From Labilibaculum antarcticum (GTDB taxonomy: Bacteria; Bacteroidota; Bacteroidia; Bacteroidales; Marinifilaceae): a stretch of DNA of 64,000 nt. Position numbers and translations under genes: made by a program. A model generated the notes under the pieces. That model was not told where the DNA came from. It searched no databases and saw nothing but the letters and a program-made list of their open reading frames with translations. Positions 1 through 64,000 of this stretch are shown here, one piece after another; positions within the stretch are counted from its first letter, which is position 1, and every line of letters starts with the position of its first letter. The stretch covers positions 4,434,361-4,498,360 of the forward strand of contig NZ_AP018042.1 in NCBI RefSeq assembly GCF_002356295.1. The letters run 5' to 3'.

Positions 1-2
1 GT

Positions 3-1022
3 TATTCTGAGCTTGCCGATGATTATAAAATGGAACATTTTTCTATTGACAGGGATAACAAATATGTATTGCCTTACATTAAAAGTGCATTGGAAGTAAA
101 TCCAAATCTAAGCCTTTTTGCTTCTCCATGGAGTCCTCCGGGCTGGATGAAAGAAAGTGGTGAAATGGAAGGTTTACGTGGAAAACCAAATAAATTAATA
201 AATGAGCCTAAGGTCTATAAAGCCTATGCAAAATACTTTGTGAAATATCTTCAGGAGTATGAAGATCAGGGTGTAAGAATAAATCGGATCTGTATTCAAA
301 ACGAAAACGATGCGGATACCAAATATCCTAGCTGCGTATTTCCTGCAAAAGAAATGCTTTCTTTTGCCAATAATTATTTGTTTCCCGCATTTGAAAAAAA
401 CAAAATCACGACTAAAGTTTATGCCGGAACGTTTAGGGCGGTCAATAAAATGGATTTATTGGATTTCGCGAAATGCCAGAATACCCAAAAGATTGAAGGG
501 GTAGGAATACAGTATACAGATTCCCGGTTCATAGCCGATGCAAAAGCACTTCAACCTAAGCTAAAAATATTTCATACCGAAGGGCATTGTTACAATGGTG
601 AAAATTCTGCAGAACAGGCGATGCACCGTTTAGAAGAAGTGGCCGGTTACATAAATAGTGGCAGTACTACTTTTACCTATTGGAATATGATATTGAACGA
701 AACAACGAAAAGTGGCTGGGACTGGCCCCAAAATTCACTCATCAATATTAATCGTGAAACGGGTGACGTTCAGTATAATCCTGACTTTAATGCCATGTAC
801 ATCATAAGTAGGTTTATAAAACCTGGTGATGTGCGAATTGCTTCTGTTACCAGAGGAAAGTATCCAATGATTTCTGTTAAATCACCCGATGGCAGTATTA
901 AAGTAGTCATCCAAAACACCAACACGGAAGAAAAAACCTTTGAAATTCTTATTGAAAATCAAGAGGTGAAGGTGAACATACCGGCAAATACTATAACTGC
1001 TGTTGTAATTAAAGAAGAATAG
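3..1022 (+). CDS. GH30 family glycoside hydrolase, 3' part (start outside window)
   Basis: Retaining beta-glycosidase of family GH30 (glucosylceramidase / beta-1,6-glucanase type). The frame is open from base 3, so the N-terminus lies before the window. Counting from the in-window Met at 30, the motif SPWSPPGWMK is at 32-41, the acid/base Glu is E92 in IQNEND and the nucleophile is E184 in FHTEGHC, both as in GH30. The last ~80 residues form the small beta-domain that usually ends these enzymes. A strong terminator follows. The nearby GH16 lipoprotein and a sensor kinase suggest a glycan-utilisation context. The exact substrate cannot be read from the fragment; beta-1,6- or beta-1,3-glucan or a glucoside are all possible. 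Confidence 0.88.
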   Translation, partial: YSELADDYKMEHFSIDRDNKYVLPYIKSALEVNPNLSLFASPWSPPGWMKESGEMEGLRGKPNKLINEPKVYKAYAKYFVKYLQEYEDQGVRINRICIQNENDADTKYPSCVFPAKEMLSFANNYLFPAFEKNKITTKVYAGTFRAVNKMDLLDFAKCQNTQKIEGVGIQYTDSRFIADAKALQPKLKIFHTEGHCYNGENSAEQAMHRLEEVAGYINSGSTTFTYWNMILNETTKSGWDWPQNSLININRETGDVQYNPDFNAMYIISRFIKPGDVRIASVTRGKYPMISVKSPDGSIKVVIQNTNTEEKTFEILIENQEVKVNIPANTITAVVIKEE

Positions 1023-1054
1023 TAATCACTTCAATAGTGTACCGAAAATGAATT

Positions 1055-1078
1055 AAAGACCCCGATGGGTCTTTTTTT
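1055..1078 (+). terminator. Rho-independent terminator after GH30 gene
   Basis: Stem AAAGACCC / GGGTCTTT with a GAT-type loop, running into a T tract, 33 bases after the GH30 stop. Confidence 0.85.
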
Positions 1079-1154
1079 GCTTTTAATCTTGGAGAAACAG
1101 GAAATCCGACACTAAGGTTCAGTAATACAATTGGATAATTACATTGCTAAGATA

Positions 1155-1300
1155 GTGGATAGTACCCGTTTGTGGTGTACTCTAAATGAAAGGAAGCGCT
1201 CGACGAATAAATTATAGGCTAAAATACAATGAGGAAGGGGAGAGATGCTTTTTGTTCCGTCTTGCCAGCTTCACATCCTTTGAATTGCTAATATTTGACA
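1155..1300. repeat. Dispersed intergenic repeat R2, copy 1
   Basis: Diverged copy of a sequence also found at about 17088-17235. Shared landmarks in the same order are a CCCGTTTGT block, a CTnTAAATG block, and then AGATGCTTTTTGTTCCG followed by TTGCCA and CTTC..ATCCTTT. It has no coding potential. The rest of the 1081-1465 gap holds only the candidate promoter listed separately. Confidence 0.55.
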
Positions 1301-1409
1301 GTTTCGAAGACCTGTAAGCGTTTTATTATTTTCTGTTTATCCCTTATTGTTTCTTTAGCAAAAAAAAACTTCCGTTTACAATTAATCGGTTGATTCTATA
1401 ATTTGATAA

Positions 1410-1417
1410 TAATTTTG
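1410..1417 (+). promoter_or_regulatory. Candidate Bacteroidota -7 element before hybrid kinase
   Basis: TAATTTTG matches the TAnnTTTG -7 consensus. A TTG at 1390-1392, 17 bases upstream, could serve as a weak -33 element. The start codon is 49 bases downstream. The match is short and could be chance in AT-rich DNA. Confidence 0.35.
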
Positions 1418-1465
1418 TTTTTTTGTGTAACTTCAATTGGTATTGGAAATAAAAAACGATAGAGG

Positions 1466-4075
1466 ATGAACACGCGAAAATTTAAAACGAATAAAATAAT
1501 ATCGATCAATCGGTATTTTTTCGTGCCCATCGCATTAATTCTATTCTTTTTAACCTTCTACATGATTTATGAAGATATTAAAAGCAATACAATTAATGAA
1601 TTCAATAATGAACAATTAATATTAGCCGAAACTGCATCTCAGGGTATTACTTCTTTCTTCGATTATTATGAATCCGAACTTGTTTTTATTGCGCAGTTGA
1701 AGGAAATCATAGATTTTTCGGAGGAGAGTAAAGCATTTATGGCAAACTATTATGAAACCCATAAAAGTATTGTTACAGCTGTTACAAGAATAGATACAAC
1801 AGGTGTAATTCTGTACACTTATCCTTATAATCAATCAGTAATAGGGCAGGATATCTCTTATCAAGATCATATTCAACAAGTTATTATTGATCACAAGCCT
1901 GTTCTGAGTGATGTGTTTATGTCGGCACAAGGATTTTTAGCAATAGCCATGCATGTTCCTGTGTTTAAAAATAAAAACTATGTAGGTAGCCTTTCCGTTT
2001 TAATCCCAATTGATCGATTGGGAAAGCTATATCTTGAAAAAATCAAGAACAGAAAAAAAGGACATGCATGGCTGCTTAGCGAAAATGGGATCGAAATATA
2101 TTGCCCTATAAGTGGGCACACAGGAAAATCCATTCTTGAAACTACAAAACACGATGCTTCTTCCGTTGAGATGCTCGAGACAATAAATAATAATAGTACG
2201 GGAACAGGAAAAAGTATCCATCAGGAGGTATTTGATAACGACAAAACGAAGCTATTAGATTTGTATTATGCTTTTTATCGCGTTCCGCTTGGCAATACCT
2301 ATTGGACTATTCTTATTTCCTATCAAGAAGAAGATGTTTATATTGCTCTATCCCGGCTTCGTAATCGTTTAATATTCGTTTTTTCTTTGCTCTTTATAGC
2401 TCTTTCATTTTATTTTTATTCGCTTACTAAAGTTAGAAATTTTTTAAAAGAAGAAGCCAAAAGAAAAGAAGTCGAAAAAATATTGTTTAAAAGCGAGGAG
2501 AAATTCCGCAAAATATTTGATGATCATGCAGCCGTGAAACTTATTTTAGACCCCAATACAGGCAATATTGTTGATGCTAATAAATCTGCAGCCAACTATT
2601 ATGGATGGAGCTGTGAAGAATTGATAAAGATGAACATTGGGCAACTCAATGGTCTTTCGGCTCAAGAAATCACAAAAAATATTGAGAATATCTTATCCAA
2701 AAATAAAAATCAATTTGAATTCAAGCATCAGCTGAAGGATGGTTCTATTAGGGACGTCGAAGTATTGAGTAGCACAATTAATATCGACAATAATGATGTG
2801 TTACATTCAATTATCTACGACATTACTGATCGTAAAAATGCAGAAGTATTACTTAAAGAAAAAACAGATAAAATAGCATCACAAAACGAAGAATACCTGT
2901 GTGTTAATGAAGAATTGAATCAAAGAAATCAAGAATTAATTATAGCCAAGGAAAAAGCAGAAGAAAGCGACCACCTCAAAACTTCATTTTTGCAAAATAT
3001 TTCGCACGAAATACGAACACCTATGAATGCAGTTGTAGGCTTTTCAAGTTTTCTTAACGACCCCGATTTGCTTCCTGAAAAACGCAAATATTTCACCGAT
3101 ATAATTATACAAAGTAGCGACCAATTGCTTTCCATTATCAATGATATCGTAAGTATTGCCTCTATTGAGTCTGGTCATGAAAAAGTTCAGGGAAATGAAA
3201 TCAATATCAATTTAATATGTAAACTGATAAACGAGCAATTCTTTCTGAAAGACACAAAACCGAATGTTACTTGTAGTTTACAAACCAGTTTAGCTGACGA
3301 TGAAGCAATTATTATTACCGATTCAACCAAACTAACTCAAATACTAACTAACCTTATTGGCAATGCCCTTAAGTTTACCAAAAAAGGTTTTGTTAATTTT
3401 GGATACACACTAAAAGATGACTTTCTGGAATTTTACGTAGAAGATTCCGGAATAGGTATTCCTTCCGATATGCATGCCGAAATATTTAAACGCTTTCGTC
3501 AGGCTGAAAAGACTACAGCCCGAATGTTTGGTGGTTCAGGTTTGGGTTTGTCTATTTCAAAAGCTTATGTTGAAATGCTTGGCGGTACTATTTGGCTAAA
3601 CTCCGAACCAGGTAAAGGTTCTGTGTTCTATTTTACCCTTCCTTACAAAAAGGTAAACTCGAAAACGATATCAAAGCTCCCCGTTAATGAGTTAAACCTT
3701 GGATTTACAAAGTCAAAAACAGTTTTAATTGCCGAGGATGAAGATTATAATTTCATACTGTTAGAACAGTACCTTTCAGACATGAATATAACTATTATCA
3801 GAGCTGTAAACGGTATTGAAGCTGTTGCTATTTGCAAATCTAACCCTCAGGTAGATTTGGTATTAATGGATATGAAAATGCCTGAGATGGATGGTTTCGA
3901 AGCTACAAAACGCATTAAAGAGTTTAGACCTAATTTAGCCATAATAGCTCAATCAGCATATAGCTCTAAAGCAGATAAAAACAAAGCTTTTGCCTGTGGG
4001 TGCTCCGATTTTATTAGTAAACCTTTTAAAAGAGAAATGTTGCTATCTAAAATTAAAGAACAGCTTCTTAAATAG
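1466..4075 (+). CDS. Hybrid sensor histidine kinase (Cache-like sensor, PAS, HisKA, HATPase, REC)
   Basis: Inner-membrane two-component hybrid kinase of 869 residues. A first membrane helix (~16-35) and a second (~307-323) enclose a periplasmic Cache-like sensor. A PAS domain follows (~343-458), then a coiled stretch, HisKA with H514 in ISHEIRTP, and HATPase with N-box NLIGNALKF (~628) and G boxes DSGIGIP and GGSGLGLS. A C-terminal receiver from ~749 has acceptor D802 in LVLMDMKMP. Phosphorelay to a separate output protein is expected, since no DNA-binding domain is fused. It lies between GH30 and GH16 genes, so control of glycan use is possible but unproven. The receiver is strikingly like the stand-alone receiver at 39169-39543. 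Confidence 0.93.
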   Translation: MNTRKFKTNKIISINRYFFVPIALILFFLTFYMIYEDIKSNTINEFNNEQLILAETASQGITSFFDYYESELVFIAQLKEIIDFSEESKAFMANYYETHKSIVTAVTRIDTTGVILYTYPYNQSVIGQDISYQDHIQQVIIDHKPVLSDVFMSAQGFLAIAMHVPVFKNKNYVGSLSVLIPIDRLGKLYLEKIKNRKKGHAWLLSENGIEIYCPISGHTGKSILETTKHDASSVEMLETINNNSTGTGKSIHQEVFDNDKTKLLDLYYAFYRVPLGNTYWTILISYQEEDVYIALSRLRNRLIFVFSLLFIALSFYFYSLTKVRNFLKEEAKRKEVEKILFKSEEKFRKIFDDHAAVKLILDPNTGNIVDANKSAANYYGWSCEELIKMNIGQLNGLSAQEITKNIENILSKNKNQFEFKHQLKDGSIRDVEVLSSTINIDNNDVLHSIIYDITDRKNAEVLLKEKTDKIASQNEEYLCVNEELNQRNQELIIAKEKAEESDHLKTSFLQNISHEIRTPMNAVVGFSSFLNDPDLLPEKRKYFTDIIIQSSDQLLSIINDIVSIASIESGHEKVQGNEININLICKLINEQFFLKDTKPNVTCSLQTSLADDEAIIITDSTKLTQILTNLIGNALKFTKKGFVNFGYTLKDDFLEFYVEDSGIGIPSDMHAEIFKRFRQAEKTTARMFGGSGLGLSISKAYVEMLGGTIWLNSEPGKGSVFYFTLPYKKVNSKTISKLPVNELNLGFTKSKTVLIAEDEDYNFILLEQYLSDMNITIIRAVNGIEAVAICKSNPQVDLVLMDMKMPEMDGFEATKRIKEFRPNLAIIAQSAYSSKADKNKAFACGCSDFISKPFKREMLLSKIKEQLLK

Positions 4076-4350
4076 CTTTCCTAAGCTTTTCAGAGTGATT
4101 GAAATTTAACAAACAACGTGTGCTATCAAAAGTTAAATTGTTATAGTCCTCCGCTATAGCGTGTTATGCGAATGTAGTAACTTATATTTTTGTTAATGCA
4201 TATATATCTAATTCAAGCTTTCAAATAACATTTATTGTTCTTGTACAGGTTTTGTCTAGGCTCAATTTTTGGGAACTAAGCCAAGTATTAATATTTTTAA
4301 TCATTCAATTGAAACGAATGAATAATATCTATAATTTCCATTAAAAAAAG

Positions 4351-5640
4351 ATGATGCTTAAAAGAAGCCTAACACTCCAAAACATGAGCTTATTAGTAAT
4401 TTTATCCCTATTTATAGGGATAAGTAGTTGCAGTAGTAATTCTGAACCAGACACTGTGCCAGAAGTTGAAAATGATAACCCAACAGCGGTAAATGATAAC
4501 TTAAGGGTTGATGAAGATAGTTCTGCAGGTACTTTAAATCAGATTATAGTTTCGGTAAACGATAAGATTGGTGAAGATGGAGGCGATGGCGATGATTACA
4601 GTTTATTATCGGATGCTGGTAATGGAACGGTAAGCGAAATAAGCGACGGAGTGTTTGAATATGTTCCCAATGCAGATTTTAACGGCACCGACAGCTTTAG
4701 CTATGCAATTACTGATAGGGATGGAGATTCGGATACGGGAACAGTAACAATTACTGTAAACGCTGTCGCGGATGGCCCAACAGCAGAAGATTTCAACAAT
4801 ATAGATCCCAACTATCCTTCTTTTGTGTCCATAGATGATACAACTCCTGAGGGGAAGCAGTGGGTTAAAATGGCAAGTATGTCGGATGAATTTGAAGCCT
4901 GGGATGCTGATAAATGGTTCAAGTCTACATGGAATTACGGAGTTCCTGTTTATATGTCGACAAGCGATATTAACTCTGGAGTGGCAGATGGTAATTTGTG
5001 GATAAAGGCAACCCTTAATGAAAGTAATCCTGAGGGGAGATGGTTTCAAACGGCCAGAATTCACTCAAAAGCTGAGACGACTTACCCAATGTATACTGAG
5101 TCGAGGATAAAAGCAGCTTATATTTCTGCTTTTAATACTTATTGGTTGAATAATGGTAATTCAACAAATAGAGATGAGATTGATATTATTGAAAATAATT
5201 CGAAACCATCCTGTGATTGTCAACCAGATTATCCTACGCAAATGAATTCACAATATTTTCATGCCGATTCTGATAAAACACCTGTAGAAATACGAGATGA
5301 GGATAATTTTAACCAGACCAATTTATCGGATGCCAATCCAGGTAAAGGGTTGAAATGGAACGAGGATTATCATACATTTGGTGTGTGGTGGAAAGATTCC
5401 AAGAACATTCAGTTTTATTTGGATGGTGAACTTGCCGGTTCTGTGCTTGTAGGACATGATAGATCTGGAACAACATATAGCGAACGCGAATTTACCCGAG
5501 AGTTGGAAATAATCTTTGATTTATGGACAGCTGATTATGATTGGCTCGGTGGTCTTGCCTTGAAAGCCGACTTAGCTGATAATTCAATTAATACCATGAA
5601 AATTGACTGGGTAAGAACCTGGAAATTGGAGGATAAATAG
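4351..5640 (+). CDS. Lipoprotein with cadherin-like domain and GH16 agarase/porphyranase-like domain
   Basis: Predicted surface lipoprotein of 429 residues. The signal peptide ends in the lipobox ISSC with acylated C27. Residues ~42-137 form an acidic Big_9/cadherin-like domain (Asp-rich, typical DFNGTDSFSY). Residues ~155-429 are a GH16 jelly roll with the catalytic motif EIDIIE, placing nucleophile E276, D278 and acid/base E281. The stretch YPMYTESRIKA and the WNEDYHTFGVWWKD block resemble agarase/porphyranase GH16 subfamilies more than laminarinases. It would cleave a beta-linked galactan or glucan outside the cell. Substrate assignment is inference. No susCD pair is visible nearby. Confidence 0.87.
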   Translation: MMLKRSLTLQNMSLLVILSLFIGISSCSSNSEPDTVPEVENDNPTAVNDNLRVDEDSSAGTLNQIIVSVNDKIGEDGGDGDDYSLLSDAGNGTVSEISDGVFEYVPNADFNGTDSFSYAITDRDGDSDTGTVTITVNAVADGPTAEDFNNIDPNYPSFVSIDDTTPEGKQWVKMASMSDEFEAWDADKWFKSTWNYGVPVYMSTSDINSGVADGNLWIKATLNESNPEGRWFQTARIHSKAETTYPMYTESRIKAAYISAFNTYWLNNGNSTNRDEIDIIENNSKPSCDCQPDYPTQMNSQYFHADSDKTPVEIRDEDNFNQTNLSDANPGKGLKWNEDYHTFGVWWKDSKNIQFYLDGELAGSVLVGHDRSGTTYSEREFTRELEIIFDLWTADYDWLGGLALKADLADNSINTMKIDWVRTWKLEDK

Positions 5641-5661
5641 ATATTATCAATTCTTACATGC

Positions 5662-5694
5662 AATAGCCCAAGCTCACCAGCTTGGGCTATTTTG
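5662..5694 (+). terminator. Hairpin terminator after GH16 gene
   Basis: Perfect 13-bp stem (AATAGCCCAAGCT / AGCTTGGGCTATT) with a 4-base loop, followed by a short T run, 21 bases after the stop. Confidence 0.75.
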
Positions 5695-6016
5695 ATTCTA
5701 AACTCACTTAGATTTTCATTTTTTTTAAGTACTGTAAGGCTTCTTTCAATCGCTTTCAACCCCCTTACTCTTCTTCCTGTTTGGCCCACTCAGTTATGCT
5801 TTCGCGGATATTCTTATTTGCAATTGTCCATTATTCCTGATCCCTTATTACTACGGCTTAAAATCGGTATTATCCGTAACTGCATGCCAAACTGGGAAAG
5901 CCCGTCAGCGGTTTTTTTTACCCTGACGGTGCTTCCGAACTATTCCCAGAAACAACTTACCAAGCGATTACAATTTTTAGGTAATAAGTGTGTCTTGGAA
6001 GTCTTGCCTTGCTTAC
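5695..6016. other. Non-coding gap
   Basis: No convincing gene on either strand. The only structure seen is a CCGTCAG / CTGACGG inverted repeat at about 5909-5936. A 110-codon open frame here has no protein-like composition and runs into repeat DNA. Confidence 0.5.
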
Positions 6017-6650
6017 TTAGATAAAACAAGACAACATTATCTTTATATTCTTAATCCATAATGCCCTGTAGAATATCAATGAGAATGCTTTGTTTGGGGA
6101 TTATTGTTTTGTAGCTTCATGTGCTGAATTGTAAGAAATAAAATGAAGCTAAAGCAAAAAATTAGAATATTTTAAACCCAGTTGGCTAAAGCCGAACATC
6201 TATTGCTTTGCTTTTAAACAAGAGATAACAAGAAATATAAATGATGCTAAAGCAAAAGATTAGAATCTTTTAAATTCAGTTGGCTAAAGCCGAACTGCAA
6301 TAGATGAAAATTAGAAAGCAATTGCTGATGTAAGGAGCAAAGCTGAGTATCTATTGCTTTGCTTTTAAGCAAGAGATAACAAGAAATATAAATGATGCTA
6401 AAGCAAAAGATTAGAATCTTTTAAACCCAGTTAGCTAAAGCCAAACTGCAATAGATAAAAAATACAAAGTATTTACTGATGAAAGGATCAAAGCTGAGCA
6501 TCTATTGCAATTGTTTTTAAGCAAAAGAAAACAAGAAATATAAATGATTGAAGAAATAAAATGAAGTTAAACAAAACATCTATTGCAGTTGCTTTTAAGC
6601 AACTGATAACATGAAATTAGTAAATAGGCTTTAGCCACATAAAATAAATG
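6017..6650 (+). repeat. REP-like palindromic repeat cluster, left of transposase
   Basis: About 100 bases of conserved flank (landmark AATGCTTTGTTTGGGG at ~6088) are followed by repeat units whose core is CAGTTGGCTAAAGCCGAACTG, an imperfect hairpin. Cores lie at 6180 (truncated), 6278 and 6428. Each unit also holds a second hairpin, TTGCTTTTAAGCAA (for example 6359-6372), and TGCTAAAGCA. The cluster ends in an inverted core GGCTTTAGCC at 6627-6636, directly before the transposase start. Confidence 0.85.
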
Positions 6651-6652
6651 AT

Positions 6653-7093
6653 ATGAGTTGGGTAAGAGTATATGTACACATGGTATTCTCTACAAAAAAC
6701 AGAGAGCCTTTTTTGAATTCATCAGAATTAAAGAAAAATGTATTTCAGCACATCAAAAAAAATGCAGAAGAAAAGGAAATTTGGCTTGATTGTGTAAATG
6801 GACATCAAGATCATGTTCATTGCCTAATCTCTCTTGGTAAAGAGCAAAGCATAAGTAAAGTAGCACAGTTAATAAAAGGTGAATCATCATTTTGGATCAA
6901 TCAACAAAAATTGATGGCAGAAAGATTTATTTGGCAGGATGATTACTGGGTTGTTGGAGTAAGTGAAAGTCATCTTGAATCGGTCAGGAAGTATATTCAC
7001 AATCAAGAAGAACATCATTCAAAGCAATCTTTTACGGATGAAATAAATGTATTTATGGAAAAATACGGATGGAGTTTCATTAAAGGGAAATAG
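6653..7093 (+). CDS. REP-associated tyrosine transposase (Y1/IS200-like, RAYT)
   Basis: Single-strand DNA transposase of the HUH Y1 superfamily, 146 residues. The HUH motif is H54-V55-H56 in QDHVHCLI and the catalytic tyrosine is Y114 in VRKYIHNQEEHH, followed by the usual basic/aromatic C-terminus. It is intact. Its flanks are clusters of hairpin-forming repeats rather than simple IS200 ends, as in REP/RAYT systems where the protein binds and cleaves the REP hairpins. The start codon lies 16 bases after an inverted core palindrome. Proteins of this kind usually stay single-copy while the repeats spread, which fits the second cluster near 9.8-10.5 kb. Confidence 0.9.
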   Translation: MSWVRVYVHMVFSTKNREPFLNSSELKKNVFQHIKKNAEEKEIWLDCVNGHQDHVHCLISLGKEQSISKVAQLIKGESSFWINQQKLMAERFIWQDDYWVVGVSESHLESVRKYIHNQEEHHSKQSFTDEINVFMEKYGWSFIKGK

Positions 7094-7930
7094 ATCAAAT
7101 GATTTAGAATCTTTTAAACCCAGTTAGCTAAAGCCAAACTGCAATAGATAAAAAATACAAAGCATTTACTGATGAAAGGATCAAAGCTGAGCATCTATTG
7201 CAATTGTTTTTAAGCAGATGATAACAAGCAATAAAATAATTGAATAAATATAAATGATGCTAAAGCAAAAGATTAGAATATTTTAAACCCAGTTGGCTAA
7301 AGCCGAACTGCAATAGATAAAAAATACAAAGCATTTGGGATGTAAGGAGAAAAGTTGAGCATCTATTGCTTTGCTTTTAAGCAAGAGATAACAAGAAATG
7401 ATGCTAAAGCAAAAGATTATAAACTTTTAAATTCAGTTGGCTAAAGCCGAACTGCAATAGATAAAAAATACAAAGCAATTGCTGATGTAGTAGAAAAGCT
7501 GAACATCTATTGCTTTGCTTTTAAGTAACTGATAACAAGAAATATAAATGATGCTAAAGCAAAAGATTAGAATTTTTTAAATTCAGTTGGCTAAAGCCAA
7601 ACTGAAATGGATAAAATAGAAAGTATTTACTGATGTAATGAGAAAAAGCTGAGCATCTATTGCTTTGCTTTTAAGCAACTGATAACATGAAATTAGTAAA
7701 TAGGCTTTAGCCACATAAAATATGAGTTGGGGATTTAGGAGTAACATGCACAGAAAATCAGGCAGTACTTATCGAACTGAGTTTTGGCCTAATCAACCAA
7801 TTAATTAGCTTACTAATACAAATTCCTTCCTGCTTTTTAAAAGACCACTTTGGCTTTATAATCTATAATCGCATATAAAATATCAAGTAGGAATGCTTTG
7901 TTTGGGGATTATTGTTTTGTAGCTTAATGG
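7094..7930 (+). repeat. REP-like palindromic repeat cluster, right of transposase
   Basis: Four core hairpins at 7121, 7290, 7434 and 7584, spaced 144-169 bases, each with the accompanying TTGCTTTTAAGCAA hairpin. They end in an inverted core GGCTTTAGCC at 7703-7712 followed by ATGAGTTGGG, the same bases that begin the transposase gene. About 190 bases of right flank follow, containing CAAATTCCTTCCTGCTTTTTAA and a second copy of the AATGCTTTGTTTGGGG landmark. Confidence 0.85.
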
Positions 7931-8100
7931 GGAAAAACAACATGAATGCCCCGCTAGCAGGGGATAGTATTTTATTTAGGGATTTGTCTGTGAAAATGAA
8001 GAAAAAGAAGAATCAAAGCGAGTTGATTTAGATTATTAGACAGACTGCCTTAACAAGCAAGCATGACAGACGATATATAAGAAATACTAAAGGTAAAAAG

Positions 8101-9507
8101 ATGAATTTTATGGAATACAGAGTAGTAAAAGATACGATGGGTGAAGTAAAAGTGCCGGTTAATTGTTATTGGGGCGCACAAACAGAACGTTCACGAAATA
8201 ATTTTAAAATAGGGCATGAAGCATCTATGCCTAAAGAAATAATTCATGCATTTGCTTATCTGAAGAAAGCAGCCGCGATAACGAATCATCAATTAGCAGT
8301 GTTGGTTGAAGATAAAAAGGAGCTGATTGCAAAAGTATGTGATGAAATTATTGCGGGCAAGCATGATAAGGAGTTTCCTTTGGTTATATGGCAAACAGGT
8401 TCAGGAACTCAATCGAATATGAATATAAACGAGGTAATTGCTAATCGGGCCCATGTAATACAAGGCAATAGATTAGGGGAAGGAAAGCTTTATGTTCATC
8501 CAAATGATGATGTTAATAAATCACAATCCTCTAACGATACTTTTCCAACTGCTATGCACATTGCAGCATATAAAATGGTAGTTGAGAATACGATTCCAGG
8601 GATAGAGACATTGGCAGATACCTTGTTCAAGAAATCGCAGGATTTTAAAGGTGTAGTGAAAATAGGGCGTACTCACTTTATGGATGCTACTCCACTAAGC
8701 TTAGGGCAGGAGTTTTCAGGTTACTCACAACAACTAACGAATAGTATCAAGGCAATTAAAAATGCACTGAAAACGGTCAGTGAATTGGCCATGGGTGGTA
8801 CTGCTGTTGGAACAGGACTCAATACACCGAAAGGATATGATGTAATGGTGGCACAAAAAATTGCGGAGCTCACCGGTTTACCCTTCATTACAGCGCCCAA
8901 TAAATTTGAAGCCATCGCAGCACACGATGGTATGGTTGAATTATCCGGAGCATTAAAACGTTGTGCCGTTTCATTGATGAAAATAGGAAATGATATACGA
9001 ATGTTAAGTTCTGGGCCCCGTTGCGGCATAGGTGAACTTATCATTCCGGAAAATGAACCCGGATCATCCATCATGCCGGGTAAAGTAAATCCCACTCAAA
9101 CAGAAGCTTTAACAATGGTATGCGCCCAGGTAATGGGAAATGATGTAGCTGTATCCATAGGAGGTTCAAACGGGCACTTTGAATTAAATGCTTTTCAACC
9201 ACTTATTGCGGCTAATGTTTTGCAATCAGCTCGCTTGATAGGAGATGCCTGTGCTTCATTCAATAAGAATTGCATTGTAGGGATTCTGCCGAATTTCCCT
9301 ATACTAAAACAATATCTCGAAAAATCTCTTATGCTGGTAACGGCACTCAATACGCATATAGGTTATGAAAATGCTGCTATAATTGTAAAGAAAGCGCATG
9401 TAGAAAACAAAACTTTGCGTGAGGCAGCTTTGGAACTTAATCTTGTAACCAATGAGCAATTTGATGAATGGGTGAAGCCGGAACTTATGTGTGGATCAAT
9501 GGAATAG
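8101..9507 (+). CDS. fumC: Fumarate hydratase, class II
   Basis: Reversible hydration of fumarate to malate in the TCA cycle; cytosolic homotetramer. The 468-residue length matches the family. [10 protein letters not shown] holds catalytic-site H192, and the signature loop [17 protein letters not shown] (from ~321) has the fumarase form, not the aspartase form. The catalytic serine is in this loop. Start is ATG 8101 after AAAGGTAAAAAG; ATG 8110 is an alternative. The gene stands alone between two copies of the same REP-like cluster. It is oxygen-stable (no Fe-S cluster), unlike class I enzymes. Confidence 0.96.
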
Positions 9508-9805
9508 TTGGTAATTAAATGCCAACACGCGCTCATCGGTAATAGCTGGTACAGTTGTAAATTAAAGTGGAGGGGCCCGCTTAAACTTAACCACGGTGGA
9601 TAGGAACGAACACCGCAAGACTATCTTAAAAGTAAAACCAGATTGTATTTTATTTAGATAGCAAGATTGTTGATAAACCACCTATTGCCAAAGAATTACA
9701 AATAGCCTGGCTTCAAGATAAACTACAAAAGTGGGAGAAGAGATTCTTTCACTTTTTTTATTGCTTGAACTTGAATAAAAACAGGGAAGGACTTGCTTTT
9801 CTAAG
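9508..9805. other. Non-coding gap after fumC
   Basis: No terminator with a clear T tract and no gene seen. A stretch near 9660-9810 reads as about 45 codons with protein-like composition (…KPPIAKELQIAW…) but has no start and no recognisable family; it may be a gene relic. Confidence 0.35.
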
Positions 9806-10460
9806 TTAAATAAAACAAGACAACATTATCTTTATATAGTTAATCTATAATCACATGTAAAATATCAAAGAGAATGCTTTGTTTGGGGAGTATTGTTTAG
9901 TCGATTCTTGTGCTGAATTGTAAGCAATAAAATGATGCTAAAGCGAAAGATTAGAATATTTTAAATCCAGTTGGCTAAAGCCGAACTGCAATAGATGAAA
10001 AATACAAAGCATTTACTGATGCAAGGAGCAAAGCTGAGTGTCTAGTGCAATTGCTTTCAAGCAAAAGATAACAAGAAATATAAATGATTGTAAGAAATAA
10101 AATGATGCTAAAGCAAAAGATTAGAATATTCTAATTTCAGTTGGCTAAAGCCAAACTGCAATGGATAAAAAATACAAAGCACTTACTGATGTAAGGAGCA
10201 AAGCAAAACATCTATTGCTTTGCTTTTAAGCAACTGATAGCATGAAATTAATAAATTGGCTTTAGCCACATAAAATAGAATTGGAGTTGGGCATAGGAGT
10301 AATATGCGAACTAAGGTTTGGACTAACCAGCCAATTGCTTAGCTAACTATTGCAAATTCCTTCCTGCTTTTTAAAAGACAATCTCGTCTTTCTATTCTTA
10401 AACGATAATGTCCTGTAAAATAATGATAATAAATTTTTGTTGGGGCTTTATTGTTTTGTA
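9806..10460 (+). repeat. REP-like repeat cluster without transposase
   Basis: Second copy of the whole repeat architecture: left flank with AAACAAGACAACATTATCTTTATAT wording (9812 on), core hairpins at 9968 and 10138, and inverted core at 10258-10267. A right flank with CAAATTCCTTCCTGCTTTTTAA follows, and then a diverged GTTTTGTAGATTGG end. No transposase gene is present, so it is a non-autonomous copy that could be mobilised by the protein at 6653-7093. Confidence 0.8.
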
Positions 10461-10645
10461 GATTGGGGGGCGAAAAGGTAAAGAGTATACATGAAAGGCT
10501 TATAGGTGGACATAAATACATTGATACTATTCTATAAGATGTATAAATGTGTGTTTTAAGATCGATAAAAGAAATATAAATACACAAACATTATCAACAA
10601 GCCAAAAAAACAGCATCGTAGAAACTAAACGCCTAAGAAAAAGAT

Positions 10646-13312
10646 ATGATTGATTACACTACAACTAATAGCGGTGCAAAATTTTACAAAGCTGACTTAC
10701 ACATTCATAGTTATGGAGAGGATGGTTCTTTTGATGTAACTGATACAACAATGACCCCCGAAAATATTGTTGACATATCAATAGAAAAAGGCTTGTCAAT
10801 CATAGCTATAACTGATCATAATGAAGTTCAAAATAGTAAAAAAGCAATAAAGCATGCAGAAGGTAAAGAAATACTAGTAATCCCAGGTATCGAAATATCA
10901 ACCTTGCAGGGCCACCTACTAGTATACTTTGAAAAACATGAAGACCTTAAGAATTTTAGGGGAAAACTCACAATTTCCGATGATAGAGAAACTTGCACAC
11001 AGGGAATTGTTGAGTGTCTTAATTTCGCAAAACAATACAATGGACTTGGTATCCTTGCGCATATAAGTTCAAATGCTGGATTTGAAAAGACCATTGGTAG
11101 ATTTGATCCAAAGATGTCTAAAATTTTAGAACATGAATGTTTATATGGTTTAGAGATAAGTGACAAAAGTGAAATTGATTTATACACTGAGAGAGATAAA
11201 AGTGAAGATGGTCAAAAAAGGATGCATTTTGTAAATCAAAGAATAGATTTTCTAGATTCTGAGAAAGACTTTGAATTTCCTAAACTAATGTCTTCGGATG
11301 CCCATACTACTGATAGACTGGGAACAAATGCTGATGGCGAGAAAAAATTAACAAGAATAAAGCTAGATATAATATCTTTTCATGCCTTTAGGATTGCACT
11401 AATTTCAAGCAATTCTAGAGTTAGAATTGAGAATTTAATTCCTGAGAAACTACCTAGGTTTGTTGGAGTGAGTTTAAATGGTGGTTTATTAGCAAATCAA
11501 ATAATTCATTTTAGTAGTAATCTCACATGTATCATTGGTGGTCGTGGTGCAGGCAAATCAACCTTGCTTGAAGCTTTACGTGTAGGTTCAGGGAATAATT
11601 CTGAAATGTCAGTAGTTGATAGTGAAGTCTGGCCTGATGAAATTAATCTTACTTATGAAGATGAAACAGGTCAATTAATTAGTTTTGTAAGAGAGAAAAA
11701 TTCTTATCCTCTTAATTCATCAACTGAGGAAGGTCTATCAAAAATACCAATTGAAAGTTATGGACAAGGAGAAACTGCAAAAACCATTCAATTTAGCGAA
11801 CAAAATCCACAATACTTAATTGACTTTCTTAATTCATTTCTTGACCTTGATGAATTAAATTCTGATGATAGAACATTAAGAGACAAGTTGCATGAAAATC
11901 AAAGTAACTTAAGAGGTTTGCGTTTAGCAGTAACTCAAATACCCGAAGTTACCAAAATGAAGGTAAATCTAGAAGGTAAATTAAAACAGTTACAGCAAGA
12001 TAAAGCAAGCGAATTGGTTAATTTTCACCTTGCTTTAGTTCGAGAAAAAGAAATAAGAACTGATATTAAAGAGGATTTAAATGAGTTGTTTACTAAATAT
12101 CGAGATATCTTATCAGATAAAACAATTTTCGACAGTTTTGAGGAGATTGACGGGAATGAGATTAAAGTAGGAAAGGACAATTTTATTAAAGTTAAAGAAA
12201 TAGTTAAAATGTTTGGCGACATTGTTTCTGTCAAACAAATAGAATTAAGTACTGAGCTCAAACAAAAAATAGAAGAATTAAAAGTACAGCTACAAGATTG
12301 GGCTAGTAAAGAAACTGAAATTCAGGCAAAAATTAATGCTAAGAAAAAAGAGCTTGAAGAAAAGGGGATTCCTTTTGATATTGGCAAAATTAATCAAATC
12401 ACTAAAGATGTTGTTACTTACCAGAATAAGTTAAAATTACTAAAGCAGAAGGAAGTTGAGCTAAAAGATTTATTAAAATCAAGGGATGTACTTATCCGTC
12501 AAAGACTAGACGTAAAAAGTAAGATTTATTATCAGCACTATGAGTTCGGGAAAACTATTAATGACAATCTAAAGAATAGCGTAGATGATTTTTTCGTTTC
12601 TGTTAAATATAAAGAGGGTAAATATTCACCTTCTTTTGAACAAGCAATTAAAAATTTAGCACAATGGAGATTGAATAAAAAATCAGAAGCTTTTGCAAAT
12701 AGCATTACACCTCTTGAATTTGTAATGGCGATTCGAAAAAAGAATCTTGATTTTATGAAAGACATAGAAGACCAGAATGGTAGGATGTTTAATGACGAAG
12801 AAATAAACTCTTTGCTTAGCAAGGCTCAAGAAAACTATAATTATGAAGATTTTGACACACTCGATTATGACGATAGACCTAGCATAATAGTAACGAAAAC
12901 AGTCTCTGATGAAAATGGAACGATGCAAACTGTTCGTCGTTCATTAAATCAACTTTCATTAGGACAACAGCAATCTATTTTGCTTGCAATCTTATTACAG
13001 TCTAAAAGTAAAGTACCCCTATTGATTGACCAACCCGAAGATAATTTAGATAGTGAATTTATTTACAAGTCTATAGTTAAAAATCTAAGGCGGATAAAAG
13101 AATTTCGACAGGTAATTATAGTTACTCACAATCCTAATATTGCAGTTTTGGGAGATGCTGAATTGATTATTCCGTTGAAGAGTACAAGTATAAAATCTGT
13201 CATAATGGAAAGAGGTTCAATTGATACTGAACAAACTCGTAAGTCTTGTTGTGAAATATTGGAAGGTGGGAAACAAGCATTTAAAAGAAGACAAGAAATA
13301 TATAAAATATAA
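10646..13312 (+). CDS. PHP-domain / SMC-like ATPase (TrlF-type)
   Basis: A fusion of 888 residues. An N-terminal PHP phosphoesterase domain carries the metal motifs H19-I-H21, TDH58 and GIE83. An SMC/ABC-like ATPase follows, with Walker A GGRGAGKST (298-306), a coiled coil of ~350 residues, ABC signature LSLGQQQ (770-776), Walker B LLIDQPEDN (792-800) and H-loop VTHNP. The combination matches proteins annotated TrlF family, often found in defence islands; a nuclease-like or nucleotide-directed activity gated by ATP is inferred. It follows 185 bases after a REP-like cluster and its 3' end abuts a truncated DUF2779 gene, consistent with insertion. A role in phage or plasmid defence is plausible but not shown. 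Confidence 0.85.
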   Translation: MIDYTTTNSGAKFYKADLHIHSYGEDGSFDVTDTTMTPENIVDISIEKGLSIIAITDHNEVQNSKKAIKHAEGKEILVIPGIEISTLQGHLLVYFEKHEDLKNFRGKLTISDDRETCTQGIVECLNFAKQYNGLGILAHISSNAGFEKTIGRFDPKMSKILEHECLYGLEISDKSEIDLYTERDKSEDGQKRMHFVNQRIDFLDSEKDFEFPKLMSSDAHTTDRLGTNADGEKKLTRIKLDIISFHAFRIALISSNSRVRIENLIPEKLPRFVGVSLNGGLLANQIIHFSSNLTCIIGGRGAGKSTLLEALRVGSGNNSEMSVVDSEVWPDEINLTYEDETGQLISFVREKNSYPLNSSTEEGLSKIPIESYGQGETAKTIQFSEQNPQYLIDFLNSFLDLDELNSDDRTLRDKLHENQSNLRGLRLAVTQIPEVTKMKVNLEGKLKQLQQDKASELVNFHLALVREKEIRTDIKEDLNELFTKYRDILSDKTIFDSFEEIDGNEIKVGKDNFIKVKEIVKMFGDIVSVKQIELSTELKQKIEELKVQLQDWASKETEIQAKINAKKKELEEKGIPFDIGKINQITKDVVTYQNKLKLLKQKEVELKDLLKSRDVLIRQRLDVKSKIYYQHYEFGKTINDNLKNSVDDFFVSVKYKEGKYSPSFEQAIKNLAQWRLNKKSEAFANSITPLEFVMAIRKKNLDFMKDIEDQNGRMFNDEEINSLLSKAQENYNYEDFDTLDYDDRPSIIVTKTVSDENGTMQTVRRSLNQLSLGQQQSILLAILLQSKSKVPLLIDQPEDNLDSEFIYKSIVKNLRRIKEFRQVIIVTHNPNIAVLGDAELIIPLKSTSIKSVIMERGSIDTEQTRKSCCEILEGGKQAFKRRQEIYKI

Positions 13313-13313
13313 A

Positions 13314-13433
13314 GGTCAGTTGGTAACAAAAGCTATATGTAATGCGGAATTTAGTGCACTATTGGAATACTGTGAGCTAGATACTTTAGCGATGGTTATG
13401 ATTTATGAGCATTTTCGGGAATTAAAAAATTGA
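13314..13433 (+). pseudogene. C-terminal remnant of a DUF2779 protein
   Basis: After the ATPase stop codon, another frame reads ALLEYCELDTLAMVMIYEH, the C-terminal signature of DUF2779 proteins (RNase H-like exonuclease fold). The residual open frame is only ~40 codons beyond the ATPase gene, and the upstream ~400-600 codons of such a protein are missing. The stop is 3 bases before the WYL gene start, so the intact gene was probably co-transcribed with that regulator before truncation. Confidence 0.7.
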
Positions 13434-13436
13434 GTT

Positions 13437-14432
13437 ATGCCAAAAAACAAAGAAGCTTTAAAAAGATATCGAATTATTCACAATATTTTACGAAGAGGCG
13501 GAAGACACAAGACTCGTAGAATAGTTGAAATTTGTAATGATGCTGGAATACCTGTTAAACTTCGAACTATCCAAACAGACCTTAAAGATTTAGCTGAGGA
13601 TACTGAATTAGGTTTCTATTTACCTATTGTGAAAGATGAAAGGACCAAAACATATTTCTATTCAGAAATTCCTGAAAATATCTTTCCATCTTTAGAATTA
13701 GAACCTGAAGAAATAACTGCTTTACTTTTTTATGCAAAAACTGTTAGTCAATATAAAGAATATCCTATTTTCAAAGAAATTACGAATGCTGTTCAAAAAG
13801 TATTCGATAATTCAAATATTGACCCAGAATTAAAAGAACTATTTGAAAAAGAGACATTGCTCGAAACTGAAAAACATCCACAAATAGGAGGAATTGAGTT
13901 AATTTCAGATATTTTAGAGGCAATATCCAAAAAGAAAATTATTGAAATTGAATATCATAAGTTTGATGATGTAATTAAGTGTCATAGACTTAAACCAATT
14001 CTTTTAAAAGAGGATAAACAACTTTGGTATATTCTAGGAATAAATGTTAAGCATGATAGACTTATTACTTTTGCATTAGATCGAATTATTGATGTTACTA
14101 TAACAGAAGATTTATTCGATGAAGTCCCTTTCGATAGTAAAGAATACTTTAAATACTCTTTCGGTATTACAGTTACAGAAGAAGATCCTATTGATGTTAT
14201 TATTTCATTTAATCCTGAACAAGGAAATTATCTTAAAACCTTACCTATTCATCTTTCTCAAATAGTTTTAGAGGATACAACGAGCAAATTTGTTATTAAA
14301 GTTTCTGTTAAACCTTCTTATGAATTTTATTCCAAGATATTCAGTTATGGAAGTTCGGCAACCGTATTAGCCCCAGAATCAATATGTAAAATATTTAAAC
14401 AAACTTTTGTTGAGGCTTTAAGTCGCTATTAA
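13437..14432 (+). CDS. WYL-domain transcriptional regulator
   Basis: A 331-residue regulator. An N-terminal winged helix covers ~1-60 (RYRIIHNILRRGGRHKTRRI, then KLRTIQTDLKDL as recognition helix). The WYL domain (~165-235) contains the signature variant W197-Y198-I199-L200 and conserved RLKPILL and ALDRI. A C-terminal WCX-like extension reaches ~330. WYL proteins bind nucleic-acid-type ligands and commonly repress defence genes. It precedes the ubiquitin-like operon by 111 bases, in which a perfect inverted repeat could be its operator. Whether it controls the operon, the ATPase upstream, or both is unknown. Confidence 0.88.
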   Translation: MPKNKEALKRYRIIHNILRRGGRHKTRRIVEICNDAGIPVKLRTIQTDLKDLAEDTELGFYLPIVKDERTKTYFYSEIPENIFPSLELEPEEITALLFYAKTVSQYKEYPIFKEITNAVQKVFDNSNIDPELKELFEKETLLETEKHPQIGGIELISDILEAISKKKIIEIEYHKFDDVIKCHRLKPILLKEDKQLWYILGINVKHDRLITFALDRIIDVTITEDLFDEVPFDSKEYFKYSFGITVTEEDPIDVIISFNPEQGNYLKTLPIHLSQIVLEDTTSKFVIKVSVKPSYEFYSKIFSYGSSATVLAPESICKIFKQTFVEALSRY

Positions 14433-14467
14433 ACGTGCAAATAGAAATTAATTTTTAATTATTTTTT

Positions 14468-14490
14468 ATGACGCAAGTAGAGTGCGTCAT
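14468..14490. promoter_or_regulatory. Perfect inverted repeat, candidate operator
   Basis: ATGACGCA and TGCGTCAT form 8-bp perfect arms around a 7-base spacer. It lies between the WYL gene and the ubiquitin-like gene, 54 bases before the latter's start, and is not followed by a T tract. An operator is therefore more likely than a terminator. Assignment to the WYL protein is inference. Confidence 0.55.
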
Positions 14491-14543
14491 GTCATTGTTT
14501 ATTTGTAACGTAAAATAATATTAACGTTTAAATAAATAATAAA

Positions 14544-14801
14544 ATGTCAAATTCTAAAGAAAAAAAAGAGGTAACCATATTTATAAACGGAGAACCTCAT
14601 GAAGTTGAAAAAGATGAAATAACTTATGATGAAGTAGTAACACTTGCTTTTCCAGATTTTCCGCAACATCCAGAAAGAACTTATTCTGTGACTTATGAAA
14701 GAGGTCAGGGTAACAAACCCACTGGAATCTTATCGCCAGGTGGAACTGTAAAGGTTAAAGAAGGAATGAGATTTAAAGTTAAACATACTGGACAATCATA
14801 A
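14544..14801 (+). CDS. Multiubiquitin-family ubiquitin-like protein
   Basis: Small beta-grasp protein of 85 residues with one ubiquitin-like domain of the bacterial multiubiquitin family (PF14452 type): VTIFINGEPHEVEKDEITYDEVV, then the AFPDFP..P.RTYSVTYERG block and GTVKVKEGMRFKV. The C-terminus is TGQS with no di-glycine, so it either needs no GG tail or is processed. It is followed after 3 bases by an E1-like gene and then DUF6527, the typical companions of bacterial ubiquitin-like conjugation operons. Substrate and function are unknown; defence is the usual inference. Confidence 0.83.
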   Translation: MSNSKEKKEVTIFINGEPHEVEKDEITYDEVVTLAFPDFPQHPERTYSVTYERGQGNKPTGILSPGGTVKVKEGMRFKVKHTGQS

Positions 14802-14804
14802 ACT

Positions 14805-15980
14805 ATGGCTACTAAACTTGCTAAATATAACGAAGACATTGATAGGTTACTAAAGAAGGGTTATGCATTATCTATTGATAGCAATCACCTTGTTGTTAGG
14901 GATATTCCATATCTAGACAATAAAGGTGAATTAAATATTGGGGCAATTGTCTCAATACTGAATTCGATTGACCAGTATAAAGTTGGAATGGTAGATCATC
15001 AAATTTATTTTTGCGGTAGCCACCCTCATGAATTGAGTGGAAAACCAATCAGAAATTTAGGTGGTGGACCAGTACAATTAAAATTAACTTCAGATGATTT
15101 AATAGTGCAAAGATCATTTTCAAATAAACCTCCAAGTGGAAAGTTTGAAAATTGGTTTGATAAAATTGAGAGTTATGTCACCATTATTTCTGGACCATCT
15201 ATGAATAAATTTGATATTCATCCATATACTTTTAGGGTTGTCGCAGAAAACTCAAATTCAGTATTCAAATTTAGAGATACTCTTTCTAGTAGATCTGAAA
15301 TTGGTGATTTAAGTGCTAAACTTGAAGAAGATACTGTTGCGATTATAGGACTTGGAGGAACAGGGGCATATCTTTTAGATTTCCTTGTTAAGACTCCTGT
15401 TAAAGAAATTAGAGGATTTGATTTAGATTGGTATCATGTTCATAATGCTTTTCGTTCGCCTGGAAAATTAGAAGCAGATGAACTTGGTAAAAGAAAATCG
15501 GAAGTATATAAACAACGATACGAAGGCTTTCGTGATAATATTAATATCCACTCTAATTATATTACTTCTGATTCTGAAAAAGATTTAGTGGGTGTTACAT
15601 TTGCTTTTGTATGTGTAGATAGTGGGACTTCTCGTGCTGAAATTTTTGAGTTGCTAATAAAATTGAAAATTCCTTTTATCGATATCGGTATGGGGCTTGA
15701 TAGAAATATGGGGGCTATAAGCGGAATGCTTCGCACAACAAGTTTCTCTAAAGAATCAGCACAAAATCTAATGGAAAAAAGATTAGCTCCCCTGAGTGAT
15801 ATTCCTGATGATGTATATAAAAACAATATTCAAATTTCAGAGCTTAATGCATTAAATGCTTGTTTAGCAATAATAAAGTATAAGCAGTTAAGAGAATTTT
15901 ATGTTGATGACAATTCTTATTATCATACATTATTTAATATCGACGGGCTAAATTGTTTTGGGGAAAATGGAAAGAATTAA
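14805..15980 (+). CDS. ThiF/E1-like adenylyltransferase with DUF6791-type N-terminal domain
   Basis: Putative activating enzyme for the adjacent ubiquitin-like protein, 391 residues. An N-terminal ~170-residue domain (DIPYLDNKGELNIG; VDHQIYFCGSHPHE) resembles DUF6791. The Rossmann ThiF fold starts at ~178 with G182-x-G184-x-x-G187 in IIGLGGTG. Arg and Lys of the adenylation site lie in NAFRSPGKLEADELGKRKSE, and a CVDSGTSR segment follows. No CxxC zinc pairs are present and no E1 catalytic cysteine is obvious in the usual loop. No separate E2 gene is nearby, so the N-terminal domain may provide the transfer function, or adenylation alone may suffice. Confidence 0.85.
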   Translation: MATKLAKYNEDIDRLLKKGYALSIDSNHLVVRDIPYLDNKGELNIGAIVSILNSIDQYKVGMVDHQIYFCGSHPHELSGKPIRNLGGGPVQLKLTSDDLIVQRSFSNKPPSGKFENWFDKIESYVTIISGPSMNKFDIHPYTFRVVAENSNSVFKFRDTLSSRSEIGDLSAKLEEDTVAIIGLGGTGAYLLDFLVKTPVKEIRGFDLDWYHVHNAFRSPGKLEADELGKRKSEVYKQRYEGFRDNINIHSNYITSDSEKDLVGVTFAFVCVDSGTSRAEIFELLIKLKIPFIDIGMGLDRNMGAISGMLRTTSFSKESAQNLMEKRLAPLSDIPDDVYKNNIQISELNALNACLAIIKYKQLREFYVDDNSYYHTLFNIDGLNCFGENGKN

Positions 15981-16368
15981 ACTATTAAAAGTACATTATT
16001 TACCAAAAGAACTTGAAGAAGGGTTTTTATATGTTTCTAAAGAATTTGGAGTTGCGGGACACTTATGTCCTTGTGGTTGTAAGAATAAAATAATAACACC
16101 ACTTGATCTAGCTGAGTGGTCTTTTAAAGAGGTAAATAACAAACCAACTCTTTATCCATCTATTGGTAATTGGCAATTACCTTGTAAATCTCATTATTGG
16201 ATTATAGATGGTAAAATAGTATGGTCATATCAGTGGAGTGAAGAACAAATTAAAGAAGGGGGCGAAGCCGAAGAAGAAAAGAGAAAGTCATATTATTATA
16301 ATCTTGAAAATAAGTATAATAAACAATCTCTTTTCAAACGATTTATTAAATTTGTTTTTGGTAAATAG
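15967..16368 (+). CDS. DUF6527 family protein of the ubiquitin-like operon
   Basis: A 133-residue protein. The ATG at 15967 is preferred over an in-frame TTG at 15958 and gives a 14-base overlap with the E1-like gene, implying translational coupling. Conserved features are H32-L-C34-P-C36-G-C38 and the block LYPSIGNWQLPCKSHYWII with C73 and H76, a plausible zinc site. A charged tail (EEEKRKSYYY) and a short hydrophobic basic end follow. DUF6527 genes accompany ubiquitin-like and E1/E2-like genes in bacterial operons; a peptidase or conjugation accessory role has been proposed for such partners but cannot be proved from sequence here. Confidence 0.8.
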   Translation: MERIKLLKVHYLPKELEEGFLYVSKEFGVAGHLCPCGCKNKIITPLDLAEWSFKEVNNKPTLYPSIGNWQLPCKSHYWIIDGKIVWSYQWSEEQIKEGGEAEEEKRKSYYYNLENKYNKQSLFKRFIKFVFGK

Positions 16369-16525
16369 TTGAAGAAGTATAACCCTGAAATAATAAACTA
16401 ACCGAACGGACGAAAAGGAACAACGAAGGCATAACAATGTATAAAAATAACAGCAGAGTCAGTAAAATTCAAGAGTTTTAGCCCACTTCAACTTCCTTAT
16501 AACTTAAAAGGACAACCAACCGCAA

Positions 16526-16655
16526 TAAAAAAAAGACCCAAGCGGGTCTTTTTTTATGCTCATTATTCCACTAAAAGCAGGCCTTGCAGGATGATTTTGC
16601 TTCTATATCATCATTCTTGATTTGCAGTTTCCATAACTTGCTACATTTGGTCGGT
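16526..16655 (+). repeat. Terminator-containing repeat R3, copy 1
   Basis: Begins with a Rho-independent terminator (AAAAGACCC / GGGTCTTTT with T tract, 16526-16557) and continues with TTTATGCTCATTA.TCCA and TAAAAGCAGGCCTTG. The same ~130 bases recur at 18060-18192. It terminates the ubiquitin-like operon 158 bases after its last stop. Confidence 0.8.
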
Positions 16656-16716
16656 TTTTCTAGAGAAAGCAAATTTATAGGAATTGGGAGCAAGGGTATT
16701 TCCTGGGAACACTTCC

Positions 16717-16945
16717 CAATGAAAAAACAGAGTGTATCCTGAGCCGAAGCAAGTCATCGAATGACTGACGAAAGCTTCCCAATGAGAAAAGAGAGTTATC
16801 GAATGAAAAAACAAAGAGTATCCTGAACCGAAGCAAGTCATCAAATGATGGAACCAAGTTGTTCCTGAACCGAACGAAGCTTCCAAATGAAACAACAAAG
16901 TCGTTCCTGAACCGAAGCAAATCATTAAATGACTGAAGAGTGCTT
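16717..16945. repeat. Degenerate tandem repeat block
   Basis: At least five imperfect units built on TCCTGAACCGAAGCAA followed by a variable GTCATCAAATGA and GAAACAACAAAG. Unit length drifts between about 25 and 65 bases. Reverse-strand frames across it encode repetitive low-complexity peptides (FGSGTT, FGSGYSLFFH) and are not considered genes. Confidence 0.7.
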
Positions 16946-17087
16946 CCTGATGAAAAAAGAAAGCTTACAATGGCTGTGCGCACTATGTGCGATGGTGTCG
17001 TTCTCTAGCTCAAGGGGCTTCTCCTTCTTATTCATCCAAAAATTTTAGGGCCATTTGCGGGAAGTAGAGCTGTAGCCGCGAAGAGCA

Positions 17088-17385
17088 TGAGCAGTGCCCG
17101 TTTGTTTTACACTTTAAATGGTAAAGAGGAAACCAGCGAAGACAATTAACCTAATGCGATTGTGATTTGAAGATGCTTTTTGTTCCGTTTTGCCATCTTC
17201 GTATCCTTTTCACTGCCAAAACTCTTACCGATCTTCTGCGCTAACCGGATTTGGCAATTTTTTTTGGTAAGCAATGTTTGTTTTGTAAATTCGGGGTGTA
17301 CATATTTATCTGTACTGAAAGTGTTTATCTTTAAAATTTAATTGAATATTTCAATCAGTTTTTAGACAGACTTCCCTTAGGTTAA
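17088..17385. repeat. Dispersed repeats R2 (copy 2) and R1 (partial copy)
   Basis: 17088-17235 aligns with 1155-1300 (AGATGCTTTTTGTTCCG core). 17325-17385 carries TATCTTTAAAATT.AATTGA.TATT and TTTTTAGACAGACT, also found at about 19670-19730 and 27265-27325. No coding capacity was seen in 16946-17462. Confidence 0.6.
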
Positions 17386-17462
17386 ATTTAGGCACATCAA
17401 CATCAAGCTCCTTGTAACTTGATGGGAGTAAGGCCTGCAAACGAATATTAAAAATGAATTAA

Positions 17463-18038
17463 ATGAAAAATAAAGTAGCAATCACATTCCTGTTGATCCT
17501 TTTGATTGGCTCAAGCATAAACGGATATTCTCAAAATGTTGTAGCTCAAAGACTGGCTGTCAGCGAAAGGTCTATTCCCAAAATTGTTTCGAACACATTT
17601 AAAAAACAATATCCTGATATTTTATTAAAAGGGTGGTACGTAACCCACTTAACCTATTGGCAAAATGATTACAGTTCTGATTGGTATAATGGATGGTATG
17701 GTCAGCGAACAGTTGTAGTTTACACCTACCAGAAACCGAATTACTTTGAGGTTGAATTTGTGAATAATCCAGGAGAACTGAGTAGAGCAATTTATAATAT
17801 TAATGGCTATTGGTACGAAACAAGAACACAAATTAAGGGCTTAACTATGGGCATTCATAATGCGCTTAAAGAATCTAAATTCAATGCCTGGAAAATATCA
17901 ACAACAAAAGAGAAATTAGAATCTCCGGCTTGGCCAATAGAGATTTATCGATTTGGAGTGTCAAAAGGTCTTCAATCACAAATAATTAGTATAGATGCTG
18001 AAGGGAACTTTATTCAAATGAAAGAATTAAAAAAATGA
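17463..18038 (+). CDS. Secreted PepSY-like/BLIP-like protein (hypothetical)
   Basis: A 191-residue periplasmic protein. The signal peptide KVAITFLLILLIGSSINGYSQ probably ends after residue ~25. The mature part has two related segments of the putative beta-lactamase-inhibitor-like (PepSY-like, DUF2874) type: VSNTFKKQYPD..W…YFEVEFVNNPGELSRAIYN and HNALKESKFNAWKI…IEIYRFGVSKG.QSQIISID.EGN. It is aromatic-rich (several Tyr/Trp in the NDYSSDWYNGWYG stretch). The gene stands alone, flanked by repeat R3 blocks, and is followed at once by a terminator. Function is unknown; envelope stress or peptidase inhibition are only family-level guesses. Confidence 0.65.
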   Translation: MKNKVAITFLLILLIGSSINGYSQNVVAQRLAVSERSIPKIVSNTFKKQYPDILLKGWYVTHLTYWQNDYSSDWYNGWYGQRTVVVYTYQKPNYFEVEFVNNPGELSRAIYNINGYWYETRTQIKGLTMGIHNALKESKFNAWKISTTKEKLESPAWPIEIYRFGVSKGLQSQIISIDAEGNFIQMKELKK

Positions 18039-18059
18039 ATCACTATGCATCAGACACAA

Positions 18060-18192
18060 TAAAAAAAAAGACCCAAACGGGTCTTTTTTTATGCTCATTA
18101 GTCCAATAAAAGCAGGCCTTGTAGGATAATCTTGATTGAATCTGATCCTTCTAGATTTGTATTTACTATAACTTGGCATATTTAATAGGTCT
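18060..18192 (+). repeat. Terminator-containing repeat R3, copy 2
   Basis: Near-identical start to 16526-16655: terminator stem AAAAGACCC / CGGGTCTTTT at 18062-18092, then TTTATGCTCATTAGTCCA and AAAGCAGGCCTTGTAGGAT. It ends the PepSY-like gene 21 bases after its stop. Confidence 0.8.
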
Positions 18193-18269
18193 CTTATTTG
18201 TCAACTTAGGCAAAACACCCTATTTTACTAGTCCCCCGCTAATTTGTACCCTCCAGCGGAGGTTTTCAC

Positions 18270-18495
18270 CCCACAAATGGTAATTTGAGGATCACAAATG
18301 GCAAGTTGTACCCCAAAAATGCTAATCTGAAGTGAAAAAATGGCAAGTTAAAGTCGAAAAACAGCGGTTTGGGCATCACAAATAACAATAAGGACCCGAT
18401 AAATGCTAATCTGAAGTGAAAAAATGGCAAGTTAAAGTCGAAAAATAGCGATTTGGGCATCACAAATGGCAATCTGAGCCAGACAAATGGTAGTG
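18270..18495. repeat. Tandem repeat block with 84-base period
   Basis: Two long units with period 84 (18318-18390 and 18402-18475) share ATGCTAATCTGAAGTGAA, then AAATGGCAAGTTAAAGTCGA and TTGGGCATCACAAAT. Shorter motifs ACAAATGGnAAnnTGAG repeat every ~20 bases within and around them. The reverse-strand frame across it is repetitive (PFVMPKSLFFDFNLPF) and not taken as a gene. Confidence 0.75.
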
Positions 18496-18765
18496 TCTCT
18501 ATTTTTGTGTTTTTTCTGTTTGAATACAAATGATCATATCCTTTTCTATTACCAGATATCCTTGAAAGATAAGCGATCTTTTCCCCAGTATGATAAGTAT
18601 GTCAGTTCAATTAAAAAAGTCGTAATTTAAAAGGACGGTTTTGATGATTTGAGAGGCCGTTGTCTGTGCAAATCACAGATAAGCGATGTATAGTGCAATG
18701 CTCTTTATCCTCTTGTCAGCCATTATTTGGGAGAAACAGGCTATGCAATTAACTAAAATACTAAA

Positions 18766-18999
18766 ATGAAAAAAGTAGGAATTATTGGTGGCTCAGGTTT
18801 CATTGGAAGTCACACCACAAAGAAATTTTTACAGGAAGGTTTTAAGGTTCGGGTATCAACAACAGATATTTCGGCTATGCTAAATAATATAAAACCGTCT
18901 CGAAATGCTCGTGTTATTTACAAAAATGAGGCTGCAAAAAAAGATTTAGGAATTGAATTTAATCCAGCTATTGTTCCTTTAACTGAATTCAGTAAATAA
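18766..18999 (+). pseudogene. Internally deleted NAD-dependent epimerase/reductase
   Basis: 77 codons join the N-terminal dinucleotide-binding motif GGSGFIGSHTTKKFLQEGF directly to what looks like the C-terminal end of the same family (KNEAAKKDLGIEFNPAIVP). The ~200 residues of catalytic core (YxxxK and substrate domain) are absent. The frame is preserved, so a clean internal deletion is likely. The product could not be an active reductase. Confidence 0.65.
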
Positions 19000-19148
19000 G
19001 TTGTTACCATCTTAGGAAATATAAAATAACAGCCGGTTTAATAGTCAATTCAGGAGTTGTGAGCCGCTTAAACTTCATTGTAAATTGAAAGCTTTGAGTG
19101 CCGCAGCCGGCTACTATTCTTATACAAACCATTAGTAAGTAAAACAAT

Positions 19149-19236
19149 ATGAAACGTCCATGTATAAAGCTTTCTACACACAGGGAGATGATTATATGGT
19201 AAGTTCCATATGGCAAAAACTTAAAATTATAATCAT
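19149..19236 (+). promoter_or_regulatory. Conserved leader L, copy 1 (frameshifted)
   Basis: Closely matches the leader at 30121-30217: ATGAAACGTCCATG, ACACACAGG.GATGATTAT, ATGGTAAGTTCCATATGGCAA and ATTATAATCATATGAAAA, ending exactly at the downstream start codon. Indels break the small reading frame seen in the other copy (only 17 codons here), so conservation at nucleotide level may matter more than the peptide. Confidence 0.55.
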
Positions 19237-19503
19237 ATGAAAAAAAAGAACTGGAGAATAAGAGTGGGAATATTATTGATTGTTTTCTGTATTCCATTTT
19301 TTCTTTTCCTACCTGCAATTCCATTCCTTGAAATGGAAGCTAAAAGCAAAATTACACTCTCAACAATATCTCTGATTATTGGTGAAGTAATGTTTTGGGT
19401 GGGAGGAATATTGGTTGGTAAAGAACTTTTCGTAAAATACAAATCATACTTTAACCCTAAAAATTGGTTTAAAAAAGGGGATAAGAATAAGGAATCACAA
19501 TGA
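19237..19503 (+). CDS. Small membrane protein, transporter-suffix-domain type
   Basis: 88 residues with two membrane helices (~9-27 and ~42-63) linked by PAIPFLEMEAKSK, then a conserved GEVMFWVGGILVGKELFVKYKSYFNPKNWF segment and a charged tail. This architecture matches short proteins annotated as transporter suffix domain-containing, which resemble the extreme C-terminus of some transporters. Role unknown. The start codon is fused to conserved leader L, which also precedes the SIMPL gene at 30218. Confidence 0.65.
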   Translation: MKKKNWRIRVGILLIVFCIPFFLFLPAIPFLEMEAKSKITLSTISLIIGEVMFWVGGILVGKELFVKYKSYFNPKNWFKKGDKNKESQ

Positions 19504-19585
19504 TATCAGTGATGGCTTTAGATGTTTTGTTGATATAGGAGATATTTCCAAAACCACATTCAAAACAGATATCAGTAATACCGAC

Positions 19586-19730
19586 TTCATAAACACTTGA
19601 TTGATTTTGACTCTTAAGGATCTTTTTTTTCAGTCTATCGATTTTGCATCCAATTTTGATGTTTCCTTAAAGTGGCTATCTTTAAAATTCAATTGAGTAT
19701 TCTTAATATGTTTTTAGACAAACTGGCCAT
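19586..19730. repeat. Dispersed repeat R1, copy A
   Basis: About 145 bases shared with 27180-27325: CTTCATAAACACTTGAT, GACTCTTAAGGATCT, CAATTTTGATGTT.CC and TATCTTTAAAATTCAAT, then TTTTTAGACAAACT. The last part also occurs at 17325-17385. A 61-codon frame starting with GTG at 19784 just downstream shows no family and is not called. Confidence 0.7.
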
Positions 19731-19972
19731 AGTGCCAAGTGCAATAAGACCGATGACAGAACTAAAATAGAAAGTAAATCATTGTGAAAGGACAGAAAGA
19801 AAAAGTTACCAGAGACCCAAGGCTGCCGAATGTTTTAGTATATTTTGCCAAGCTCACAAATGGCACATTTTATTTTTGTCCTGATGCAAAAAGCCAGGCC
19901 TTCGACAAAATTTTAAGAGTCAATTTTATCAACCCACTTTACAAATATTGCCCGAAACATATAATTTGAACT

Positions 19973-20524
19973 ATGGAGAATGAAAACTTAATAAAATGGG
20001 TAAATGAATTTACCAACGAGCTGTACAAATGGGCGTATTATAAAACCTCATCGGCCGAAACCGCAGAAGATTTGGTACAAGAAACTTTTTTGGCTGCAGC
20101 TGAAAAAGTAAGCACTTTTAAGGGGGATAGTTCTGCTAAAACATGGCTGTTCTCAATTTTAAACCATAAGATAATTGACTATTACAGAAAGAAGGTAAAT
20201 AAACCAGTTGCCATGGAAAGCAATACGATTGCAAGCTATTTTGATGAGGATGGAAGTTGGCAAAAAGAGAAACGACCTAAAGACTGGCAGGATGAAGAAA
20301 ATCATTTGCTTGACGATAATGATTTTCAGCAGATTTTAAAAAAATGCCTCGATGCTTTGCCTGAAAAATGGAGTACTTGCGTTAAGTTGAAATACCTGAC
20401 TGAAAAAAGTGGTGAAGATATTTGTCAGGAATTAGAGATTGCTCCTACTAATTATTGGCAGATAGTACATAGGTCAAAATTACAATTGAGAAATTGTATT
20501 GAAAATAACTGGTTTAAAAATTAG
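19973..20524 (+). CDS. ECF-type sigma-70 family RNA polymerase sigma factor
   Basis: 183 residues with a region-2 helix set (AEDLVQETFLAAAEKVSTFKGDSSAKTWLFSILNHKIIDYYRKK at ~30-75) and a region-4 helix-turn-helix (ALPEKWSTCVKLKYLTEKSGEDICQELEI at ~128-158). There is no region 1 or 3, so it is ECF-like. The next gene, 4 bases downstream, carries a zinc anti-sigma signature, making a sigma/anti-sigma pair. The linked redox genes downstream (rhodanese-thioredoxin, YceI) suggest an oxidative or nitrosative stress regulon, which is inference. Confidence 0.9.
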   Translation: MENENLIKWVNEFTNELYKWAYYKTSSAETAEDLVQETFLAAAEKVSTFKGDSSAKTWLFSILNHKIIDYYRKKVNKPVAMESNTIASYFDEDGSWQKEKRPKDWQDEENHLLDDNDFQQILKKCLDALPEKWSTCVKLKYLTEKSGEDICQELEIAPTNYWQIVHRSKLQLRNCIENNWFKN

Positions 20525-20528
20525 AAAC

Positions 20529-20798
20529 ATGAAGAAACTAATGCATCTTTTTTTCCTTTCCTGTTTGAAGGCTACTGAATTGATTGAAAAGAAATTTCAT
20601 TTTGAACTTTCGGTAAAGGAAAAACTACAACTCAAAATGCACAAAATGATGTGCAGTGCTTGCTCAAATTACGAAAAACAAAGTAGCTTGATTGAGAAAG
20701 TAATTTCAAATTTAGAAAAATCAAAAGTATCAACTATTGATGTTGAGGCACTTAAAAGTACAATAACAAAAAAAATTGAAGGCCTTGATGAAAACTAA
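20529..20798 (+). CDS. Zinc-binding anti-sigma factor (small)
   Basis: 89 residues; the ATG at 20529 is preferred over an in-frame TTG at 20499. It contains H-x3-C-x2-C in KMHKMMCSACSNYE, the zinc-associated anti-sigma signature, preceded by a helical segment. It has no membrane helix, so it is probably a soluble redox-responsive anti-sigma factor like RsrA/ChrR-N types. It immediately follows the sigma factor and overlaps the next gene by 11 bases. Confidence 0.75.
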   Translation: MKKLMHLFFLSCLKATELIEKKFHFELSVKEKLQLKMHKMMCSACSNYEKQSSLIEKVISNLEKSKVSTIDVEALKSTITKKIEGLDEN

Positions 20799-21018
20799 AA
20801 ATGTAAGCTATCTGCAATTGGCGACAGATAAAACCAGTTTATTCAGAGCTTTAAAAGTGGCTTTGTTTATCGGTATTATTCTAAACCTCATTAATAATCC
20901 ACAGTTATTTCAAGTTTCTTCAGACACAGAAATCCATCTTAGCCGAATTATTTTGACATTTTTAGTCCCTTTTTGTGTTTCTTTATTCTCTTCAGTTTTA
21001 GCAAACAGAAATAAATAG
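20788..21018 (+). CDS. NrtS-like small membrane protein
   Basis: 76 residues from the ATG at 20788, which overlaps the anti-sigma gene. It has two membrane helices (~23-40 and ~52-70) with the pattern RALKVALFIGIILNLINNP and ILTFLVPFCVSLFSSV, as in small proteins annotated nitrate/nitrite transporter NrtS. Coupling to a sigma/anti-sigma pair is unusual. Transport activity is inferred from family naming only. Confidence 0.6.
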   Translation: MKTKNVSYLQLATDKTSLFRALKVALFIGIILNLINNPQLFQVSSDTEIHLSRIILTFLVPFCVSLFSSVLANRNK

Positions 21019-21124
21019 CTCAGCCTATAATTCTGATTCTCAATCATCAAAAAAAATATTGCCGATTATTTGTCAGGTTTCAAAATGTATACGACAGTTT
21101 AGTAAATCGTAAAATTTTGAAATC

Positions 21125-21874
21125 ATGAAACGAATATTATCATTAGTCTTTCCCTGCTTTTTATTTTTAACTGCTTGCGGTCAAAATCAGACTATTAAAG
21201 AAGTTAATTCCACCGAATTTGAAAAACTCATTAAAGATTCATCAGGCACATTGCTTGATGTACGTACTCTTGGTGAGTTTAAAAATGGGCATATAAAAGA
21301 TGCCGGACAATTAAACTACTATGCTTTAGGATTCAGGAAGAAGTTATTATTGCTTCCTAAAAACCAAGCCATTTACCTGTATTGCAACACAGGCTACAGA
21401 AGCCAAAAAGCTGCTGAAATATTAGCGGAAAATGGATACAAAAATATTTATAATCTGGAACACGGCATTATGGAGTGGAATTTAAAAAACCTTCCTGTTT
21501 TAGTTGACCTTGATGCCAAACCTGATACCGAAAATAAAATGGAAGTGGACGAATTTACCGCTTTGATAAATTCTGAACAACTAGTATTTGCTGATTTTTA
21601 TGCCCCTTGGTGTGCTCCGTGCCGTAAAATGATGCCAATGATTGATAGCCTTAAAACAGAATACAAAGACAAAATTACAATCGTTAAAATCAATTCTGAT
21701 GCAAGTAAAAAACTGATGAAAGAATTAACTGTTGTTAGTGTTCCCTATTTGGTTTTGTATCGTAAAGGCAAAATTATTTTTACGCACAATGGAAGTATTG
21801 GCAAGAATGAATTGGTGAGTTTATTTGAAGAAAATAGAATGAAATACACTCAGGTACAGGGTGATGAAAAATAA
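21125..21874 (+). CDS. Rhodanese-thioredoxin fusion lipoprotein
   Basis: 249 residues. The signal peptide has lipobox LTAC, with acylated C18. The rhodanese domain (~25-125) carries active-site C87 in YLYCNTGYRS. The thioredoxin domain (~138-245) has W162-C163-A-P-C166 and the cis-Pro segment VVSVPYLVLY. It should move sulfane sulfur or reduce disulfides in the periplasm, with the thioredoxin part perhaps resolving the rhodanese persulfide. Its place after the sigma/anti-sigma pair and before YceI suggests a redox-stress operon. Confidence 0.9.
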   Translation: MKRILSLVFPCFLFLTACGQNQTIKEVNSTEFEKLIKDSSGTLLDVRTLGEFKNGHIKDAGQLNYYALGFRKKLLLLPKNQAIYLYCNTGYRSQKAAEILAENGYKNIYNLEHGIMEWNLKNLPVLVDLDAKPDTENKMEVDEFTALINSEQLVFADFYAPWCAPCRKMMPMIDSLKTEYKDKITIVKINSDASKKLMKELTVVSVPYLVLYRKGKIIFTHNGSIGKNELVSLFEENRMKYTQVQGDEK

Positions 21875-22014
21875 TCAGAAAAAAACCTGATTGTTCTGTC
21901 AGGTTTGAAAAATTTACCGACTGTTTGTTTGAAAGTAAATTTTGTTTAATAGTAAGAATTTGAAATAACAGCAAAATTCGCAATTCATATAATCACCGTT
22001 TAATTGAAAATAAT

Positions 22015-22494
22015 ATGATACCGAAAAAGAAAAAAATATTGAAAATTGGAGTAATCCTGCTAATAGCTGGTTTACTTATAGGTGGCGGAACTGTTTTATA
22101 CATGTTCAATATGCCACATCGTAATGTTCAAAGTGCTTCTACTGATTTTAGCCTTTCGGCTTCTCAATTGGTTGCTGAATATCTTGAAAATCCAGCAGAA
22201 TCAAATGAAAAATACCTTGCTAATGATGGAGAATCAAAGGTTTTAGAAATTAAAGGTACCGTTGCCAAAATCAGCGAAGATTTTAAGGGACAAAAAGTTG
22301 TTTTGCTTAAGGGAACTTCGGACAAAGCTGGAGTTAGCTGCACATTTACGAAAGAAACCAATGAAAATATTTCAAATACCAGGGTAGGCGAAATAGTAAC
22401 CATTAAAGGTGTAATTCGTTTAGGAGCTTCGTTTGACTCCGACTTGGAAATGTACGAGAACGTAGTTCTTGAAAAAAGTGATTTAGTTAAATAA
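22015..22494 (+). CDS. Membrane-anchored OB-fold protein (tRNA_anti-like)
   Basis: 159 residues: a short basic N-terminus and one membrane helix (~10-30), then an extracytoplasmic domain. SASQLVAEYLENPAESNEKYL and EIKGTVAKISED, followed by VGEIVTIKGVIRLGASFDSDLEMYENVVLEKS, match the tRNA_anti-like OB-fold family (PF12869 type). The fold probably binds a ligand other than tRNA; function is unknown. The next gene, YceI, starts 28 bases later, so co-transcription is likely. Confidence 0.75.
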   Translation: MIPKKKKILKIGVILLIAGLLIGGGTVLYMFNMPHRNVQSASTDFSLSASQLVAEYLENPAESNEKYLANDGESKVLEIKGTVAKISEDFKGQKVVLLKGTSDKAGVSCTFTKETNENISNTRVGEIVTIKGVIRLGASFDSDLEMYENVVLEKSDLVK

Positions 22495-22522
22495 TTAGTA
22501 ACCGATTTTAAAATTATATATC

Positions 22523-23089
22523 ATGAAAAAAGTTAAATTTTTAGTAAGTATGTCGGCAATAGTTTTAACATTATTTGCCTTTAGCCCACCAGTTGGAAAA
22601 TTAGTTAGTTCGAAAACACATGTGAAATTTTTCTCGCACACCGGTGTTGAAGATATCCAGGCCAATAACTATACAAGCATAAGTACCATTGCCCCATCAA
22701 CAGGTGATGTCGTTTTTTCGGTTCCAATGCAAAGTTTTGAGTTTGAAAAGGCTTTAATGCAAAAACATTTTAACAGCAAGAAATTTTTGGAGACAAAAGC
22801 ATTTCCTAAAGCAAAGCTAAAAGGAAAGATTACCAACTTAGCTCAAATAAATTTTGAAAAGGATGGCATGTATCTGGCTAATTTTGAAGGTAATCTGACA
22901 ATTAAAGGTGTAACAAAACCGATAAAAGAAAAAGGAAATATTACTGTAAAAGGGAATCAAATTGAAGTGCAAAGTACATTCAATATCACATTGGCTGATT
23001 ATGGAATAACTTTCGTGAAAGGAAAACCTGCATCGAACATTGCCAAAACAGTTGAGATAACTGTTCACGCAGAGTATCAAGCTAAATAG
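22523..23089 (+). CDS. YceI family periplasmic protein
   Basis: 188 residues with an N-terminal signal peptide and a lipocalin-like YceI domain: SKTHVKFFSHTGVEDIQANN, VVFSVPMQSFEFEKALMQ..F, and FEGNLTIKGVTKPI as the conserved central strand. The family binds polyisoprenoids such as quinones and is linked to acid or osmotic stress and periplasmic electron carriers. It shares an upstream gene with an OB-fold domain and ends in a strong hairpin. Confidence 0.9.
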   Translation: MKKVKFLVSMSAIVLTLFAFSPPVGKLVSSKTHVKFFSHTGVEDIQANNYTSISTIAPSTGDVVFSVPMQSFEFEKALMQKHFNSKKFLETKAFPKAKLKGKITNLAQINFEKDGMYLANFEGNLTIKGVTKPIKEKGNITVKGNQIEVQSTFNITLADYGITFVKGKPASNIAKTVEITVHAEYQAK

Positions 23090-23110
23090 ACATACTACAC
23101 TATTTTTTGT

Positions 23111-23141
23111 AGGAAGTAAAATTCTGACAATTTTACTTCCT
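23111..23141 (+). terminator. Hairpin after YceI gene
   Basis: Perfect 13-bp stem (AGGAAGTAAAATT / AATTTTACTTCCT) with loop CTGAC, 21 bases after the stop. No clear T tract follows, so it may stabilise the mRNA end rather than terminate intrinsically. Confidence 0.6.
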
Positions 23142-23301
23142 GCATTATTAATGCTCAAATATTTTGGTGGCATTCTAAGCATGATTATAAGAAAAGGTCG
23201 ATGCTAAGGATATTATTATAAACATTCCATACTTCCTTATTGTTTTAGCTCTTGCCATTGAATTTAAAAAGGAATATGCCCTAACATATAAATAGTAGTG
23301 T

Positions 23302-23817
23302 ATGATTAAGTTTATTTTCAAATCGGTTTTACTACTTTCTTTCGGACTTCTTAGTACTGGTTTGAGAGTAGCTCCAGAGGATAAAATTTTGTTTTCAATT
23401 GGACGAAGCAAAGATGCAAACGAAATCTACTATTCATTAAATTTAGACAAATACAATCGGCTGAATGCCGAAAACCCAATACAAGTTTACTGGATAAAAA
23501 GAACCAGAAAAAGTAAGATTGTACCTTTAACATGGATTCAACAAAAATTTGCTTACGGTATAGTTTATCTTTCAAAATCAGAAAACTATGCTAAATTTAG
23601 ACTCGCGGCTTACGATAAACGGGTTTTTGAACTAAAGAAAAACAAGAACAATGAATTCAGGGTTTTCACAATGTCTAATAATGTGGAAGTTGAAGTTGAT
23701 AGAGTGTTTATTTACATTACTGGGGGTACTTTCTGGATTCCTAAAATTCCCAAAGTTGAGCTCTATGCAACCTTATCTAGAACTGACAAGAAAATAAAAG
23801 AAACCATAATTCCATAA
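23302..23817 (+). CDS. DUF4833 domain protein, exported
   Basis: 171 residues. A hydrophobic N-terminus (FKSVLLLSFGLLSTG) is a likely signal peptide. The body has the DUF4833 pattern: ILFSIGRSKDANEIYYSLNL, NPIQVYWIKRT, and TWIQQKFAYGIVYLS. Function unknown. It is followed after 11 bases by the cysteine-dioxygenase-like gene, so the two are probably one transcript. Confidence 0.75.
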   Translation: MIKFIFKSVLLLSFGLLSTGLRVAPEDKILFSIGRSKDANEIYYSLNLDKYNRLNAENPIQVYWIKRTRKSKIVPLTWIQQKFAYGIVYLSKSENYAKFRLAAYDKRVFELKKNKNNEFRVFTMSNNVEVEVDRVFIYITGGTFWIPKIPKVELYATLSRTDKKIKETIIP

Positions 23818-23828
23818 AACTCAATATT

Positions 23829-24533
23829 ATGAATACGGGCTTTTCAAAAAATATAGAGAATCTGATAAACGATCTCAGAAATCAGAATTCGGTCACCAAT
23901 CCGATGGTTTTAGAGATGGTTGAAAGTTATAAACTAACAGAACAAGATGTCGCCCAATATTTTTCTTACAACCATTCCCCAGATGAAAGTTACGGCAGGC
24001 AGTTGATTTACGATAACGGAAATTTTAAAATCCTTTTAATGTCATGGAAACCGGGAGATTTTACTGCCATCCACAATCATGGCTATACCGAGTGGGGTTG
24101 TGTTTACTTTTTTGGTGAAGCTACCCATCGTTTGTACAGCGTAACAAATGATGAACTGAAAATTATTCAAAAAGACAATTTTCAAAAAGGGCAAATTGCT
24201 TCGGTGAGTGGAAATTTAACTCATATGATGGGCAATTCAAGTTCCAAAAACTTTAGCACTCTTCATATTTATGGTTCAAACAGCCAGCAAAGCGATGTTT
24301 CAAAGGATGCTATTGTTTATCTTCCCGAATTAGATAAGGAAGTAACAACAATGGGTTCGGCATATTTGAATATGGACAAGCAACTTATTCTTTCTGAAAA
24401 GCCATTGATAAACGTAAGTAACGAGCTTGTTGCCGATTATTTTTCATTGGTAAAACTGTTTTATGAATGCAATGGACTTTCGCCCCTCTTGCGTAATATG
24501 GAGAAGAAATTGGGAAATAGAAGTATTAATTAA
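23829..24533 (+). CDS. Cysteine dioxygenase-like cupin protein
   Basis: 234-residue cupin whose iron ligands would be H82 and H84 in TAIHNHGYTEW and H132 in NLTHMMGN, the three-His pattern of cysteine dioxygenase type thiol dioxygenases. LHIYGSN (~145) closes the barrel. These enzymes oxidise a thiol to a sulfinate, for example cysteine to cysteine sulfinate. The adjacent PLP decarboxylase gene, 13 bases on, would suit the next step to hypotaurine. Substrate (cysteine or another thiol) is inference. Confidence 0.8.
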   Translation: MNTGFSKNIENLINDLRNQNSVTNPMVLEMVESYKLTEQDVAQYFSYNHSPDESYGRQLIYDNGNFKILLMSWKPGDFTAIHNHGYTEWGCVYFFGEATHRLYSVTNDELKIIQKDNFQKGQIASVSGNLTHMMGNSSSKNFSTLHIYGSNSQQSDVSKDAIVYLPELDKEVTTMGSAYLNMDKQLILSEKPLINVSNELVADYFSLVKLFYECNGLSPLLRNMEKKLGNRSIN

Positions 24534-24546
24534 GCAGAAAACAAAA

Positions 24547-25962
24547 ATGAAAGATATTGAGATTTTATCAGGAGCATTTGAGAAAATTAGAGCTTATATT
24601 CAAGAAAATCAAAACGATTCTCAACCCGTAGTTAAATTCAAAAGCCCTGAAGAATTGAAGGAAGTATTTGATTTTAAAGTTGGCGAAAACGGAGTTTCCG
24701 AGAACGAATTTCTTGAACTTTTAGACAAGTATTTGGAATATTCAGTAAGAACAGGCAACAAGCAGTTTTTAAATCAACTGTATTCAGGTTTTAATTTCCC
24801 GGCTTTTATTGGTGAGGTGTTTAGCGTTTTGGCAAATACTTCAATGTACACATACGAAGTAGCCCCGGTTGCCACTGTCATCGAAACGGAAATGATTTCA
24901 CTAATGAACAGTTATGCGGGTTATTCCGATGGCGATGGAATTTTTGTAAGTGGTGGGAGCAACGCAAATTTAATTGCCATGTTCTCGGCTCGAAACAGAA
25001 TTTTTCCAGATAGCCGCTTTGAAGGATATGACCGAAACAATAAACTAGTTGCTTTTGTAAATGAGCAAGCGCATTATTCATTTGAAACCGCGGCTAATAT
25101 TTTAGGTATTGGGGCAAAAAATGTAATCAAAGTAAAAGCCGACAAAAACGGCAAACTCATTAGCTCGGAATTGGAAAAGGAAATAGCAAAGGCTATTAGT
25201 CGTGGCGAAAAACCATTTTTTGCTGTCGCAACTTGTGCAACAACATTGTTGGGAGCTTATGATCCAATTGAAGAAATGGCTGAGATATGCAAAAAACACA
25301 ATATTTGGCTTCATGCCGATGGCTCATTTGGCGGTTCTTTGATATTAAGCGATAAAAACCGGTATTTAATGAAAGGCATTGAGCAAACCGATTCATTTGC
25401 CTGGAATCCTCATAAACTCATGAATATCCCTCTGATTTGTTCTGCACTGCTTGTTAAAAAACGCGGCACACTTCAACACAATATTACAGATATAAATACC
25501 GATTACATTTTTCATGATATTGATGCCATTGAAGATTTAGGAAAGAAATCAATACAATGTGGAAGAAAAGTAGATGCAGTTAAACTTTGGTTTGCGTGGA
25601 AATATTTTGGCTTAGAAGGTTACCAAAAGCGCATCGACAATTTAATTGACATGGCTGTTTATGCCGAAAACATTGTAAATGAAAATCCGCAGCTTGAGCT
25701 TTTATCTGAAAGAAATTCTTTTGCTGTTTGCTTTCGATACATTCCTAAAAATGAAAGCGATTTGAATAAATTCAATCTTGAATTACGCGAATCCTTAAGA
25801 AAATCGGGCAAGTCAATTGTGAACTATGGTTACATTGGTAAAACATTGGCAATACGCCTGATTACAGCAAACGGGGAACTGCAGAAGTCGGACATTGATT
25901 TGTTTTTTGCCAATTTATTGTTCGAAGTAGAAAAACTTGAAAATGCGATTTTCAATGCCTGA
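24547..25962 (+). CDS. PLP-dependent group II decarboxylase
   Basis: 471 residues. The ATG at 24547 is chosen because an upstream start at 24463 would overlap the preceding gene by 70 bases. The fold-type I aspartate aminotransferase-like core has VSGGSNANLIAM, the PLP-phosphate region CATTLLGAYDP, the Asp of HADGSFGGS and lysine K290 in AWNPHKLMN. It is of the glutamate/cysteine-sulfinate/aromatic decarboxylase group. Placed after a cysteine-dioxygenase-like gene, it is a candidate cysteine sulfinate decarboxylase producing hypotaurine. It overlaps the next gene by 8 bases. Confidence 0.87.
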   Translation: MKDIEILSGAFEKIRAYIQENQNDSQPVVKFKSPEELKEVFDFKVGENGVSENEFLELLDKYLEYSVRTGNKQFLNQLYSGFNFPAFIGEVFSVLANTSMYTYEVAPVATVIETEMISLMNSYAGYSDGDGIFVSGGSNANLIAMFSARNRIFPDSRFEGYDRNNKLVAFVNEQAHYSFETAANILGIGAKNVIKVKADKNGKLISSELEKEIAKAISRGEKPFFAVATCATTLLGAYDPIEEMAEICKKHNIWLHADGSFGGSLILSDKNRYLMKGIEQTDSFAWNPHKLMNIPLICSALLVKKRGTLQHNITDINTDYIFHDIDAIEDLGKKSIQCGRKVDAVKLWFAWKYFGLEGYQKRIDNLIDMAVYAENIVNENPQLELLSERNSFAVCFRYIPKNESDLNKFNLELRESLRKSGKSIVNYGYIGKTLAIRLITANGELQKSDIDLFFANLLFEVEKLENAIFNA

Positions 25963-26917
25963 AAATAACAGATGTACTGATTTTGCCATTGCAATAGCAT
26001 GGCCTGAAACCTATTGCAAACAGCCAGGCTATTGGTATGATCGTTTTACTAATTTATTAGGAGTTAGTGACAACCATTATTACAAAGTAGGGCATGCAGC
26101 ATTAGTTCTTATAAACTCAAAAACTAAAAAATGTCATTATTTCGATTTTGGTAGATATGTTGCCCCTTTTCAACACGGTAGAGTTCGAAGCGAAATTACA
26201 GATCATGGGCTAAAAGTTAATACACTTGCTCAAATTTCGGAAGACGGACAAAGAATTGAAAATTACAACGAAATACTAACAGAATTACAATTAAACCATG
26301 AATGTCATGGAGAAGGAGCTTTACATGCTTCATATTCAATGATTGAGTTTGAAAAGGCATATCAAAAGGTTTTGCATTTACAGCGAAGAGGCCCGATTCA
26401 ATACGGTCCGTTCCAATACAAGGGCAGTAATTGCTCACGCTTTGTAAATACTTCGATATTATCTGGCAAGCCACAATGGAAATATGCATTTAGACTTAAA
26501 TACTTTGTCCCATTAACACCAACACCACTCAACAACGTAAATGCATTGCCAAACAAAGTAGTGATTCCTAAACTTCTAAAAACAAAAGCATTTTGCCCTG
26601 CTCCAGTATCCGACAAGCGGAAATTAAAACTCACATTAGTAGAGCCACCAAGAATGAATAACATACCTGAGAATGCTATGTGGCTAAGTGGCGAAGGTTC
26701 AGGCTCATGGTTTGTTATAAATCAGAAGTTTAGAAATTATCATATTTCAAGATATGGTCCCGAAGGAGATTTAGAATGTAAGGGAATATTTAAAATCGCC
26801 GGCAATAGTCATTTTGATATAATATTACCCTTTCAGATTGACCATTTAAGTCATTGTCAGAGAGTCATCATTAATCAATCCGAGAATTTGATTGCTCTTA
26901 TTAGAATAGCCGATTAA
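25955..26917 (+). CDS. DUF6695-like protein of unknown function
   Basis: 320 residues from ATG 25955 (ATG 25943 and TTG 25937 are in-frame alternatives). The N-terminus FAIAIAWPETYCKQPGYWYD and the YYKVGHAALVLIN segment fit proteins annotated DUF6695. A conserved Cys-Ser pair occurs in YKGSNCSRFVN, and with HAAL may form a papain-like Cys/His site (inference). No signal peptide. It is translationally coupled to the decarboxylase, so a role with that product is possible. Confidence 0.55.
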   Translation: MPENNRCTDFAIAIAWPETYCKQPGYWYDRFTNLLGVSDNHYYKVGHAALVLINSKTKKCHYFDFGRYVAPFQHGRVRSEITDHGLKVNTLAQISEDGQRIENYNEILTELQLNHECHGEGALHASYSMIEFEKAYQKVLHLQRRGPIQYGPFQYKGSNCSRFVNTSILSGKPQWKYAFRLKYFVPLTPTPLNNVNALPNKVVIPKLLKTKAFCPAPVSDKRKLKLTLVEPPRMNNIPENAMWLSGEGSGSWFVINQKFRNYHISRYGPEGDLECKGIFKIAGNSHFDIILPFQIDHLSHCQRVIINQSENLIALIRIAD

Positions 26918-26967
26918 AATTTAAACAGGTAAATTTAATCGGCTTGCTTCCTTGGCAGGACAGTTTA

Positions 26968-27111
26968 ATGAATTCTTATCTCTGGATCTATAAAATGTAT
27001 AATCGTGCAGTTGCAGAAATTTTAGAATTGGGTATTGAAGAAGAATATATAGAGCAATTGGAAAATTTGTCTGCACGAGCAAGTCAATTTGAGATCGAAT
27101 TATACTACTGA
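26968..27111 (+). CDS. Possible small protein or gene relic
   Basis: 47 codons with an acidic helical composition (AVAEILELGIEEEYIEQLEN) in the gap before the symporter gene. No recognised family and no convincing ribosome binding site. It may be the tail of a lost gene. Confidence 0.25.
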   Translation: MNSYLWIYKMYNRAVAEILELGIEEEYIEQLENLSARASQFEIELYY

Positions 27112-27179
27112 AGAAATACCTGTGGCTTACAAAATCAAGCCTTTCTCAGCTCCCTGATATTTTAAAAACAAGATGTAAG

Positions 27180-27325
27180 CTTCATAAACACTTGATCGCT
27201 TCGACTCTTAAGGATCTGTTTTTTGAGCGTATCAATTGTACATTCAATTTTGATGTTCCTTTAAAGTAGCTATCTTTAAAATTCAATAGAGTATTTTAAT
27301 AGTTTTTAGCCAGACTGACCTTAGT
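27180..27325. repeat. Dispersed repeat R1, copy B
   Basis: Counterpart of 19586-19730: CTTCATAAACACTTGATCG, GACTCTTAAGGATCTGTTTTTT, TTCAATTTTGATGTTCC, TATCTTTAAAATTCAAT and TTTTTAGCCAGACTGACCTTAG in the same order and orientation. Confidence 0.7.
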
Positions 27326-27409
27326 TTCCATTTTTTAAATAAAGAGTTTCATCCCCAAAAAATGATTTTGTAGGCTGCGAAATTTATTTCTTTAACAAAC
27401 AATCAAATT

Positions 27410-28825
27410 ATGCACATTATCGACATTTCAATATTTATAATCTATATGCTGGGCATGCTAGGTGTTGGCATCTATTTTATGAAACGCAATAAATCGCAGG
27501 AAGACTATTATGTGGGTGGCCGGGAAATGACTTCCTTTCATATAGGCTTATCTGTTGTTGCTACAGATGTTGGTGGTGGATTTTCGATAGGATTAGGTGG
27601 TTTGGGCTTTTTAATTGGTCTTTCGGGCAGTTGGATGCTGTTTACAGGCATAATCGGGGCATGGATCAGTGCTATTTTTCTGATTCCCATTATATATCCT
27701 CTGGCAAAAAAACACAATTTCTTGAGTTTTCCTGAAGTCCTGAATCATTTCTACGATCGGAAAGTAGCCATTATAGCCGGCATTATCTCTCTGATTGGTT
27801 ATATAGGATTTACCAGTTCTCAGGTATTGGCAGGAGCTAAACTAGCTGCGGCAACTTTTCCTTCAATAACCATTGTCGATGCCGTATTGTTAATGGGAGT
27901 TGTGGTTATTGGTTATACTGTGCTTGGTGGGCTTAAGGCCGTTATTTTCACCGATACAATTCAATGGATCATACTCATGGTTGGTTTAATACTAATTGGT
28001 ATTCCTTTAGGATTTATAAAAGTTGGAGGGTGGGAAGCACTTCGGATTTATTTGCCGGCTAACTTTCAAAGCCTCACCAATGTTGGCTTTGTTCAATTTA
28101 TTAACTGGTTTATTACAATTGTTCCTATTTGGTTTGTTGGCATGACTCTGTACCAAAGAATCTATGCTTCAAAAGATGAGAAAACAGCAAAAAAGGCTTG
28201 GTTTATAGCTGGCTTGTTCGAATGGCCTGTAATGGCATTTATGGGAATTACTCTCGGATTATTGGGTCGGGTTGCCTTTGAACAAGGCATGTTTACTGAA
28301 TTTGGATATGCTCCCGGAAGTGCTATCGATCCAGAAATTGGCTTGCCTTTACTCCTAACGCATATTTTTCCCGTTGGCTTGATGGGACTGCTAATGTCAT
28401 CCTATTTTTCGGCAATAATGTCAACGGCCGATAGTTGTTTAATGGCAGCATCAGGTAATTTTACAACAGATATATTAAGGCTTTCAAAAGATAACACCAA
28501 GGGTATTCGTTATTCGCAATTAGCAACATTAGTCATTGGAATACTGGCCATTTTTCTGGCTACCAAAATGCAAAATGTACTCGATTTGATGTTATACTCT
28601 TATGCCTTTATGGTTTCGGGTCTATTTGTTCCTGTTTTGGGTTTTATGTTTTTGAAAAACCCATCTGCAAAGGCCGCAATGTATGCTATGCTTTTGGGAG
28701 GTGGAACTACCTTAGCCCTTATTTTAACCGAACTAGCATTGCCTTTTGGTTTAGATGCGAATTTCTTTGGGATTACATTATCGGCAATCGTTTTTACAAG
28801 TATCCAATCCTTGCATAAGCGATAA
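27410..28825 (+). CDS. Sodium:solute symporter family transporter
   Basis: 471 residues with about 13 hydrophobic helices, the SSS (solute:Na+ symporter) fold. The N-terminal motif YMLGMLGVGIYFMKRNKSQEDYYVGGREM and GLSVVATDVGGGFSIGLGG are typical. The Na+-site helix includes SSYFSAIMSTADSCLMAASGN. The substrate cannot be read; proline, pantothenate, sugars and carboxylates are all handled by this family. The gene stands alone after repeat R1. Confidence 0.92.
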   Translation: MHIIDISIFIIYMLGMLGVGIYFMKRNKSQEDYYVGGREMTSFHIGLSVVATDVGGGFSIGLGGLGFLIGLSGSWMLFTGIIGAWISAIFLIPIIYPLAKKHNFLSFPEVLNHFYDRKVAIIAGIISLIGYIGFTSSQVLAGAKLAAATFPSITIVDAVLLMGVVVIGYTVLGGLKAVIFTDTIQWIILMVGLILIGIPLGFIKVGGWEALRIYLPANFQSLTNVGFVQFINWFITIVPIWFVGMTLYQRIYASKDEKTAKKAWFIAGLFEWPVMAFMGITLGLLGRVAFEQGMFTEFGYAPGSAIDPEIGLPLLLTHIFPVGLMGLLMSSYFSAIMSTADSCLMAASGNFTTDILRLSKDNTKGIRYSQLATLVIGILAIFLATKMQNVLDLMLYSYAFMVSGLFVPVLGFMFLKNPSAKAAMYAMLLGGGTTLALILTELALPFGLDANFFGITLSAIVFTSIQSLHKR

Positions 28826-28995
28826 AATATAAGAACATTCACTCTGAAGTAATTTGCTTCTATTCAGAGATAATTAAATCAGAGTTTATAAGTAGCAGGT
28901 TCTTGTCTGCTAGTAATTGACGAAAATAAAAAGAAAATAAGGTGTAAATTAGCTAAAGTGCCTGCGGTAAATTGGGCTATCCTTAAGCCATTTAA

Positions 28996-29237
28996 ATGAA
29001 GAAATTTGTTGCGTTACTAATTCTATTGGTACTGCTCTGTGAAGTAAAAGCGCAGCAGATAGATACGTTTTATTTGCATCAGGCAATTTCTTATTCGGAT
29101 ACAATAATTTACAAGCGAATAATTGAATTAAGAATTTAAAATTTACACTTGTACCAGATGGAGGGCATGGTATTCATTGGTTTGCGTATCCAAAACAGGA
29201 GTTATATGATTGGTTCTTGAAATATGATAAAAAATAA
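28996..29237 (+). pseudogene. Remnant of a secreted alpha/beta hydrolase
   Basis: An N-terminal signal peptide (KKFVALLILLVLLCEVKAQQ) runs into a stop after 47 codons. In another frame the sequence continues as LVPDGGHGIHWFAYPKQEL, then YDWFLKYDKK and stop, the C-terminal end of an esterase/dienelactone-type hydrolase with its catalytic His. The central ~200 residues with the nucleophile are missing. Deletion plus frameshift makes it non-functional. Confidence 0.65.
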
Positions 29238-29366
29238 AGGGCTGTAATACTTTGTATAAGTAATGGCTGGTTTGGCTACTAATCTATTGGTATTGCAATC
29301 AGAATAATTAATATTGCTCAAGCCTTTTAGTCAAGCGCAATAAACAGGGCAATAAATAAAGTGAGA

Positions 29367-29993
29367 ATGAATAATTTTGATCGCAAAAAACATTGGGAGA
29401 CTATTTACCAATCGAAAGAGTCGAAAGACGTAAGTTGGTTTCAGTCATCACCGGAAACGTCTCTTGATTTTTTCAAACAATTTAATGTAGCTCCGTCAGC
29501 AAAAATTATCGATGTTGGCGGTGGCGATAGTCTGCTTGTTGATCATTTATTGGATCTGGGTTATCAGAACATCTCAGTTCTGGATATTTCTGAAGCCGCA
29601 ATTGAGAAAGCAAAGCAGCGACTTGGCGAAAGAGCCAAAAAGGTAAGCTGGATTGTTGCAGATGCAGCCACCTTTAAGCCAAGCGAGAAATATGACTTTT
29701 GGCACGACCGTGCGGCCTTTCACTTTTTAACTGGCGAACAGGAGATTTCGAATTATCTGGACACAGCTCAGAAAAACATCAAGCCCGAGGGTGTACTGGT
29801 CATTGGAACTTTTTCGGAACAGGGGCCGCAAAAATGCAGTGGAATAGAAATCAAACAATATTCAGAAACCTCAATGAACGATTTGTTGACTAATTTCTTT
29901 TCCAAAATAAAATGCATCACGGTCGATCACAAAACACCTTCGGGCGTGGTTCAAAACTTTGTGTTTTGTAGTTTCCGGAAATTACATGTTTAA
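29367..29993 (+). CDS. Class I SAM-dependent methyltransferase
   Basis: 208 residues from ATG 29367 (GTG 29361 also possible). Motif I is AKIIDVGGGDSLLVDHLLD, the acidic residue after strand 2 is in VLDISEAAIEKAKQR, and motif II is WIVADAATF. The N-terminal HWETIYQSKESKDVSWFQ is shared with a group annotated as tellurite/thiol-type or trans-aconitate-like methyltransferases. Substrate unknown; soluble; stands alone. Confidence 0.85.
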   Translation: MNNFDRKKHWETIYQSKESKDVSWFQSSPETSLDFFKQFNVAPSAKIIDVGGGDSLLVDHLLDLGYQNISVLDISEAAIEKAKQRLGERAKKVSWIVADAATFKPSEKYDFWHDRAAFHFLTGEQEISNYLDTAQKNIKPEGVLVIGTFSEQGPQKCSGIEIKQYSETSMNDLLTNFFSKIKCITVDHKTPSGVVQNFVFCSFRKLHV

Positions 29994-30120
29994 TAAAATT
30001 CGACGCAACCAAATTGCATTCAACCCATCTTGTGTGAACAAAGAATATTGTTTAGCACGGTATTTGTTTACTAAATCTTCGTAAATTATTAGAAACTCAC
30101 ACACGAAAAACTATAAACAT

Positions 30121-30213
30121 ATGAAACGTCCATGCCAAAGTGATTTTGACACACAGGAGGATGATTATTCCAGCATGGTAAGTTCCATATGGCAACTAAA
30201 AAACAAATTATAA
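30121..30213 (+). CDS. Leader L, copy 2: putative 30-residue leader peptide
   Basis: Open frame starting MKRPCQSDFDTQEDDYSSM and ending SSIWQLKNKL, with stop 4 bases before the SIMPL start. The nucleotide sequence is shared with 19149-19236 before an unrelated gene, there with indels breaking the frame. Either a conserved leader peptide or an RNA/DNA element. Ribosome binding was not evident. Confidence 0.45.
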   Translation: MKRPCQSDFDTQEDDYSSMVSSIWQLKNKL

Positions 30214-30217
30214 TCAT

Positions 30218-30913
30218 ATGAAAAGAAATGTAATACTACTATTGGCTGTTTTCCTAGCTTGGAGTGCCATGGCGCAAGCGCAAAAAAACTTTATCGATCA
30301 AAATTACATCGAAGTAAAAGGATTGGCTGAGTTAGAGATTGTACCCGATGAGATCTACTTAAAGATTCATTTGGATGAGGAGGACACCAAGAACAAGGAA
30401 AGCGTTGAGGTATTGGAAAAGCAAATGTTCGTGGCTTTAAAAAAGGCCGGCATCAATTTGGAGAAGCAACTTTCTGTATCCGATTTTGCAAGTACTTTAC
30501 AGGATCATTTTATTAAACGTGCAGATATGAAGAAATCGAAAGATTTTCAGCTATTGGTGCATGATTCTAAAACACTGGGAAAGGTTTTTGTCGAATTGGA
30601 TAGGATCAAAATATCGAACATCAGCATTTTGAGAGTGGATCATTCTGAAATTGAAAAGTTTCGCAAGCAGGTTAAAATAAATGCTGTTGTAGCTGCGAAA
30701 GAAAAAGCCGCGGCTTTAGCTGAGGCGATTGGTCAGAAAATCGGAAAAGCCATTTATATTAATGAGATTTCAGCACCGTATCGTGGACAAATGGTAAATA
30801 CGATGATGAGAACAAAAAGCGAAAGCTATCAATCGAATATGGCAATGCCTGAGCTTGATTTTCAGAAGATTATATTAGAGTATTCTGTGATGATCAGCTT
30901 TGCCTTGGAATAG
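30218..30913 (+). CDS. SIMPL domain (DUF541) periplasmic protein
   Basis: 231 residues. The signal peptide ends near AMAQAQ (~22). The SIMPL domain has YIEVKGLAELEIVPDEIYLKI at the start, the AKEKAAALAEAIGQKIGKAIYI helix-strand near residue 165 and a C-terminal EYSVMISFALE strand. The family forms periplasmic oligomers with unclear roles in envelope or oxidative stress. It follows leader L and ends in a terminator. Confidence 0.9.
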   Translation: MKRNVILLLAVFLAWSAMAQAQKNFIDQNYIEVKGLAELEIVPDEIYLKIHLDEEDTKNKESVEVLEKQMFVALKKAGINLEKQLSVSDFASTLQDHFIKRADMKKSKDFQLLVHDSKTLGKVFVELDRIKISNISILRVDHSEIEKFRKQVKINAVVAAKEKAAALAEAIGQKIGKAIYINEISAPYRGQMVNTMMRTKSESYQSNMAMPELDFQKIILEYSVMISFALE

Positions 30914-30934
30914 AATTAACCAGCAATAAACACG

Positions 30935-30966
30935 AAGATCTCTATCAGCTAGAGATCTTTTTTTTG
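30935..30966 (+). terminator. Rho-independent terminator after SIMPL gene
   Basis: AAGATCTCT / AGAGATCTT stem, 7-base loop, then an eight-T tract. Confidence 0.9.
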
Positions 30967-30984
30967 CCTGTTTAAATAATAGAT

Positions 30985-31290
30985 TTAACCACAAAGTGCA
31001 CGAAGTACTGCACAAAGTATCGCAAAGTATCTGTCTTCTTTTCCTTTGTTTGTCCTTAGTGGTTCGTTTTTTTTGTTTGGAATAAAGGTGAGTAAGCACA
31101 AAGCGCACGAAGAGTGTTTTCCTTTGTGTGTCTTTGTGATTTCCTTATGTGACCTTAGTGGTTAGTTTTTTTTGGTTGTGGATAAAGTGAGTAACCACAA
31201 AGAGCTTTTTCCTTTGTGTGTCTTTGTGATTTCCTTATGTGTCCTTAGTGGTTAAACTTTTTTTTGTTTGTCCTTTGTGGGCAAACTTTT
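30985..31290. repeat. AACCACAAAG-type interspersed palindromic repeats
   Basis: Three imperfect tandem units pair a CCACAAAG.GCACGAAG arm with a CCTTTGTGTGTCTTTGTGATTTCC arm, separated by CCTTAGTGGTTAG and poly-T. They can form long hairpins. A related element lies at 63025-63200. No gene lies between 30966 and 31360. Confidence 0.8.
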
Positions 31291-31360
31291 TTTCCGCAAC
31301 CCCTTATCGATAAATGTTTTTTTTGTTCTTTTGTGGTGAAATTCAAAATCAAAAAAATAA

Positions 31361-32095
31361 ATGATCAAGATCTTATCTTATATTCTCAGTTCTATATTTT
31401 ACATCCTATTTTTGCTTTTGCTGGTTATTTTTCATCCAATACAGGTAATCTGTCACAAGTTGTTTGGTTATCAGGCTCATAAGAATTCGGTAGATATTTT
31501 AAACTTTTTTTTAATGCGTGTGGTTGTATTCTTAGGCGTTCGCATTGCTTCTTTACCAAAAACAAACTTGCCGACTGACCGACCTTTAATTATCATTTCC
31601 AACCATCAGGGAGTATACGATATTCCTTCCATTGTCTGGATTTTCAGAAAACACCACCCCAAGTTCATTTCAAAAAAGGAATTGTCTAAAAACATTCCGA
31701 GTGTGTCTTATAATCTTCGTCATTCGGGGGCGGCTTTAATCGATAGAAAGAACAGAGCTCAGGCAATACCCGAAATATATAAGCTGGGCGAATTGATTGC
31801 TAGAAACAACTATGCTGCCAGTATCTTTCCGGAAGGGACAAGAAGCAAAACCGGAATTGTAAAGGAGTTTAAAGCGGGTGGGATAGAAGCATTACTTAAA
31901 GCTGCGCCAAATGCATTACTAGTTCCTTTTGTAATTGATGGCAACTATAAACTTGAAGAAAAAGGAATGTTCCCATTGTGTTTGGGAGCAAAGGTGAAGT
32001 ATAAGGTTTTAGACCCAATTGAACCAGCCAATTACACTGCCATAGAGCTAACCCAGATGGTTGAAGCTTTAATTAAAAAAGAATTGAACCAATAA
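31361..32095 (+). CDS. 1-acyl-sn-glycerol-3-phosphate acyltransferase (PlsC family)
   Basis: 244 residues with a membrane helix at ~5-28. The acyltransferase motif is H82-x4-D87 in NHQGVYD, and FPEGTRSKTG is the acceptor-binding motif III, followed by VPFVIDG (motif IV). It transfers an acyl chain to lysophosphatidate or a related acceptor at the inner membrane. A patatin-like phospholipase gene follows after 20 bases, suggesting a phospholipid remodelling pair. Confidence 0.92.
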   Translation: MIKILSYILSSIFYILFLLLLVIFHPIQVICHKLFGYQAHKNSVDILNFFLMRVVVFLGVRIASLPKTNLPTDRPLIIISNHQGVYDIPSIVWIFRKHHPKFISKKELSKNIPSVSYNLRHSGAALIDRKNRAQAIPEIYKLGELIARNNYAASIFPEGTRSKTGIVKEFKAGGIEALLKAAPNALLVPFVIDGNYKLEEKGMFPLCLGAKVKYKVLDPIEPANYTAIELTQMVEALIKKELNQ

Positions 32096-32115
32096 CGAAT
32101 TAGGATACCTCAATA

Positions 32116-32961
32116 ATGAATGAAATTAACAAAACGGCATTGGTCGTTGAAGGTGGTGCCATGCGGGGCATTTTTGCTGCCGGCGTTTTAGATCAGTTCA
32201 TCGAGGAAGAATTTAATCCTTTTCATACGGTAATAGGAGTTTCTGCCGGAGCCATAAATGCATCGGCTTATCTTTCGAAGCAGAAAAGGAGAAACTTTAA
32301 GATGTTTACCGATTATTCATTGAGACCTGAATATATCAGTTGGATGAAGTTTTTGAGAGGTGGCCATTTAATGGATTTAGATTGGTCGTGGGATATTACC
32401 TCCCGCGAATTACCTATTGATATGGATGCCTTGTTTGCAAGCAATGCTGATTTTGAAATTGGAGTCACTATGAATTCCGATGGTCGTTCTGTTTTTATCA
32501 AGCCTGACGCAGAGAATATCAGTCATGTAATGAAAGCAAGCTGTACAGTTCCTCTTTTTTACCGCAATTTTCTGGAAATAGACAATCAGATTGTATCTGA
32601 TGGTGGCGTTTCGGCTCCAATTCCCATTCAAAGAGCGGTGGAAATAGGTGCTTCCAAAATTATGGTGATTCGTTCCCGTCCAAATTCTTTTCGGATGAAA
32701 AAAGGGATGGAATCAAAATTGGGACGTTTGCTCTTTCGAAAGCACCCAGGATTGGTGAAGGCTCTGCAAAATCGACCTTATAATTACAATTCATCCATTG
32801 ATTTTATTCAAAACCCTCCTCAAAATCTTCAAATAGTAGATATTTGTCCTCCGGAAAACTTCAAGACCAAACGATTTACTCAAGATTACAATATTCTTGT
32901 TGATGACTATGAATTGGGACGAAAAATAGGAAAAATTGCCATTGAAAAATGGAATCTTTAA
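32116..32961 (+). CDS. Patatin-like phospholipase (RssA/YjjU-like)
   Basis: 281 residues. Oxyanion region GGAMRGIFAAG, nucleophile elbow GVSAG with S43, and catalytic D162 in SDGGVSAP form the Ser-Asp dyad of patatins. No signal peptide, so cytosolic or membrane-associated, hydrolysing acyl esters of phospholipids. It is directly downstream of plsC-like, which could reacylate its products. Confidence 0.92.
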   Translation: MNEINKTALVVEGGAMRGIFAAGVLDQFIEEEFNPFHTVIGVSAGAINASAYLSKQKRRNFKMFTDYSLRPEYISWMKFLRGGHLMDLDWSWDITSRELPIDMDALFASNADFEIGVTMNSDGRSVFIKPDAENISHVMKASCTVPLFYRNFLEIDNQIVSDGGVSAPIPIQRAVEIGASKIMVIRSRPNSFRMKKGMESKLGRLLFRKHPGLVKALQNRPYNYNSSIDFIQNPPQNLQIVDICPPENFKTKRFTQDYNILVDDYELGRKIGKIAIEKWNL

Positions 32962-33105
32962 AAAATAGACTTCCCCATTAAACCTTTTGCCTTTTTTACT
33001 GTCTATAAAGAGTAATGAAAATCTTGCTAATTTATATACTGATCGCTCAAATGTTAACGAAAATCTAAAATCCGATTTTTGTGAACGTTTCTGGGTTTTG
33101 AGTAG

Positions 33106-33113
33106 TAAATTTG
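33106..33113 (+). promoter_or_regulatory. Candidate -7 element before TonB receptor
   Basis: TAAATTTG fits TAnnTTTG, 34 bases before the start codon; no well-spaced -33 partner was found. Confidence 0.35.
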
Positions 33114-33147
33114 TTAGGACAATTTTAAAAACTCATAATTAACCTCA

Positions 33148-35607
33148 ATGAATAGATTAATTCTTCTGATCTGCTTAAGCTTTGTAATATTCGCAGCAAA
33201 GGCAGAGGAACCGATTGTAAATCCGGTAATGAAAGGTGGCGTAATAAAAGGTATTGTAATGGACAATGCTATGGATATTCCCGTTGAATATGCAACTGTT
33301 TCGGTATACACTATGGCCGACTCAAGTCTTATTGACGGAACCATTACCAATGAAAAAGGTGTTTTTGAGCTCACAAAGCTAAAGCCAGGAAAATACTTTG
33401 TAGAGATCTCATTTATTGGTTACAACAAAGCAATCGTTCGAAATATCCCGATTAATCAAGATCGAAAATTGGCAGATTTAAAGATCGTGAGTCTTCGACA
33501 ATCAAGCGAAGCATTAAATGAAGTCGTTGTAACTTCGGAACGTGTGCCTGTACAATATCAAATTGATAAAAAAGTAATCCCTGTTAGCAGGCAAATTACT
33601 GCAGCCAGTGGAACTGCCGTTGATGTTTTGGAAAATGTGCCATCTGTAAGTGTGGATATTGAAGGGAATGTGAGTCTTCGCGGAAATTCAAATTTTACAG
33701 TTTTGGTGGATGGAAAACCTTCTATTTTAGATGCGGCTGACATTTTGCAGCAAATGCCTGCCAGTGTGATTGAGAACATTGAAATAATCACAAACCCTTC
33801 GGCAAAATACGATCCGGAAGGAACGGCTGGAATTATCAATATTATCACCAAAAAGAATACAGAGAACGGATTGAATGGCGTTGCTAATTTATCGGTAGGA
33901 AGTCAGGACAATCGTAGCGGTGACATTTTAATTAATTACCGAAAAAAGAAGTGGAATTGGAATTTTGGTTTGGATTACAGCAACCGTCAGTATGAAGGAA
34001 CAAGTAAAACAGAAAATAGAACCATGTTCAATGATGTTACCAGTTCTGTTTTATCTGATGGAGAATCTAAAATGAAACGTTCCGGTTATGGAATTCGAAC
34101 AGGTTTCGACTTTGATGTGAATGATAAAAATTCAATTTCGTTTGGCTTTCGATACGGGACTAGAGACATGGAACGAGGTTCGGTTTTGGATTATCAGGAA
34201 TCGAATAGTTCTAGTCCGGTAATAACCTCCTATGATAGTAGGGATCTTTGGAAGAAGGAAATGACCTTTGTGAATTCTAATTTCACCTACGTACGAAAAT
34301 TTACTGGCAAAGGTCATCAGTGGGCTTCACAGGTAAGTTACTCACATCGTGGCAGTGGTGACGAAAGCTCTACAAACGAATTATTTGATAGTAATGGTCA
34401 AGTATCAGGTCAAATTGCGACAGAAGATGGTCCTGGAACCCGATGGGAGATCCGTTCCGATTATACATTGCCATTAGGAGAAGATGCCAAATTTGAGTTT
34501 GGTTATCAGGGACAAATTAGATCCAGCGAAGCGGATACAGAACAAGAAGATTATGTTGTGGGAAGCGGATACAAGCCTCAGCCGTTATATAGTCACGATG
34601 TAACTTACGATCGACAGGTGCATGGCTTGTATACAACTTATGCTTCTAAAATTGGAAAGTTTGGCTACCAGCTTGGTTTTAGATCTGAATATACCAGTCG
34701 GGAGATCGATTTTAAGGATGAGTTAGAAACTTTTACTATCAAGCGTTGGGATTTCTTTCCAACCATTCATACACAGATGGATTTGGGCTCTGACAATCAG
34801 GTAATGGGTAGCTATACCAGACGAATTCAGCGTCCCCGTGGCTATTATTTAGAACCATTTGTGACATGGACCGATGCATACAATGTTCGTCAGGGGAATC
34901 CCGATTTAGATCCGGAATATATTGATTCTTACGAGTTGGGTTATATGAAACGATTTGGTGATCAGGCTATTTCTTTCGAGACTTACTATAAAGTTACTCA
35001 CAATAAAATTGAGCGGGTTAGATATCCTTGGGAAGAGCAAGGCAATGTAATGAAGAGTACCAATGTAAATGTTGGGAACGATTATTCTTTGGGTATCGAA
35101 GCAACATTCAATTTATCTTTTTCTACATGGTTAAAGAACGACTTAATTGGTAATTTTTATCATTACAAGGAAGAAGGTGATTTTACCATAACAAATTCGG
35201 CCAATGAGGATACTTATCAGGATTTCTCAACTGAAAGTTACAATTGGAGCTTACGGAATAATTCGACCTTTATATTGGATCCAGCAACGCGACTTCAGTT
35301 TACGGCTAATTATAATTCCGATACAAATTGGGCACAGGGAAAGCGCAAGGGGTTTTTTACAACTTCGGCAGCTGTAAAACGCGATTTCATGAAACGTAAA
35401 CTATCTGCAACTTTCCAAGTTCGTGATATTTTTGGTACCGCAAAACATGAAACTTTATATGAAGGGGATACCTTTTACAACTTTAGCCAGTTTGATCACA
35501 ATTCGCCAACATTTAATTTGAAGTTAAGCTTTAAAATTAACAACTATAAAACGAAGCGCGAAAGAGGATCAGAAGGCGGAGTAGATGTAGAAGAATTTGA
35601 AATGTAA
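33148..35607 (+). CDS. TonB-dependent outer-membrane receptor (OMP_b-brl_3 type)
   Basis: 819 residues. Signal peptide ends near AKAEE (~21). A carboxypeptidase-regulatory-like domain (~28-115; GGVIKGIVMDNAMDIPVEYA) precedes a plug (~125-235; VDVLENVPSVSVDIEGNVSLRG and NPSAKYDPEGTAGIINI). The remainder is a beta barrel ending in aromatic-rich strands. It is the lone-receptor type without a SusD partner, as in Bacteroidota receptors for peptides, siderophores or unknown ligands. The C-terminus has an unusually charged tail (KTKRERGSEGGVDVEEFEM) after the last barrel strand. Substrate unknown. Confidence 0.93.
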   Translation: MNRLILLICLSFVIFAAKAEEPIVNPVMKGGVIKGIVMDNAMDIPVEYATVSVYTMADSSLIDGTITNEKGVFELTKLKPGKYFVEISFIGYNKAIVRNIPINQDRKLADLKIVSLRQSSEALNEVVVTSERVPVQYQIDKKVIPVSRQITAASGTAVDVLENVPSVSVDIEGNVSLRGNSNFTVLVDGKPSILDAADILQQMPASVIENIEIITNPSAKYDPEGTAGIINIITKKNTENGLNGVANLSVGSQDNRSGDILINYRKKKWNWNFGLDYSNRQYEGTSKTENRTMFNDVTSSVLSDGESKMKRSGYGIRTGFDFDVNDKNSISFGFRYGTRDMERGSVLDYQESNSSSPVITSYDSRDLWKKEMTFVNSNFTYVRKFTGKGHQWASQVSYSHRGSGDESSTNELFDSNGQVSGQIATEDGPGTRWEIRSDYTLPLGEDAKFEFGYQGQIRSSEADTEQEDYVVGSGYKPQPLYSHDVTYDRQVHGLYTTYASKIGKFGYQLGFRSEYTSREIDFKDELETFTIKRWDFFPTIHTQMDLGSDNQVMGSYTRRIQRPRGYYLEPFVTWTDAYNVRQGNPDLDPEYIDSYELGYMKRFGDQAISFETYYKVTHNKIERVRYPWEEQGNVMKSTNVNVGNDYSLGIEATFNLSFSTWLKNDLIGNFYHYKEEGDFTITNSANEDTYQDFSTESYNWSLRNNSTFILDPATRLQFTANYNSDTNWAQGKRKGFFTTSAAVKRDFMKRKLSATFQVRDIFGTAKHETLYEGDTFYNFSQFDHNSPTFNLKLSFKINNYKTKRERGSEGGVDVEEFEM

Positions 35608-35628
35608 AACAATTACAAACCTATTTTT

Positions 35629-35661
35629 TAAAGGGATGTTCATTTTGGACATCCTTTTTTT
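35629..35661 (+). terminator. Terminator after TonB receptor
   Basis: AAAGGGATGT pairs with ACATCCTTT with one bulged G, then a T tract, 22 bases after the stop. Confidence 0.75.
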
Positions 35662-35786
35662 AGGTCTTTTATACCAACTTGACTATAGTTTGAGCTATAA
35701 AGCTAAATAGTATAATGCCGATGAATGTTGAGTTGAGCTGTAGATGAGCTTGCGAATTTATGGCTCATATGAAACACCAATCGGTA

Positions 35787-36530
35787 TTAGTTAATAAATG
35801 CGGTGATAATAATGATAGAACCGGTGATGATATTAATTCCAATCACTATTTTCCTGAATTTTTCAGGTTCTATTCTCCCGGAAAATTTTGATCCGAAATG
35901 GGAACCAAAAAATAGAATTGGAAGACAGAAAAGAGCAAGATTAACAGATTCCATTTCTATCATGCCTTTCATTAAAAAGGCGACAGTGGTAAAAAAGGAG
36001 GAAAAAGTACTGAACCAGGCAAATACGCCTCGAAACCTTTCTTTTGAATAGCCTTTACGATTCATCGCAATTACCAGAGGAGGACCCCCAACAGATATGG
36101 CGCTGCCGAGAATTCCACTAATAAATCCGGCAAATACAATCGGGAAATTTAAAAAGCGTTTGGCCAATTTTACTTTGCCTAACATTTGAATCGAAAAAAG
36201 GATAATGAGAATACCCGTAATTAGTCGCAAGGTATCGCTGCTAACATATTCGAGCGCATAAATACCCAATGGAATTCCTCCCAAACTGGCAATAAACATG
36301 GGAATGAAATAGTAGGCTTTTATTTTCTCCCGAAGTTTAAATAAGATCACCAAACTGGTAATTAAATTGAATAAACTCATAGCAGGAACCAATACCTGCA
36401 TTGGAAAAATAAAAGAAAGAAAAGGGATTGCAAGTAATGCAAATCCAAAACCTGTCATCCCTTTTATAAATGCTGCCGAAAGAATAACTATGCTGCAAAG
36501 AACGATTTGAATTATGGTAATGTCATGCAT
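35787..36530 (-). CDS. TauE/SafE (TSUP) family transporter
   Basis: 247 residues, eight predicted membrane helices. The duplicated TSUP motif appears as FIKGMTGFGFALLAIPFL in the first half and GFISGILGSAISVGGPPLVIAM in the second. The family exports sulfite, sulfoacetate or other organosulfur anions. It may connect to the sulfur genes elsewhere in the window but lies in no operon with them. Confidence 0.88.
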   Translation of the reverse strand: MHDITIIQIVLCSIVILSAAFIKGMTGFGFALLAIPFLSFIFPMQVLVPAMSLFNLITSLVILFKLREKIKAYYFIPMFIASLGGIPLGIYALEYVSSDTLRLITGILIILFSIQMLGKVKLAKRFLNFPIVFAGFISGILGSAISVGGPPLVIAMNRKGYSKERFRGVFAWFSTFSSFFTTVAFLMKGMIEMESVNLALFCLPILFFGSHFGSKFSGRIEPEKFRKIVIGINIITGSIIIITAFIN

Positions 36531-36630
36531 TGTAAGCCCAATTAATAATTTGTACTTGAATGATACAAAGTTAGTGGATTCACCTATATATTCTGCGTTA
36601 AATATGCTTAAAATCCCTTTCTGATAAATG

Positions 36631-37236
36631 TTATAAAGCTTCCTTAAGGAAAGGGAATAAAGTATGAATTTGTATGGCTACGTTAGTCATGAACAGCTTT
36701 ACTGAAATGGCTAGAAGTATAATTCCAAACACTTTACGTAGGATATGAATTCCTCCTTCGCCAATAACGCGCTCAACGAGATCAGTTGATCGAAGTACGA
36801 TGTAAACAAATATCATATTTAATATAATGGCAGCAATAAGGTTTTCCATTGCATATTCGGCACGCAATGCAAGAACTGTTGTAAATGATCCTGCTCCGGC
36901 AACTAATGGGAACGCAATAGGAACAATTGAAACTCCACTAGGGCCGTCATATTTAATAATTTCGATTCCTAAAGCCATTTCCACACCCATTATAAACAGA
37001 ATAAACGAACCGGCAATTGCAAAACTTGAGATGTCAACTCCGAATAGTCCTAGAAGTTTTTGACCTAAAAAAGTAAAGGCAATTAGAACACCAAGTGCAA
37101 CAAGAGTTGCTTTTAGAGCTTCAATTTTACCTCCTTTTTTTTGTAAATCCACAATGATTGGAATAGATCCAATAATATCGATTACTGCAAATAATACCAT
37201 TGAGGAAGTGATAATCTCAAGAAAATTGAAATTCAT
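36631..37236 (-). CDS. MarC family integral membrane protein
   Basis: 201 residues, six membrane helices. FAVIDIIGSIPIIVDLQKKG at the start and VPIAFPLVAGAGSFTTVLALR in the middle are MarC/UPF0056 hallmarks. Function of the family is unsettled; multidrug resistance was disproved for E. coli MarC. Confidence 0.9.
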   Translation of the reverse strand: MNFNFLEIITSSMVLFAVIDIIGSIPIIVDLQKKGGKIEALKATLVALGVLIAFTFLGQKLLGLFGVDISSFAIAGSFILFIMGVEMALGIEIIKYDGPSGVSIVPIAFPLVAGAGSFTTVLALRAEYAMENLIAAIILNMIFVYIVLRSTDLVERVIGEGGIHILRKVFGIILLAISVKLFMTNVAIQIHTLFPFLKEAL

Positions 37237-37514
37237 AACAATATAATTTTGGACTTGTAAATAGACTTGTAATCAGCTTCGATAAACTTACCCATTTTTT
37301 AATTGAATGAGTAAGTTCAATCTTTCGATCTTCTTAATTCAGCAAGTTACTATTGTGAAAAATAAATACGAAACAGACATACATGTTTAAAATAAAACAA
37401 TAATGCAACAATTGTGTTTAAATTTTAAACTTTGGCGAAGATATATCTTTTTTTGAAATAGCCAATAATCTTAGCTGAAATATTTAAAGGATGGGAAAGT
37501 ATTCGTTGTTTATG

Positions 37515-37547
37515 CAAAAAAGACTTACCTCAAGTAAGTCTTTTTTA
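37515..37547. terminator. Bidirectional terminator downstream of msrB
   Basis: AAAAAGACTTAC / GTAAGTCTTTTT with a CTCA-type loop; A and T tracts on either side allow action on both strands. It lies 18 bases beyond the msrB stop. The rest of the 37237-37564 gap shows nothing else. Confidence 0.85.
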
Positions 37548-37564
37548 TACAATTGTATGTTTCT

Positions 37565-38020
37565 TTATTTCTTTTTAATCTCCTCTGTTGGGGTGAAATT
37601 TAGGGAGATGCTATTGACACAATGGCGAGTGTTTTTTTGAGTAAATCCCTCTCCTGTAAATGCATGGCCAAGGTGTCCATTGCAATTGGCGCAAACAATT
37701 TCTGTTCGTCTGCCATCTGCATCAGTAATGTGTTTCACAGCGCCGTCAATCTCATCATCGAAACTAGGCCAGCCACAATTCGATTCAAACTTACTGTCCG
37801 ATCGATAAAGCTCGGCATTGCATTGCTTGCAGGTATAAACACCTTTGGTTTTGTTGTTTAAATGTTCGCCAGTACCAGGGTATTCAGTTCCTTTTTCAAT
37901 AATTACTCTCTTTTCGTCTGGCGTAAGTACGTTGTATTTATCTTTTGTCATTGCTTTTTGTGCTAATAGGTTGTTACTTACAAAAAGGATAAGTCCAATT
38001 AAAATGATATATCTCTTCAT
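37565..38020 (-). CDS. msrB: Peptide-methionine (R)-S-oxide reductase, exported
   Basis: Repairs methionine-R-sulfoxide in proteins. 151 residues with a signal peptide (MKRYIILIGLILFVSNNLLA), so periplasmic. Zinc cysteines C64/C67 and C110/C113, conserved NCGWPSF (C82), and catalytic C134 in TRHCVNS. Thioredoxin-dependent recycling is expected; the exported rhodanese-thioredoxin at 21125 is one possible partner, by inference only. Confidence 0.95.
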   Translation of the reverse strand: MKRYIILIGLILFVSNNLLAQKAMTKDKYNVLTPDEKRVIIEKGTEYPGTGEHLNNKTKGVYTCKQCNAELYRSDSKFESNCGWPSFDDEIDGAVKHITDADGRRTEIVCANCNGHLGHAFTGEGFTQKNTRHCVNSISLNFTPTEEIKKK

Positions 38021-38074
38021 AATGCGTCCTCCTTATTTTGAATGATTCTAAAGATAAGTGAAAAACTGATTAGT

Positions 38075-38956
38075 TCAAAATTTACTGTAATAAGTAGATG
38101 AATTCGCATTTTTAATTGCCTCAACAATTAGTTCAGGAGCTGACCATGGAACAAAATGATTCAAATCATCGAGAAGTATATGATTTACGTTCTTGTGAAA
38201 CTGCAGATAGTATGCTTGAGTTTGATAAGGAACCAATATATCCTCTTTGCCTTGTATATAACTTGTGGGGATATGAATTTCGTGTAATCTTGTTTCATTA
38301 TTTCCCAAATCCTCTTCTAAAGCCATCATTTCTTTATTGCTGTTTAGCAATTCATTGGGTAATACACCATTTGCTAATCCTCCTGATACCATGAGATTAT
38401 ACCATTTTGCTTTTTGAAATTCGGGAGATAAACAGGGAGCTACATATATTGCATGTGATATTTTGGCAGGATAATCGAGAATTGTTTGTTCCAAAACGGC
38501 TCCACCATAAGAATGGCCCAGTACTATAAATTTCTCACCTGGTTCTCCATAATGGTTTAGAACTGTAGCTGCTACTTTAGCCTGATCATGAAGACGTTTT
38601 TTTACAGGAACGGTAGTTTGCCCATAACCAGGTCGATCATAGGAAATAATGCAATAGTCTTCTTGCAGTGTTTTATCTGCAAAAATATTCTTAAAATCGA
38701 ACCAATAACCAGGAGATCCGTGAATTAATAAAACTTTGGGCTTTGATAAATCGCCAACGTAACTAGTATGAATCTGATCATCCTCGTAAGTAATCATTTC
38801 GCTGATCGGAAAAATATTTTGAGCATGAAATTCACTCATTATTTTTTGATGGTCGAATTCTGCTCTAAATAATTGAAATAATACACTTACAATTCCGATA
38901 ACCAGTAAAATGGCAAATCCTGAAATAAACAACACCCTTCTAATCCTTCTCCTCAT
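38075..38956 (-). CDS. Alpha/beta hydrolase, membrane-anchored
   Basis: 293 residues from ATG 38956, chosen because AAAGGA lies 8 bases upstream of it; the longer frame would use GTG at 38998. One N-terminal membrane helix follows the basic RRRIRR. Oxyanion motif LLIHGSPG, nucleophile serine in LGHSYGGA, acid in YIQGKEDILVP and histidine in LDDLNHFVPW give a complete triad. Substrate unknown. Confidence 0.87.
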   Translation of the reverse strand: MRRRIRRVLFISGFAILLVIGIVSVLFQLFRAEFDHQKIMSEFHAQNIFPISEMITYEDDQIHTSYVGDLSKPKVLLIHGSPGYWFDFKNIFADKTLQEDYCIISYDRPGYGQTTVPVKKRLHDQAKVAATVLNHYGEPGEKFIVLGHSYGGAVLEQTILDYPAKISHAIYVAPCLSPEFQKAKWYNLMVSGGLANGVLPNELLNSNKEMMALEEDLGNNETRLHEIHIPTSYIQGKEDILVPYQTQAYYLQFHKNVNHILLDDLNHFVPWSAPELIVEAIKNANSSTYYSKF

Positions 38957-39121
38957 CTTCCTGTCCTTTAAAAATTTGACTAAGGTGTAATAAAACACTT
39001 TTTAGTCTGAAATGCAAGAGCTGAAATGTTATAAAACCTTAATTTATAAGGTGATGGTTTATTAACAGGATGGAATGTGATTTTGAACAATAGGCGAGCG
39101 AAACTGGGAGATACAACAATA

Positions 39122-39144
39122 TTCCTTTCATGAGATGAAAGGAA
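39122..39144 (-). terminator. Hairpin downstream of receiver-domain gene
   Basis: TTCCTTTCAT / ATGAAAGGAA, a perfect 10-bp stem with loop GAG, 25 bases past the stop on the minus strand. No T tract. Confidence 0.45.
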
Positions 39145-39168
39145 AGAAATAGAAAAAAGCTGGAATTG

Positions 39169-39543
39169 TTAAGCTAAGTGTTTTCTAATTAGTTGGATAA
39201 GAACATCTTTTTTAACGGGTTTAGCGATGTAATCATCACAGCCATTTTCCAATGATTTATTTTTATCGCCAAGCAGGGCGAATGCCGTTTGAGCTATAAT
39301 TGGCAAGTTGGGTCTGATCTTTTTAATTTCTTTTGTCGCCTGATATCCATCCATTAGAGGCATTTTGATATCCATAAGTACCAAGTCAATCTTATCGTTT
39401 TTCTGGCAAATATCGATGGCTTCAAGGCCATTGTTAGCAACTAAAACATTACAGTGAATCTGATTTAGTAACTCTTCAAAATAGATTCTGTTGAATTCTT
39501 CATCTTCAACTACCAGTATAAGTTTGTTTTGTATGTTATTCAT
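39169..39543 (-). CDS. Single-domain response regulator (receiver only)
   Basis: 124 residues from ATG 39543 (ATG 39564 possible). Acidic pair in LVVEDEEFN, phosphoacceptor Asp in LVLMDIKMP, Thr in IIAQTAF and Lys in YIAKPVK. No output domain. Its sequence closely follows the receiver of the hybrid kinase at 1466-4075 (LVLMD.KMP.MDG, RPNL.IIAQ, DKNK, GC.D.I.KP.K), so it may be a phosphorelay shuttle or a detached receiver of that kinase family. Confidence 0.88.
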   Translation of the reverse strand: MNNIQNKLILVVEDEEFNRIYFEELLNQIHCNVLVANNGLEAIDICQKNDKIDLVLMDIKMPLMDGYQATKEIKKIRPNLPIIAQTAFALLGDKNKSLENGCDDYIAKPVKKDVLIQLIRKHLA

Positions 39544-39772
39544 ATCAATAATCATTTGTTCCATCAAATGTAAAGTATCTTTTTGAACAATCGAAATCAA
39601 TTTTAATTTTAGGAACAAAAAAAAGGAGCTTTATTTACCTTTGTTGTTTATTGTTCGTTGAAGTACAGCGCTTTAAATGGGGTTCTATTTGTGCGGTAAA
39701 TAATTTACTTTTAATCATTACTTTTTGTTGCGAAAATTTGGAGAGTAATATTTTTCTCTATTCTTAAATGTT

Positions 39773-40399
39773 TCAGTATTGTTTTTCTGACAATAACACT
39801 TCAAATTTATTAAAGAATTCACTAACATGATACCCATCCATTAATGCATGATGGGCATCAACACTAACTGGCATAAAATACTTCTCTTCAGTTTTAAATA
39901 CTTTCCCAAATACTAATTTAGGTATTGAGTCGGAATCTTTAAATATTCGAGGGTGCTTAATAGAGGTAAAACTGCGCCACGGAATAACCGAGACATGGAT
40001 AAGATCCTGCATTGGTTTGGAAACTAATAATTCATTTTTTTGTGCTAATTCGATGGCGTTCGTAGTCTGAATATAAAAATCGTTAAAGTTCTTGATGTAT
40101 TTAAAATAACAGAAATTAAATGTTTTATCGTGTTTGAAAACCGTTGTTGTTCCATTGATAATTGGATATTGAACAACTTTTTCGCCTAGTATTCTCAATC
40201 TAAATTCGGGTATTTCATTAATAACCTGTAATGCTTTGTGCATGTAATGAATGAAAAACGATTCATTAGATTCTTTAGCTTTCATATACATCTGCGAGCA
40301 TTCAATATTGGATGTTGTGCCCATAAATGGATCATCAAAATCTTTGAAAAAATTATACTGAGCTTTGCGCTCCCAATTGTCAATATTAATTTCTATCAT
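39773..40399 (-). CDS. Chloramphenicol acetyltransferase-like (CatA family) protein
   Basis: 208 residues, the usual CAT length. The catalytic motif HHxxxDG is present: H183-H184-A-L-M-D188-G in SVDAHHALMDGYHV. It is an acetyl-CoA-dependent O-acetyltransferase of the CAT fold. Many chromosomal members in Bacteroidota do not confer drug resistance, so acceptor identity is open. Stands alone with a long upstream gap. Confidence 0.85.
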   Translation of the reverse strand: MIEINIDNWERKAQYNFFKDFDDPFMGTTSNIECSQMYMKAKESNESFFIHYMHKALQVINEIPEFRLRILGEKVVQYPIINGTTTVFKHDKTFNFCYFKYIKNFNDFYIQTTNAIELAQKNELLVSKPMQDLIHVSVIPWRSFTSIKHPRIFKDSDSIPKLVFGKVFKTEEKYFMPVSVDAHHALMDGYHVSEFFNKFEVLLSEKQY

Positions 40400-41038
40400 T
40401 TTAAAAAACTTTTAAATTGCATGATATGATATCTTGATAATCAATAATTTGAAGTTCATTATTTTCAACTTTTTATCATTTCGTCGGATACGGCCTCTGT
40501 AAGCAAACGCTCACCGCTTTGCGTGTTGGAGCCTAAATGGTTATCAAGAATCTCTTTGTTGAGTTCAATGCTTTTCTCTGAAAGGTCACTTGTCGTATAT
40601 GCCAAACATAAAGTTCTGATCATTGTTTATTTGTGTGAAATACCTTTGTTCTATCTTCCCCAAAAATAAAAAGATGCTTGGGGATTTTTCTTGCTGGATA
40701 ACAAATACCACAGTTTCTTAATTAACAAACTCTATTTCTTTTTTAGGACTATTTTCGGGTTTTCTGATGTGTCTTTTCCTAAATACATTTTTGAATGATT
40801 TAAAACAAAAATAAAATATACACAGAATCGAGGACAATTATCCTGAATGGGAAATCTTATTTGACTAGTTTACTTATAGATCGTTAGTGGTTTTATTTCC
40901 AATTTAAAAAAGATAAAGCTTGTTTTTCGGGATGTGTATCTATCTAAAGAATATTTTTTTATAAATCAAGATTAGGAATATGAAAAGTTTTGCATATCTT
41001 CGGAATATAGAACATAAATAATTAAAACAACACTCATT
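40400..41038. other. Long gap with one possible small gene
   Basis: Apart from the 52-codon frame at 40465-40623 on the minus strand, no structure, repeat or gene could be supported in this 639-base stretch. Confidence 0.4.
40465..40623 (-). CDS. Possible small protein, 52 residues
   Basis: ATG at 40623 to TGA at 40465. Composition is protein-like (MIRTLCLAYTTSDLSEKS, then LNKEILDNHLGSN) without low complexity. No family recognised and no clear ribosome binding site; it could be a gene fragment. Confidence 0.3.
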   Translation of the reverse strand: MIRTLCLAYTTSDLSEKSIELNKEILDNHLGSNTQSGERLLTEAVSDEMIKS

Positions 41039-41266
41039 ATGACAGACGGAACTGAATTAACTTGCGTATTTGTAGGATCATTAGTCGACGTTAAATATTA
41101 TAAGGAAAGACTAGATGAATTAGCAATCTCTTCATTGTTGAAAGATGATTTCAGTTCGGGAACTATTGTTGGAATAGGCGGTGTTCCTAATTCGGTGGAA
41201 TTATTAGTTGCAGAAGAAGATGCAGAAAAGGCACGTGCTTGCATTGATGAATTACAAAAAGGATAA
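41039..41266 (+). CDS. DUF2007 family small signalling-like protein
   Basis: 75 residues. Pattern LTCVFVGSLVDVKYYKERLDELAI, then a glycine turn and VELLVAEEDAEKARACIDELQKG, matches DUF2007, a PII/ACT-like small fold annotated as putative prokaryotic signal transducing protein. Followed after 16 bases by an outer-membrane protein gene, likely the same transcript. Confidence 0.8.
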   Translation: MTDGTELTCVFVGSLVDVKYYKERLDELAISSLLKDDFSSGTIVGIGGVPNSVELLVAEEDAEKARACIDELQKG

Positions 41267-41282
41267 ATATTAGAAGTAAAAC

Positions 41283-42050
41283 ATGAAAAAAGTAGCATTA
41301 ATAGCTGTTGCTGTTCTAATCTCAGGGTGGTTAACTGCTCAGGAAAAGGTGGATATGGTAACTGATCGTCCAGATCAAACAGAATCTGCAAGTCTGATTT
41401 CAGTAAAGGGCCTGCAAATAGAATCAGGATTTTCATTTGAAAAATATAATTCTGAAATCAACAATACAACTTACAATTCAACATTGGTTCGATATGGTCT
41501 ATTTGAGAAAATGGAACTTCGTTTGGGATTGGCCTATTTAGGTAGGGATGTTTCTTTGTTAGGTGCTAGCTTTAATGAAAGTGGATTTGCTCCAATAGTT
41601 GTTGGTGCAAAATTTCATTTGATGGAAGAAGGCGATGGTATACCAAAATTAGCATTCATGTCAACCTTCACGATTCCAAAATCTGGAAATAAAGCTTTTG
41701 AAAATAAATATATGGGTGCTGATTTTCGTGTTGCTGGAGAATATTCATTAAATGATGCAATGTCTTTTGGAGCAAATCTTGGAGTGGCCTGGAGTGGTGC
41801 AGAGTATGGGAATTATGCAACTGGAATTTACACTGCCGTTATTGGAATGAGTTTATCGGAAAAGCTAGGTGCTTTTGCCGAGTTATACGGTTTTCTTCCT
41901 AAAGAAGGGAAAAATGATCATCGTTGGGATGCTGGATTAACCTATGCTGTAAATGAGGACTTACAGCTCGATTTTTCAACTGGAGTAGGATTAAGTAAGG
42001 TTTCTCCTGATTTTTTTGTTAGCTTAGGCTTATCAATTAGAATGCCTTAA
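41283..42050 (+). CDS. Outer-membrane transporter-like protein (Phenol_MetA_deg type)
   Basis: 255 residues with signal peptide (cleavage near LTAQEK, ~20). MVTDRPDQTESASLISVKGLQIESGFSF at the mature start and alternating beta strands through to GLSIRMP match the Phenol_MetA_deg/transporter barrel family common in Bacteroidota. Substrate unknown. Ends in a strong terminator. Confidence 0.8.
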   Translation: MKKVALIAVAVLISGWLTAQEKVDMVTDRPDQTESASLISVKGLQIESGFSFEKYNSEINNTTYNSTLVRYGLFEKMELRLGLAYLGRDVSLLGASFNESGFAPIVVGAKFHLMEEGDGIPKLAFMSTFTIPKSGNKAFENKYMGADFRVAGEYSLNDAMSFGANLGVAWSGAEYGNYATGIYTAVIGMSLSEKLGAFAELYGFLPKEGKNDHRWDAGLTYAVNEDLQLDFSTGVGLSKVSPDFFVSLGLSIRMP

Positions 42051-42076
42051 AGAAGGTATTGCATACATCAATTCAG

Positions 42077-42118
42077 AAAAAAAGCCTGCTCAGATTCACT
42101 GAGAAGGCTTTTTTTTTT
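42077..42118 (+). terminator. Terminator after outer-membrane protein gene
   Basis: AAAAAAGCCTGCTCAG / CTGAGAAGGCTTTTTT with one mismatch, followed by a long T tract. The following ~300 bases to 42420 show no gene. Confidence 0.9.
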
Positions 42119-42420
42119 CGTTTATTTCATAGCTCGCAAAATTAAAAATTACGAATCATTAAATGCCTTTAAACCATGTATTTGTCCTTGCGAAAAGGGA
42201 AATAAGTCATCTTGTTCGTGCATGGTGAAAATACTGTCAATTTAAAATTTAATTTTTCCATATACGGGGATATGCTTTTTTGTATCATGTGTAAAGAACG
42301 GAGTTTTCCGGTGGGTTGAATTTGGACATTCATTTCCTTTTTTAGCAGAAACAATAAGACTTTAGAAAGCTTCATTAGAATAAATCTGCTCCTATTTAAT
42401 TTTATAGAATCGCTTTTACA

Positions 42421-43344
42421 TTAATTTTGCCTTTGCAGATTTGATTTCAGTTCTGCTTTGATTTTTTTTCTTGTATTTCGAATTATAGATGTTGTGTACA
42501 GAGTTAAGGCAATCCATATCAAACCAAAGGCAATAAATTGTTCATGTCTAAATGGTTCATTATAAATCAGTACACCAATTAACAGCATTAGGGTAGGCGC
42601 AATGTATTGCATAAATCCTAAAGCTGATAGCGGAATACGTAGTGCTCCTTTTGCAAACCAATATAAAGGCAGACTGGTTACAATTCCCGTTAGCATCAAA
42701 TAGATTGAGGTTGATATGCTACCGGTAAATAAAGCTCCGCTACCAATCCACATTTTATAAAGGATATATCCCAATGCAAATGGTGCCAAAATCAGTGTTT
42801 CAACTGCTAGCGAGGGTATCGCTTCAATTCCCGCAGTCTTTTTTGTTAAGCCATATAAACCAAAAGAGCAGGCTAAAATAATTGAAATCCAAGGGAATTT
42901 CCCGTAATCAATTGTCAGGTAAATAACGGCTGCCGATGCTATAAATACCGCAATGTATTTTAGCTTATCCAACTTTTCGTTAAGAACAATCATCCCAAGT
43001 ATTACGTTTACAATAGGATTGATGTAATAGCCTAAACTCGCCTCAACGATTTGCTTGGTATTTACGGCATAAATGAATAATCCCCAATTCAAACCAATTA
43101 GCAGTGATGATATAATTAGACTTTTACGAGTTTTCTTTTGTCGTAGCAAACTCCATACATTTTTTTGTCGGGTCAGTATCAAAAGAATTATCAGAAAAAC
43201 AAATGACCAAAAAATACGATGAGCCAATATTTCCAATGCAGAAACATCTGACAGAAGTTTCCAGAATATAGGCAGTATTCCCCAAGTTAAAAAGGCTTGA
43301 AGGGCATATACATATCCCATTGTGGCATTTTTTGTATTCTCCAT
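42421..43344 (-). CDS. rarD: EamA family permease, RarD-like
   Basis: 307 residues, ten predicted membrane helices in two EamA halves. ALEILAHRIFWSFVFL, VEASLGYYINPIVNVILGM and IPLSALGFMQYIAPTLMLLIG are specific to the RarD subgroup. Substrate undetermined; members have been linked to chloramphenicol sensitivity. Stands alone on the minus strand. Confidence 0.92.
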   Translation of the reverse strand: MENTKNATMGYVYALQAFLTWGILPIFWKLLSDVSALEILAHRIFWSFVFLIILLILTRQKNVWSLLRQKKTRKSLIISSLLIGLNWGLFIYAVNTKQIVEASLGYYINPIVNVILGMIVLNEKLDKLKYIAVFIASAAVIYLTIDYGKFPWISIILACSFGLYGLTKKTAGIEAIPSLAVETLILAPFALGYILYKMWIGSGALFTGSISTSIYLMLTGIVTSLPLYWFAKGALRIPLSALGFMQYIAPTLMLLIGVLIYNEPFRHEQFIAFGLIWIALTLYTTSIIRNTRKKIKAELKSNLQRQN

Positions 43345-43516
43345 ATAAATCTTGAAAGACAGTGGTTTTTAGAATGGCAAATGTAATTAAAATCCCATGG
43401 TTTTTTCTGTCAAATGAAGACGTGACAGAAGATGTAAGTTATCTTGGATCCAATCAATTAAATGGAGTAATAGGAAAATATAAAAACAATACCACGGAAT
43501 AATTGTAACCAGAAGC

Positions 43517-44197
43517 TTATCCATTTTTGCGGATGCTTCTCAAGCGTTCCATATCCAGAATTTCTATGTTTTTTCCATTTAATGATATGACACCATCGCT
43601 ATTTAAATTGGCCAGTATTCGGGAAACACTTTCTCTTGAATTACCAGTTAAGTCACCAAATTCTTGTCGGGAGAGAGGTAGTGAAAAATTCAGCTCGTTA
43701 AATATATCTTCAGCAAAAAAGCAAAGGGATTCTGCAATTCTTCCCTGACTTTGCTTTTGCACTTGATTTACACAATGATCAAAATGCCCTAATTCATTCT
43801 TGCATAATTCTGTGATTATTTCGTAGGCGAAATCGCTGTTTGATGCGATGAAATCTTTAAAAGAGTCTAAACTGATGAAGCAAACTCTTGTTTCCATTAA
43901 TGCTGTGGCAGAATAATGATTCACTTTATCTCCAAGAGTTGTAGGGATTCCAAGATAAATAGGTCCTTTAATAATCTTTAAAATTTGTTCTCTCTCAGGG
44001 CCAGTAATATGTATTTTCACTAATCCACTTTTTACAAAGATGATATTTGAAGAAAGAGCATTTTGCCTGAAAATAACGTCCCCTTTATGAAATTTCACAT
44101 CCACGCAGCTTTCCTCAAGCATTTTTAGTTCTTTATCGTTTAAAAAATTTGTAGCACTAGACCTGTTGCTGCAAAGTTTACATGATTTTTCGTTCAT
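43517..44197 (-). CDS. Crp/Fnr family transcriptional regulator
   Basis: 226 residues. The cyclic-nucleotide-binding-like beta roll covers ~25-140 (KFHKGDVIFRQNALSSNIIFVKSG), then the dimer helix and a winged helix with recognition segment LSRQEFGDLTGNSRESVSRI. N-terminal cysteines C6 and C9 (SCKLCSNR), with C31 further on, resemble partial FNR-type ligation, so redox sensing is possible. It is divergent from the Qmo-like sulfur operon, and a perfect CRP/FNR-type palindrome lies in the shared 0.4-kb region. Confidence 0.92.
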   Translation of the reverse strand: MNEKSCKLCSNRSSATNFLNDKELKMLEESCVDVKFHKGDVIFRQNALSSNIIFVKSGLVKIHITGPEREQILKIIKGPIYLGIPTTLGDKVNHYSATALMETRVCFISLDSFKDFIASNSDFAYEIITELCKNELGHFDHCVNQVQKQSQGRIAESLCFFAEDIFNELNFSLPLSRQEFGDLTGNSRESVSRILANLNSDGVISLNGKNIEILDMERLRSIRKNG

Positions 44198-44330
44198 AAA
44201 TTATCCTGATCGAGATTAAAGAAATATTTATTTAATAAATGTACTGATTTTGAGTCTAATATGTGGATTTTATATGTTTTTACTGAATCGCAGTAATGAA
44301 ATCAGATGTAAATATATAAATATTTCTATA

Positions 44331-44348
44331 ATGTGATATGAATCACAT
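44331..44348. promoter_or_regulatory. CRP/FNR-type operator
   Basis: ATGTGAT-ATGA-ATCACAT, a perfect palindrome containing TGTGA-N6-TCACA. It lies between the crp/fnr gene and the sulfur operon, about 70 bases upstream of the candidate -7 element of the operon. Confidence 0.75.
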
Positions 44349-44400
44349 CAATATTTACTCTACATCACACCTTAATTATTAAAAACCGTTTTTCCTCTCT

Positions 44401-44417
44401 GTAGATTTGTAATCTAC
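44401..44417 (+). promoter_or_regulatory. -7 element embedded in a second palindrome
   Basis: TAGATTTG (44402-44409) fits TAnnTTTG and sits inside GTAGATT-TGT-AATCTAC, a perfect 7-bp inverted repeat. A repressor site or hairpin at the transcript start is possible. Confidence 0.5.
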
Positions 44418-44438
44418 ACTAATTAAAAAGTAAATCAA

Positions 44439-44549
44439 ATGGCAATTAAGAAATTAACCACAGTCCTTAAGAATATATGTGTTGGTAAATTGATTGCTAT
44501 TCGTAATGTTTTTGGTAGCGCTATTAGTAATAGTATGGATGGTTTTTGA
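44439..44549 (+). CDS. Possible 36-residue protein at the head of the sulfur operon
   Basis: ATG 44439 to TGA 44547, directly downstream of the candidate promoter and 69 bases before the DsrE-like gene. Basic, amphipathic composition (MAIKKLTTVLKN, GKLIAIRNVFG). No family known. It could be a leader peptide or chance. Confidence 0.35.
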   Translation: MAIKKLTTVLKNICVGKLIAIRNVFGSAISNSMDGF

Positions 44550-44618
44550 GGAAAAGTTCATATCTGACATTTTCACAAAACTCCGATTTAAGTTTATTTA
44601 TTTAATTCAAAAACTAAA

Positions 44619-45185
44619 ATGCAACAAGTAACAGAAATTCAGGCTGTTGATTTTCAAAAACAAATTGACGCCTTAACCGCAAAGGTTTCCATGCTGGAAG
44701 ACATGAACCAAGACCAATTATCAATAGCGGTAGTGTCTGGTGATTTTGATAAGATTTTAGCAGCTATGGTTATTTCTCTCGGAGCTGCAGCAATGGATAC
44801 AGAAGTTAAATTATTCTTTTCATTTTGGTCAATTGCAGCCTTACGTGATCCAAAAAAATCAGTTCGAGGTAAGAATTTCATTTCTAAAATGTTCGGAATT
44901 ATGCTTCCTAAAGGTTGGGAACATTTAAAATTGTCAACCATGAACATGGGGGGGGTGGGACCGCGAATGATAAAATCGATTATGAAAAAACATGGCGTTC
45001 TTTCTTTGGAAGAAATGTTTAAGCAAGCTGGTGAACTCGGTATTGAAATTACCATCTGTGAGATGTCTATGGATTTGATGGGGATTAAGAAAGAGGAATT
45101 GATCGACTATCCAAATATGCGTATCGCCGGGGCTGTAACATTTGCAGGTGATATGGGTGAGAGTTCAGCTCAGTTATTTATATAA
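44619..45185 (+). CDS. DsrE/DsrF/DrsH-like family protein (DsrE2 type)
   Basis: 188 residues. A short coiled N-terminus precedes LSIAVVSGDFDKILAAMVISLGAAAMDTEV, the DsrE-like Rossmann start. KLFFSFWSIAALRD, the MNMGGVGPRMIKSIM segment and the cysteine in ITICEMSMDLMGI follow, as in DsrE2-type sulfur carriers. It would hold or relay persulfide. Followed by tusA after 33 bases, it starts a likely single operon to 50458. Confidence 0.87.
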   Translation: MQQVTEIQAVDFQKQIDALTAKVSMLEDMNQDQLSIAVVSGDFDKILAAMVISLGAAAMDTEVKLFFSFWSIAALRDPKKSVRGKNFISKMFGIMLPKGWEHLKLSTMNMGGVGPRMIKSIMKKHGVLSLEEMFKQAGELGIEITICEMSMDLMGIKKEELIDYPNMRIAGAVTFAGDMGESSAQLFI

Positions 45186-45218
45186 AAAGAATTTTTTTAA
45201 TTATTAAAATTTAAAATC

Positions 45219-45467
45219 ATGACACAAGAAGAATTATTGACAGTAAACGCAGACACATGTGTTGATGCGCGTGGAACTTCATGCCCAGGACCATTATTGG
45301 CTGCTAAAAAAGCAATTGGAACTATTGATAAAGGTCAAATTATGGAAATTCTTTCAGCTGATGAAGGAACAAGAAATGATATTCCAAAATGGTGTAACAA
45401 AAAAGGATTCGAATGTTTAGGTACTCTTGAAGAATCTGGGTTTTATAAAATTTATTTAAAAAAATAA
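45219..45467 (+). CDS. tusA: TusA family sulfur carrier
   Basis: 82 residues. VDARGTSCPGPLLAAKKAIG contains the CPxP motif with persulfide-bearing C22. It passes sulfane sulfur among partners such as DsrE-like proteins. The next gene begins 2 bases after the stop, so translation is coupled. Confidence 0.93.
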   Translation: MTQEELLTVNADTCVDARGTSCPGPLLAAKKAIGTIDKGQIMEILSADEGTRNDIPKWCNKKGFECLGTLEESGFYKIYLKK

Positions 45468-45469
45468 AG

Positions 45470-45877
45470 ATGGGAGCGGGAAAAGTAAATAAAAGCCCAA
45501 AGGTTCTGGTTTTTTCAACTGAGAAAATCTCTGATCCAGCTATTGATATGGCGGGTTTATTGAAGTTACATTATCCGCCTACTGTCTATACCATTACAGT
45601 ACCATGTTCAAGTGCAATTAAATCCAAATGGATTTTACATGCGCTTGAACATGGCTTTGATGGTGTATTTATAGCTGCTGATGGAACCGACTGTCCTTAT
45701 GGTGAGTCTTGTGTCGATAAAACCGGCCAGCTTGTAGGTGCAACACAAGAAATTTTAAAGCAAAAAGGGATGGATCCTGCGCGTTTGAAAATGGCAGCTA
45801 TTTGTTCTGTGTGTAGTGAACCATTCGTAAAACATGTAAAGAGTTTTACTAAGTATTTAATGAATTCTTCAAACTAA
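45470..45877 (+). CDS. MvhD-like iron-sulfur electron-transfer subunit (short)
   Basis: 135 residues aligning with the MvhD/hydrogenase iron-sulfur delta subunit: PAIDMAGLLKLHYPPTVYTITVPC, HALEHGFDGVFIAADGTDCPYGES and GMDPARLKMAAICSVCSEPF. Cysteines are C46, C75, C81, C112 and C115. The N-terminal Cys pair usual in MvhD is replaced (FSTEKISDPA), so cluster binding may be altered. In sulfate reducers this domain forms the C-terminus of QmoB; here it is a separate upstream gene. Confidence 0.75.
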   Translation: MGAGKVNKSPKVLVFSTEKISDPAIDMAGLLKLHYPPTVYTITVPCSSAIKSKWILHALEHGFDGVFIAADGTDCPYGESCVDKTGQLVGATQEILKQKGMDPARLKMAAICSVCSEPFVKHVKSFTKYLMNSSN

Positions 45878-45882
45878 GTAGA

Positions 45883-47184
45883 ATGTCGGAAAAGAAAATA
45901 TTAGAATATGATGTACTTGTTGTAGGCGGTGGTATTTCTGGCGGAGAAGCAGCTCTCAATTTGGCCAATCTTAATTATAAGGTTTTGGTGGTTGAGAAAG
46001 ACTTATCTCTGGGTGGAAAAATGATTGCGCTTAGCAAGGTATTCCCAACTCTGGATTGTGCGGCTTGTATAACTACACCAAAAGTATCCGAAATATCAAG
46101 GCATCCGAACATTACAATCATGTTTAGTGCTGAAGCTAAGAAGATTGATAAATTGGGGGATCACAATTTTGAAGCTCATGTACATCAAAAACCAAGATTT
46201 GTAAATATTGATGATTGTACGGCTTGCCAATTGTGTGAGCAAGCTTGTCCGGTTAGCGTAATAGATGAATATCAACAAGGTTTAGTGGGACGTAAAGCCG
46301 CTTTTATTCCATTTAGTATCGCAAGTCCACGTGCAGCAGCTATAGATATCATTAATTGTACCCTTTGTGGAGCATGCGAAAGAGTTTGTCCTACAGGATG
46401 TATCGATTTTACACAAACTGATAAAGACTACACAGTAAAAGCTAAAGCTGTAGTGCTGGCTACTGGTTTTAACTTGTTTGATCCAGTTAAAATTCCACGT
46501 TACGGTTACGGAAAATATAAAAATGTGATTACTTCCATGCAAATGGAAAGACAACTTGCACCTACCAGACCTTTTAATGCAATTCTGCGACCTGGTGATG
46601 GAAAAATGCCGGATAATATCGCCTATGTATTGTGTACCGGATCTCGTGATAAATCTGTAGGAAACCCAATTTGTTCGCAAGTATGTTGTATGTATTCCAT
46701 AAAGCAAGGACAATTGTTAATGGGATCACTTCCTATGGCAGATGTTACGATATATTACTTACACATTAGAGCATTTGGAAAAGGTTTTAATGAATTCTAT
46801 GAACAAGCTCGAGACATGGGAGTCGAATTTATTAAAGGAAAAATAGGAGATATCAAGGAAAAGGAGAATGGAAACTTAATTCTTAGGTATGAAGATGTCG
46901 AAGAAGGTAAAGTGAAGGAGGCCGAACATGATATGGTAGTCCTTTCAGTAGGCGTGATGTCTAATTCTGAAATTTCTGATTCCTTCCAAGGTGAATCGTT
47001 ACGATTGGATGATTATGGTTTCATCAATCAAGATGATATTCTAGCCAGTCCTGCTGAAACCAACATTGATGGTGTATTTGTTGCTGGCACTGCTACTGGT
47101 CCAATGGATATTCCTGATTCAATATTGTCAGCAGGAGCAGCTTCGGCTGAAACTACAAGTTATTTAAGGAGGGCCTCGTTATGA
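45883..47184 (+). CDS. QmoA/HdrA-like flavoprotein with two 4Fe-4S clusters
   Basis: 433 residues. FAD-binding VVGGGISGGEAA (~13-24), the HdrA/QmoA hallmark FPTLDCAACITTPK (C59, C62), two 4Fe-4S motifs at C112/C115/C118/C122 and C159/C162/C165/C169, and VLCTGSRD with a CSQVCC segment downstream. It resembles QmoA in length. It should pass electrons between flavin and Fe-S centres in a soluble part of a Qmo/Hdr-like complex. ATGA overlap with the next gene gives tight coupling. Confidence 0.88.
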   Translation: MSEKKILEYDVLVVGGGISGGEAALNLANLNYKVLVVEKDLSLGGKMIALSKVFPTLDCAACITTPKVSEISRHPNITIMFSAEAKKIDKLGDHNFEAHVHQKPRFVNIDDCTACQLCEQACPVSVIDEYQQGLVGRKAAFIPFSIASPRAAAIDIINCTLCGACERVCPTGCIDFTQTDKDYTVKAKAVVLATGFNLFDPVKIPRYGYGKYKNVITSMQMERQLAPTRPFNAILRPGDGKMPDNIAYVLCTGSRDKSVGNPICSQVCCMYSIKQGQLLMGSLPMADVTIYYLHIRAFGKGFNEFYEQARDMGVEFIKGKIGDIKEKENGNLILRYEDVEEGKVKEAEHDMVVLSVGVMSNSEISDSFQGESLRLDDYGFINQDDILASPAETNIDGVFVAGTATGPMDIPDSILSAGAASAETTSYLRRASL

Positions 47185-49115
47185 AAAAGAAAATAGGTGT
47201 TTACGTATGTCATTGTGGAGGTAATATTTCTGATTACGTGGATGTAGAAAAGGTTCGCGCAGAAATTGAGAAGGACGAAAGTGTTTTTTTAGCCAAAACA
47301 ACCATGTTTGCTTGTGCTGATTCCAACCAGAAGGATATGGTTACAGATATTGCAGAAAAGCAATTGGATGGCGCCGTTGTAGCTTCATGTTCTCCTACCT
47401 TGCACTTACTTACCTTTAGCGCTGTTGCTGAAAGAGGTGGATTGAATAAATACAATTATATTCATGCAAATATCCGGGAGCAAGCCTCTTGGGCACACTC
47501 TGATGATAAGCTTGGTGCAACCGAAAAGGCAATTCAGATTGTAAAAGCCGCAGTTGCAAAAGTGAAGAGATCTAATGCCCTCGAACCATTTCGGGTAGCA
47601 GCTACTAATGCTGTAGCTGTTGTTGGTGCTGGTATCGCAGGGCTTCGTTCAGCAATTCAATTGGCCGAATCTGGAGCTCAGGTTTATTTAATCGAGCGTG
47701 AATTTTTTGTAGGGGGTAGAGTTGCTCAATGGGATGATTTATTTGTGTCAAATGAAACGGGTAAGGAGTTAATTACCCGTCTTTACGACAAAGCAATGAA
47801 TCACAAAAATATCACATTATTTACCGGAGCTGAAATTATTGAGAACAGCGGTAGTGTCGGAAATATCTCACTGAAGGTGAAAATTGCTCCTCGTCATTTC
47901 AAATTGAATTGCAATGAGGGTAATTTAGCGAAAGCCATTGAAGTTTGTCCTGTAGTTGTTCCTGATAAATTTAACTTTGATATTACCACACGCAAGGCTG
48001 TGTACCATAATTTTCCAGGTGAGTATCCACAACTACCGGTAATCGACATGGAGCATTGTACCCGATGTGGTGAATGTGAAAAAGTTTGTGAAAGTGTTGA
48101 CTTTAGTCAGGTGAACGAATTTCTCAATATTAAAGTTGGTTCTGTACTTCTTGCAACAGGTTTTGATCCATACGAACCTAAAAATGATGAGTTTGGTTAT
48201 AAAACCATCGATAATGTAGTTACACTTCCTCAATTTAAACGTTTGGTTCATTATTGCGATGATCAGCTTGTTTACAAAGGAAAAGAGGTGAAAAATGTTG
48301 CCTATATCTATTGCGTAGGCAGTCGTCAGGCTAATGGGGAAAATAAATATTGTTCCCGGTATTGCTGTACAGCTGCAATACATGCAGCAATTACTGCTAA
48401 AAAGAAATACAAAGATCTGTATAATTTCCATTTTAACCGAGGAATAAGAACCTATGGAAAGCAAGAAGTTTTATATGATGAATCTTCTCGTTTGGGTGAT
48501 ATTTATTTGCAGTCATTCGAAGATCATCCACCGGTTGTGTCCAAGGATAGAGACAAGACTATTGTTACTATTAACGATATTCTGACTACAGACAAAACTT
48601 TGGAAGTGGAAGCTGATTTGGTGGTTTTGGTAACCGGAATGGTACCCCGACAAGACAATTCAATTGGCAGCCTTCTGAAGGTTCCTAAGGGTAGGGATAA
48701 TTTCTTCAATGAAATTCATATGAAGTTGCGACCAGTTGAAACGGTAATTGATGGTGTAACCATAGCTGGCGCATCTCAGGGGCCTAAAAATATTACGGAA
48801 TCTGTGAATTCTGCTTTAGCTGCCGCTACTAAATCCTTTTCATTAATTGCTTCAGGAGAGCTTGCTCTTTCACCTACTATTGCGAAAATTGATGTTAACA
48901 ATTGTGAATGGTGTGGTAAATGTGATGATGCATGTCCGTTTAATGCATTAGCCAAAACAGATGTTAATGGTAAGATGGTTGCTGTTGTAAATAAATCTGT
49001 TTGTAAGGGATGTGGAATGTGTACGCCTGTTTGTCCATCTAATGCGATTGATTTGATCGGATATACTGACAATCAAATCGAAAGCATGATTGACGCTTTA
49101 GTATCAACTGATTAA
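47181..49115 (+). CDS. QmoB/HdrA-like flavoprotein with several 4Fe-4S clusters
   Basis: 644 residues. An N-terminal HdrA segment (VYVCHCGGNI, then VVASCSPTLH) precedes FAD-binding VVGAGIAGLRSA (~153). A 4Fe-4S motif HCTRCGECEKVCE is near 290, then IYCVGSR and YCSRYCC. Two C-terminal ferredoxin clusters are CEWCGKCDDACP and CKGCGMCTPVCP. Unlike typical QmoB it lacks the C-terminal MvhD domain, which is encoded separately at 45470. Probable electron-bifurcating or relay subunit of a heterodisulfide-reductase-like complex. Confidence 0.88.
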   Translation: MKKKIGVYVCHCGGNISDYVDVEKVRAEIEKDESVFLAKTTMFACADSNQKDMVTDIAEKQLDGAVVASCSPTLHLLTFSAVAERGGLNKYNYIHANIREQASWAHSDDKLGATEKAIQIVKAAVAKVKRSNALEPFRVAATNAVAVVGAGIAGLRSAIQLAESGAQVYLIEREFFVGGRVAQWDDLFVSNETGKELITRLYDKAMNHKNITLFTGAEIIENSGSVGNISLKVKIAPRHFKLNCNEGNLAKAIEVCPVVVPDKFNFDITTRKAVYHNFPGEYPQLPVIDMEHCTRCGECEKVCESVDFSQVNEFLNIKVGSVLLATGFDPYEPKNDEFGYKTIDNVVTLPQFKRLVHYCDDQLVYKGKEVKNVAYIYCVGSRQANGENKYCSRYCCTAAIHAAITAKKKYKDLYNFHFNRGIRTYGKQEVLYDESSRLGDIYLQSFEDHPPVVSKDRDKTIVTINDILTTDKTLEVEADLVVLVTGMVPRQDNSIGSLLKVPKGRDNFFNEIHMKLRPVETVIDGVTIAGASQGPKNITESVNSALAAATKSFSLIASGELALSPTIAKIDVNNCEWCGKCDDACPFNALAKTDVNGKMVAVVNKSVCKGCGMCTPVCPSNAIDLIGYTDNQIESMIDALVSTD

Positions 49116-49119
49116 AATT

Positions 49120-49422
49120 ATGAATATGGATGTTGAAAAAGGTAAAACCGCAAAATATCGGAAAGAAAAGAATCCTGTAGCCAAAGAGGTTATGGAGAAT
49201 CTTAAATATTTTACAAAAACAAAAAAGATACTTATGGATGCTTTGAAAGAAGGGGATAAAACTGTTCCTCAACTTTCCGAAGCGCTTTCTATACCTGCAG
49301 ATGAGGTGTTGTATCAGTTAATGAGCTTGATTAAATTTGGTTTTGCAGAAACGGGCGATATCGACGATATGGACGAATATTTTTATTACAAAATAAAAGA
49401 CAATGGCAAGGATAAATCCTAA
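49120..49422 (+). CDS. Small winged-helix protein of the Qmo-like operon
   Basis: 100 residues. TKKILMDALKEGDKTVPQLSEAL, then PADEVLYQLMSLIKFGFAETGDIDDMDEYFYYKI, reads as an ArsR/MarR-like winged helix with a beta wing. It sits between qmoB-like and qmoC-like, 4 bases after one and overlapping the next by 20. It could be a local regulator or, given its operon position, a structural or assembly protein. Confidence 0.7.
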   Translation: MNMDVEKGKTAKYRKEKNPVAKEVMENLKYFTKTKKILMDALKEGDKTVPQLSEALSIPADEVLYQLMSLIKFGFAETGDIDDMDEYFYYKIKDNGKDKS

Positions 49423-50458
49423 ATTCACAACTGAGTTGCAAAGCTATGGCGCTTTTGATACAAACGCATGTTATAATTGCGGGAATTGTACAGCTGTTTG
49501 CTCTTTGTCAGACGAAGACAACTCGTTTCCACGAAAAATGGTGAGATATAGTGTACTTGGTTTGGAAAATGAAATTCAATCTTCTTTAGAGCCTTGGCTG
49601 TGCTATTATTGCGGTGATTGCAGTGCAACTTGCCCGCGTGAAGCAGAGCCGGGAGAATTGATGATGTCACTTCGTAGATACCTTACTTCAAGATATGACT
49701 GGACAGGTCTTTCAGGAATGCTTTATAAATCACTAAGCACAACCATTATTGCATTTGTTTTGTTAGCTGTAGGAGTGATATGGTTTGCATCAAGCTTAAA
49801 TTTTGAGCTTGAATCGTTATTGCACTACGGACACTATTTCGAGATGTTGGCAATTGGAGGTGTTTTTCTTTTCATACTGCTACCTAATTTAATTCGGATG
49901 TGGAATTTGATAATTCGAAAACCTAAAGTGAAAGTGACATTTATGGATTACTTTAAATCATTTAGCGAACTGATTGTTCATATGTTTACTCAAAAAAGAA
50001 CATTGGGTTGTGATGATAGTCAGACTCGTTGGGTTCAACACTTAATTCTTGTAATTGGTTATTTATCATTGCTTTTTACAACGGTGTTTTTAGATTGGTT
50101 TGCTACTGATAGCAGTTTCGTTCTGATTCTGGGTTATGCCGAAAGTATAGTCATTTTTTCAGTAACATTTATTTTCATGATTGGGCGTGTCAACAAAAAG
50201 ACGCAAGTGAGTAAAAATTCTCATCCAAGCGACTGGTTTTTTGTGATCTGGTTATTTCTAATGGGATTAAGTGCATTTGCAGTCCGTTTGTTTATCGATT
50301 TAGATATTCTGGAAACTAATATTTGGATGTATTTAATTCATTTAACGGTTCTTGTTCAATGGGCCATAATTATTGTGCCTTTCGGAAAATGGACACATTT
50401 CTTATATCGTTCGTTTGCCATGTACTTTGAGAAACTAAAAAGTTTTTCGGCGTCCTAA
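49403..50458 (+). CDS. QmoC-like membrane subunit (HdrC-HdrE fusion)
   Basis: 351 residues. HdrC-like N-terminus with 4Fe-4S motifs C23/C26/C29/C33 and C67/C70/C73/C77, then about six membrane helices of a b-type-cytochrome/HdrE-like domain with histidines in LHYGHYFE, HLILVIGYLS and LIHLTVLVQW. It should exchange electrons with the quinone pool. It is the last gene of the seven-gene set; no aprAB, sat or dsrAB is nearby, so the electron partner is not adenylylsulfate reductase here. Confidence 0.87.
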   Translation: MARINPKFTTELQSYGAFDTNACYNCGNCTAVCSLSDEDNSFPRKMVRYSVLGLENEIQSSLEPWLCYYCGDCSATCPREAEPGELMMSLRRYLTSRYDWTGLSGMLYKSLSTTIIAFVLLAVGVIWFASSLNFELESLLHYGHYFEMLAIGGVFLFILLPNLIRMWNLIIRKPKVKVTFMDYFKSFSELIVHMFTQKRTLGCDDSQTRWVQHLILVIGYLSLLFTTVFLDWFATDSSFVLILGYAESIVIFSVTFIFMIGRVNKKTQVSKNSHPSDWFFVIWLFLMGLSAFAVRLFIDLDILETNIWMYLIHLTVLVQWAIIIVPFGKWTHFLYRSFAMYFEKLKSFSAS

Positions 50459-50607
50459 ATCAGTATAGATTTAAACAGAAAATTTAGTTGATTGTACTGG
50501 TAAAATAAGGTGACCTTGGATCTGCTTTTCATTCATTTTACTTTTACATATAGGGATAGTTAATCTAAAAATTATGCCAATGAATCTTAAGTTCGAGAGA
50601 ATATTAC

Positions 50608-50643
50608 GACCTCCTGTCAGAAAACTGATTGGAGGTTTTTTTT
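50608..50643 (+). terminator. Terminator of the Qmo-like operon
   Basis: ACCTCCTGTCAG / CTGATTGGAGGT stem with AAAA loop and T tract, 150 bases after the qmoC-like stop. Confidence 0.85.
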
Positions 50644-50706
50644 ATGTTATTTGCCGGGTTGTTTTTAGCTGAAAATTGTTAATTTAGAAAATAAAAAACG
50701 GTACTT

Positions 50707-50922
50707 ATGAAAAAGAAAACAGAACAACACATTCTTGATGCTATGAGCAAAGACTTGTCCAATTGGCATGGTCCATTTTATTGCAACCGAAAAGATTCAC
50801 GCTTAATTGTCCCCAAATACAATCCTATGTTGGGGTGGACCTTAAATTTTGCAAATCCTTATACCTATTTGGGTGTAATAGCCATTATTTTAATTATTCT
50901 AGGTTCCCAATTGTTCTTATAG
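50707..50922 (+). CDS. DUF5808-like small membrane protein
   Basis: 71 residues. DSRLIVPKYNPMLGWTLNFANPYTYLG fits the DUF5808 pattern, followed by one membrane helix (~50-70). Role unknown; single gene. Confidence 0.65.
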   Translation: MKKKTEQHILDAMSKDLSNWHGPFYCNRKDSRLIVPKYNPMLGWTLNFANPYTYLGVIAIILIILGSQLFL

Positions 50923-51051
50923 TTCTGTGCAATTATCATTTTACTGCAGACCTTTAATATTGTATAATTCGCGATGTTTTTTTGAGTGTTCTAACTTCAA
51001 TAAAATCTCGTGAAAAGCTTGATGAATCAATGGTCTATACAAAATTTGTTT

Positions 51052-51059
51052 TATATTTG
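51052..51059 (+). promoter_or_regulatory. Candidate -7 element before TPR kinase
   Basis: TATATTTG fits TAnnTTTG, 20 bases before the start codon. Confidence 0.35.
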
Positions 51060-51079
51060 ATTTTCTAAATAAATATTGA

Positions 51080-53047
51080 ATGATACTACCTCGTCACTAT
51101 TTTACTCTTCTTCTTCTATTTTTGTGTTGTAATTTCGTCACTTTTGCTCAATTTGATGCGAAAAAAGATATTGAGCTTTTGTCGAAAGATGAGATTCATC
51201 AAAGGGTAAACGATTTAAGTGACGAGTGTTGGCGGTTGCGGGAAATAAATCCGGATAGTGCAGTCCTTTTTGGTGAAGAGGCATTACAAATTGCCACCAG
51301 ATATAATTTAAAGAAAGAACTGCCTCGAATTTATGGATTCCTTAGTGTCGTGAAGTTACATTACCAGTACAAAACAAAAGAATCTCTTCCATACTTGCAT
51401 GCAGCCCTCGAACATAGTCTTAGACAAAAAGATTCTGTGCAATTAGCCTATTCCTATAATAATTTGGGCGATTTGTATTTATTAACTGGAAATATTCCTT
51501 TGTCTTTAAAGTTTTCGGAATATTCTCTGGATATATTTACAAAGCTGGGTAATTCGGTAGGTCAATCTTATTCCAATGTAAATGTGGGTTTGGTATATCG
51601 TGCAAAAAAGGATTATAAGCTTGCCCTGGACTATTTTAATAGGGCAAAGAAGATTCTTGCTAACGAAAAAAATGAGTTAGGAGTTGGTTCTGTCCTGCTT
51701 GAACTGGCACGCACTTATGAGGAAAAAGGTGACATGGATGTTGCCATGGTTTACTACCAGAGAGCCTATAATAAAAGTCAGATATCAATGAATGTGAGAT
51801 ACGCTGCATTTTGTTTAAATGGAATGGCTAATATTTTTTATTTTCAAAAAGAGTATGAAAAGGCATTTGAATTCTACCAAAATTCAGTCAAGCTAAATAA
51901 ACAACGCAATCACAATTTTGGACTTATTGATGACTACATTGGAATCGCTTTTGTGTATGCTCAACAGAGTAAGCGGGCAGAAGGAGAAGCCTGTCTTCGG
52001 GAAAGTCTTGAAATTGCCAAGAGCCTCAATTTGAATGCTAAAATATTAAAAGTCTACAATTCTTATGCGACTTTCTATCAGATTCTAAATGATTTTCAGA
52101 AGGCAACGGAGAGTTATAACGCTTTTTTGGCTCAAAATGATTCTATTTTTTCGATTCAGCAATTCGAGATCATTAATGAAATGCAGAACCGATTCTCTAT
52201 GCGGCAAACATTGTCTGATACAGAAAAGGAGTTGGAATCTCGTAAATTTCAAGAAATGTACATGGTAGTGATTATCATTTTGATGTTGATCATTGTGATA
52301 GTGCTTTTTTGGCGTTTTTATTCACATCGTAAAATAAATCGTAAGCTGGCAAGAATTAATAAAACCAAGGATAAATTGTTCTCGGTAATTTCGCACGATT
52401 TAAAGAATCCTTTTAATACTTTAATTGGTTTTAGTGAATTATTATTAGGTGAAGTTAGAGAAGGACAGTATGAAAATGTTGTGGAATTTACCAATTATAT
52501 TCATCAATCATCAACAGAAGGGTTAAAGTTGCTTAATAATCTATTGGATTGGTCTCGTGCTCAAATTGGAGCCATCGCATTTAATCCAAGATCATTAGTC
52601 ATTAATGATTTATTTGATGAGTTAAACAGCAGTTTTGATTCAGAGTTTAGAAAGTATAAGGTGGAACTCAAATTTCATAATTCCATTGAAGAGGAGTTGA
52701 AGGCAGATTCTGATATTCTTCGCACCATTTTAAGAAATTTAATTTCTAATGCCATTAAATATACCAATGAAGGTGGTTTAATTCAATTGGATGCGATAAA
52801 AGAGAAATCTTTTGTGAAAATAACAGTGAAAGATGATGGAACTGGGATGCCAAAAGATATTCAGGATCGGCTATTTGATGTGACTAAGACAACAAATAGC
52901 ATTAGAGGTGTACACGATGAACAAGGAACAGGATTAGGTTTAAGTATTTGTACTGAATTAATCCGTATTCACAATGGCACCATTCGCGTAGAAAGTGAAG
53001 TGGGAAATGGAAGTACATTTGAAATAAAGTTTCCTTTTGTGCGATAA
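51080..53047 (+). CDS. TPR-domain sensor histidine kinase
   Basis: 655 residues. Signal peptide (to FVTFAQ, ~24), then about seven tetratricopeptide repeats in the periplasm (for example AYSYNNLGDLYLLTGNIPLS). A membrane helix at ~395-412 (VVIIILMLIIVIVLFW) is followed by HisKA with H439 in ISHDLKNPFN and HATPase with NLISNAIKYTN, DDGTGMP and GTGLGLS. No receiver is fused and no cognate regulator is adjacent. The signal is unknown; periplasmic TPRs suggest peptide or protein sensing. Confidence 0.93.
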   Translation: MILPRHYFTLLLLFLCCNFVTFAQFDAKKDIELLSKDEIHQRVNDLSDECWRLREINPDSAVLFGEEALQIATRYNLKKELPRIYGFLSVVKLHYQYKTKESLPYLHAALEHSLRQKDSVQLAYSYNNLGDLYLLTGNIPLSLKFSEYSLDIFTKLGNSVGQSYSNVNVGLVYRAKKDYKLALDYFNRAKKILANEKNELGVGSVLLELARTYEEKGDMDVAMVYYQRAYNKSQISMNVRYAAFCLNGMANIFYFQKEYEKAFEFYQNSVKLNKQRNHNFGLIDDYIGIAFVYAQQSKRAEGEACLRESLEIAKSLNLNAKILKVYNSYATFYQILNDFQKATESYNAFLAQNDSIFSIQQFEIINEMQNRFSMRQTLSDTEKELESRKFQEMYMVVIIILMLIIVIVLFWRFYSHRKINRKLARINKTKDKLFSVISHDLKNPFNTLIGFSELLLGEVREGQYENVVEFTNYIHQSSTEGLKLLNNLLDWSRAQIGAIAFNPRSLVINDLFDELNSSFDSEFRKYKVELKFHNSIEEELKADSDILRTILRNLISNAIKYTNEGGLIQLDAIKEKSFVKITVKDDGTGMPKDIQDRLFDVTKTTNSIRGVHDEQGTGLGLSICTELIRIHNGTIRVESEVGNGSTFEIKFPFVR

Positions 53048-53116
53048 AAAGAAAGTATTACTTGTAAGCAAATAATTGCTTTAACAATCCATATGTTTTT
53101 TTCTTATAAAAATAAT

Positions 53117-54736
53117 TTATTGCATGATTGTGGAATAAAATTCAGGCGCTTTTCTGTGCTTGGTGGCTTGCTCGTAAGCGTAGGCGTATTGAATCAATTT
53201 TTGTTCTGAGAATGCTTCGGCAAAGAAAGAGATTCCCACTGGCAAACTATGAACAAAACCTGCAGGAACCGTAATGTTAGGATATCCTGAAACAGCTGCA
53301 GGTTCGCTGCTTCCTCCACCATAATGGTCCCCATTAATTAAATCAATATTCCAGGCAGGGCCATTTGTCGGAGCAATTAGTACATCTACTTTGTTTTTCT
53401 TCAGTGTAGCATCAATTCCTTTTTTTCCTGACAGTTCTTTACATTTGGCTAAGGCTTCCAGATATTTTTTTTCAGATAAATCTCCCTTTTTATTGGCCAT
53501 CTCCATAATTTCCTGATCAAACCATGGCATTTCAAGATGTTTGTATTGCTCATTAAATTTAATAATGTCGTCCAGATTTTTAACAATTGGGAATCTGCAT
53601 TCATTTAGATATTTATTCAAATTATGTTTGAATTCGTATAGAAGAACTTCAAATTCCTCATTCCCATATTGATGTAGGTTTTCTAATTCAACATAAACAA
53701 GAATTGCACCTGCATTTTTTAGGTCTGCAATTGCTTGTTCCATTAATTTGTCGACTGCTGTATGAAATCCAAATAGTTGGCGAACTACACCAATTCTAGC
53801 TCCATTTAAGGCATCTTTTGAAAGATTCTTGGCATAATTAAGACCTGTATTGTTTTCGTTCATTGTAATCGGATCCTTATCATCTCTGCCACACATCGCA
53901 GTAAGAAGTAGTGCCGCATCTTTAACACTTCTGGCAATAGGACCGGCAGTGTCCTGAGAATGGGCAATAGGTATAATCCCAGATCTGCTGACTAAGCCCA
54001 CACTTGGTTTAATCCCAACCACACCATTGTGTCCCGAAGGGCAAACAATTGATCCATCAGTTTCGGTACCTAATGCTGCAACACATAAATTTGCAGCTAC
54101 GGCCACACCAGAACCCGAACTGGAACCACAAGGAGAGCGATCAATTACATATGGATTATGAGTTTGTCCACCGCGGCCACTCCATCCGCTCGACGAACGT
54201 GTGCTTCTGAAATTTGCCCACTCGCTTAAATTGGTTTTAGCCAGAATAATTGCTCCTGCATTTCTTAATTGTTGAACAACAAAAGCATCTTTTTCGGCAA
54301 AATTACCTTTCATAGCTAATGATCCGGCAGTTGTCATCATTTTATCTGCAGTGTCAAAATTATCTTTTAGCATGATAGGAATGCCATGCAAAGAACCTCT
54401 CAGTTTACCAGCCTTCCGTTCCTCATCCAGAGTTCTCGCAATGGCTAAGGCGTCAGGATTTTTTTCTATAACAGCATTAATCGCCGGACCATTTTTATCA
54501 ATTTTTTCAATTCGGTCAAGATATGATATAATCAATTCCTCCGAATTTAATTCGCCATTTCCCATCATTTCCTGTAATTCAGAAATACTTTTCTCATTAA
54601 AAAGGAATGTGTTATAATCTTCTAGGTTTAGTTTTTTTGTTTCCGAAGATGTTTCGTTTTGACAAGAATGCAATCCAAATGCTGTAATTGTACTTGCTCC
54701 AAGAGCAGATAAGGAGATAAATTGGCGACGTTTCAT
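53117..54736 (-). CDS. Amidase-signature enzyme, exported (Tat/lipoprotein signal)
   Basis: 539 residues. The N-terminus carries a twin-arginine KRRQFIS and a lipobox-like LHSC (C25). Amidase-signature residues are K124 in IMLKDNF, the Ser-rich SPCGSSSGSG (cis-Ser ~205) and nucleophile S229 in TETDGSIVCPS. It hydrolyses an amide, for example peptide-amide or nicotinamide-like substrates, in the periplasm or at a membrane. Substrate not determinable. Single gene on the minus strand. Confidence 0.9.
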   Translation of the reverse strand: MKRRQFISLSALGASTITAFGLHSCQNETSSETKKLNLEDYNTFLFNEKSISELQEMMGNGELNSEELIISYLDRIEKIDKNGPAINAVIEKNPDALAIARTLDEERKAGKLRGSLHGIPIMLKDNFDTADKMMTTAGSLAMKGNFAEKDAFVVQQLRNAGAIILAKTNLSEWANFRSTRSSSGWSGRGGQTHNPYVIDRSPCGSSSGSGVAVAANLCVAALGTETDGSIVCPSGHNGVVGIKPSVGLVSRSGIIPIAHSQDTAGPIARSVKDAALLLTAMCGRDDKDPITMNENNTGLNYAKNLSKDALNGARIGVVRQLFGFHTAVDKLMEQAIADLKNAGAILVYVELENLHQYGNEEFEVLLYEFKHNLNKYLNECRFPIVKNLDDIIKFNEQYKHLEMPWFDQEIMEMANKKGDLSEKKYLEALAKCKELSGKKGIDATLKKNKVDVLIAPTNGPAWNIDLINGDHYGGGSSEPAAVSGYPNITVPAGFVHSLPVGISFFAEAFSEQKLIQYAYAYEQATKHRKAPEFYSTIMQ

Positions 54737-55009
54737 AGGTTGAGGCTTAGGTTTGTGCCTTAAATGTATTAAAAAAAGAAATATTTCAGGATTTAATAGG
54801 TCGAATTATTCTTTGGTTATTTCCTTATAATATGGATCTGAAAGTGTTATTGTGTAGAGCTTTGAGAACTTTTCTGAGTGTTTAACGTATATGTAGGATG
54901 TCAAGCAATTCGTTGAAAAGATAATACGGATGTTGTTTTTTTTTTAACTTGCACCTGTGATTTGTATTAATTCAACCTTAATATTGAACTGCAACGGACA
55001 AATAAAACC

Positions 55010-56656
55010 ATGATGAAACAGTATAAAAGTTTAACATTTCCTGCGCTTTTTACAGAAACAGTAGAGAAATTCGGCAACTGTAACGCAATGGCCCTTGTGG
55101 GGCAAACTCCTTTTACTTATAACGAGGTATATTCTAATATTCAAGCCTTGATTGTATTTTTTGAAAAATTAGGAGTAAAACCTGGTGATAAAATTGCTCT
55201 TTTGAGTACAAATATGCCTAATTGGGGTATGGCCTACTATGCAACCACTTTTATGGGAGCAGTAGTTGTACCTATGCTACCCGATTTTAGTGAATATGAG
55301 ATTGAAAACATATTGAGGCATTCAGAAGCAAAACTAGTTTTTGTTTCAAAAGGATTGTTGCCAAAAATAAAAAATCTTGATGTTGATACTTTGCATCACA
55401 AGCTTGCAATTGAGGATTTCAGTCTGATTTCTTCGAATAAGAATGAAATTAATTTTGATTCTTCACTAACACCTGAGTGCAGGTATGAAGTGAACGAGGA
55501 AGATATGGCGGCAATTATTTACACCTCCGGAACTACAGGAAGTTCAAAAGGTGTAATGTTGTCACATAAAAATATTTGCTCTAATGCGATTGCATCAAAA
55601 ACGATTCATCCTATAGATGAAACGGATCGTTTTCTTTCCATATTACCATTATCTCATACTTATGAGAATACTTTGGGCTATGTGATACCTATGATTGCTG
55701 GTGCTTGTATTTATTATTTGGGTAAAGCTCCGGTTCCTTCATTGTTGATTTCTGCATTTAAGGACGTGAAACCAACCATTATGTTTTCGGTTCCTTTGAT
55801 TATCGAAAAGATTTATAGGAGTAAGATTTTGCCATCAATAAATGGTAAGGCTGTTACCAGATATTTATATAAGATTCCTTTTTTCCGCAAAAAACTAAAT
55901 GCCATAGCAGGAAAGAAATTGATGGAAACCTTTGGAGGTAAATTAACCTTTTTTGGTATTGGTGGTGCGAAATTGAATTCGCAAGTTGAGCTTTTTTTAC
56001 GTGAAGCAAAATTTCCATATGCCATTGGTTACGGATTAACCGAAACAGCACCATTAATTGCTGGAAGCGGTCCGGCAATTACTAAATTTAAATCGACAGG
56101 CCCTGCTTTAGTCGGAGTTGAGCTGAAAATCAATAATCCTGATCCTATTACTCAAATTGGTGAAGTTTGGGCAAAAGGGGATAATGTAATGATGGGTTAT
56201 TATAAAGAACCTGAGAAAACCAAAGAGGTGCTTACAGAGGATGGTTGGTTTAAAACCGGAGATCTCGCAAAAATGGATAAGGACAATTACTTATACATTG
56301 AAGGTCGTTTAAAAAATATGATCGTAGGAGCAAGTGGTGAAAATATTTATCCGGAAGAAATTGAATCGGTAATCAATAACTTTAAGCATGTAGTCGAATC
56401 TGTAGTTATTGAACAGAAAGGCAAATTAGTCGCAATGGTTCATTTTAATTATGAGGAGCTGGAACAGCAATATCATAATGTTAAAAAAGAGATGGGTAAT
56501 TATGTTGATCTTACAGTCGATGAATTGATGCAGGAGTTACAGGTATATGTGAACTCCCGGGTGAACAAATTTTCACAGGTTCAATTGATCGTGGCTCACG
56601 TTGATCCATTTCAGAAAACAGCAACACATAAAATAAAACGATTTTTATACTATTAG
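55010..56656 (+). CDS. Long-chain acyl-CoA synthetase / AMP-forming ligase
   Basis: 548 residues. P-loop-like YTSGTTGSSKGVMLSH (A3), GYGLTETAPLIAG (A5), DGWFKTGDLAKMD (A7) and GRLKNMIVGASGENIYPEEIE (A8/A10 region) give the complete ANL adenylating enzyme. It activates a carboxylate, probably a fatty acid, with ATP and CoA. Ends in a strong terminator 6 bases after the stop. Single gene. Confidence 0.93.
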   Translation: MMKQYKSLTFPALFTETVEKFGNCNAMALVGQTPFTYNEVYSNIQALIVFFEKLGVKPGDKIALLSTNMPNWGMAYYATTFMGAVVVPMLPDFSEYEIENILRHSEAKLVFVSKGLLPKIKNLDVDTLHHKLAIEDFSLISSNKNEINFDSSLTPECRYEVNEEDMAAIIYTSGTTGSSKGVMLSHKNICSNAIASKTIHPIDETDRFLSILPLSHTYENTLGYVIPMIAGACIYYLGKAPVPSLLISAFKDVKPTIMFSVPLIIEKIYRSKILPSINGKAVTRYLYKIPFFRKKLNAIAGKKLMETFGGKLTFFGIGGAKLNSQVELFLREAKFPYAIGYGLTETAPLIAGSGPAITKFKSTGPALVGVELKINNPDPITQIGEVWAKGDNVMMGYYKEPEKTKEVLTEDGWFKTGDLAKMDKDNYLYIEGRLKNMIVGASGENIYPEEIESVINNFKHVVESVVIEQKGKLVAMVHFNYEELEQQYHNVKKEMGNYVDLTVDELMQELQVYVNSRVNKFSQVQLIVAHVDPFQKTATHKIKRFLYY

Positions 56657-56661
56657 AAATA

Positions 56662-56693
56662 CAAAAGGCTGATGAAAATCAGCCTTTTTTTTT
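56662..56693 (+). terminator. Terminator after acyl-CoA ligase
   Basis: AAAAGGCTGAT / ATCAGCCTTTT with GAAA loop and a nine-T tract. Confidence 0.92.
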
Positions 56694-56699
56694 GCCTTG

Positions 56700-57278
56700 T
56701 ATTTTGTATCGATTCTTCAAGTGACCAACTGTAAATAAGGGAAGTGTCTCCAGTGAATTTTTTTTTCCGGTCGATTTCGGTCAGGGCCTCGAATTCCGGA
56801 CCAAACCTTTCAAATGCGCTCATAAATCCAAAATATCTATCCGGAATATCCTTTACCATTTTACCAACCAACGAGACGGCCTTTTTCGAGATGATTAATC
56901 AAGAAACATTAACTGCACCAACGATATCAGTCACGATATTAGATGCATCACCTGCTACTCCTGTTTCTATATCTTTTAATATTTCACCTAAATCTCTTTG
57001 GCTTTTTCTTGTGAGTCTTAAGTAGATATGAACATTTAATTCTCTGTCTTTAAGCATTTTTCTGCTTAGGATATATAAGCCTTCAGAACCCGGTTGATTG
57101 GAGTCTAAGAAATATTCATTATCATGACGCTTACTTTAAACGGTTCTAGAGGAATTGTAGTCGCCATTATTTTATCCGCTTCGATTGTGTGATCTGCAAT
57201 TATTACAAAGTGTAATTGCCCGCTTTTCTTTGGGCGGTAAATTCGAATTCCATCAATTTACAGTCTTACTTTACTCAT
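56700..57278 (-). pseudogene. Decayed gene of unknown family
   Basis: Minus-strand coding traces spread over several frames: MSKVRL then stop, GIRIYRPKKSGQLHFVIIAD and DHTIEADKIMATTIPLEPFK, then in another frame YFLDSNQPGSEGLYILSRKM and RELNVHIYLRLTRKSQRDLG. A third stretch reads VGKMVKDIPDRYFGFMSAFERF. At least two stops and two or more frameshifts interrupt a protein of perhaps 185 residues. The family is not recognised. The 72-codon minus and 93-codon plus frames here are not intact genes. Confidence 0.6.
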
Positions 57279-57516
57279 GATAATAGAAGTTTAGATTAGC
57301 ATAAATGTAGAGAACATCATATTATGACACATAATAAAATATAGGTGTGGATGTTTTCTTTTATGTTCTGGACTAAACTTGTAAAATATGTTTCTCGACA
57401 GATGTGAGACTTATTTCATATTTGTATGTGTCAGATTATCAGGATAGATTGTGGTTGGTGTTATTCGAAGCTCAATAATGATGTGAGGAATGCTTAAAAT
57501 CTTGAATTAATATTGA

Positions 57517-57524
57517 TACATTTG
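57517..57524 (+). promoter_or_regulatory. Candidate -7 element of the cobalamin operon
   Basis: TACATTTG fits TAnnTTTG, about 30 bases before the riboswitch begins. Confidence 0.45.
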
Positions 57525-57549
57525 TTTCGCGATTTGGCAATATCCTATC

Positions 57550-57705
57550 ACTTGATTTGATATTAAAGAGGGAATCCGGTTTGAGTCCGGAACTGTACCC
57601 GCAGCTGTAATCTCTATACCAAACTCTGTTGCATGATGTCACTGTATCTTATGGAAGATATGGGAAGGCGCAACAAGAGGGAGAAAGTCAGAAGACCTGC
57701 TTAAA
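57550..57705 (+). promoter_or_regulatory. Cobalamin riboswitch
   Basis: Contains GAGGGAATCCGGT, then GTACCCGCAGCTGTAAT (the CCCGCNRCTGT element), GTCACTG, TGGGAAGGCG, and the B12 box AAGTCAGAAGACCTGC at 57685-57700, all in family order and spacing. It should reduce expression of the downstream corrinoid genes when adenosylcobalamin is bound. No obvious T-tract terminator follows, so control may be at translation. Confidence 0.92.
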
Positions 57706-57749
57706 AGCAATTTTGTTTAATCGATACTTTCGGGACTAAAAGTTAGATT

Positions 57750-57971
57750 ATGAAGAGAAAGACTATGTTTATGCCTAAGTGGCATATTATGCTTGGTTCG
57801 TTAATTCGGAACCAAATTTTAAAATTTAGATCGGTTATAGATGACACTCTGTTCATCTCGTTTATTGATAAAACGAACTGGTTAACTCCAAAACTTTATG
57901 AAAGAGCGAAGGCAGAAAAATGCGATTCGCAAAAGTTTAATTTTTGGAGCCTAAGATTACTCCCAAATTAA
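57750..57971 (+). CDS. Possible small protein between riboswitch and cobA
   Basis: 73 codons from ATG 57750, 45 bases beyond the B12 box. Basic and aromatic (MFMPKWHIMLGSLIRNQILK); no family known. No good ribosome binding site. It could be a small gene under riboswitch control or a chance frame. Confidence 0.3.
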   Translation: MKRKTMFMPKWHIMLGSLIRNQILKFRSVIDDTLFISFIDKTNWLTPKLYERAKAEKCDSQKFNFWSLRLLPN

Positions 57972-58072
57972 TACAATTTAATAATTCAGCTTGTTGTTTT
58001 CAACAGGACCGAATTGTTGTACTCATAACTTAAAGGCAAACTACCGTTTGTATACTTTAAAATCAAGATGAA

Positions 58073-58846
58073 ATGAATCCTAAAAGAGGTAAAGTGAGCA
58101 TTGTTGGTGCTGGTCCGGGCGATCCTGAATTAATCACACTGAAGTCTATTCGCGCCATTGAAAATGCAGACGTAGTACTATATGATTATTTGGTAAACAA
58201 GGAATTGTTAGCCTATTGTAAATCTGATTGTGAAATTATTTACGTTGGGAAAAGGAACAAACAACATACCTATCCACAGGAAGAGATCAATGGAATGCTG
58301 ATTGAGTTAGGATTAGCAGGAAAGAAGATTGTACGATTGAAAGGTGGAGACCCATTCGTATTTGGTCGTGGCGCGGAAGAGATATTGGGTTTGAAAGAAC
58401 ATGACATTGAGTTTGAAGTGATTCCTGGTATTACGGCAGGATTTGCTGTTCCTGGAGCCGCTGGTATTCCTGTTACATTGAGAAATGTGGCTTCTTCAGT
58501 AGCTTTTTTCACAGGACATCAGTGTGATAATCACAAAACAGAAATTCAGTGGGATAAGATTGCTACGGGTATTGATACTCTTGTTTTCTATATGGGGGTT
58601 ACACAGGCAGCACGAATTGTTCGAAATCTGATGGCAAATGGCAGGAAACCAGAAACACCGGTTGCCATGATTCGTTGGGGAACTTTGCCGGAACAGGAAG
58701 TGCTAAAAGGAACTTTAGGAAATATTGTGGCAAAGATGGAGGAGCATGATTTTAAACCACCGGCAATATTTATTGTTGGGGAAGTAGTCGCCTATTCAGA
58801 ACAATTATCACCACTGATTAATCAAATGGCCGAAACAGAAATTTGA
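58073..58846 (+). CDS. cobA: Uroporphyrinogen-III C-methyltransferase
   Basis: Two SAM-dependent methylations of uroporphyrinogen III to precorrin-2, the first corrin- and siroheme-committed step. 257 residues; SIVGAGPGDPELITLK (SAM-binding), KGGDPFVFGRGAEE, PGITAGFAVPGAAGIPVT and FYMGVTQAARI are diagnostic of stand-alone SUMT, without the CysG or HemD fusions. It is the first gene after the cobalamin riboswitch and is closely followed by cbiX. Confidence 0.96.
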   Translation: MNPKRGKVSIVGAGPGDPELITLKSIRAIENADVVLYDYLVNKELLAYCKSDCEIIYVGKRNKQHTYPQEEINGMLIELGLAGKKIVRLKGGDPFVFGRGAEEILGLKEHDIEFEVIPGITAGFAVPGAAGIPVTLRNVASSVAFFTGHQCDNHKTEIQWDKIATGIDTLVFYMGVTQAARIVRNLMANGRKPETPVAMIRWGTLPEQEVLKGTLGNIVAKMEEHDFKPPAIFIVGEVVAYSEQLSPLINQMAETEI

Positions 58847-58851
58847 TAGCT

Positions 58852-59709
58852 ATGAACAGAAAAGGAATTTTACTGTGTGGGCATGGAACCCGCAAAGAAA
58901 GAGGAGCAAGAGCTTTTCAAGAGTTTGCAGAGCGATTTGCGTCTCAAGTTACGGATTATGAGGTTGAATATGGATTTTTGGAGCTGTCTGAACCGGATTT
59001 TGAGACGGGTGTGAAGCGATTGCTTGAAAAAGGAGTCTTAGAGATTATTGCTATTCCTGTCTTTTTATTTACAGGAGTGCATATGGAAAGAGATATTCCT
59101 TATGCCTTAAATGGCCTTCAGGATAAATATAAGGTGAAGATTCAGTTGGCCAATTACATCGGGACATGTAATGAAATGGTTGAGTACGGAGTGCAGCTCA
59201 TAAGTGAAACTCTTAAAAATAAGGATTGGAAGATTGATGATACTGCATTTCTGGGACTAGGTATTGGAGCTTCCAAAGCCGAGGCCAATGCCGATTTGGC
59301 GAAGATGACCCGTTTGATTCAGGAAAAACAGAATTATCCTTTTGCTGTTAATGCCTACACGAGCAACATGACTTATCCGGCATTGCCTGTGGTATTGGAT
59401 TGGTTGAAGGTCTTGCCGTTTAAAAATATTGTGATGTTGCCTTTTGTATTTTTTCCTGGAGTTTATATGGATAAAGCAAATGATACGATGGAGGTTTTTG
59501 CAAAAGAAAATCCGGATAAGAACATCGCAATTGCACCCTTGTTAGGTGATGTGAATGGATTGTTTGAGGTATTGAATACAAGATTACAAGAAGTGTTAGA
59601 CGGAAAAGTTGATTTGGTAGCAACTACTGTTTTAACCGGGGTGGAGCCACACAATCATCATGGACACGATCACGGGCATAGTCATGATCACGGACATCAT
59701 CATCAATAA
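58852..59709 (+). CDS. cbiX: Sirohydrochlorin cobaltochelatase with His-rich tail
   Basis: Inserts Co2+ into sirohydrochlorin (anaerobic route). 285 residues from ATG 58852, preferred over TTG 58843. Two CbiX-type halves: LLCGHGTRKERG with H11 and IAIPVFLFTGVHMERDI, then LGLGIGASKAEANAD and MLPFVFFPGVYMDKA. The last ~17 residues are His/Asp/Gly-rich (HHGHDHGHSHDHGHHH), a likely metal store or delivery segment. Such tails are known in CbiX/CbiK proteins. Cobalt versus nickel or iron specificity is inferred from the operon. Confidence 0.93.
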   Translation: MNRKGILLCGHGTRKERGARAFQEFAERFASQVTDYEVEYGFLELSEPDFETGVKRLLEKGVLEIIAIPVFLFTGVHMERDIPYALNGLQDKYKVKIQLANYIGTCNEMVEYGVQLISETLKNKDWKIDDTAFLGLGIGASKAEANADLAKMTRLIQEKQNYPFAVNAYTSNMTYPALPVVLDWLKVLPFKNIVMLPFVFFPGVYMDKANDTMEVFAKENPDKNIAIAPLLGDVNGLFEVLNTRLQEVLDGKVDLVATTVLTGVEPHNHHGHDHGHSHDHGHHHQ

Positions 59710-59730
59710 TAGAAGAGGGGAATAAAAGAT

Positions 59731-60435
59731 ATGAGCGGAAAAGTGTTTGGTGTAGCGTTAGGACCGGGAGATCCTGAGTTAATAACGGTGAAAGCCTTGA
59801 ATTGTTTGAAGAAATCGGAGAAGATTTACTATCCGGCAACGCAATCATCAAAAGGAAATCAGGATAGTTTTTCATTGGTGATTTTGAAGCAATTGGATGT
59901 AGAGGAGAAGAAATTCATCCCTATTAATGTACCGATGAGTAAAGATCGATCGCATGCGGTGAAGGCTTATGCTGATTTGTTTTTAAAAGTACAGAAAGAT
60001 GTTGAAGAAGGCAAACAGGTATCAGTTGTGAGTGAAGGTGATATCTCATTTTTCAGCACATTTTCCTATTTGCTTGAAGATTTCAGGAAGAATAGTGTCG
60101 ATTTTGAGATGATTCCGGGAGTTCCGGCATTTATTTTAGGAGGCTCGGTAGGCAAACTGCCATTGGTCACTCAAAACGACAAGCTTCTGGTTGCTCCCGA
60201 TTTGGAAAATAAGCCGGAGCTAAAGGCTTTACTTGCTCAAAATCAAACGGTGGTTTTAATGAAAATTTCGAAGGTTCGCGAGTGGATTAAGGAATTCATT
60301 GAAGAAAGCAAATTGCAATTTTTTTATGGGGAGTATTTAGGAACCGAGAAGCAATTTACCTGCACTGATATGGACAGCTTGAGGGACAGGCAAATTCCAT
60401 ATTTCGCCATTTTAATTTTTTACGGAAACAAATAA
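59731..60435 (+). CDS. cobI: Precorrin-2 C20-methyltransferase
   Basis: 234 residues (CbiL in the anaerobic route). GVALGPGDPELITVKALNCLK, the VVSEGDISFFSTFSYLLE motif and EMIPGVPAFILGGSVGKLPL define the family. It methylates C20 of cobalt-sirohydrochlorin/factor II using SAM. 21 bases follow cbiX, and cobJ-cbiC begins 6 bases after. Confidence 0.93.
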   Translation: MSGKVFGVALGPGDPELITVKALNCLKKSEKIYYPATQSSKGNQDSFSLVILKQLDVEEKKFIPINVPMSKDRSHAVKAYADLFLKVQKDVEEGKQVSVVSEGDISFFSTFSYLLEDFRKNSVDFEMIPGVPAFILGGSVGKLPLVTQNDKLLVAPDLENKPELKALLAQNQTVVLMKISKVREWIKEFIEESKLQFFYGEYLGTEKQFTCTDMDSLRDRQIPYFAILIFYGNK

Positions 60436-60441
60436 TATATC

Positions 60442-61845
60442 ATGCCAAATATACTTGGAAAAATAACCGTTGCAGGCCTCGGACCAGGAAGTCCGGATCT
60501 ATTTTTAAATCCGGCAATAGATGCAATAAGAGAAGCCGATGTGGTGATAGGATACAAATATTATTTCCAATTCATAGAATCATTTCTAAAAGAAGGAACA
60601 GAATGTATGGATACGGGAATGCGTCAGGAGGTGCAGCGTGCCGAAAAAGCTTTTGAATTGGCTGAAACAGGAAAAGATGTTGTTGTAATCAGCTCGGGAG
60701 ATGCCGGGATTTACGGAATGGCATCGCTTGTTTTCGAAATGGCTGAGAAAACGCAATCGAAAGTAGAGTTAAGAGTTATACCGGGAATTTCTGCTTTTCA
60801 GGCGGCAGCAGCAAAATTGGGCGCTCCACTTAGTCACGATTTGGTTATTCTTTCCTTGTCGGATTTATTGACCAGTTATGCTTTGATCGAAAAGCGCATT
60901 AAAGCGGCAGTAATGGGCGATTTTGTAACAGCAATTTACAATCCTAAAAGCAAGAAAAGATATTGGCAATTGTATCGCTTACGGGAATTGTTTTTGGAGG
61001 AAAGAGAAGAGACAACACCAGTTGCTATTGTGCGTCAGGTGGCTCGTGCCGAGGAACAAATTACTTTGACAAACTTACGCGATTTCGATCCTGAAATGGT
61101 AGATATGTTCTCGCTTGTAATTATTGGAAATTCACAAAGCTATATTTCTGGTGATCGATTTATTACACCACGCGGATATTACGACAAAGAAGAGGAAACG
61201 GGAAGACCGGGACCATTGATTATGCAGGAAAGCTTCAGAACCATTGCTTCCGAATTAAAAGGAATGGATTTGCCTTTGGAAACAAAATGGATGCTCTTGC
61301 ATTGCATTCATACATCTGCGGATTTTGAATTGGCTAAGATTTTGAAAGTTCAGAATAATGCAGCTCCGAAATTGAATGAATACCTTCAAAAAGGGGGTGT
61401 AATCATTACCGATGTTACCATGGTTCAGTCGGGAATTCGCAAGAAAGCCTGCGAGAGAATGGGAGTAGAGATCAAGTGTTATTTGCACGATCCCCGAACC
61501 ATGGAATTGTCCGAAAAACATGGCATCACCCGCACTCAGGCTGGAGTTCGTTTAGCAGTTGAAGAGCATCCTGATGCAATGTATGTGTTTGGAAATGCAC
61601 CAACAGCCTTGATTGAGTTAACTGATTTAATGAGAAGTAAAAACATTCGACCAGCTGGTATAATTGCAGCTCCGGTAGGCTTTGTTAATGTAAAAGAATC
61701 AAAACACAGAGTGAAGAGTTTTACAGATTTACCTGCTGTGATTATTGAAGGACGAAAAGGTGGTTCTACATTGGCAGCAACCATCGTGAATGCCATTTTA
61801 AGTTTGGAAGATGCTTACGATTTAAAACCTGGAAGAGATGTTTAA
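60442..61845 (+). CDS. Bifunctional precorrin-3B C17-methyltransferase / precorrin-8X methylmutase (CobJ-CbiC)
   Basis: 467 residues joining two enzymes. CobJ/CbiH covers ~1-245 (TVAGLGPGSPDLFLNPAI, VISSGDAGIYGMA, PGISAFQAAAAKLGAPLSHD; TAIYNPKSKKR). CbiC/CobH covers ~258-467 (MQESFRTIASEL, LLHCIHTSADFE with the mutase His, ITDVTMVQSGI and PVGFVNVKESK). It performs C17 methylation with ring contraction and the later C11-to-C12 methyl migration, two non-adjacent steps. The fusion is common in Bacteroidota. Confidence 0.93.
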   Translation: MPNILGKITVAGLGPGSPDLFLNPAIDAIREADVVIGYKYYFQFIESFLKEGTECMDTGMRQEVQRAEKAFELAETGKDVVVISSGDAGIYGMASLVFEMAEKTQSKVELRVIPGISAFQAAAAKLGAPLSHDLVILSLSDLLTSYALIEKRIKAAVMGDFVTAIYNPKSKKRYWQLYRLRELFLEEREETTPVAIVRQVARAEEQITLTNLRDFDPEMVDMFSLVIIGNSQSYISGDRFITPRGYYDKEEETGRPGPLIMQESFRTIASELKGMDLPLETKWMLLHCIHTSADFELAKILKVQNNAAPKLNEYLQKGGVIITDVTMVQSGIRKKACERMGVEIKCYLHDPRTMELSEKHGITRTQAGVRLAVEEHPDAMYVFGNAPTALIELTDLMRSKNIRPAGIIAAPVGFVNVKESKHRVKSFTDLPAVIIEGRKGGSTLAATIVNAILSLEDAYDLKPGRDV

Positions 61846-63073
61846 TTTTTACATCATAGGAATACCGGACCGAATGGAAGTGAGTCTTTCTGATGAGGTG
61901 AAGGAAGTGCTGCAAAATCATCATTATTTCTCGGGGGGAAAGCGTCACAGAGATTTGGTAGCTTCTTATTTGCCGGAGAATGCGAAATGGATTGACATAG
62001 TTGTTCCATTGGAAGGGACGTTTATGGTTTATGAGCAGATTGATCAACCCATTGTGGTGATAGCTTCCGGAGATCCTCTGTTCTTTGGTATTGGGAATAC
62101 AATTAAGCGCCGTTTTCCGGATACAAAAATAAAGGTGTACCCTTATTTCAATAGTTTGCAGTTGCTGGCACATGAGTTTCAATTGGCTTATGGCGAAATG
62201 ACAATTTGCACCCTGACTGGAAGAGATTGGGTGAATTTGGATCAGGAGTTGATTCAGGGTAAAAAGTGCATTGGTGTTCTTACTGATAAGAAAAAAACAC
62301 CAGCTACTATTGCTGCAAGAATGTTGGAAGCTGGTTTCGATAATTACAAGATGATTGTTGGTTCAAAACTGGGTGGTGATGAGCAGTATTGCACTGAAAT
62401 TTCATTACAGAATGTTATTGATAAGGACTTTGCTCATCCGAATTGCCTAATTCTAATTCAGCAGAAGGAGATTAAAAGGACATTGGGCATTCACGAGGCT
62501 GATTTTCACATTTTGAATGGTAGGCCAAAGATGATTACCAAGCGAAGCATCCGATTGAATTCCATTTCATTTTTAGAATTGAATGATGCAAAACACCTTT
62601 GGGATGTAGGATATTGCACGGGGTCGGTTTCTATTGAAGCCAAGCAATTTGCACCACATTTGCAGGTGACTGCTTTCGAGCGAAGAGAAGAATCCAAAGA
62701 GCTTTTGAAGTTGAATCAACGAAAGTTTTGTGTACCCGGAATAGAAGGCATTCATGATGATTTTTTCAATATCGACTTATCGACAATTAAGAAGCCCGAT
62801 CGGATTTTTATTGGCGGGCACGGAGGTAAATTAAACGAAATGATGCAGCGTTTGCATGCGGTTTTGCAAGAGGATGGAATCATCGTTTTTAATGCTGTTA
62901 GTGAAGCAACAAAGCAGGATTTTCTGCAGGCAGCAAAAGAACTTCAAATGGAGATTACCGATCAGATGAGTTTGCAACAGGATGATTTTAATCCGATTGT
63001 GATTTATCAGGCTAGAAAAAGATGTAACCACGAAGGAGTAGAAAGTAAGGCACGAAGTAGCACAAAGGAATGA
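61838..63073 (+). CDS. Precorrin-6B/7 bifunctional methyltransferase (CbiET/CobL)
   Basis: 411 residues overlapping the previous gene by 8 bases. CbiE (C5-methyltransferase) covers ~1-200 (YIIGIPDRMEVSL, ASGDPLFFGIG). CbiT (C15-methyltransferase and decarboxylase) covers ~220-395 (LWDVGYCTGSVSIEA, the SAM motif; PDRIFIGGHGGKLNEMM). The final ~15 residues after YQARKR are encoded by an interspersed repeat (TAACCACGAAGG), so the C-terminus is an addition and the original stop has been lost or moved. Confidence 0.9.
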   Translation: MFNFYIIGIPDRMEVSLSDEVKEVLQNHHYFSGGKRHRDLVASYLPENAKWIDIVVPLEGTFMVYEQIDQPIVVIASGDPLFFGIGNTIKRRFPDTKIKVYPYFNSLQLLAHEFQLAYGEMTICTLTGRDWVNLDQELIQGKKCIGVLTDKKKTPATIAARMLEAGFDNYKMIVGSKLGGDEQYCTEISLQNVIDKDFAHPNCLILIQQKEIKRTLGIHEADFHILNGRPKMITKRSIRLNSISFLELNDAKHLWDVGYCTGSVSIEAKQFAPHLQVTAFERREESKELLKLNQRKFCVPGIEGIHDDFFNIDLSTIKKPDRIFIGGHGGKLNEMMQRLHAVLQEDGIIVFNAVSEATKQDFLQAAKELQMEITDQMSLQQDDFNPIVIYQARKRCNHEGVESKARSSTKE

Positions 63074-63200
63074 TTAGTTTGGTGTCGTAAGTTATTAGTT
63101 TGTGCTGTAATAAAAGACATTACTTAAAGAATTTTAAAACTATAAAAGGAGTAAATACTTTGTGTGACTTTGTGAAGACCTTAGTGTATCCTTTGTGGTA
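63025..63200. repeat. AACCAC-type interspersed repeat overlapping cbiET 3' end
   Basis: TAACCACGAAGG at 63025-63036 is imperfectly inverted by TCCTTTGTGGTA at 63189-63200. Between them lie CACGAAGTAGCACAAAGGA and CTTTGTGTGACTTTGTGAAG. It is related to the element at 30985-31290. Confidence 0.7.
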
Positions 63201-63214
63201 AAATAAAATAAAAA

Positions 63215-64000
63215 ATGAGCAATACATTTATCATTATCAACAACAGTTTTGCCATGGCAGCAGCCGAACGAATTGCGGCAAAAATGGAGGGAAGTACAAT
63301 TGTTTCCGTGACCGGATATCCGGGTAGTAAGAAAATTAGCTCCTTGCCAGATTTTCTTAAGAAATCATTTCCTCAGGTCGATCTACTGATTTTTATTGGT
63401 GCTATGGGCATTTGTGTTCGAAGTATAGCTCCGTTTATCCAGAATAAAGCGATTGATCCGGCTGTGATCAATATGGATTTGCACGGAAAATATGTGCAGT
63501 CGGTTTTGTCGGGACACAAAGGGGGTGCGAACGAGTATGCACAGCAAATTGCTAAAATCACCAATGGAACAGTGATAATTACAACAGCAAGCGATACATT
63601 GGAACTTTGGCCATTGGATATCTTCGGAAGAAAATACAACTGGACGAATGAATATCAGAATGCTTCGGAGAACGAACTGATTGCCGCCTTTGTAAATCAG
63701 AAGAAAACAGCATTACTTCTTGATGTGAAAAATGAAGGAACGCAAAGCTTGCAGGAATCTTGTCCTGATTTTGTGGAGGTTTTCTATCAGTTTAATCAGA
63801 TTAAACAGGAAGATTTTGATTTACTAATTGCAGTGACCCCAGCTTTGTACGAAACGATTATTCCTAGCTTGTTTTTTCGTCCTAAATGCATTGTGGTAGG
63901 TACGGGAGCACAAAAAGGAATTGGAGTGGCCGCTTTTGAAACAGAAGTGAGATCCCGATTTGAGGCAAACCACTTGTCTTTTGCCTCCTTAAAAAGCATA
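63215..64000 (+). CDS. cbiG: Cobalt-precorrin-5A hydrolase family protein CbiG, 5' part (cut by window end)
   Basis: The frame from ATG 63215 is open to the last base (262 codons). FIGAMGICVRSIAP, MDLHGKYVQSVLSGHKGGANEYA and IVVGTGAQKGIGVAAF are CbiG N-terminal and central motifs. It opens the delta-lactone ring of cobalt-precorrin-5A with loss of acetaldehyde in the anaerobic route. In related genomes it may be fused to CobM or others, which cannot be checked because the gene runs out of the window. Confidence 0.87.
   Translation, partial: MSNTFIIINNSFAMAAAERIAAKMEGSTIVSVTGYPGSKKISSLPDFLKKSFPQVDLLIFIGAMGICVRSIAPFIQNKAIDPAVINMDLHGKYVQSVLSGHKGGANEYAQQIAKITNGTVIITTASDTLELWPLDIFGRKYNWTNEYQNASENELIAAFVNQKKTALLLDVKNEGTQSLQESCPDFVEVFYQFNQIKQEDFDLLIAVTPALYETIIPSLFFRPKCIVVGTGAQKGIGVAAFETEVRSRFEANHLSFASLKSI

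Follow-up and report, generated by a model that had tools for sequence, protein, structure and literature searches.

Organization of the locus

Seven genes on the plus strand, spanning positions 44619 to 50458 of the window (the whole 64,000-nucleotide stretch of Labilibaculum antarcticum DNA that was analyzed), encode sulfur carriers together with redox proteins. The first gene, dsrE2 (44619..45185), encodes a DsrE2-like sulfur carrier of 188 aa (PF13686, 2e-45). It is followed by tusA (45219..45467), encoding a TusA sulfur carrier of 82 aa (PF01206, 2.9e-20), and by mvhD (45470..45877), encoding an MvhD/FlpD-type iron-sulfur protein of 135 aa (PF02662, 1.1e-27). Two HdrA-type FAD/[4Fe-4S] proteins come next, namely a QmoA-like protein (45883..47184; 433 aa; HdrA2 model, 454 bits) and a QmoB-like protein (47181..49115; 644 aa; HdrA2 model, 556 bits). 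The set is completed by a winged-helix protein of 100 aa (49120..49422) and a QmoC-like membrane subunit of 351 aa (49403..50458). From dsrE2 to qmoC, the intergenic distances are 33, 2, 5, -4, 4, and -20 bases. Given such tight spacing on one strand, the seven genes very likely constitute a single operon. Upstream, a divergent gene on the minus strand (43517..44197) encodes a Crp/Fnr-type transcription regulator of 226 aa (PF13545/PF00027), and the palindrome TGTGATATGAATCACA (44332..44347) is located in the gap.

The QmoA-, QmoB-, and QmoC-like, DsrE-like, TusA, and MvhD-like genes listed in a first-pass annotation were all recovered in place and on the same strand; that inventory had omitted the winged-helix gene, the Crp/Fnr-type gene, and the palindrome. 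A scan of the nine proteins encoded from 43517 to 50919 revealed no YedE-type transporter. The operon was described in no title or abstract beginning found among open-licence papers.

Conservation among Bacteroidales

Using QmoC, 80 loci were fetched, 51 of which extend far enough upstream for a full check of gene order. All 51 display dsrE, tusA, mvhD, qmoA, qmoB, and qmoC in identical order, so the association cannot be attributed to chance. DsrE was found in every one of the 54 loci that have tusA and at least 1 kb of sequence upstream of it; the link of sulfur carriers to redox genes is strict.

Of 198 genomes sampled from the order, 26 have a QmoC match with 54% identity or more, a count made from QmoC alone, whatever its neighborhood; three of these matches contain a stop and one is incomplete. 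Across the class, matches at E 0.001 were limited to 10 of 295 sampled genomes, and more than 60% identity was reached only in the host genome and one further genome (G277). With matches this sparse, the module is far from universal. The earlier suggestion of a distinct module in this Bacteroidota is better put as a module of many Bacteroidales.

This distribution also bears on a biosynthetic explanation, according to which the module serves sulfur delivery or redox balancing (thiolation, iron-sulfur clusters) and the Qmo-like part recycles the carriers without a role in energy metabolism. In many bacteria TusA relays sulfur for biosynthesis, and only two TusA matches were found in the host genome. 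Nevertheless, we consider such a role quite unlikely, as a quinone-type membrane subunit and a dedicated regulator fit respiration better, and a module of such patchy occurrence is unlike a housekeeping relay.

Sulfur carriers and redox subunits

Each carrier has one invariant cysteine: Cys147 of DsrE2 (36/36 rows), a single Cys in a short form of DsrE (22/22), and Cys22 of TusA, which lies in the motif SCPGP (50/50). By sequence, these residues fall where carriers of this kind bind persulfide. The match of DsrE2 to PF13686 is clear, but the cut-off of the NCBIfam DsrE2 equivalog NF047629 was not reached (56 bits; cut-off, 210). Its structure model was poor (pLDDT 55.5) and was left unused. 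Elsewhere in the host genome, an 827-aa fusion combines a CoA-disulfide-reductase-type flavoprotein with rhodanese, TusA, and DsrE2 domains, and may be taken by analogy as a precedent for a TusA/DsrE2 pair serving a flavin enzyme.

MvhD, QmoA, and QmoB have iron-sulfur and FAD motifs. In MvhD, Cys46, 75, 81, 112, and 115 are invariant (58/58 rows). The best PDB match of the QmoB-like protein is HdrA (5odc_A, 7.1e-130); its central CxxCxxC motif is absent from 17 of 65 rows. A GltD-type insert, carried by the QmoA of Petrimonas-type relatives including the Petrimonas locus L092, was detected in 11 of the 60 QmoA frames uncut by a contig end and is missing from the QmoA of the window. The insertion of this NAD(P)H-type domain makes NAD(P)H a candidate third partner in these relatives.

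The QmoC-like protein consists of an HdrC-type dicluster domain and, by hydropathy, six hydrophobic segments. Cys23, 26, 29, 33, 67, 70, 73, and 77 as well as C203 are invariant in 81/81 rows. We rejected C203 as a candidate sulfur site, since C203, like H213 and H332, is common to the module and canonical QmoC.

Winged-helix protein and transcriptional control

For the winged-helix protein, an AlphaFold2 model with a mean pLDDT of 86 was obtained, with SmtB (1r23_A, E 2.5e-4) as the best Foldseek match. The protein has an acidic wing and zero conserved Cys. At 19 of 80 loci QmoB ends in a fused homologous domain, and at 56 the domain is encoded separately. Owing to these fusions, the protein is probably a subunit of the complex. 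Two other roles were considered. For a DsrD-like role, the best matches of the model were of the ArsR/SmtB type, and no entry described as DsrD appeared among the 50 matches listed. SqrR and BigR were both among the Foldseek matches listed, but a persulfide sensor of their kind is unlikely with no conserved Cys.

Where 2.2 kb or more is available upstream of tusA (51 loci), the divergent Crp/Fnr-type gene is present in 43, and Cys6, Cys9, and Cys106 of the regulator are invariant (46/46 rows). All 47 regulator-dsrE gaps contain TGTGA-N6-TCACA, 36 of them exactly and 11 with one mismatch; for comparison, shuffling the gaps 20 times by single bases yielded on average 0 exact and 0.55 one-mismatch occurrences. 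The palindrome TGTGATATGAATCACA is thus a probable binding site, through which the Crp/Fnr-type protein would control the operon. The stricter form TGTGAT-N4-ATCACA occurs at two places in the host genome and at one in each of two Labilibaculum genomes. No further target of the regulator was found; the second palindrome of the host sits inside a frame called as potassium-channel-like (read by eye).

Sulfate-reduction genes and the canonical Qmo complex

The closed host genome (5.72 Mb) was searched with one model each for aprA, dsrA, and ATP-sulfurylase (PF01747). Genome-wide, the top score for aprA was 43 bits (cut-off, 642), dsrA gave nothing at E 0.001, and PF01747 had zero matches, in agreement with the first-pass annotation, which had proposed a module lacking sulfate-reduction genes. 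Among 50 module-bearing genomes tested, aprA exceeded the cut-off in 5 and did not in 45, and dsrA in none.

Where both systems occur, they are encoded apart. In all five apr-bearing genomes, aprBA adjoins its own canonical qmoABC, separate from the module. The aprA genes of the five Bacteroidales were identified by model, whereas aprBA at L138, L139, L140, and L155 was recognized by reading; these four are the neighborhoods viewed out of 13 QmoC matches over the cut-off. The QmoC of the module scores 159 bits and misses the cut-off of the NCBIfam qmoC model (NF038018, 300 bits), in contrast to the apr-linked QmoC of L138 and L156 (498 and 384 bits). Furthermore, the canonical QmoB of L138 and L156 carries MvhD at its C-terminus, while the QmoB-like protein of the module has no such fusion and mvhD is a gene of its own.

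The phylogenies, built without type II or HdrA reference sequences, separate the module from the canonical lineage. In the QmoC tree, 25 of 26 module rows group together (100/99), as do 10 rows of canonical arrangement (100/100). In the QmoA tree, which contained no insert-bearing QmoA and whose QmoB outgroup rows failed to form a group, 20 module rows (97/97) and 9 canonical rows (100/98) form groups. Among the tree labels, L151 is named ‘apr’ by its canonical gene arrangement, with no aprBA seen in its 17 kb, and the contig of L145, labeled ‘nuoEF’, ends before such genes could appear. One genome has a second copy of the module, L147, which the QmoC tree places outside the main module group and the QmoA tree inside it.

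A canonical Qmo complex, passing electrons between menaquinone and APS reductase, would account for the QmoA/B/C type of the subunits. Set against the missing aprA, dsrA, and ATP-sulfurylase matches in the host, the separate aprBA-qmoABC in every apr-bearing relative, the distinct lineages, and the unfused MvhD, this explanation retains almost negligible probability. For the host genome it is refuted, barring an unrecognizable APS reductase.

Proposed function

From gene content and motifs, we propose, with somewhat less than even confidence, that the product of the operon is a menaquinone-linked oxidoreductase in the membrane that acts on protein-bound sulfane sulfur, with its reaction and direction inferred. 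In this scheme, DsrE and TusA would hand over sulfane sulfur, or sulfide that they have taken up as persulfide, to the flavoproteins of HdrA type. The electrons would then travel via the clusters of MvhD and QmoA/QmoB and the flavins, reaching QmoC and finally the menaquinone pool, resulting in a quinone-linked, persulfide-forming oxidation of sulfide in the cytoplasm. The potentials are about -270 mV for S0/HS- and about -74 mV for menaquinone, so that electrons run downhill when sulfide or persulfide is the donor and menaquinone the acceptor. Electron splitting by an HdrA-type flavin, with a low-potential carrier as another acceptor, is also conceivable. If so, the module might represent a new respiratory class, an HdrA-type persulfide:menaquinone oxidoreductase splitting electrons from TusA/DsrE-bound sulfide to menaquinone and NAD(P)H or ferredoxin, which we regard as unlikely. 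If true, otherwise fermentative Bacteroidales of sulfidic habitats could use sulfide as donor or S0 as acceptor with need of neither the Dsr nor the Apr pathway.

Some observations argue against this proposal. The operon encodes no CCG subunit, TusA and DsrE have no cofactor, and no catalytic sulfur-redox site was identified. CCG proteins do exist elsewhere in the host genome, one of them beside an HdrC/E-like membrane protein, and because of this pair another protein could perform the sulfur chemistry. In addition, Black Sea strains including Labilibaculum tolerated sulfide, and sulfide oxidation was not observed in culture, according to the available part of the report (PMC11129491).

Possible, though less likely than not, is sulfur reduction, i.e. 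the opposite direction, in which DsrE/TusA would bring sulfur from polysulfide or S0 as persulfide, to be reduced to H2S by menaquinol together with a low-potential donor, either ferredoxin or NAD(P)H (confurcation). Fermenters would thereby gain an electron sink. Petrimonas, a module-bearing genus, is described as an S0 reducer in the text available of PMC11664143, which favors reduction. Another point for reduction is the NAD(P)H-type domain that L092 and its relatives have inserted in QmoA, and the CoA-disulfide-reductase fusion of the host, by its inferred function, suggests persulfide reduction. Many lineages hosting the module are known anaerobes. On the other hand, by the above potentials menaquinol could reduce S0 only with the help of a second donor or an ion gradient, and simple NAD(P)H-dependent reductases would suffice as a sink.

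The module also bears on genome annotation. Qmo-like genes are usually read as a sign of sulfate reduction or APS chemistry. Here, a separate Qmo lineage accompanies sulfur carriers in genomes that lack dsrA and, for the most part, aprA, and annotation by Qmo alone would therefore misassign it. The module is a testable candidate for sulfide and polysulfide handling by anaerobic Bacteroidales. Natural experiments on the electron path are offered by the five dual-system genomes, by the existence of two DsrE forms, by the QmoA insert of NAD(P)H type, and by the fusion of the winged helix to QmoB.

Comparison with known systems

In sHdr clusters, DsrE/TusA are likewise linked to HdrA-type genes, and the module resembles them in encoding these carriers with Hdr-like subunits. 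A variant of this route would oxidize persulfide to sulfite with a lipoate-binding protein as carrier. However, the domain scan of the operon detected neither CCG (HdrB-type) nor lipoate-binding (LbpA) genes, and the module has a quinone-type membrane subunit, QmoC. The lipoate route that the first-pass annotation had raised found no backing elsewhere: the single GcvH-type (GCV_H) match of the host genome lies at 2.63 Mb, far from the operon. We therefore rejected sHdr for the operon, and consider a variant of it very improbable.

Qmo-like genes with or without Apr and Dsr are known as ‘type II’ (Neukirchen et al. 2023, PMC10504309), and the available part of that paper describes no DsrE-TusA operon for type II QmoABC. 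A complete ‘heterodisulfide reductase system’ was likewise mentioned before, for strains seemingly including Labilibaculum euxinus, in the accessible text of PMC11129491. On the type II trait of a QmoAB closer to HdrA than to type I Qmo, the HdrA2 model bears as follows: the QmoA of the window scores 454 bits and two canonical QmoA 379 and 362 bits, a comparison to be read alongside trees without type II or HdrA references. HdrL, according to the text available of PMC12142623, is an HdrA extended by an NAD(P)H/FAD domain and so resembles the insert-bearing QmoA of Petrimonas-type relatives rather than the insert-free QmoA of the window. The YTD cluster (YedE-TusA-DsrE) of sulfur disproportionators, as described in the accessible parts of PMC12998232 and PMC13293266, also has TusA next to a protein of DsrE type; in the module YedE is absent and the carriers are partnered by Qmo-like genes.

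Canonical (type I) QmoABC shares with the module two HdrA-type flavoproteins, an HdrC/HdrE-type membrane subunit, QmoC, and an MvhD domain. The module differs in having DsrE and TusA where the canonical genes adjoin aprBA, and in its extra winged-helix protein, and identity between its QmoA/B/C and the canonical ones looked at amounts to 22-34%. The module is related to, yet distinct from, the complex of sulfate reducers, hinting at an uncharacterized route of electron exchange between sulfur and the respiratory chain.

Organization and conservation of the operon

The operon comprises seven genes on the forward strand (44619-50458), which encode, in this order, DsrE2 (188 aa), TusA (82 aa), MvhD (135 aa), a QmoA-like (433 aa) and a QmoB-like protein (644 aa), a winged-helix protein (100 aa), and a QmoC-like protein (351 aa). 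Successive genes are spaced by gaps of 33, 2, and 5 bases, a 4-base overlap, a gap of 4 bases, and a 20-base overlap. A Crp/Fnr-type gene (43517-44197) is oriented divergently. All genes named in the first-pass annotation were correct, but this regulator and the winged-helix gene had been omitted.

With the QmoC-like protein as query, 478 stretches with a relative were found in the genome collection, and the best 80 were retained. Record titles place these best 80 of 478 loci in Bacteroidota lineages, three being Chlorobi or Chlorobiota MAGs. The order dsrE-tusA-mvhD-qmoA-qmoB-qmoC was kept in all 51 of the 80 loci with at least 6.5 kb 5′ of qmoC. All seven matches occurred in order in 49 of these 51, the winged-helix match lying within the QmoB frame in some. 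One locus (L054) has an additional QmoB-like fragment upstream; in another (L101), the winged-helix match was absent from the synteny search, and a model detects the domain fused to QmoB. Wherever a locus had tusA with 1 kb or more of sequence upstream, DsrE was present (54 of 54; 34 DsrE2-like, 20 of a shorter form), and its invariant cysteine was found in 36/36 DsrE2 and 22/22 short-form rows.

In an order-level sample, 41 of 198 genomes had a QmoC match at E ≤1e-50, and 26 of those reached 54% identity; across the class, 10 of 295 sampled genomes matched at E 0.001, with more than 60% identity in two only. A more distant group lies in another family of the phylum, f88 (loci L141 and L142; QmoA 48%). 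In L142, tusA (43%) and a winged-helix gene (33%) were found as well, together with a DsrE_2 protein. One relative genome (G277) carries the module twice on one contig (L146 and L147), in opposite orientation, with three Crp-like genes between the copies. A Cys/Met-metabolism PLP enzyme lies close to the module at L083:1987-3168 (PF01053) and L104:11148-12503; members of its sequence cluster are present in 4 of the 80 loci.

Elsewhere in the window, consecutive PHP-AAA ATPase, WYL regulator, DUF6791-ThiF, and DUF6527 genes (10646-16368) look like a defence-type island. A cysteine dioxygenase-like gene overlaps a PLP-dependent decarboxylase gene (23829-25962), resembling taurine-type metabolism, and a TauE/SafE-type exporter gene (35787-36530) lies about 8 kb from the operon.

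Regulator and palindrome

Each of the 47 gaps between regulator and dsrE (from 46 loci plus the window) contains the palindrome TGTGA-N6-TCACA (36 exact, 11 with one mismatch), counts that are not independent because the loci are related. In twenty single-base shuffles of the gaps, the mean number with a site was 0 (exact) and 0.55 (one mismatch). A stricter form had two occurrences in the host genome; two Labilibaculum genomes had one apiece. Three cysteines of the regulator, two of them spaced CxxC, are invariant in 46/46 rows, and a role as redox or sulfur sensor is plausible. The regulator was missing from its usual place in 8 of 51 loci with sufficient upstream sequence.

The winged-helix protein

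The model of this protein (pLDDT 86, good) is similar to winged helices of the ArsR/SmtB type (E 2.5e-4, TM 0.57, rmsd 6.7). The aligned rows contain no conserved cysteine; near-invariant acidic residues lie on the wing. The domain is a C-terminal fusion of QmoB in 19 of 80 loci, a separate gene in 56, and both in none. Because it can be fused to an electron-transfer subunit, the domain is more likely a structural or regulatory component of the complex than a transcription factor.

Proposed function and direction

An 827-aa protein encoded in the host genome at about 5.611-5.614 Mb (L153:6165-8648) joins CoA-disulfide reductase, rhodanese, TusA, and DsrE2 domains; its DsrE2 part is 40% identical to that of the operon. 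In this fusion, the two carriers serve a flavoprotein; by analogy, TusA and DsrE2 of the operon would serve its HdrA-type flavoproteins. Sulfide would be oxidised to persulfide, with electrons passing to menaquinone. By redox potential, electrons run downhill from sulfide or persulfide to menaquinone, and reducing S0 with menaquinol requires a second donor; with modest confidence, we therefore favour persulfide-forming, menaquinone-linked sulfide oxidation over sulfur reduction by the same complex. The description of Petrimonas as an S0 reducer (PMC11664143) speaks against this direction. Observations from PMC11129491 cut both ways: Black Sea strains, Labilibaculum among them, withstood high sulfide, no sulfide oxidation was observed in their cultures, and a heterodisulfide reductase system was put forward by the authors as a possible means of detoxification.

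Relation to known complexes

The lack of sulfate-reduction genes, claimed in the first-pass annotation, extends, for the three models searched, to the whole closed 5.72 Mb host genome, a close relative of Labilibaculum (identity to L. euxinus A4: QmoC 92%, QmoA 95%): aprA had 0 matches over the cut-off (best 43 bits vs 642), dsrA none at E 0.001, and PF01747 ATP-sulfurylase no match. Genome-wide, there was a single GcvH-type match. CCG (HdrB-type) domains all lie away from the operon. An HdrC/E-like membrane protein (4945266-4945907, L163) adjoins, by reading, a 273-aa CCG protein and a methylmalonyl-CoA-mutase-type gene, possibly a second Hdr-like pair at 4.945 Mb.

Among 50 module-bearing genomes tested out of the 80, aprA exceeded the cut-off in five and dsrA in none. 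In all five, aprBA has its own cluster with qmoA, qmoB (fused MvhD, 703-710 aa), and qmoC, whose products are 25-40% identical to the window's proteins. These clusters (L156-L160, in the genomes of L035, L039, L047, L060, and L062) represent Bacteroidales with aprBA-qmoABC and without dsrA over the cut-off; a gene of 122-123 aa separates aprB and aprA in four of five (L157-L160, not L156). Across 395 genomes of the phylum, QmoC exceeded the family cut-off in 13, the window's QmoC not among them; twelve belong to one family, which we take to be Chlorobia.

In the QmoC tree, 10 canonical-arrangement rows lie on one side of a branch (100/100) and 25 of 26 module rows group separately (100/99). 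The second module copy, L147, falls among hydrogenase- and NuoEF-linked forms. In the QmoA tree, read without its root, 20 module rows group together (97/97), adjoining the f88 pair (100/99), apart from 9 canonical rows (100/98). Judged by these searches and trees, the module complex is not canonical Qmo.

By reading, other Qmo-like clusters in the phylum adjoin [NiFe]-hydrogenase-like genes (L143, L148, L150, L152) or NuoE/NuoF-like genes (L144, L149), and their QmoC belongs to the same wider group as that of the module. From these hydrogenase-, NuoEF-, and carrier-linked clusters, the Qmo/HdrA core seems to accept different input modules, and in this operon sulfur carriers would fill the input slot. 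The central CxxCxxC motif of QmoB is missing in 17 of 65 rows, so the wiring varies.

Titles and abstract openings retrieved in a literature search did not describe the DsrE-TusA-Qmo operon, the palindrome, or the winged-helix subunit. PMC10504309 describes type II Qmo-like genes, their role then being unknown, both in organisms that have Apr and Dsr and in organisms that lack them. Of 60 QmoA frames uncut by a contig end, one of them a 124-aa fragment, 11 are long (902-967 aa). In the Petrimonas QmoA (L092:4881-7709), residues 158-660 align with GltD-type proteins that depend on NAD(P)H (495 bits), and the ten remaining long frames and the cut frame L087 carry this insert at 56-97% identity; all 12 loci also have the QmoB-winged-helix fusion. 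Such insert-bearing QmoA proteins are similar to HdrL, described in PMC12142623 as a form of HdrA that bears two NADH/FAD-binding domains.
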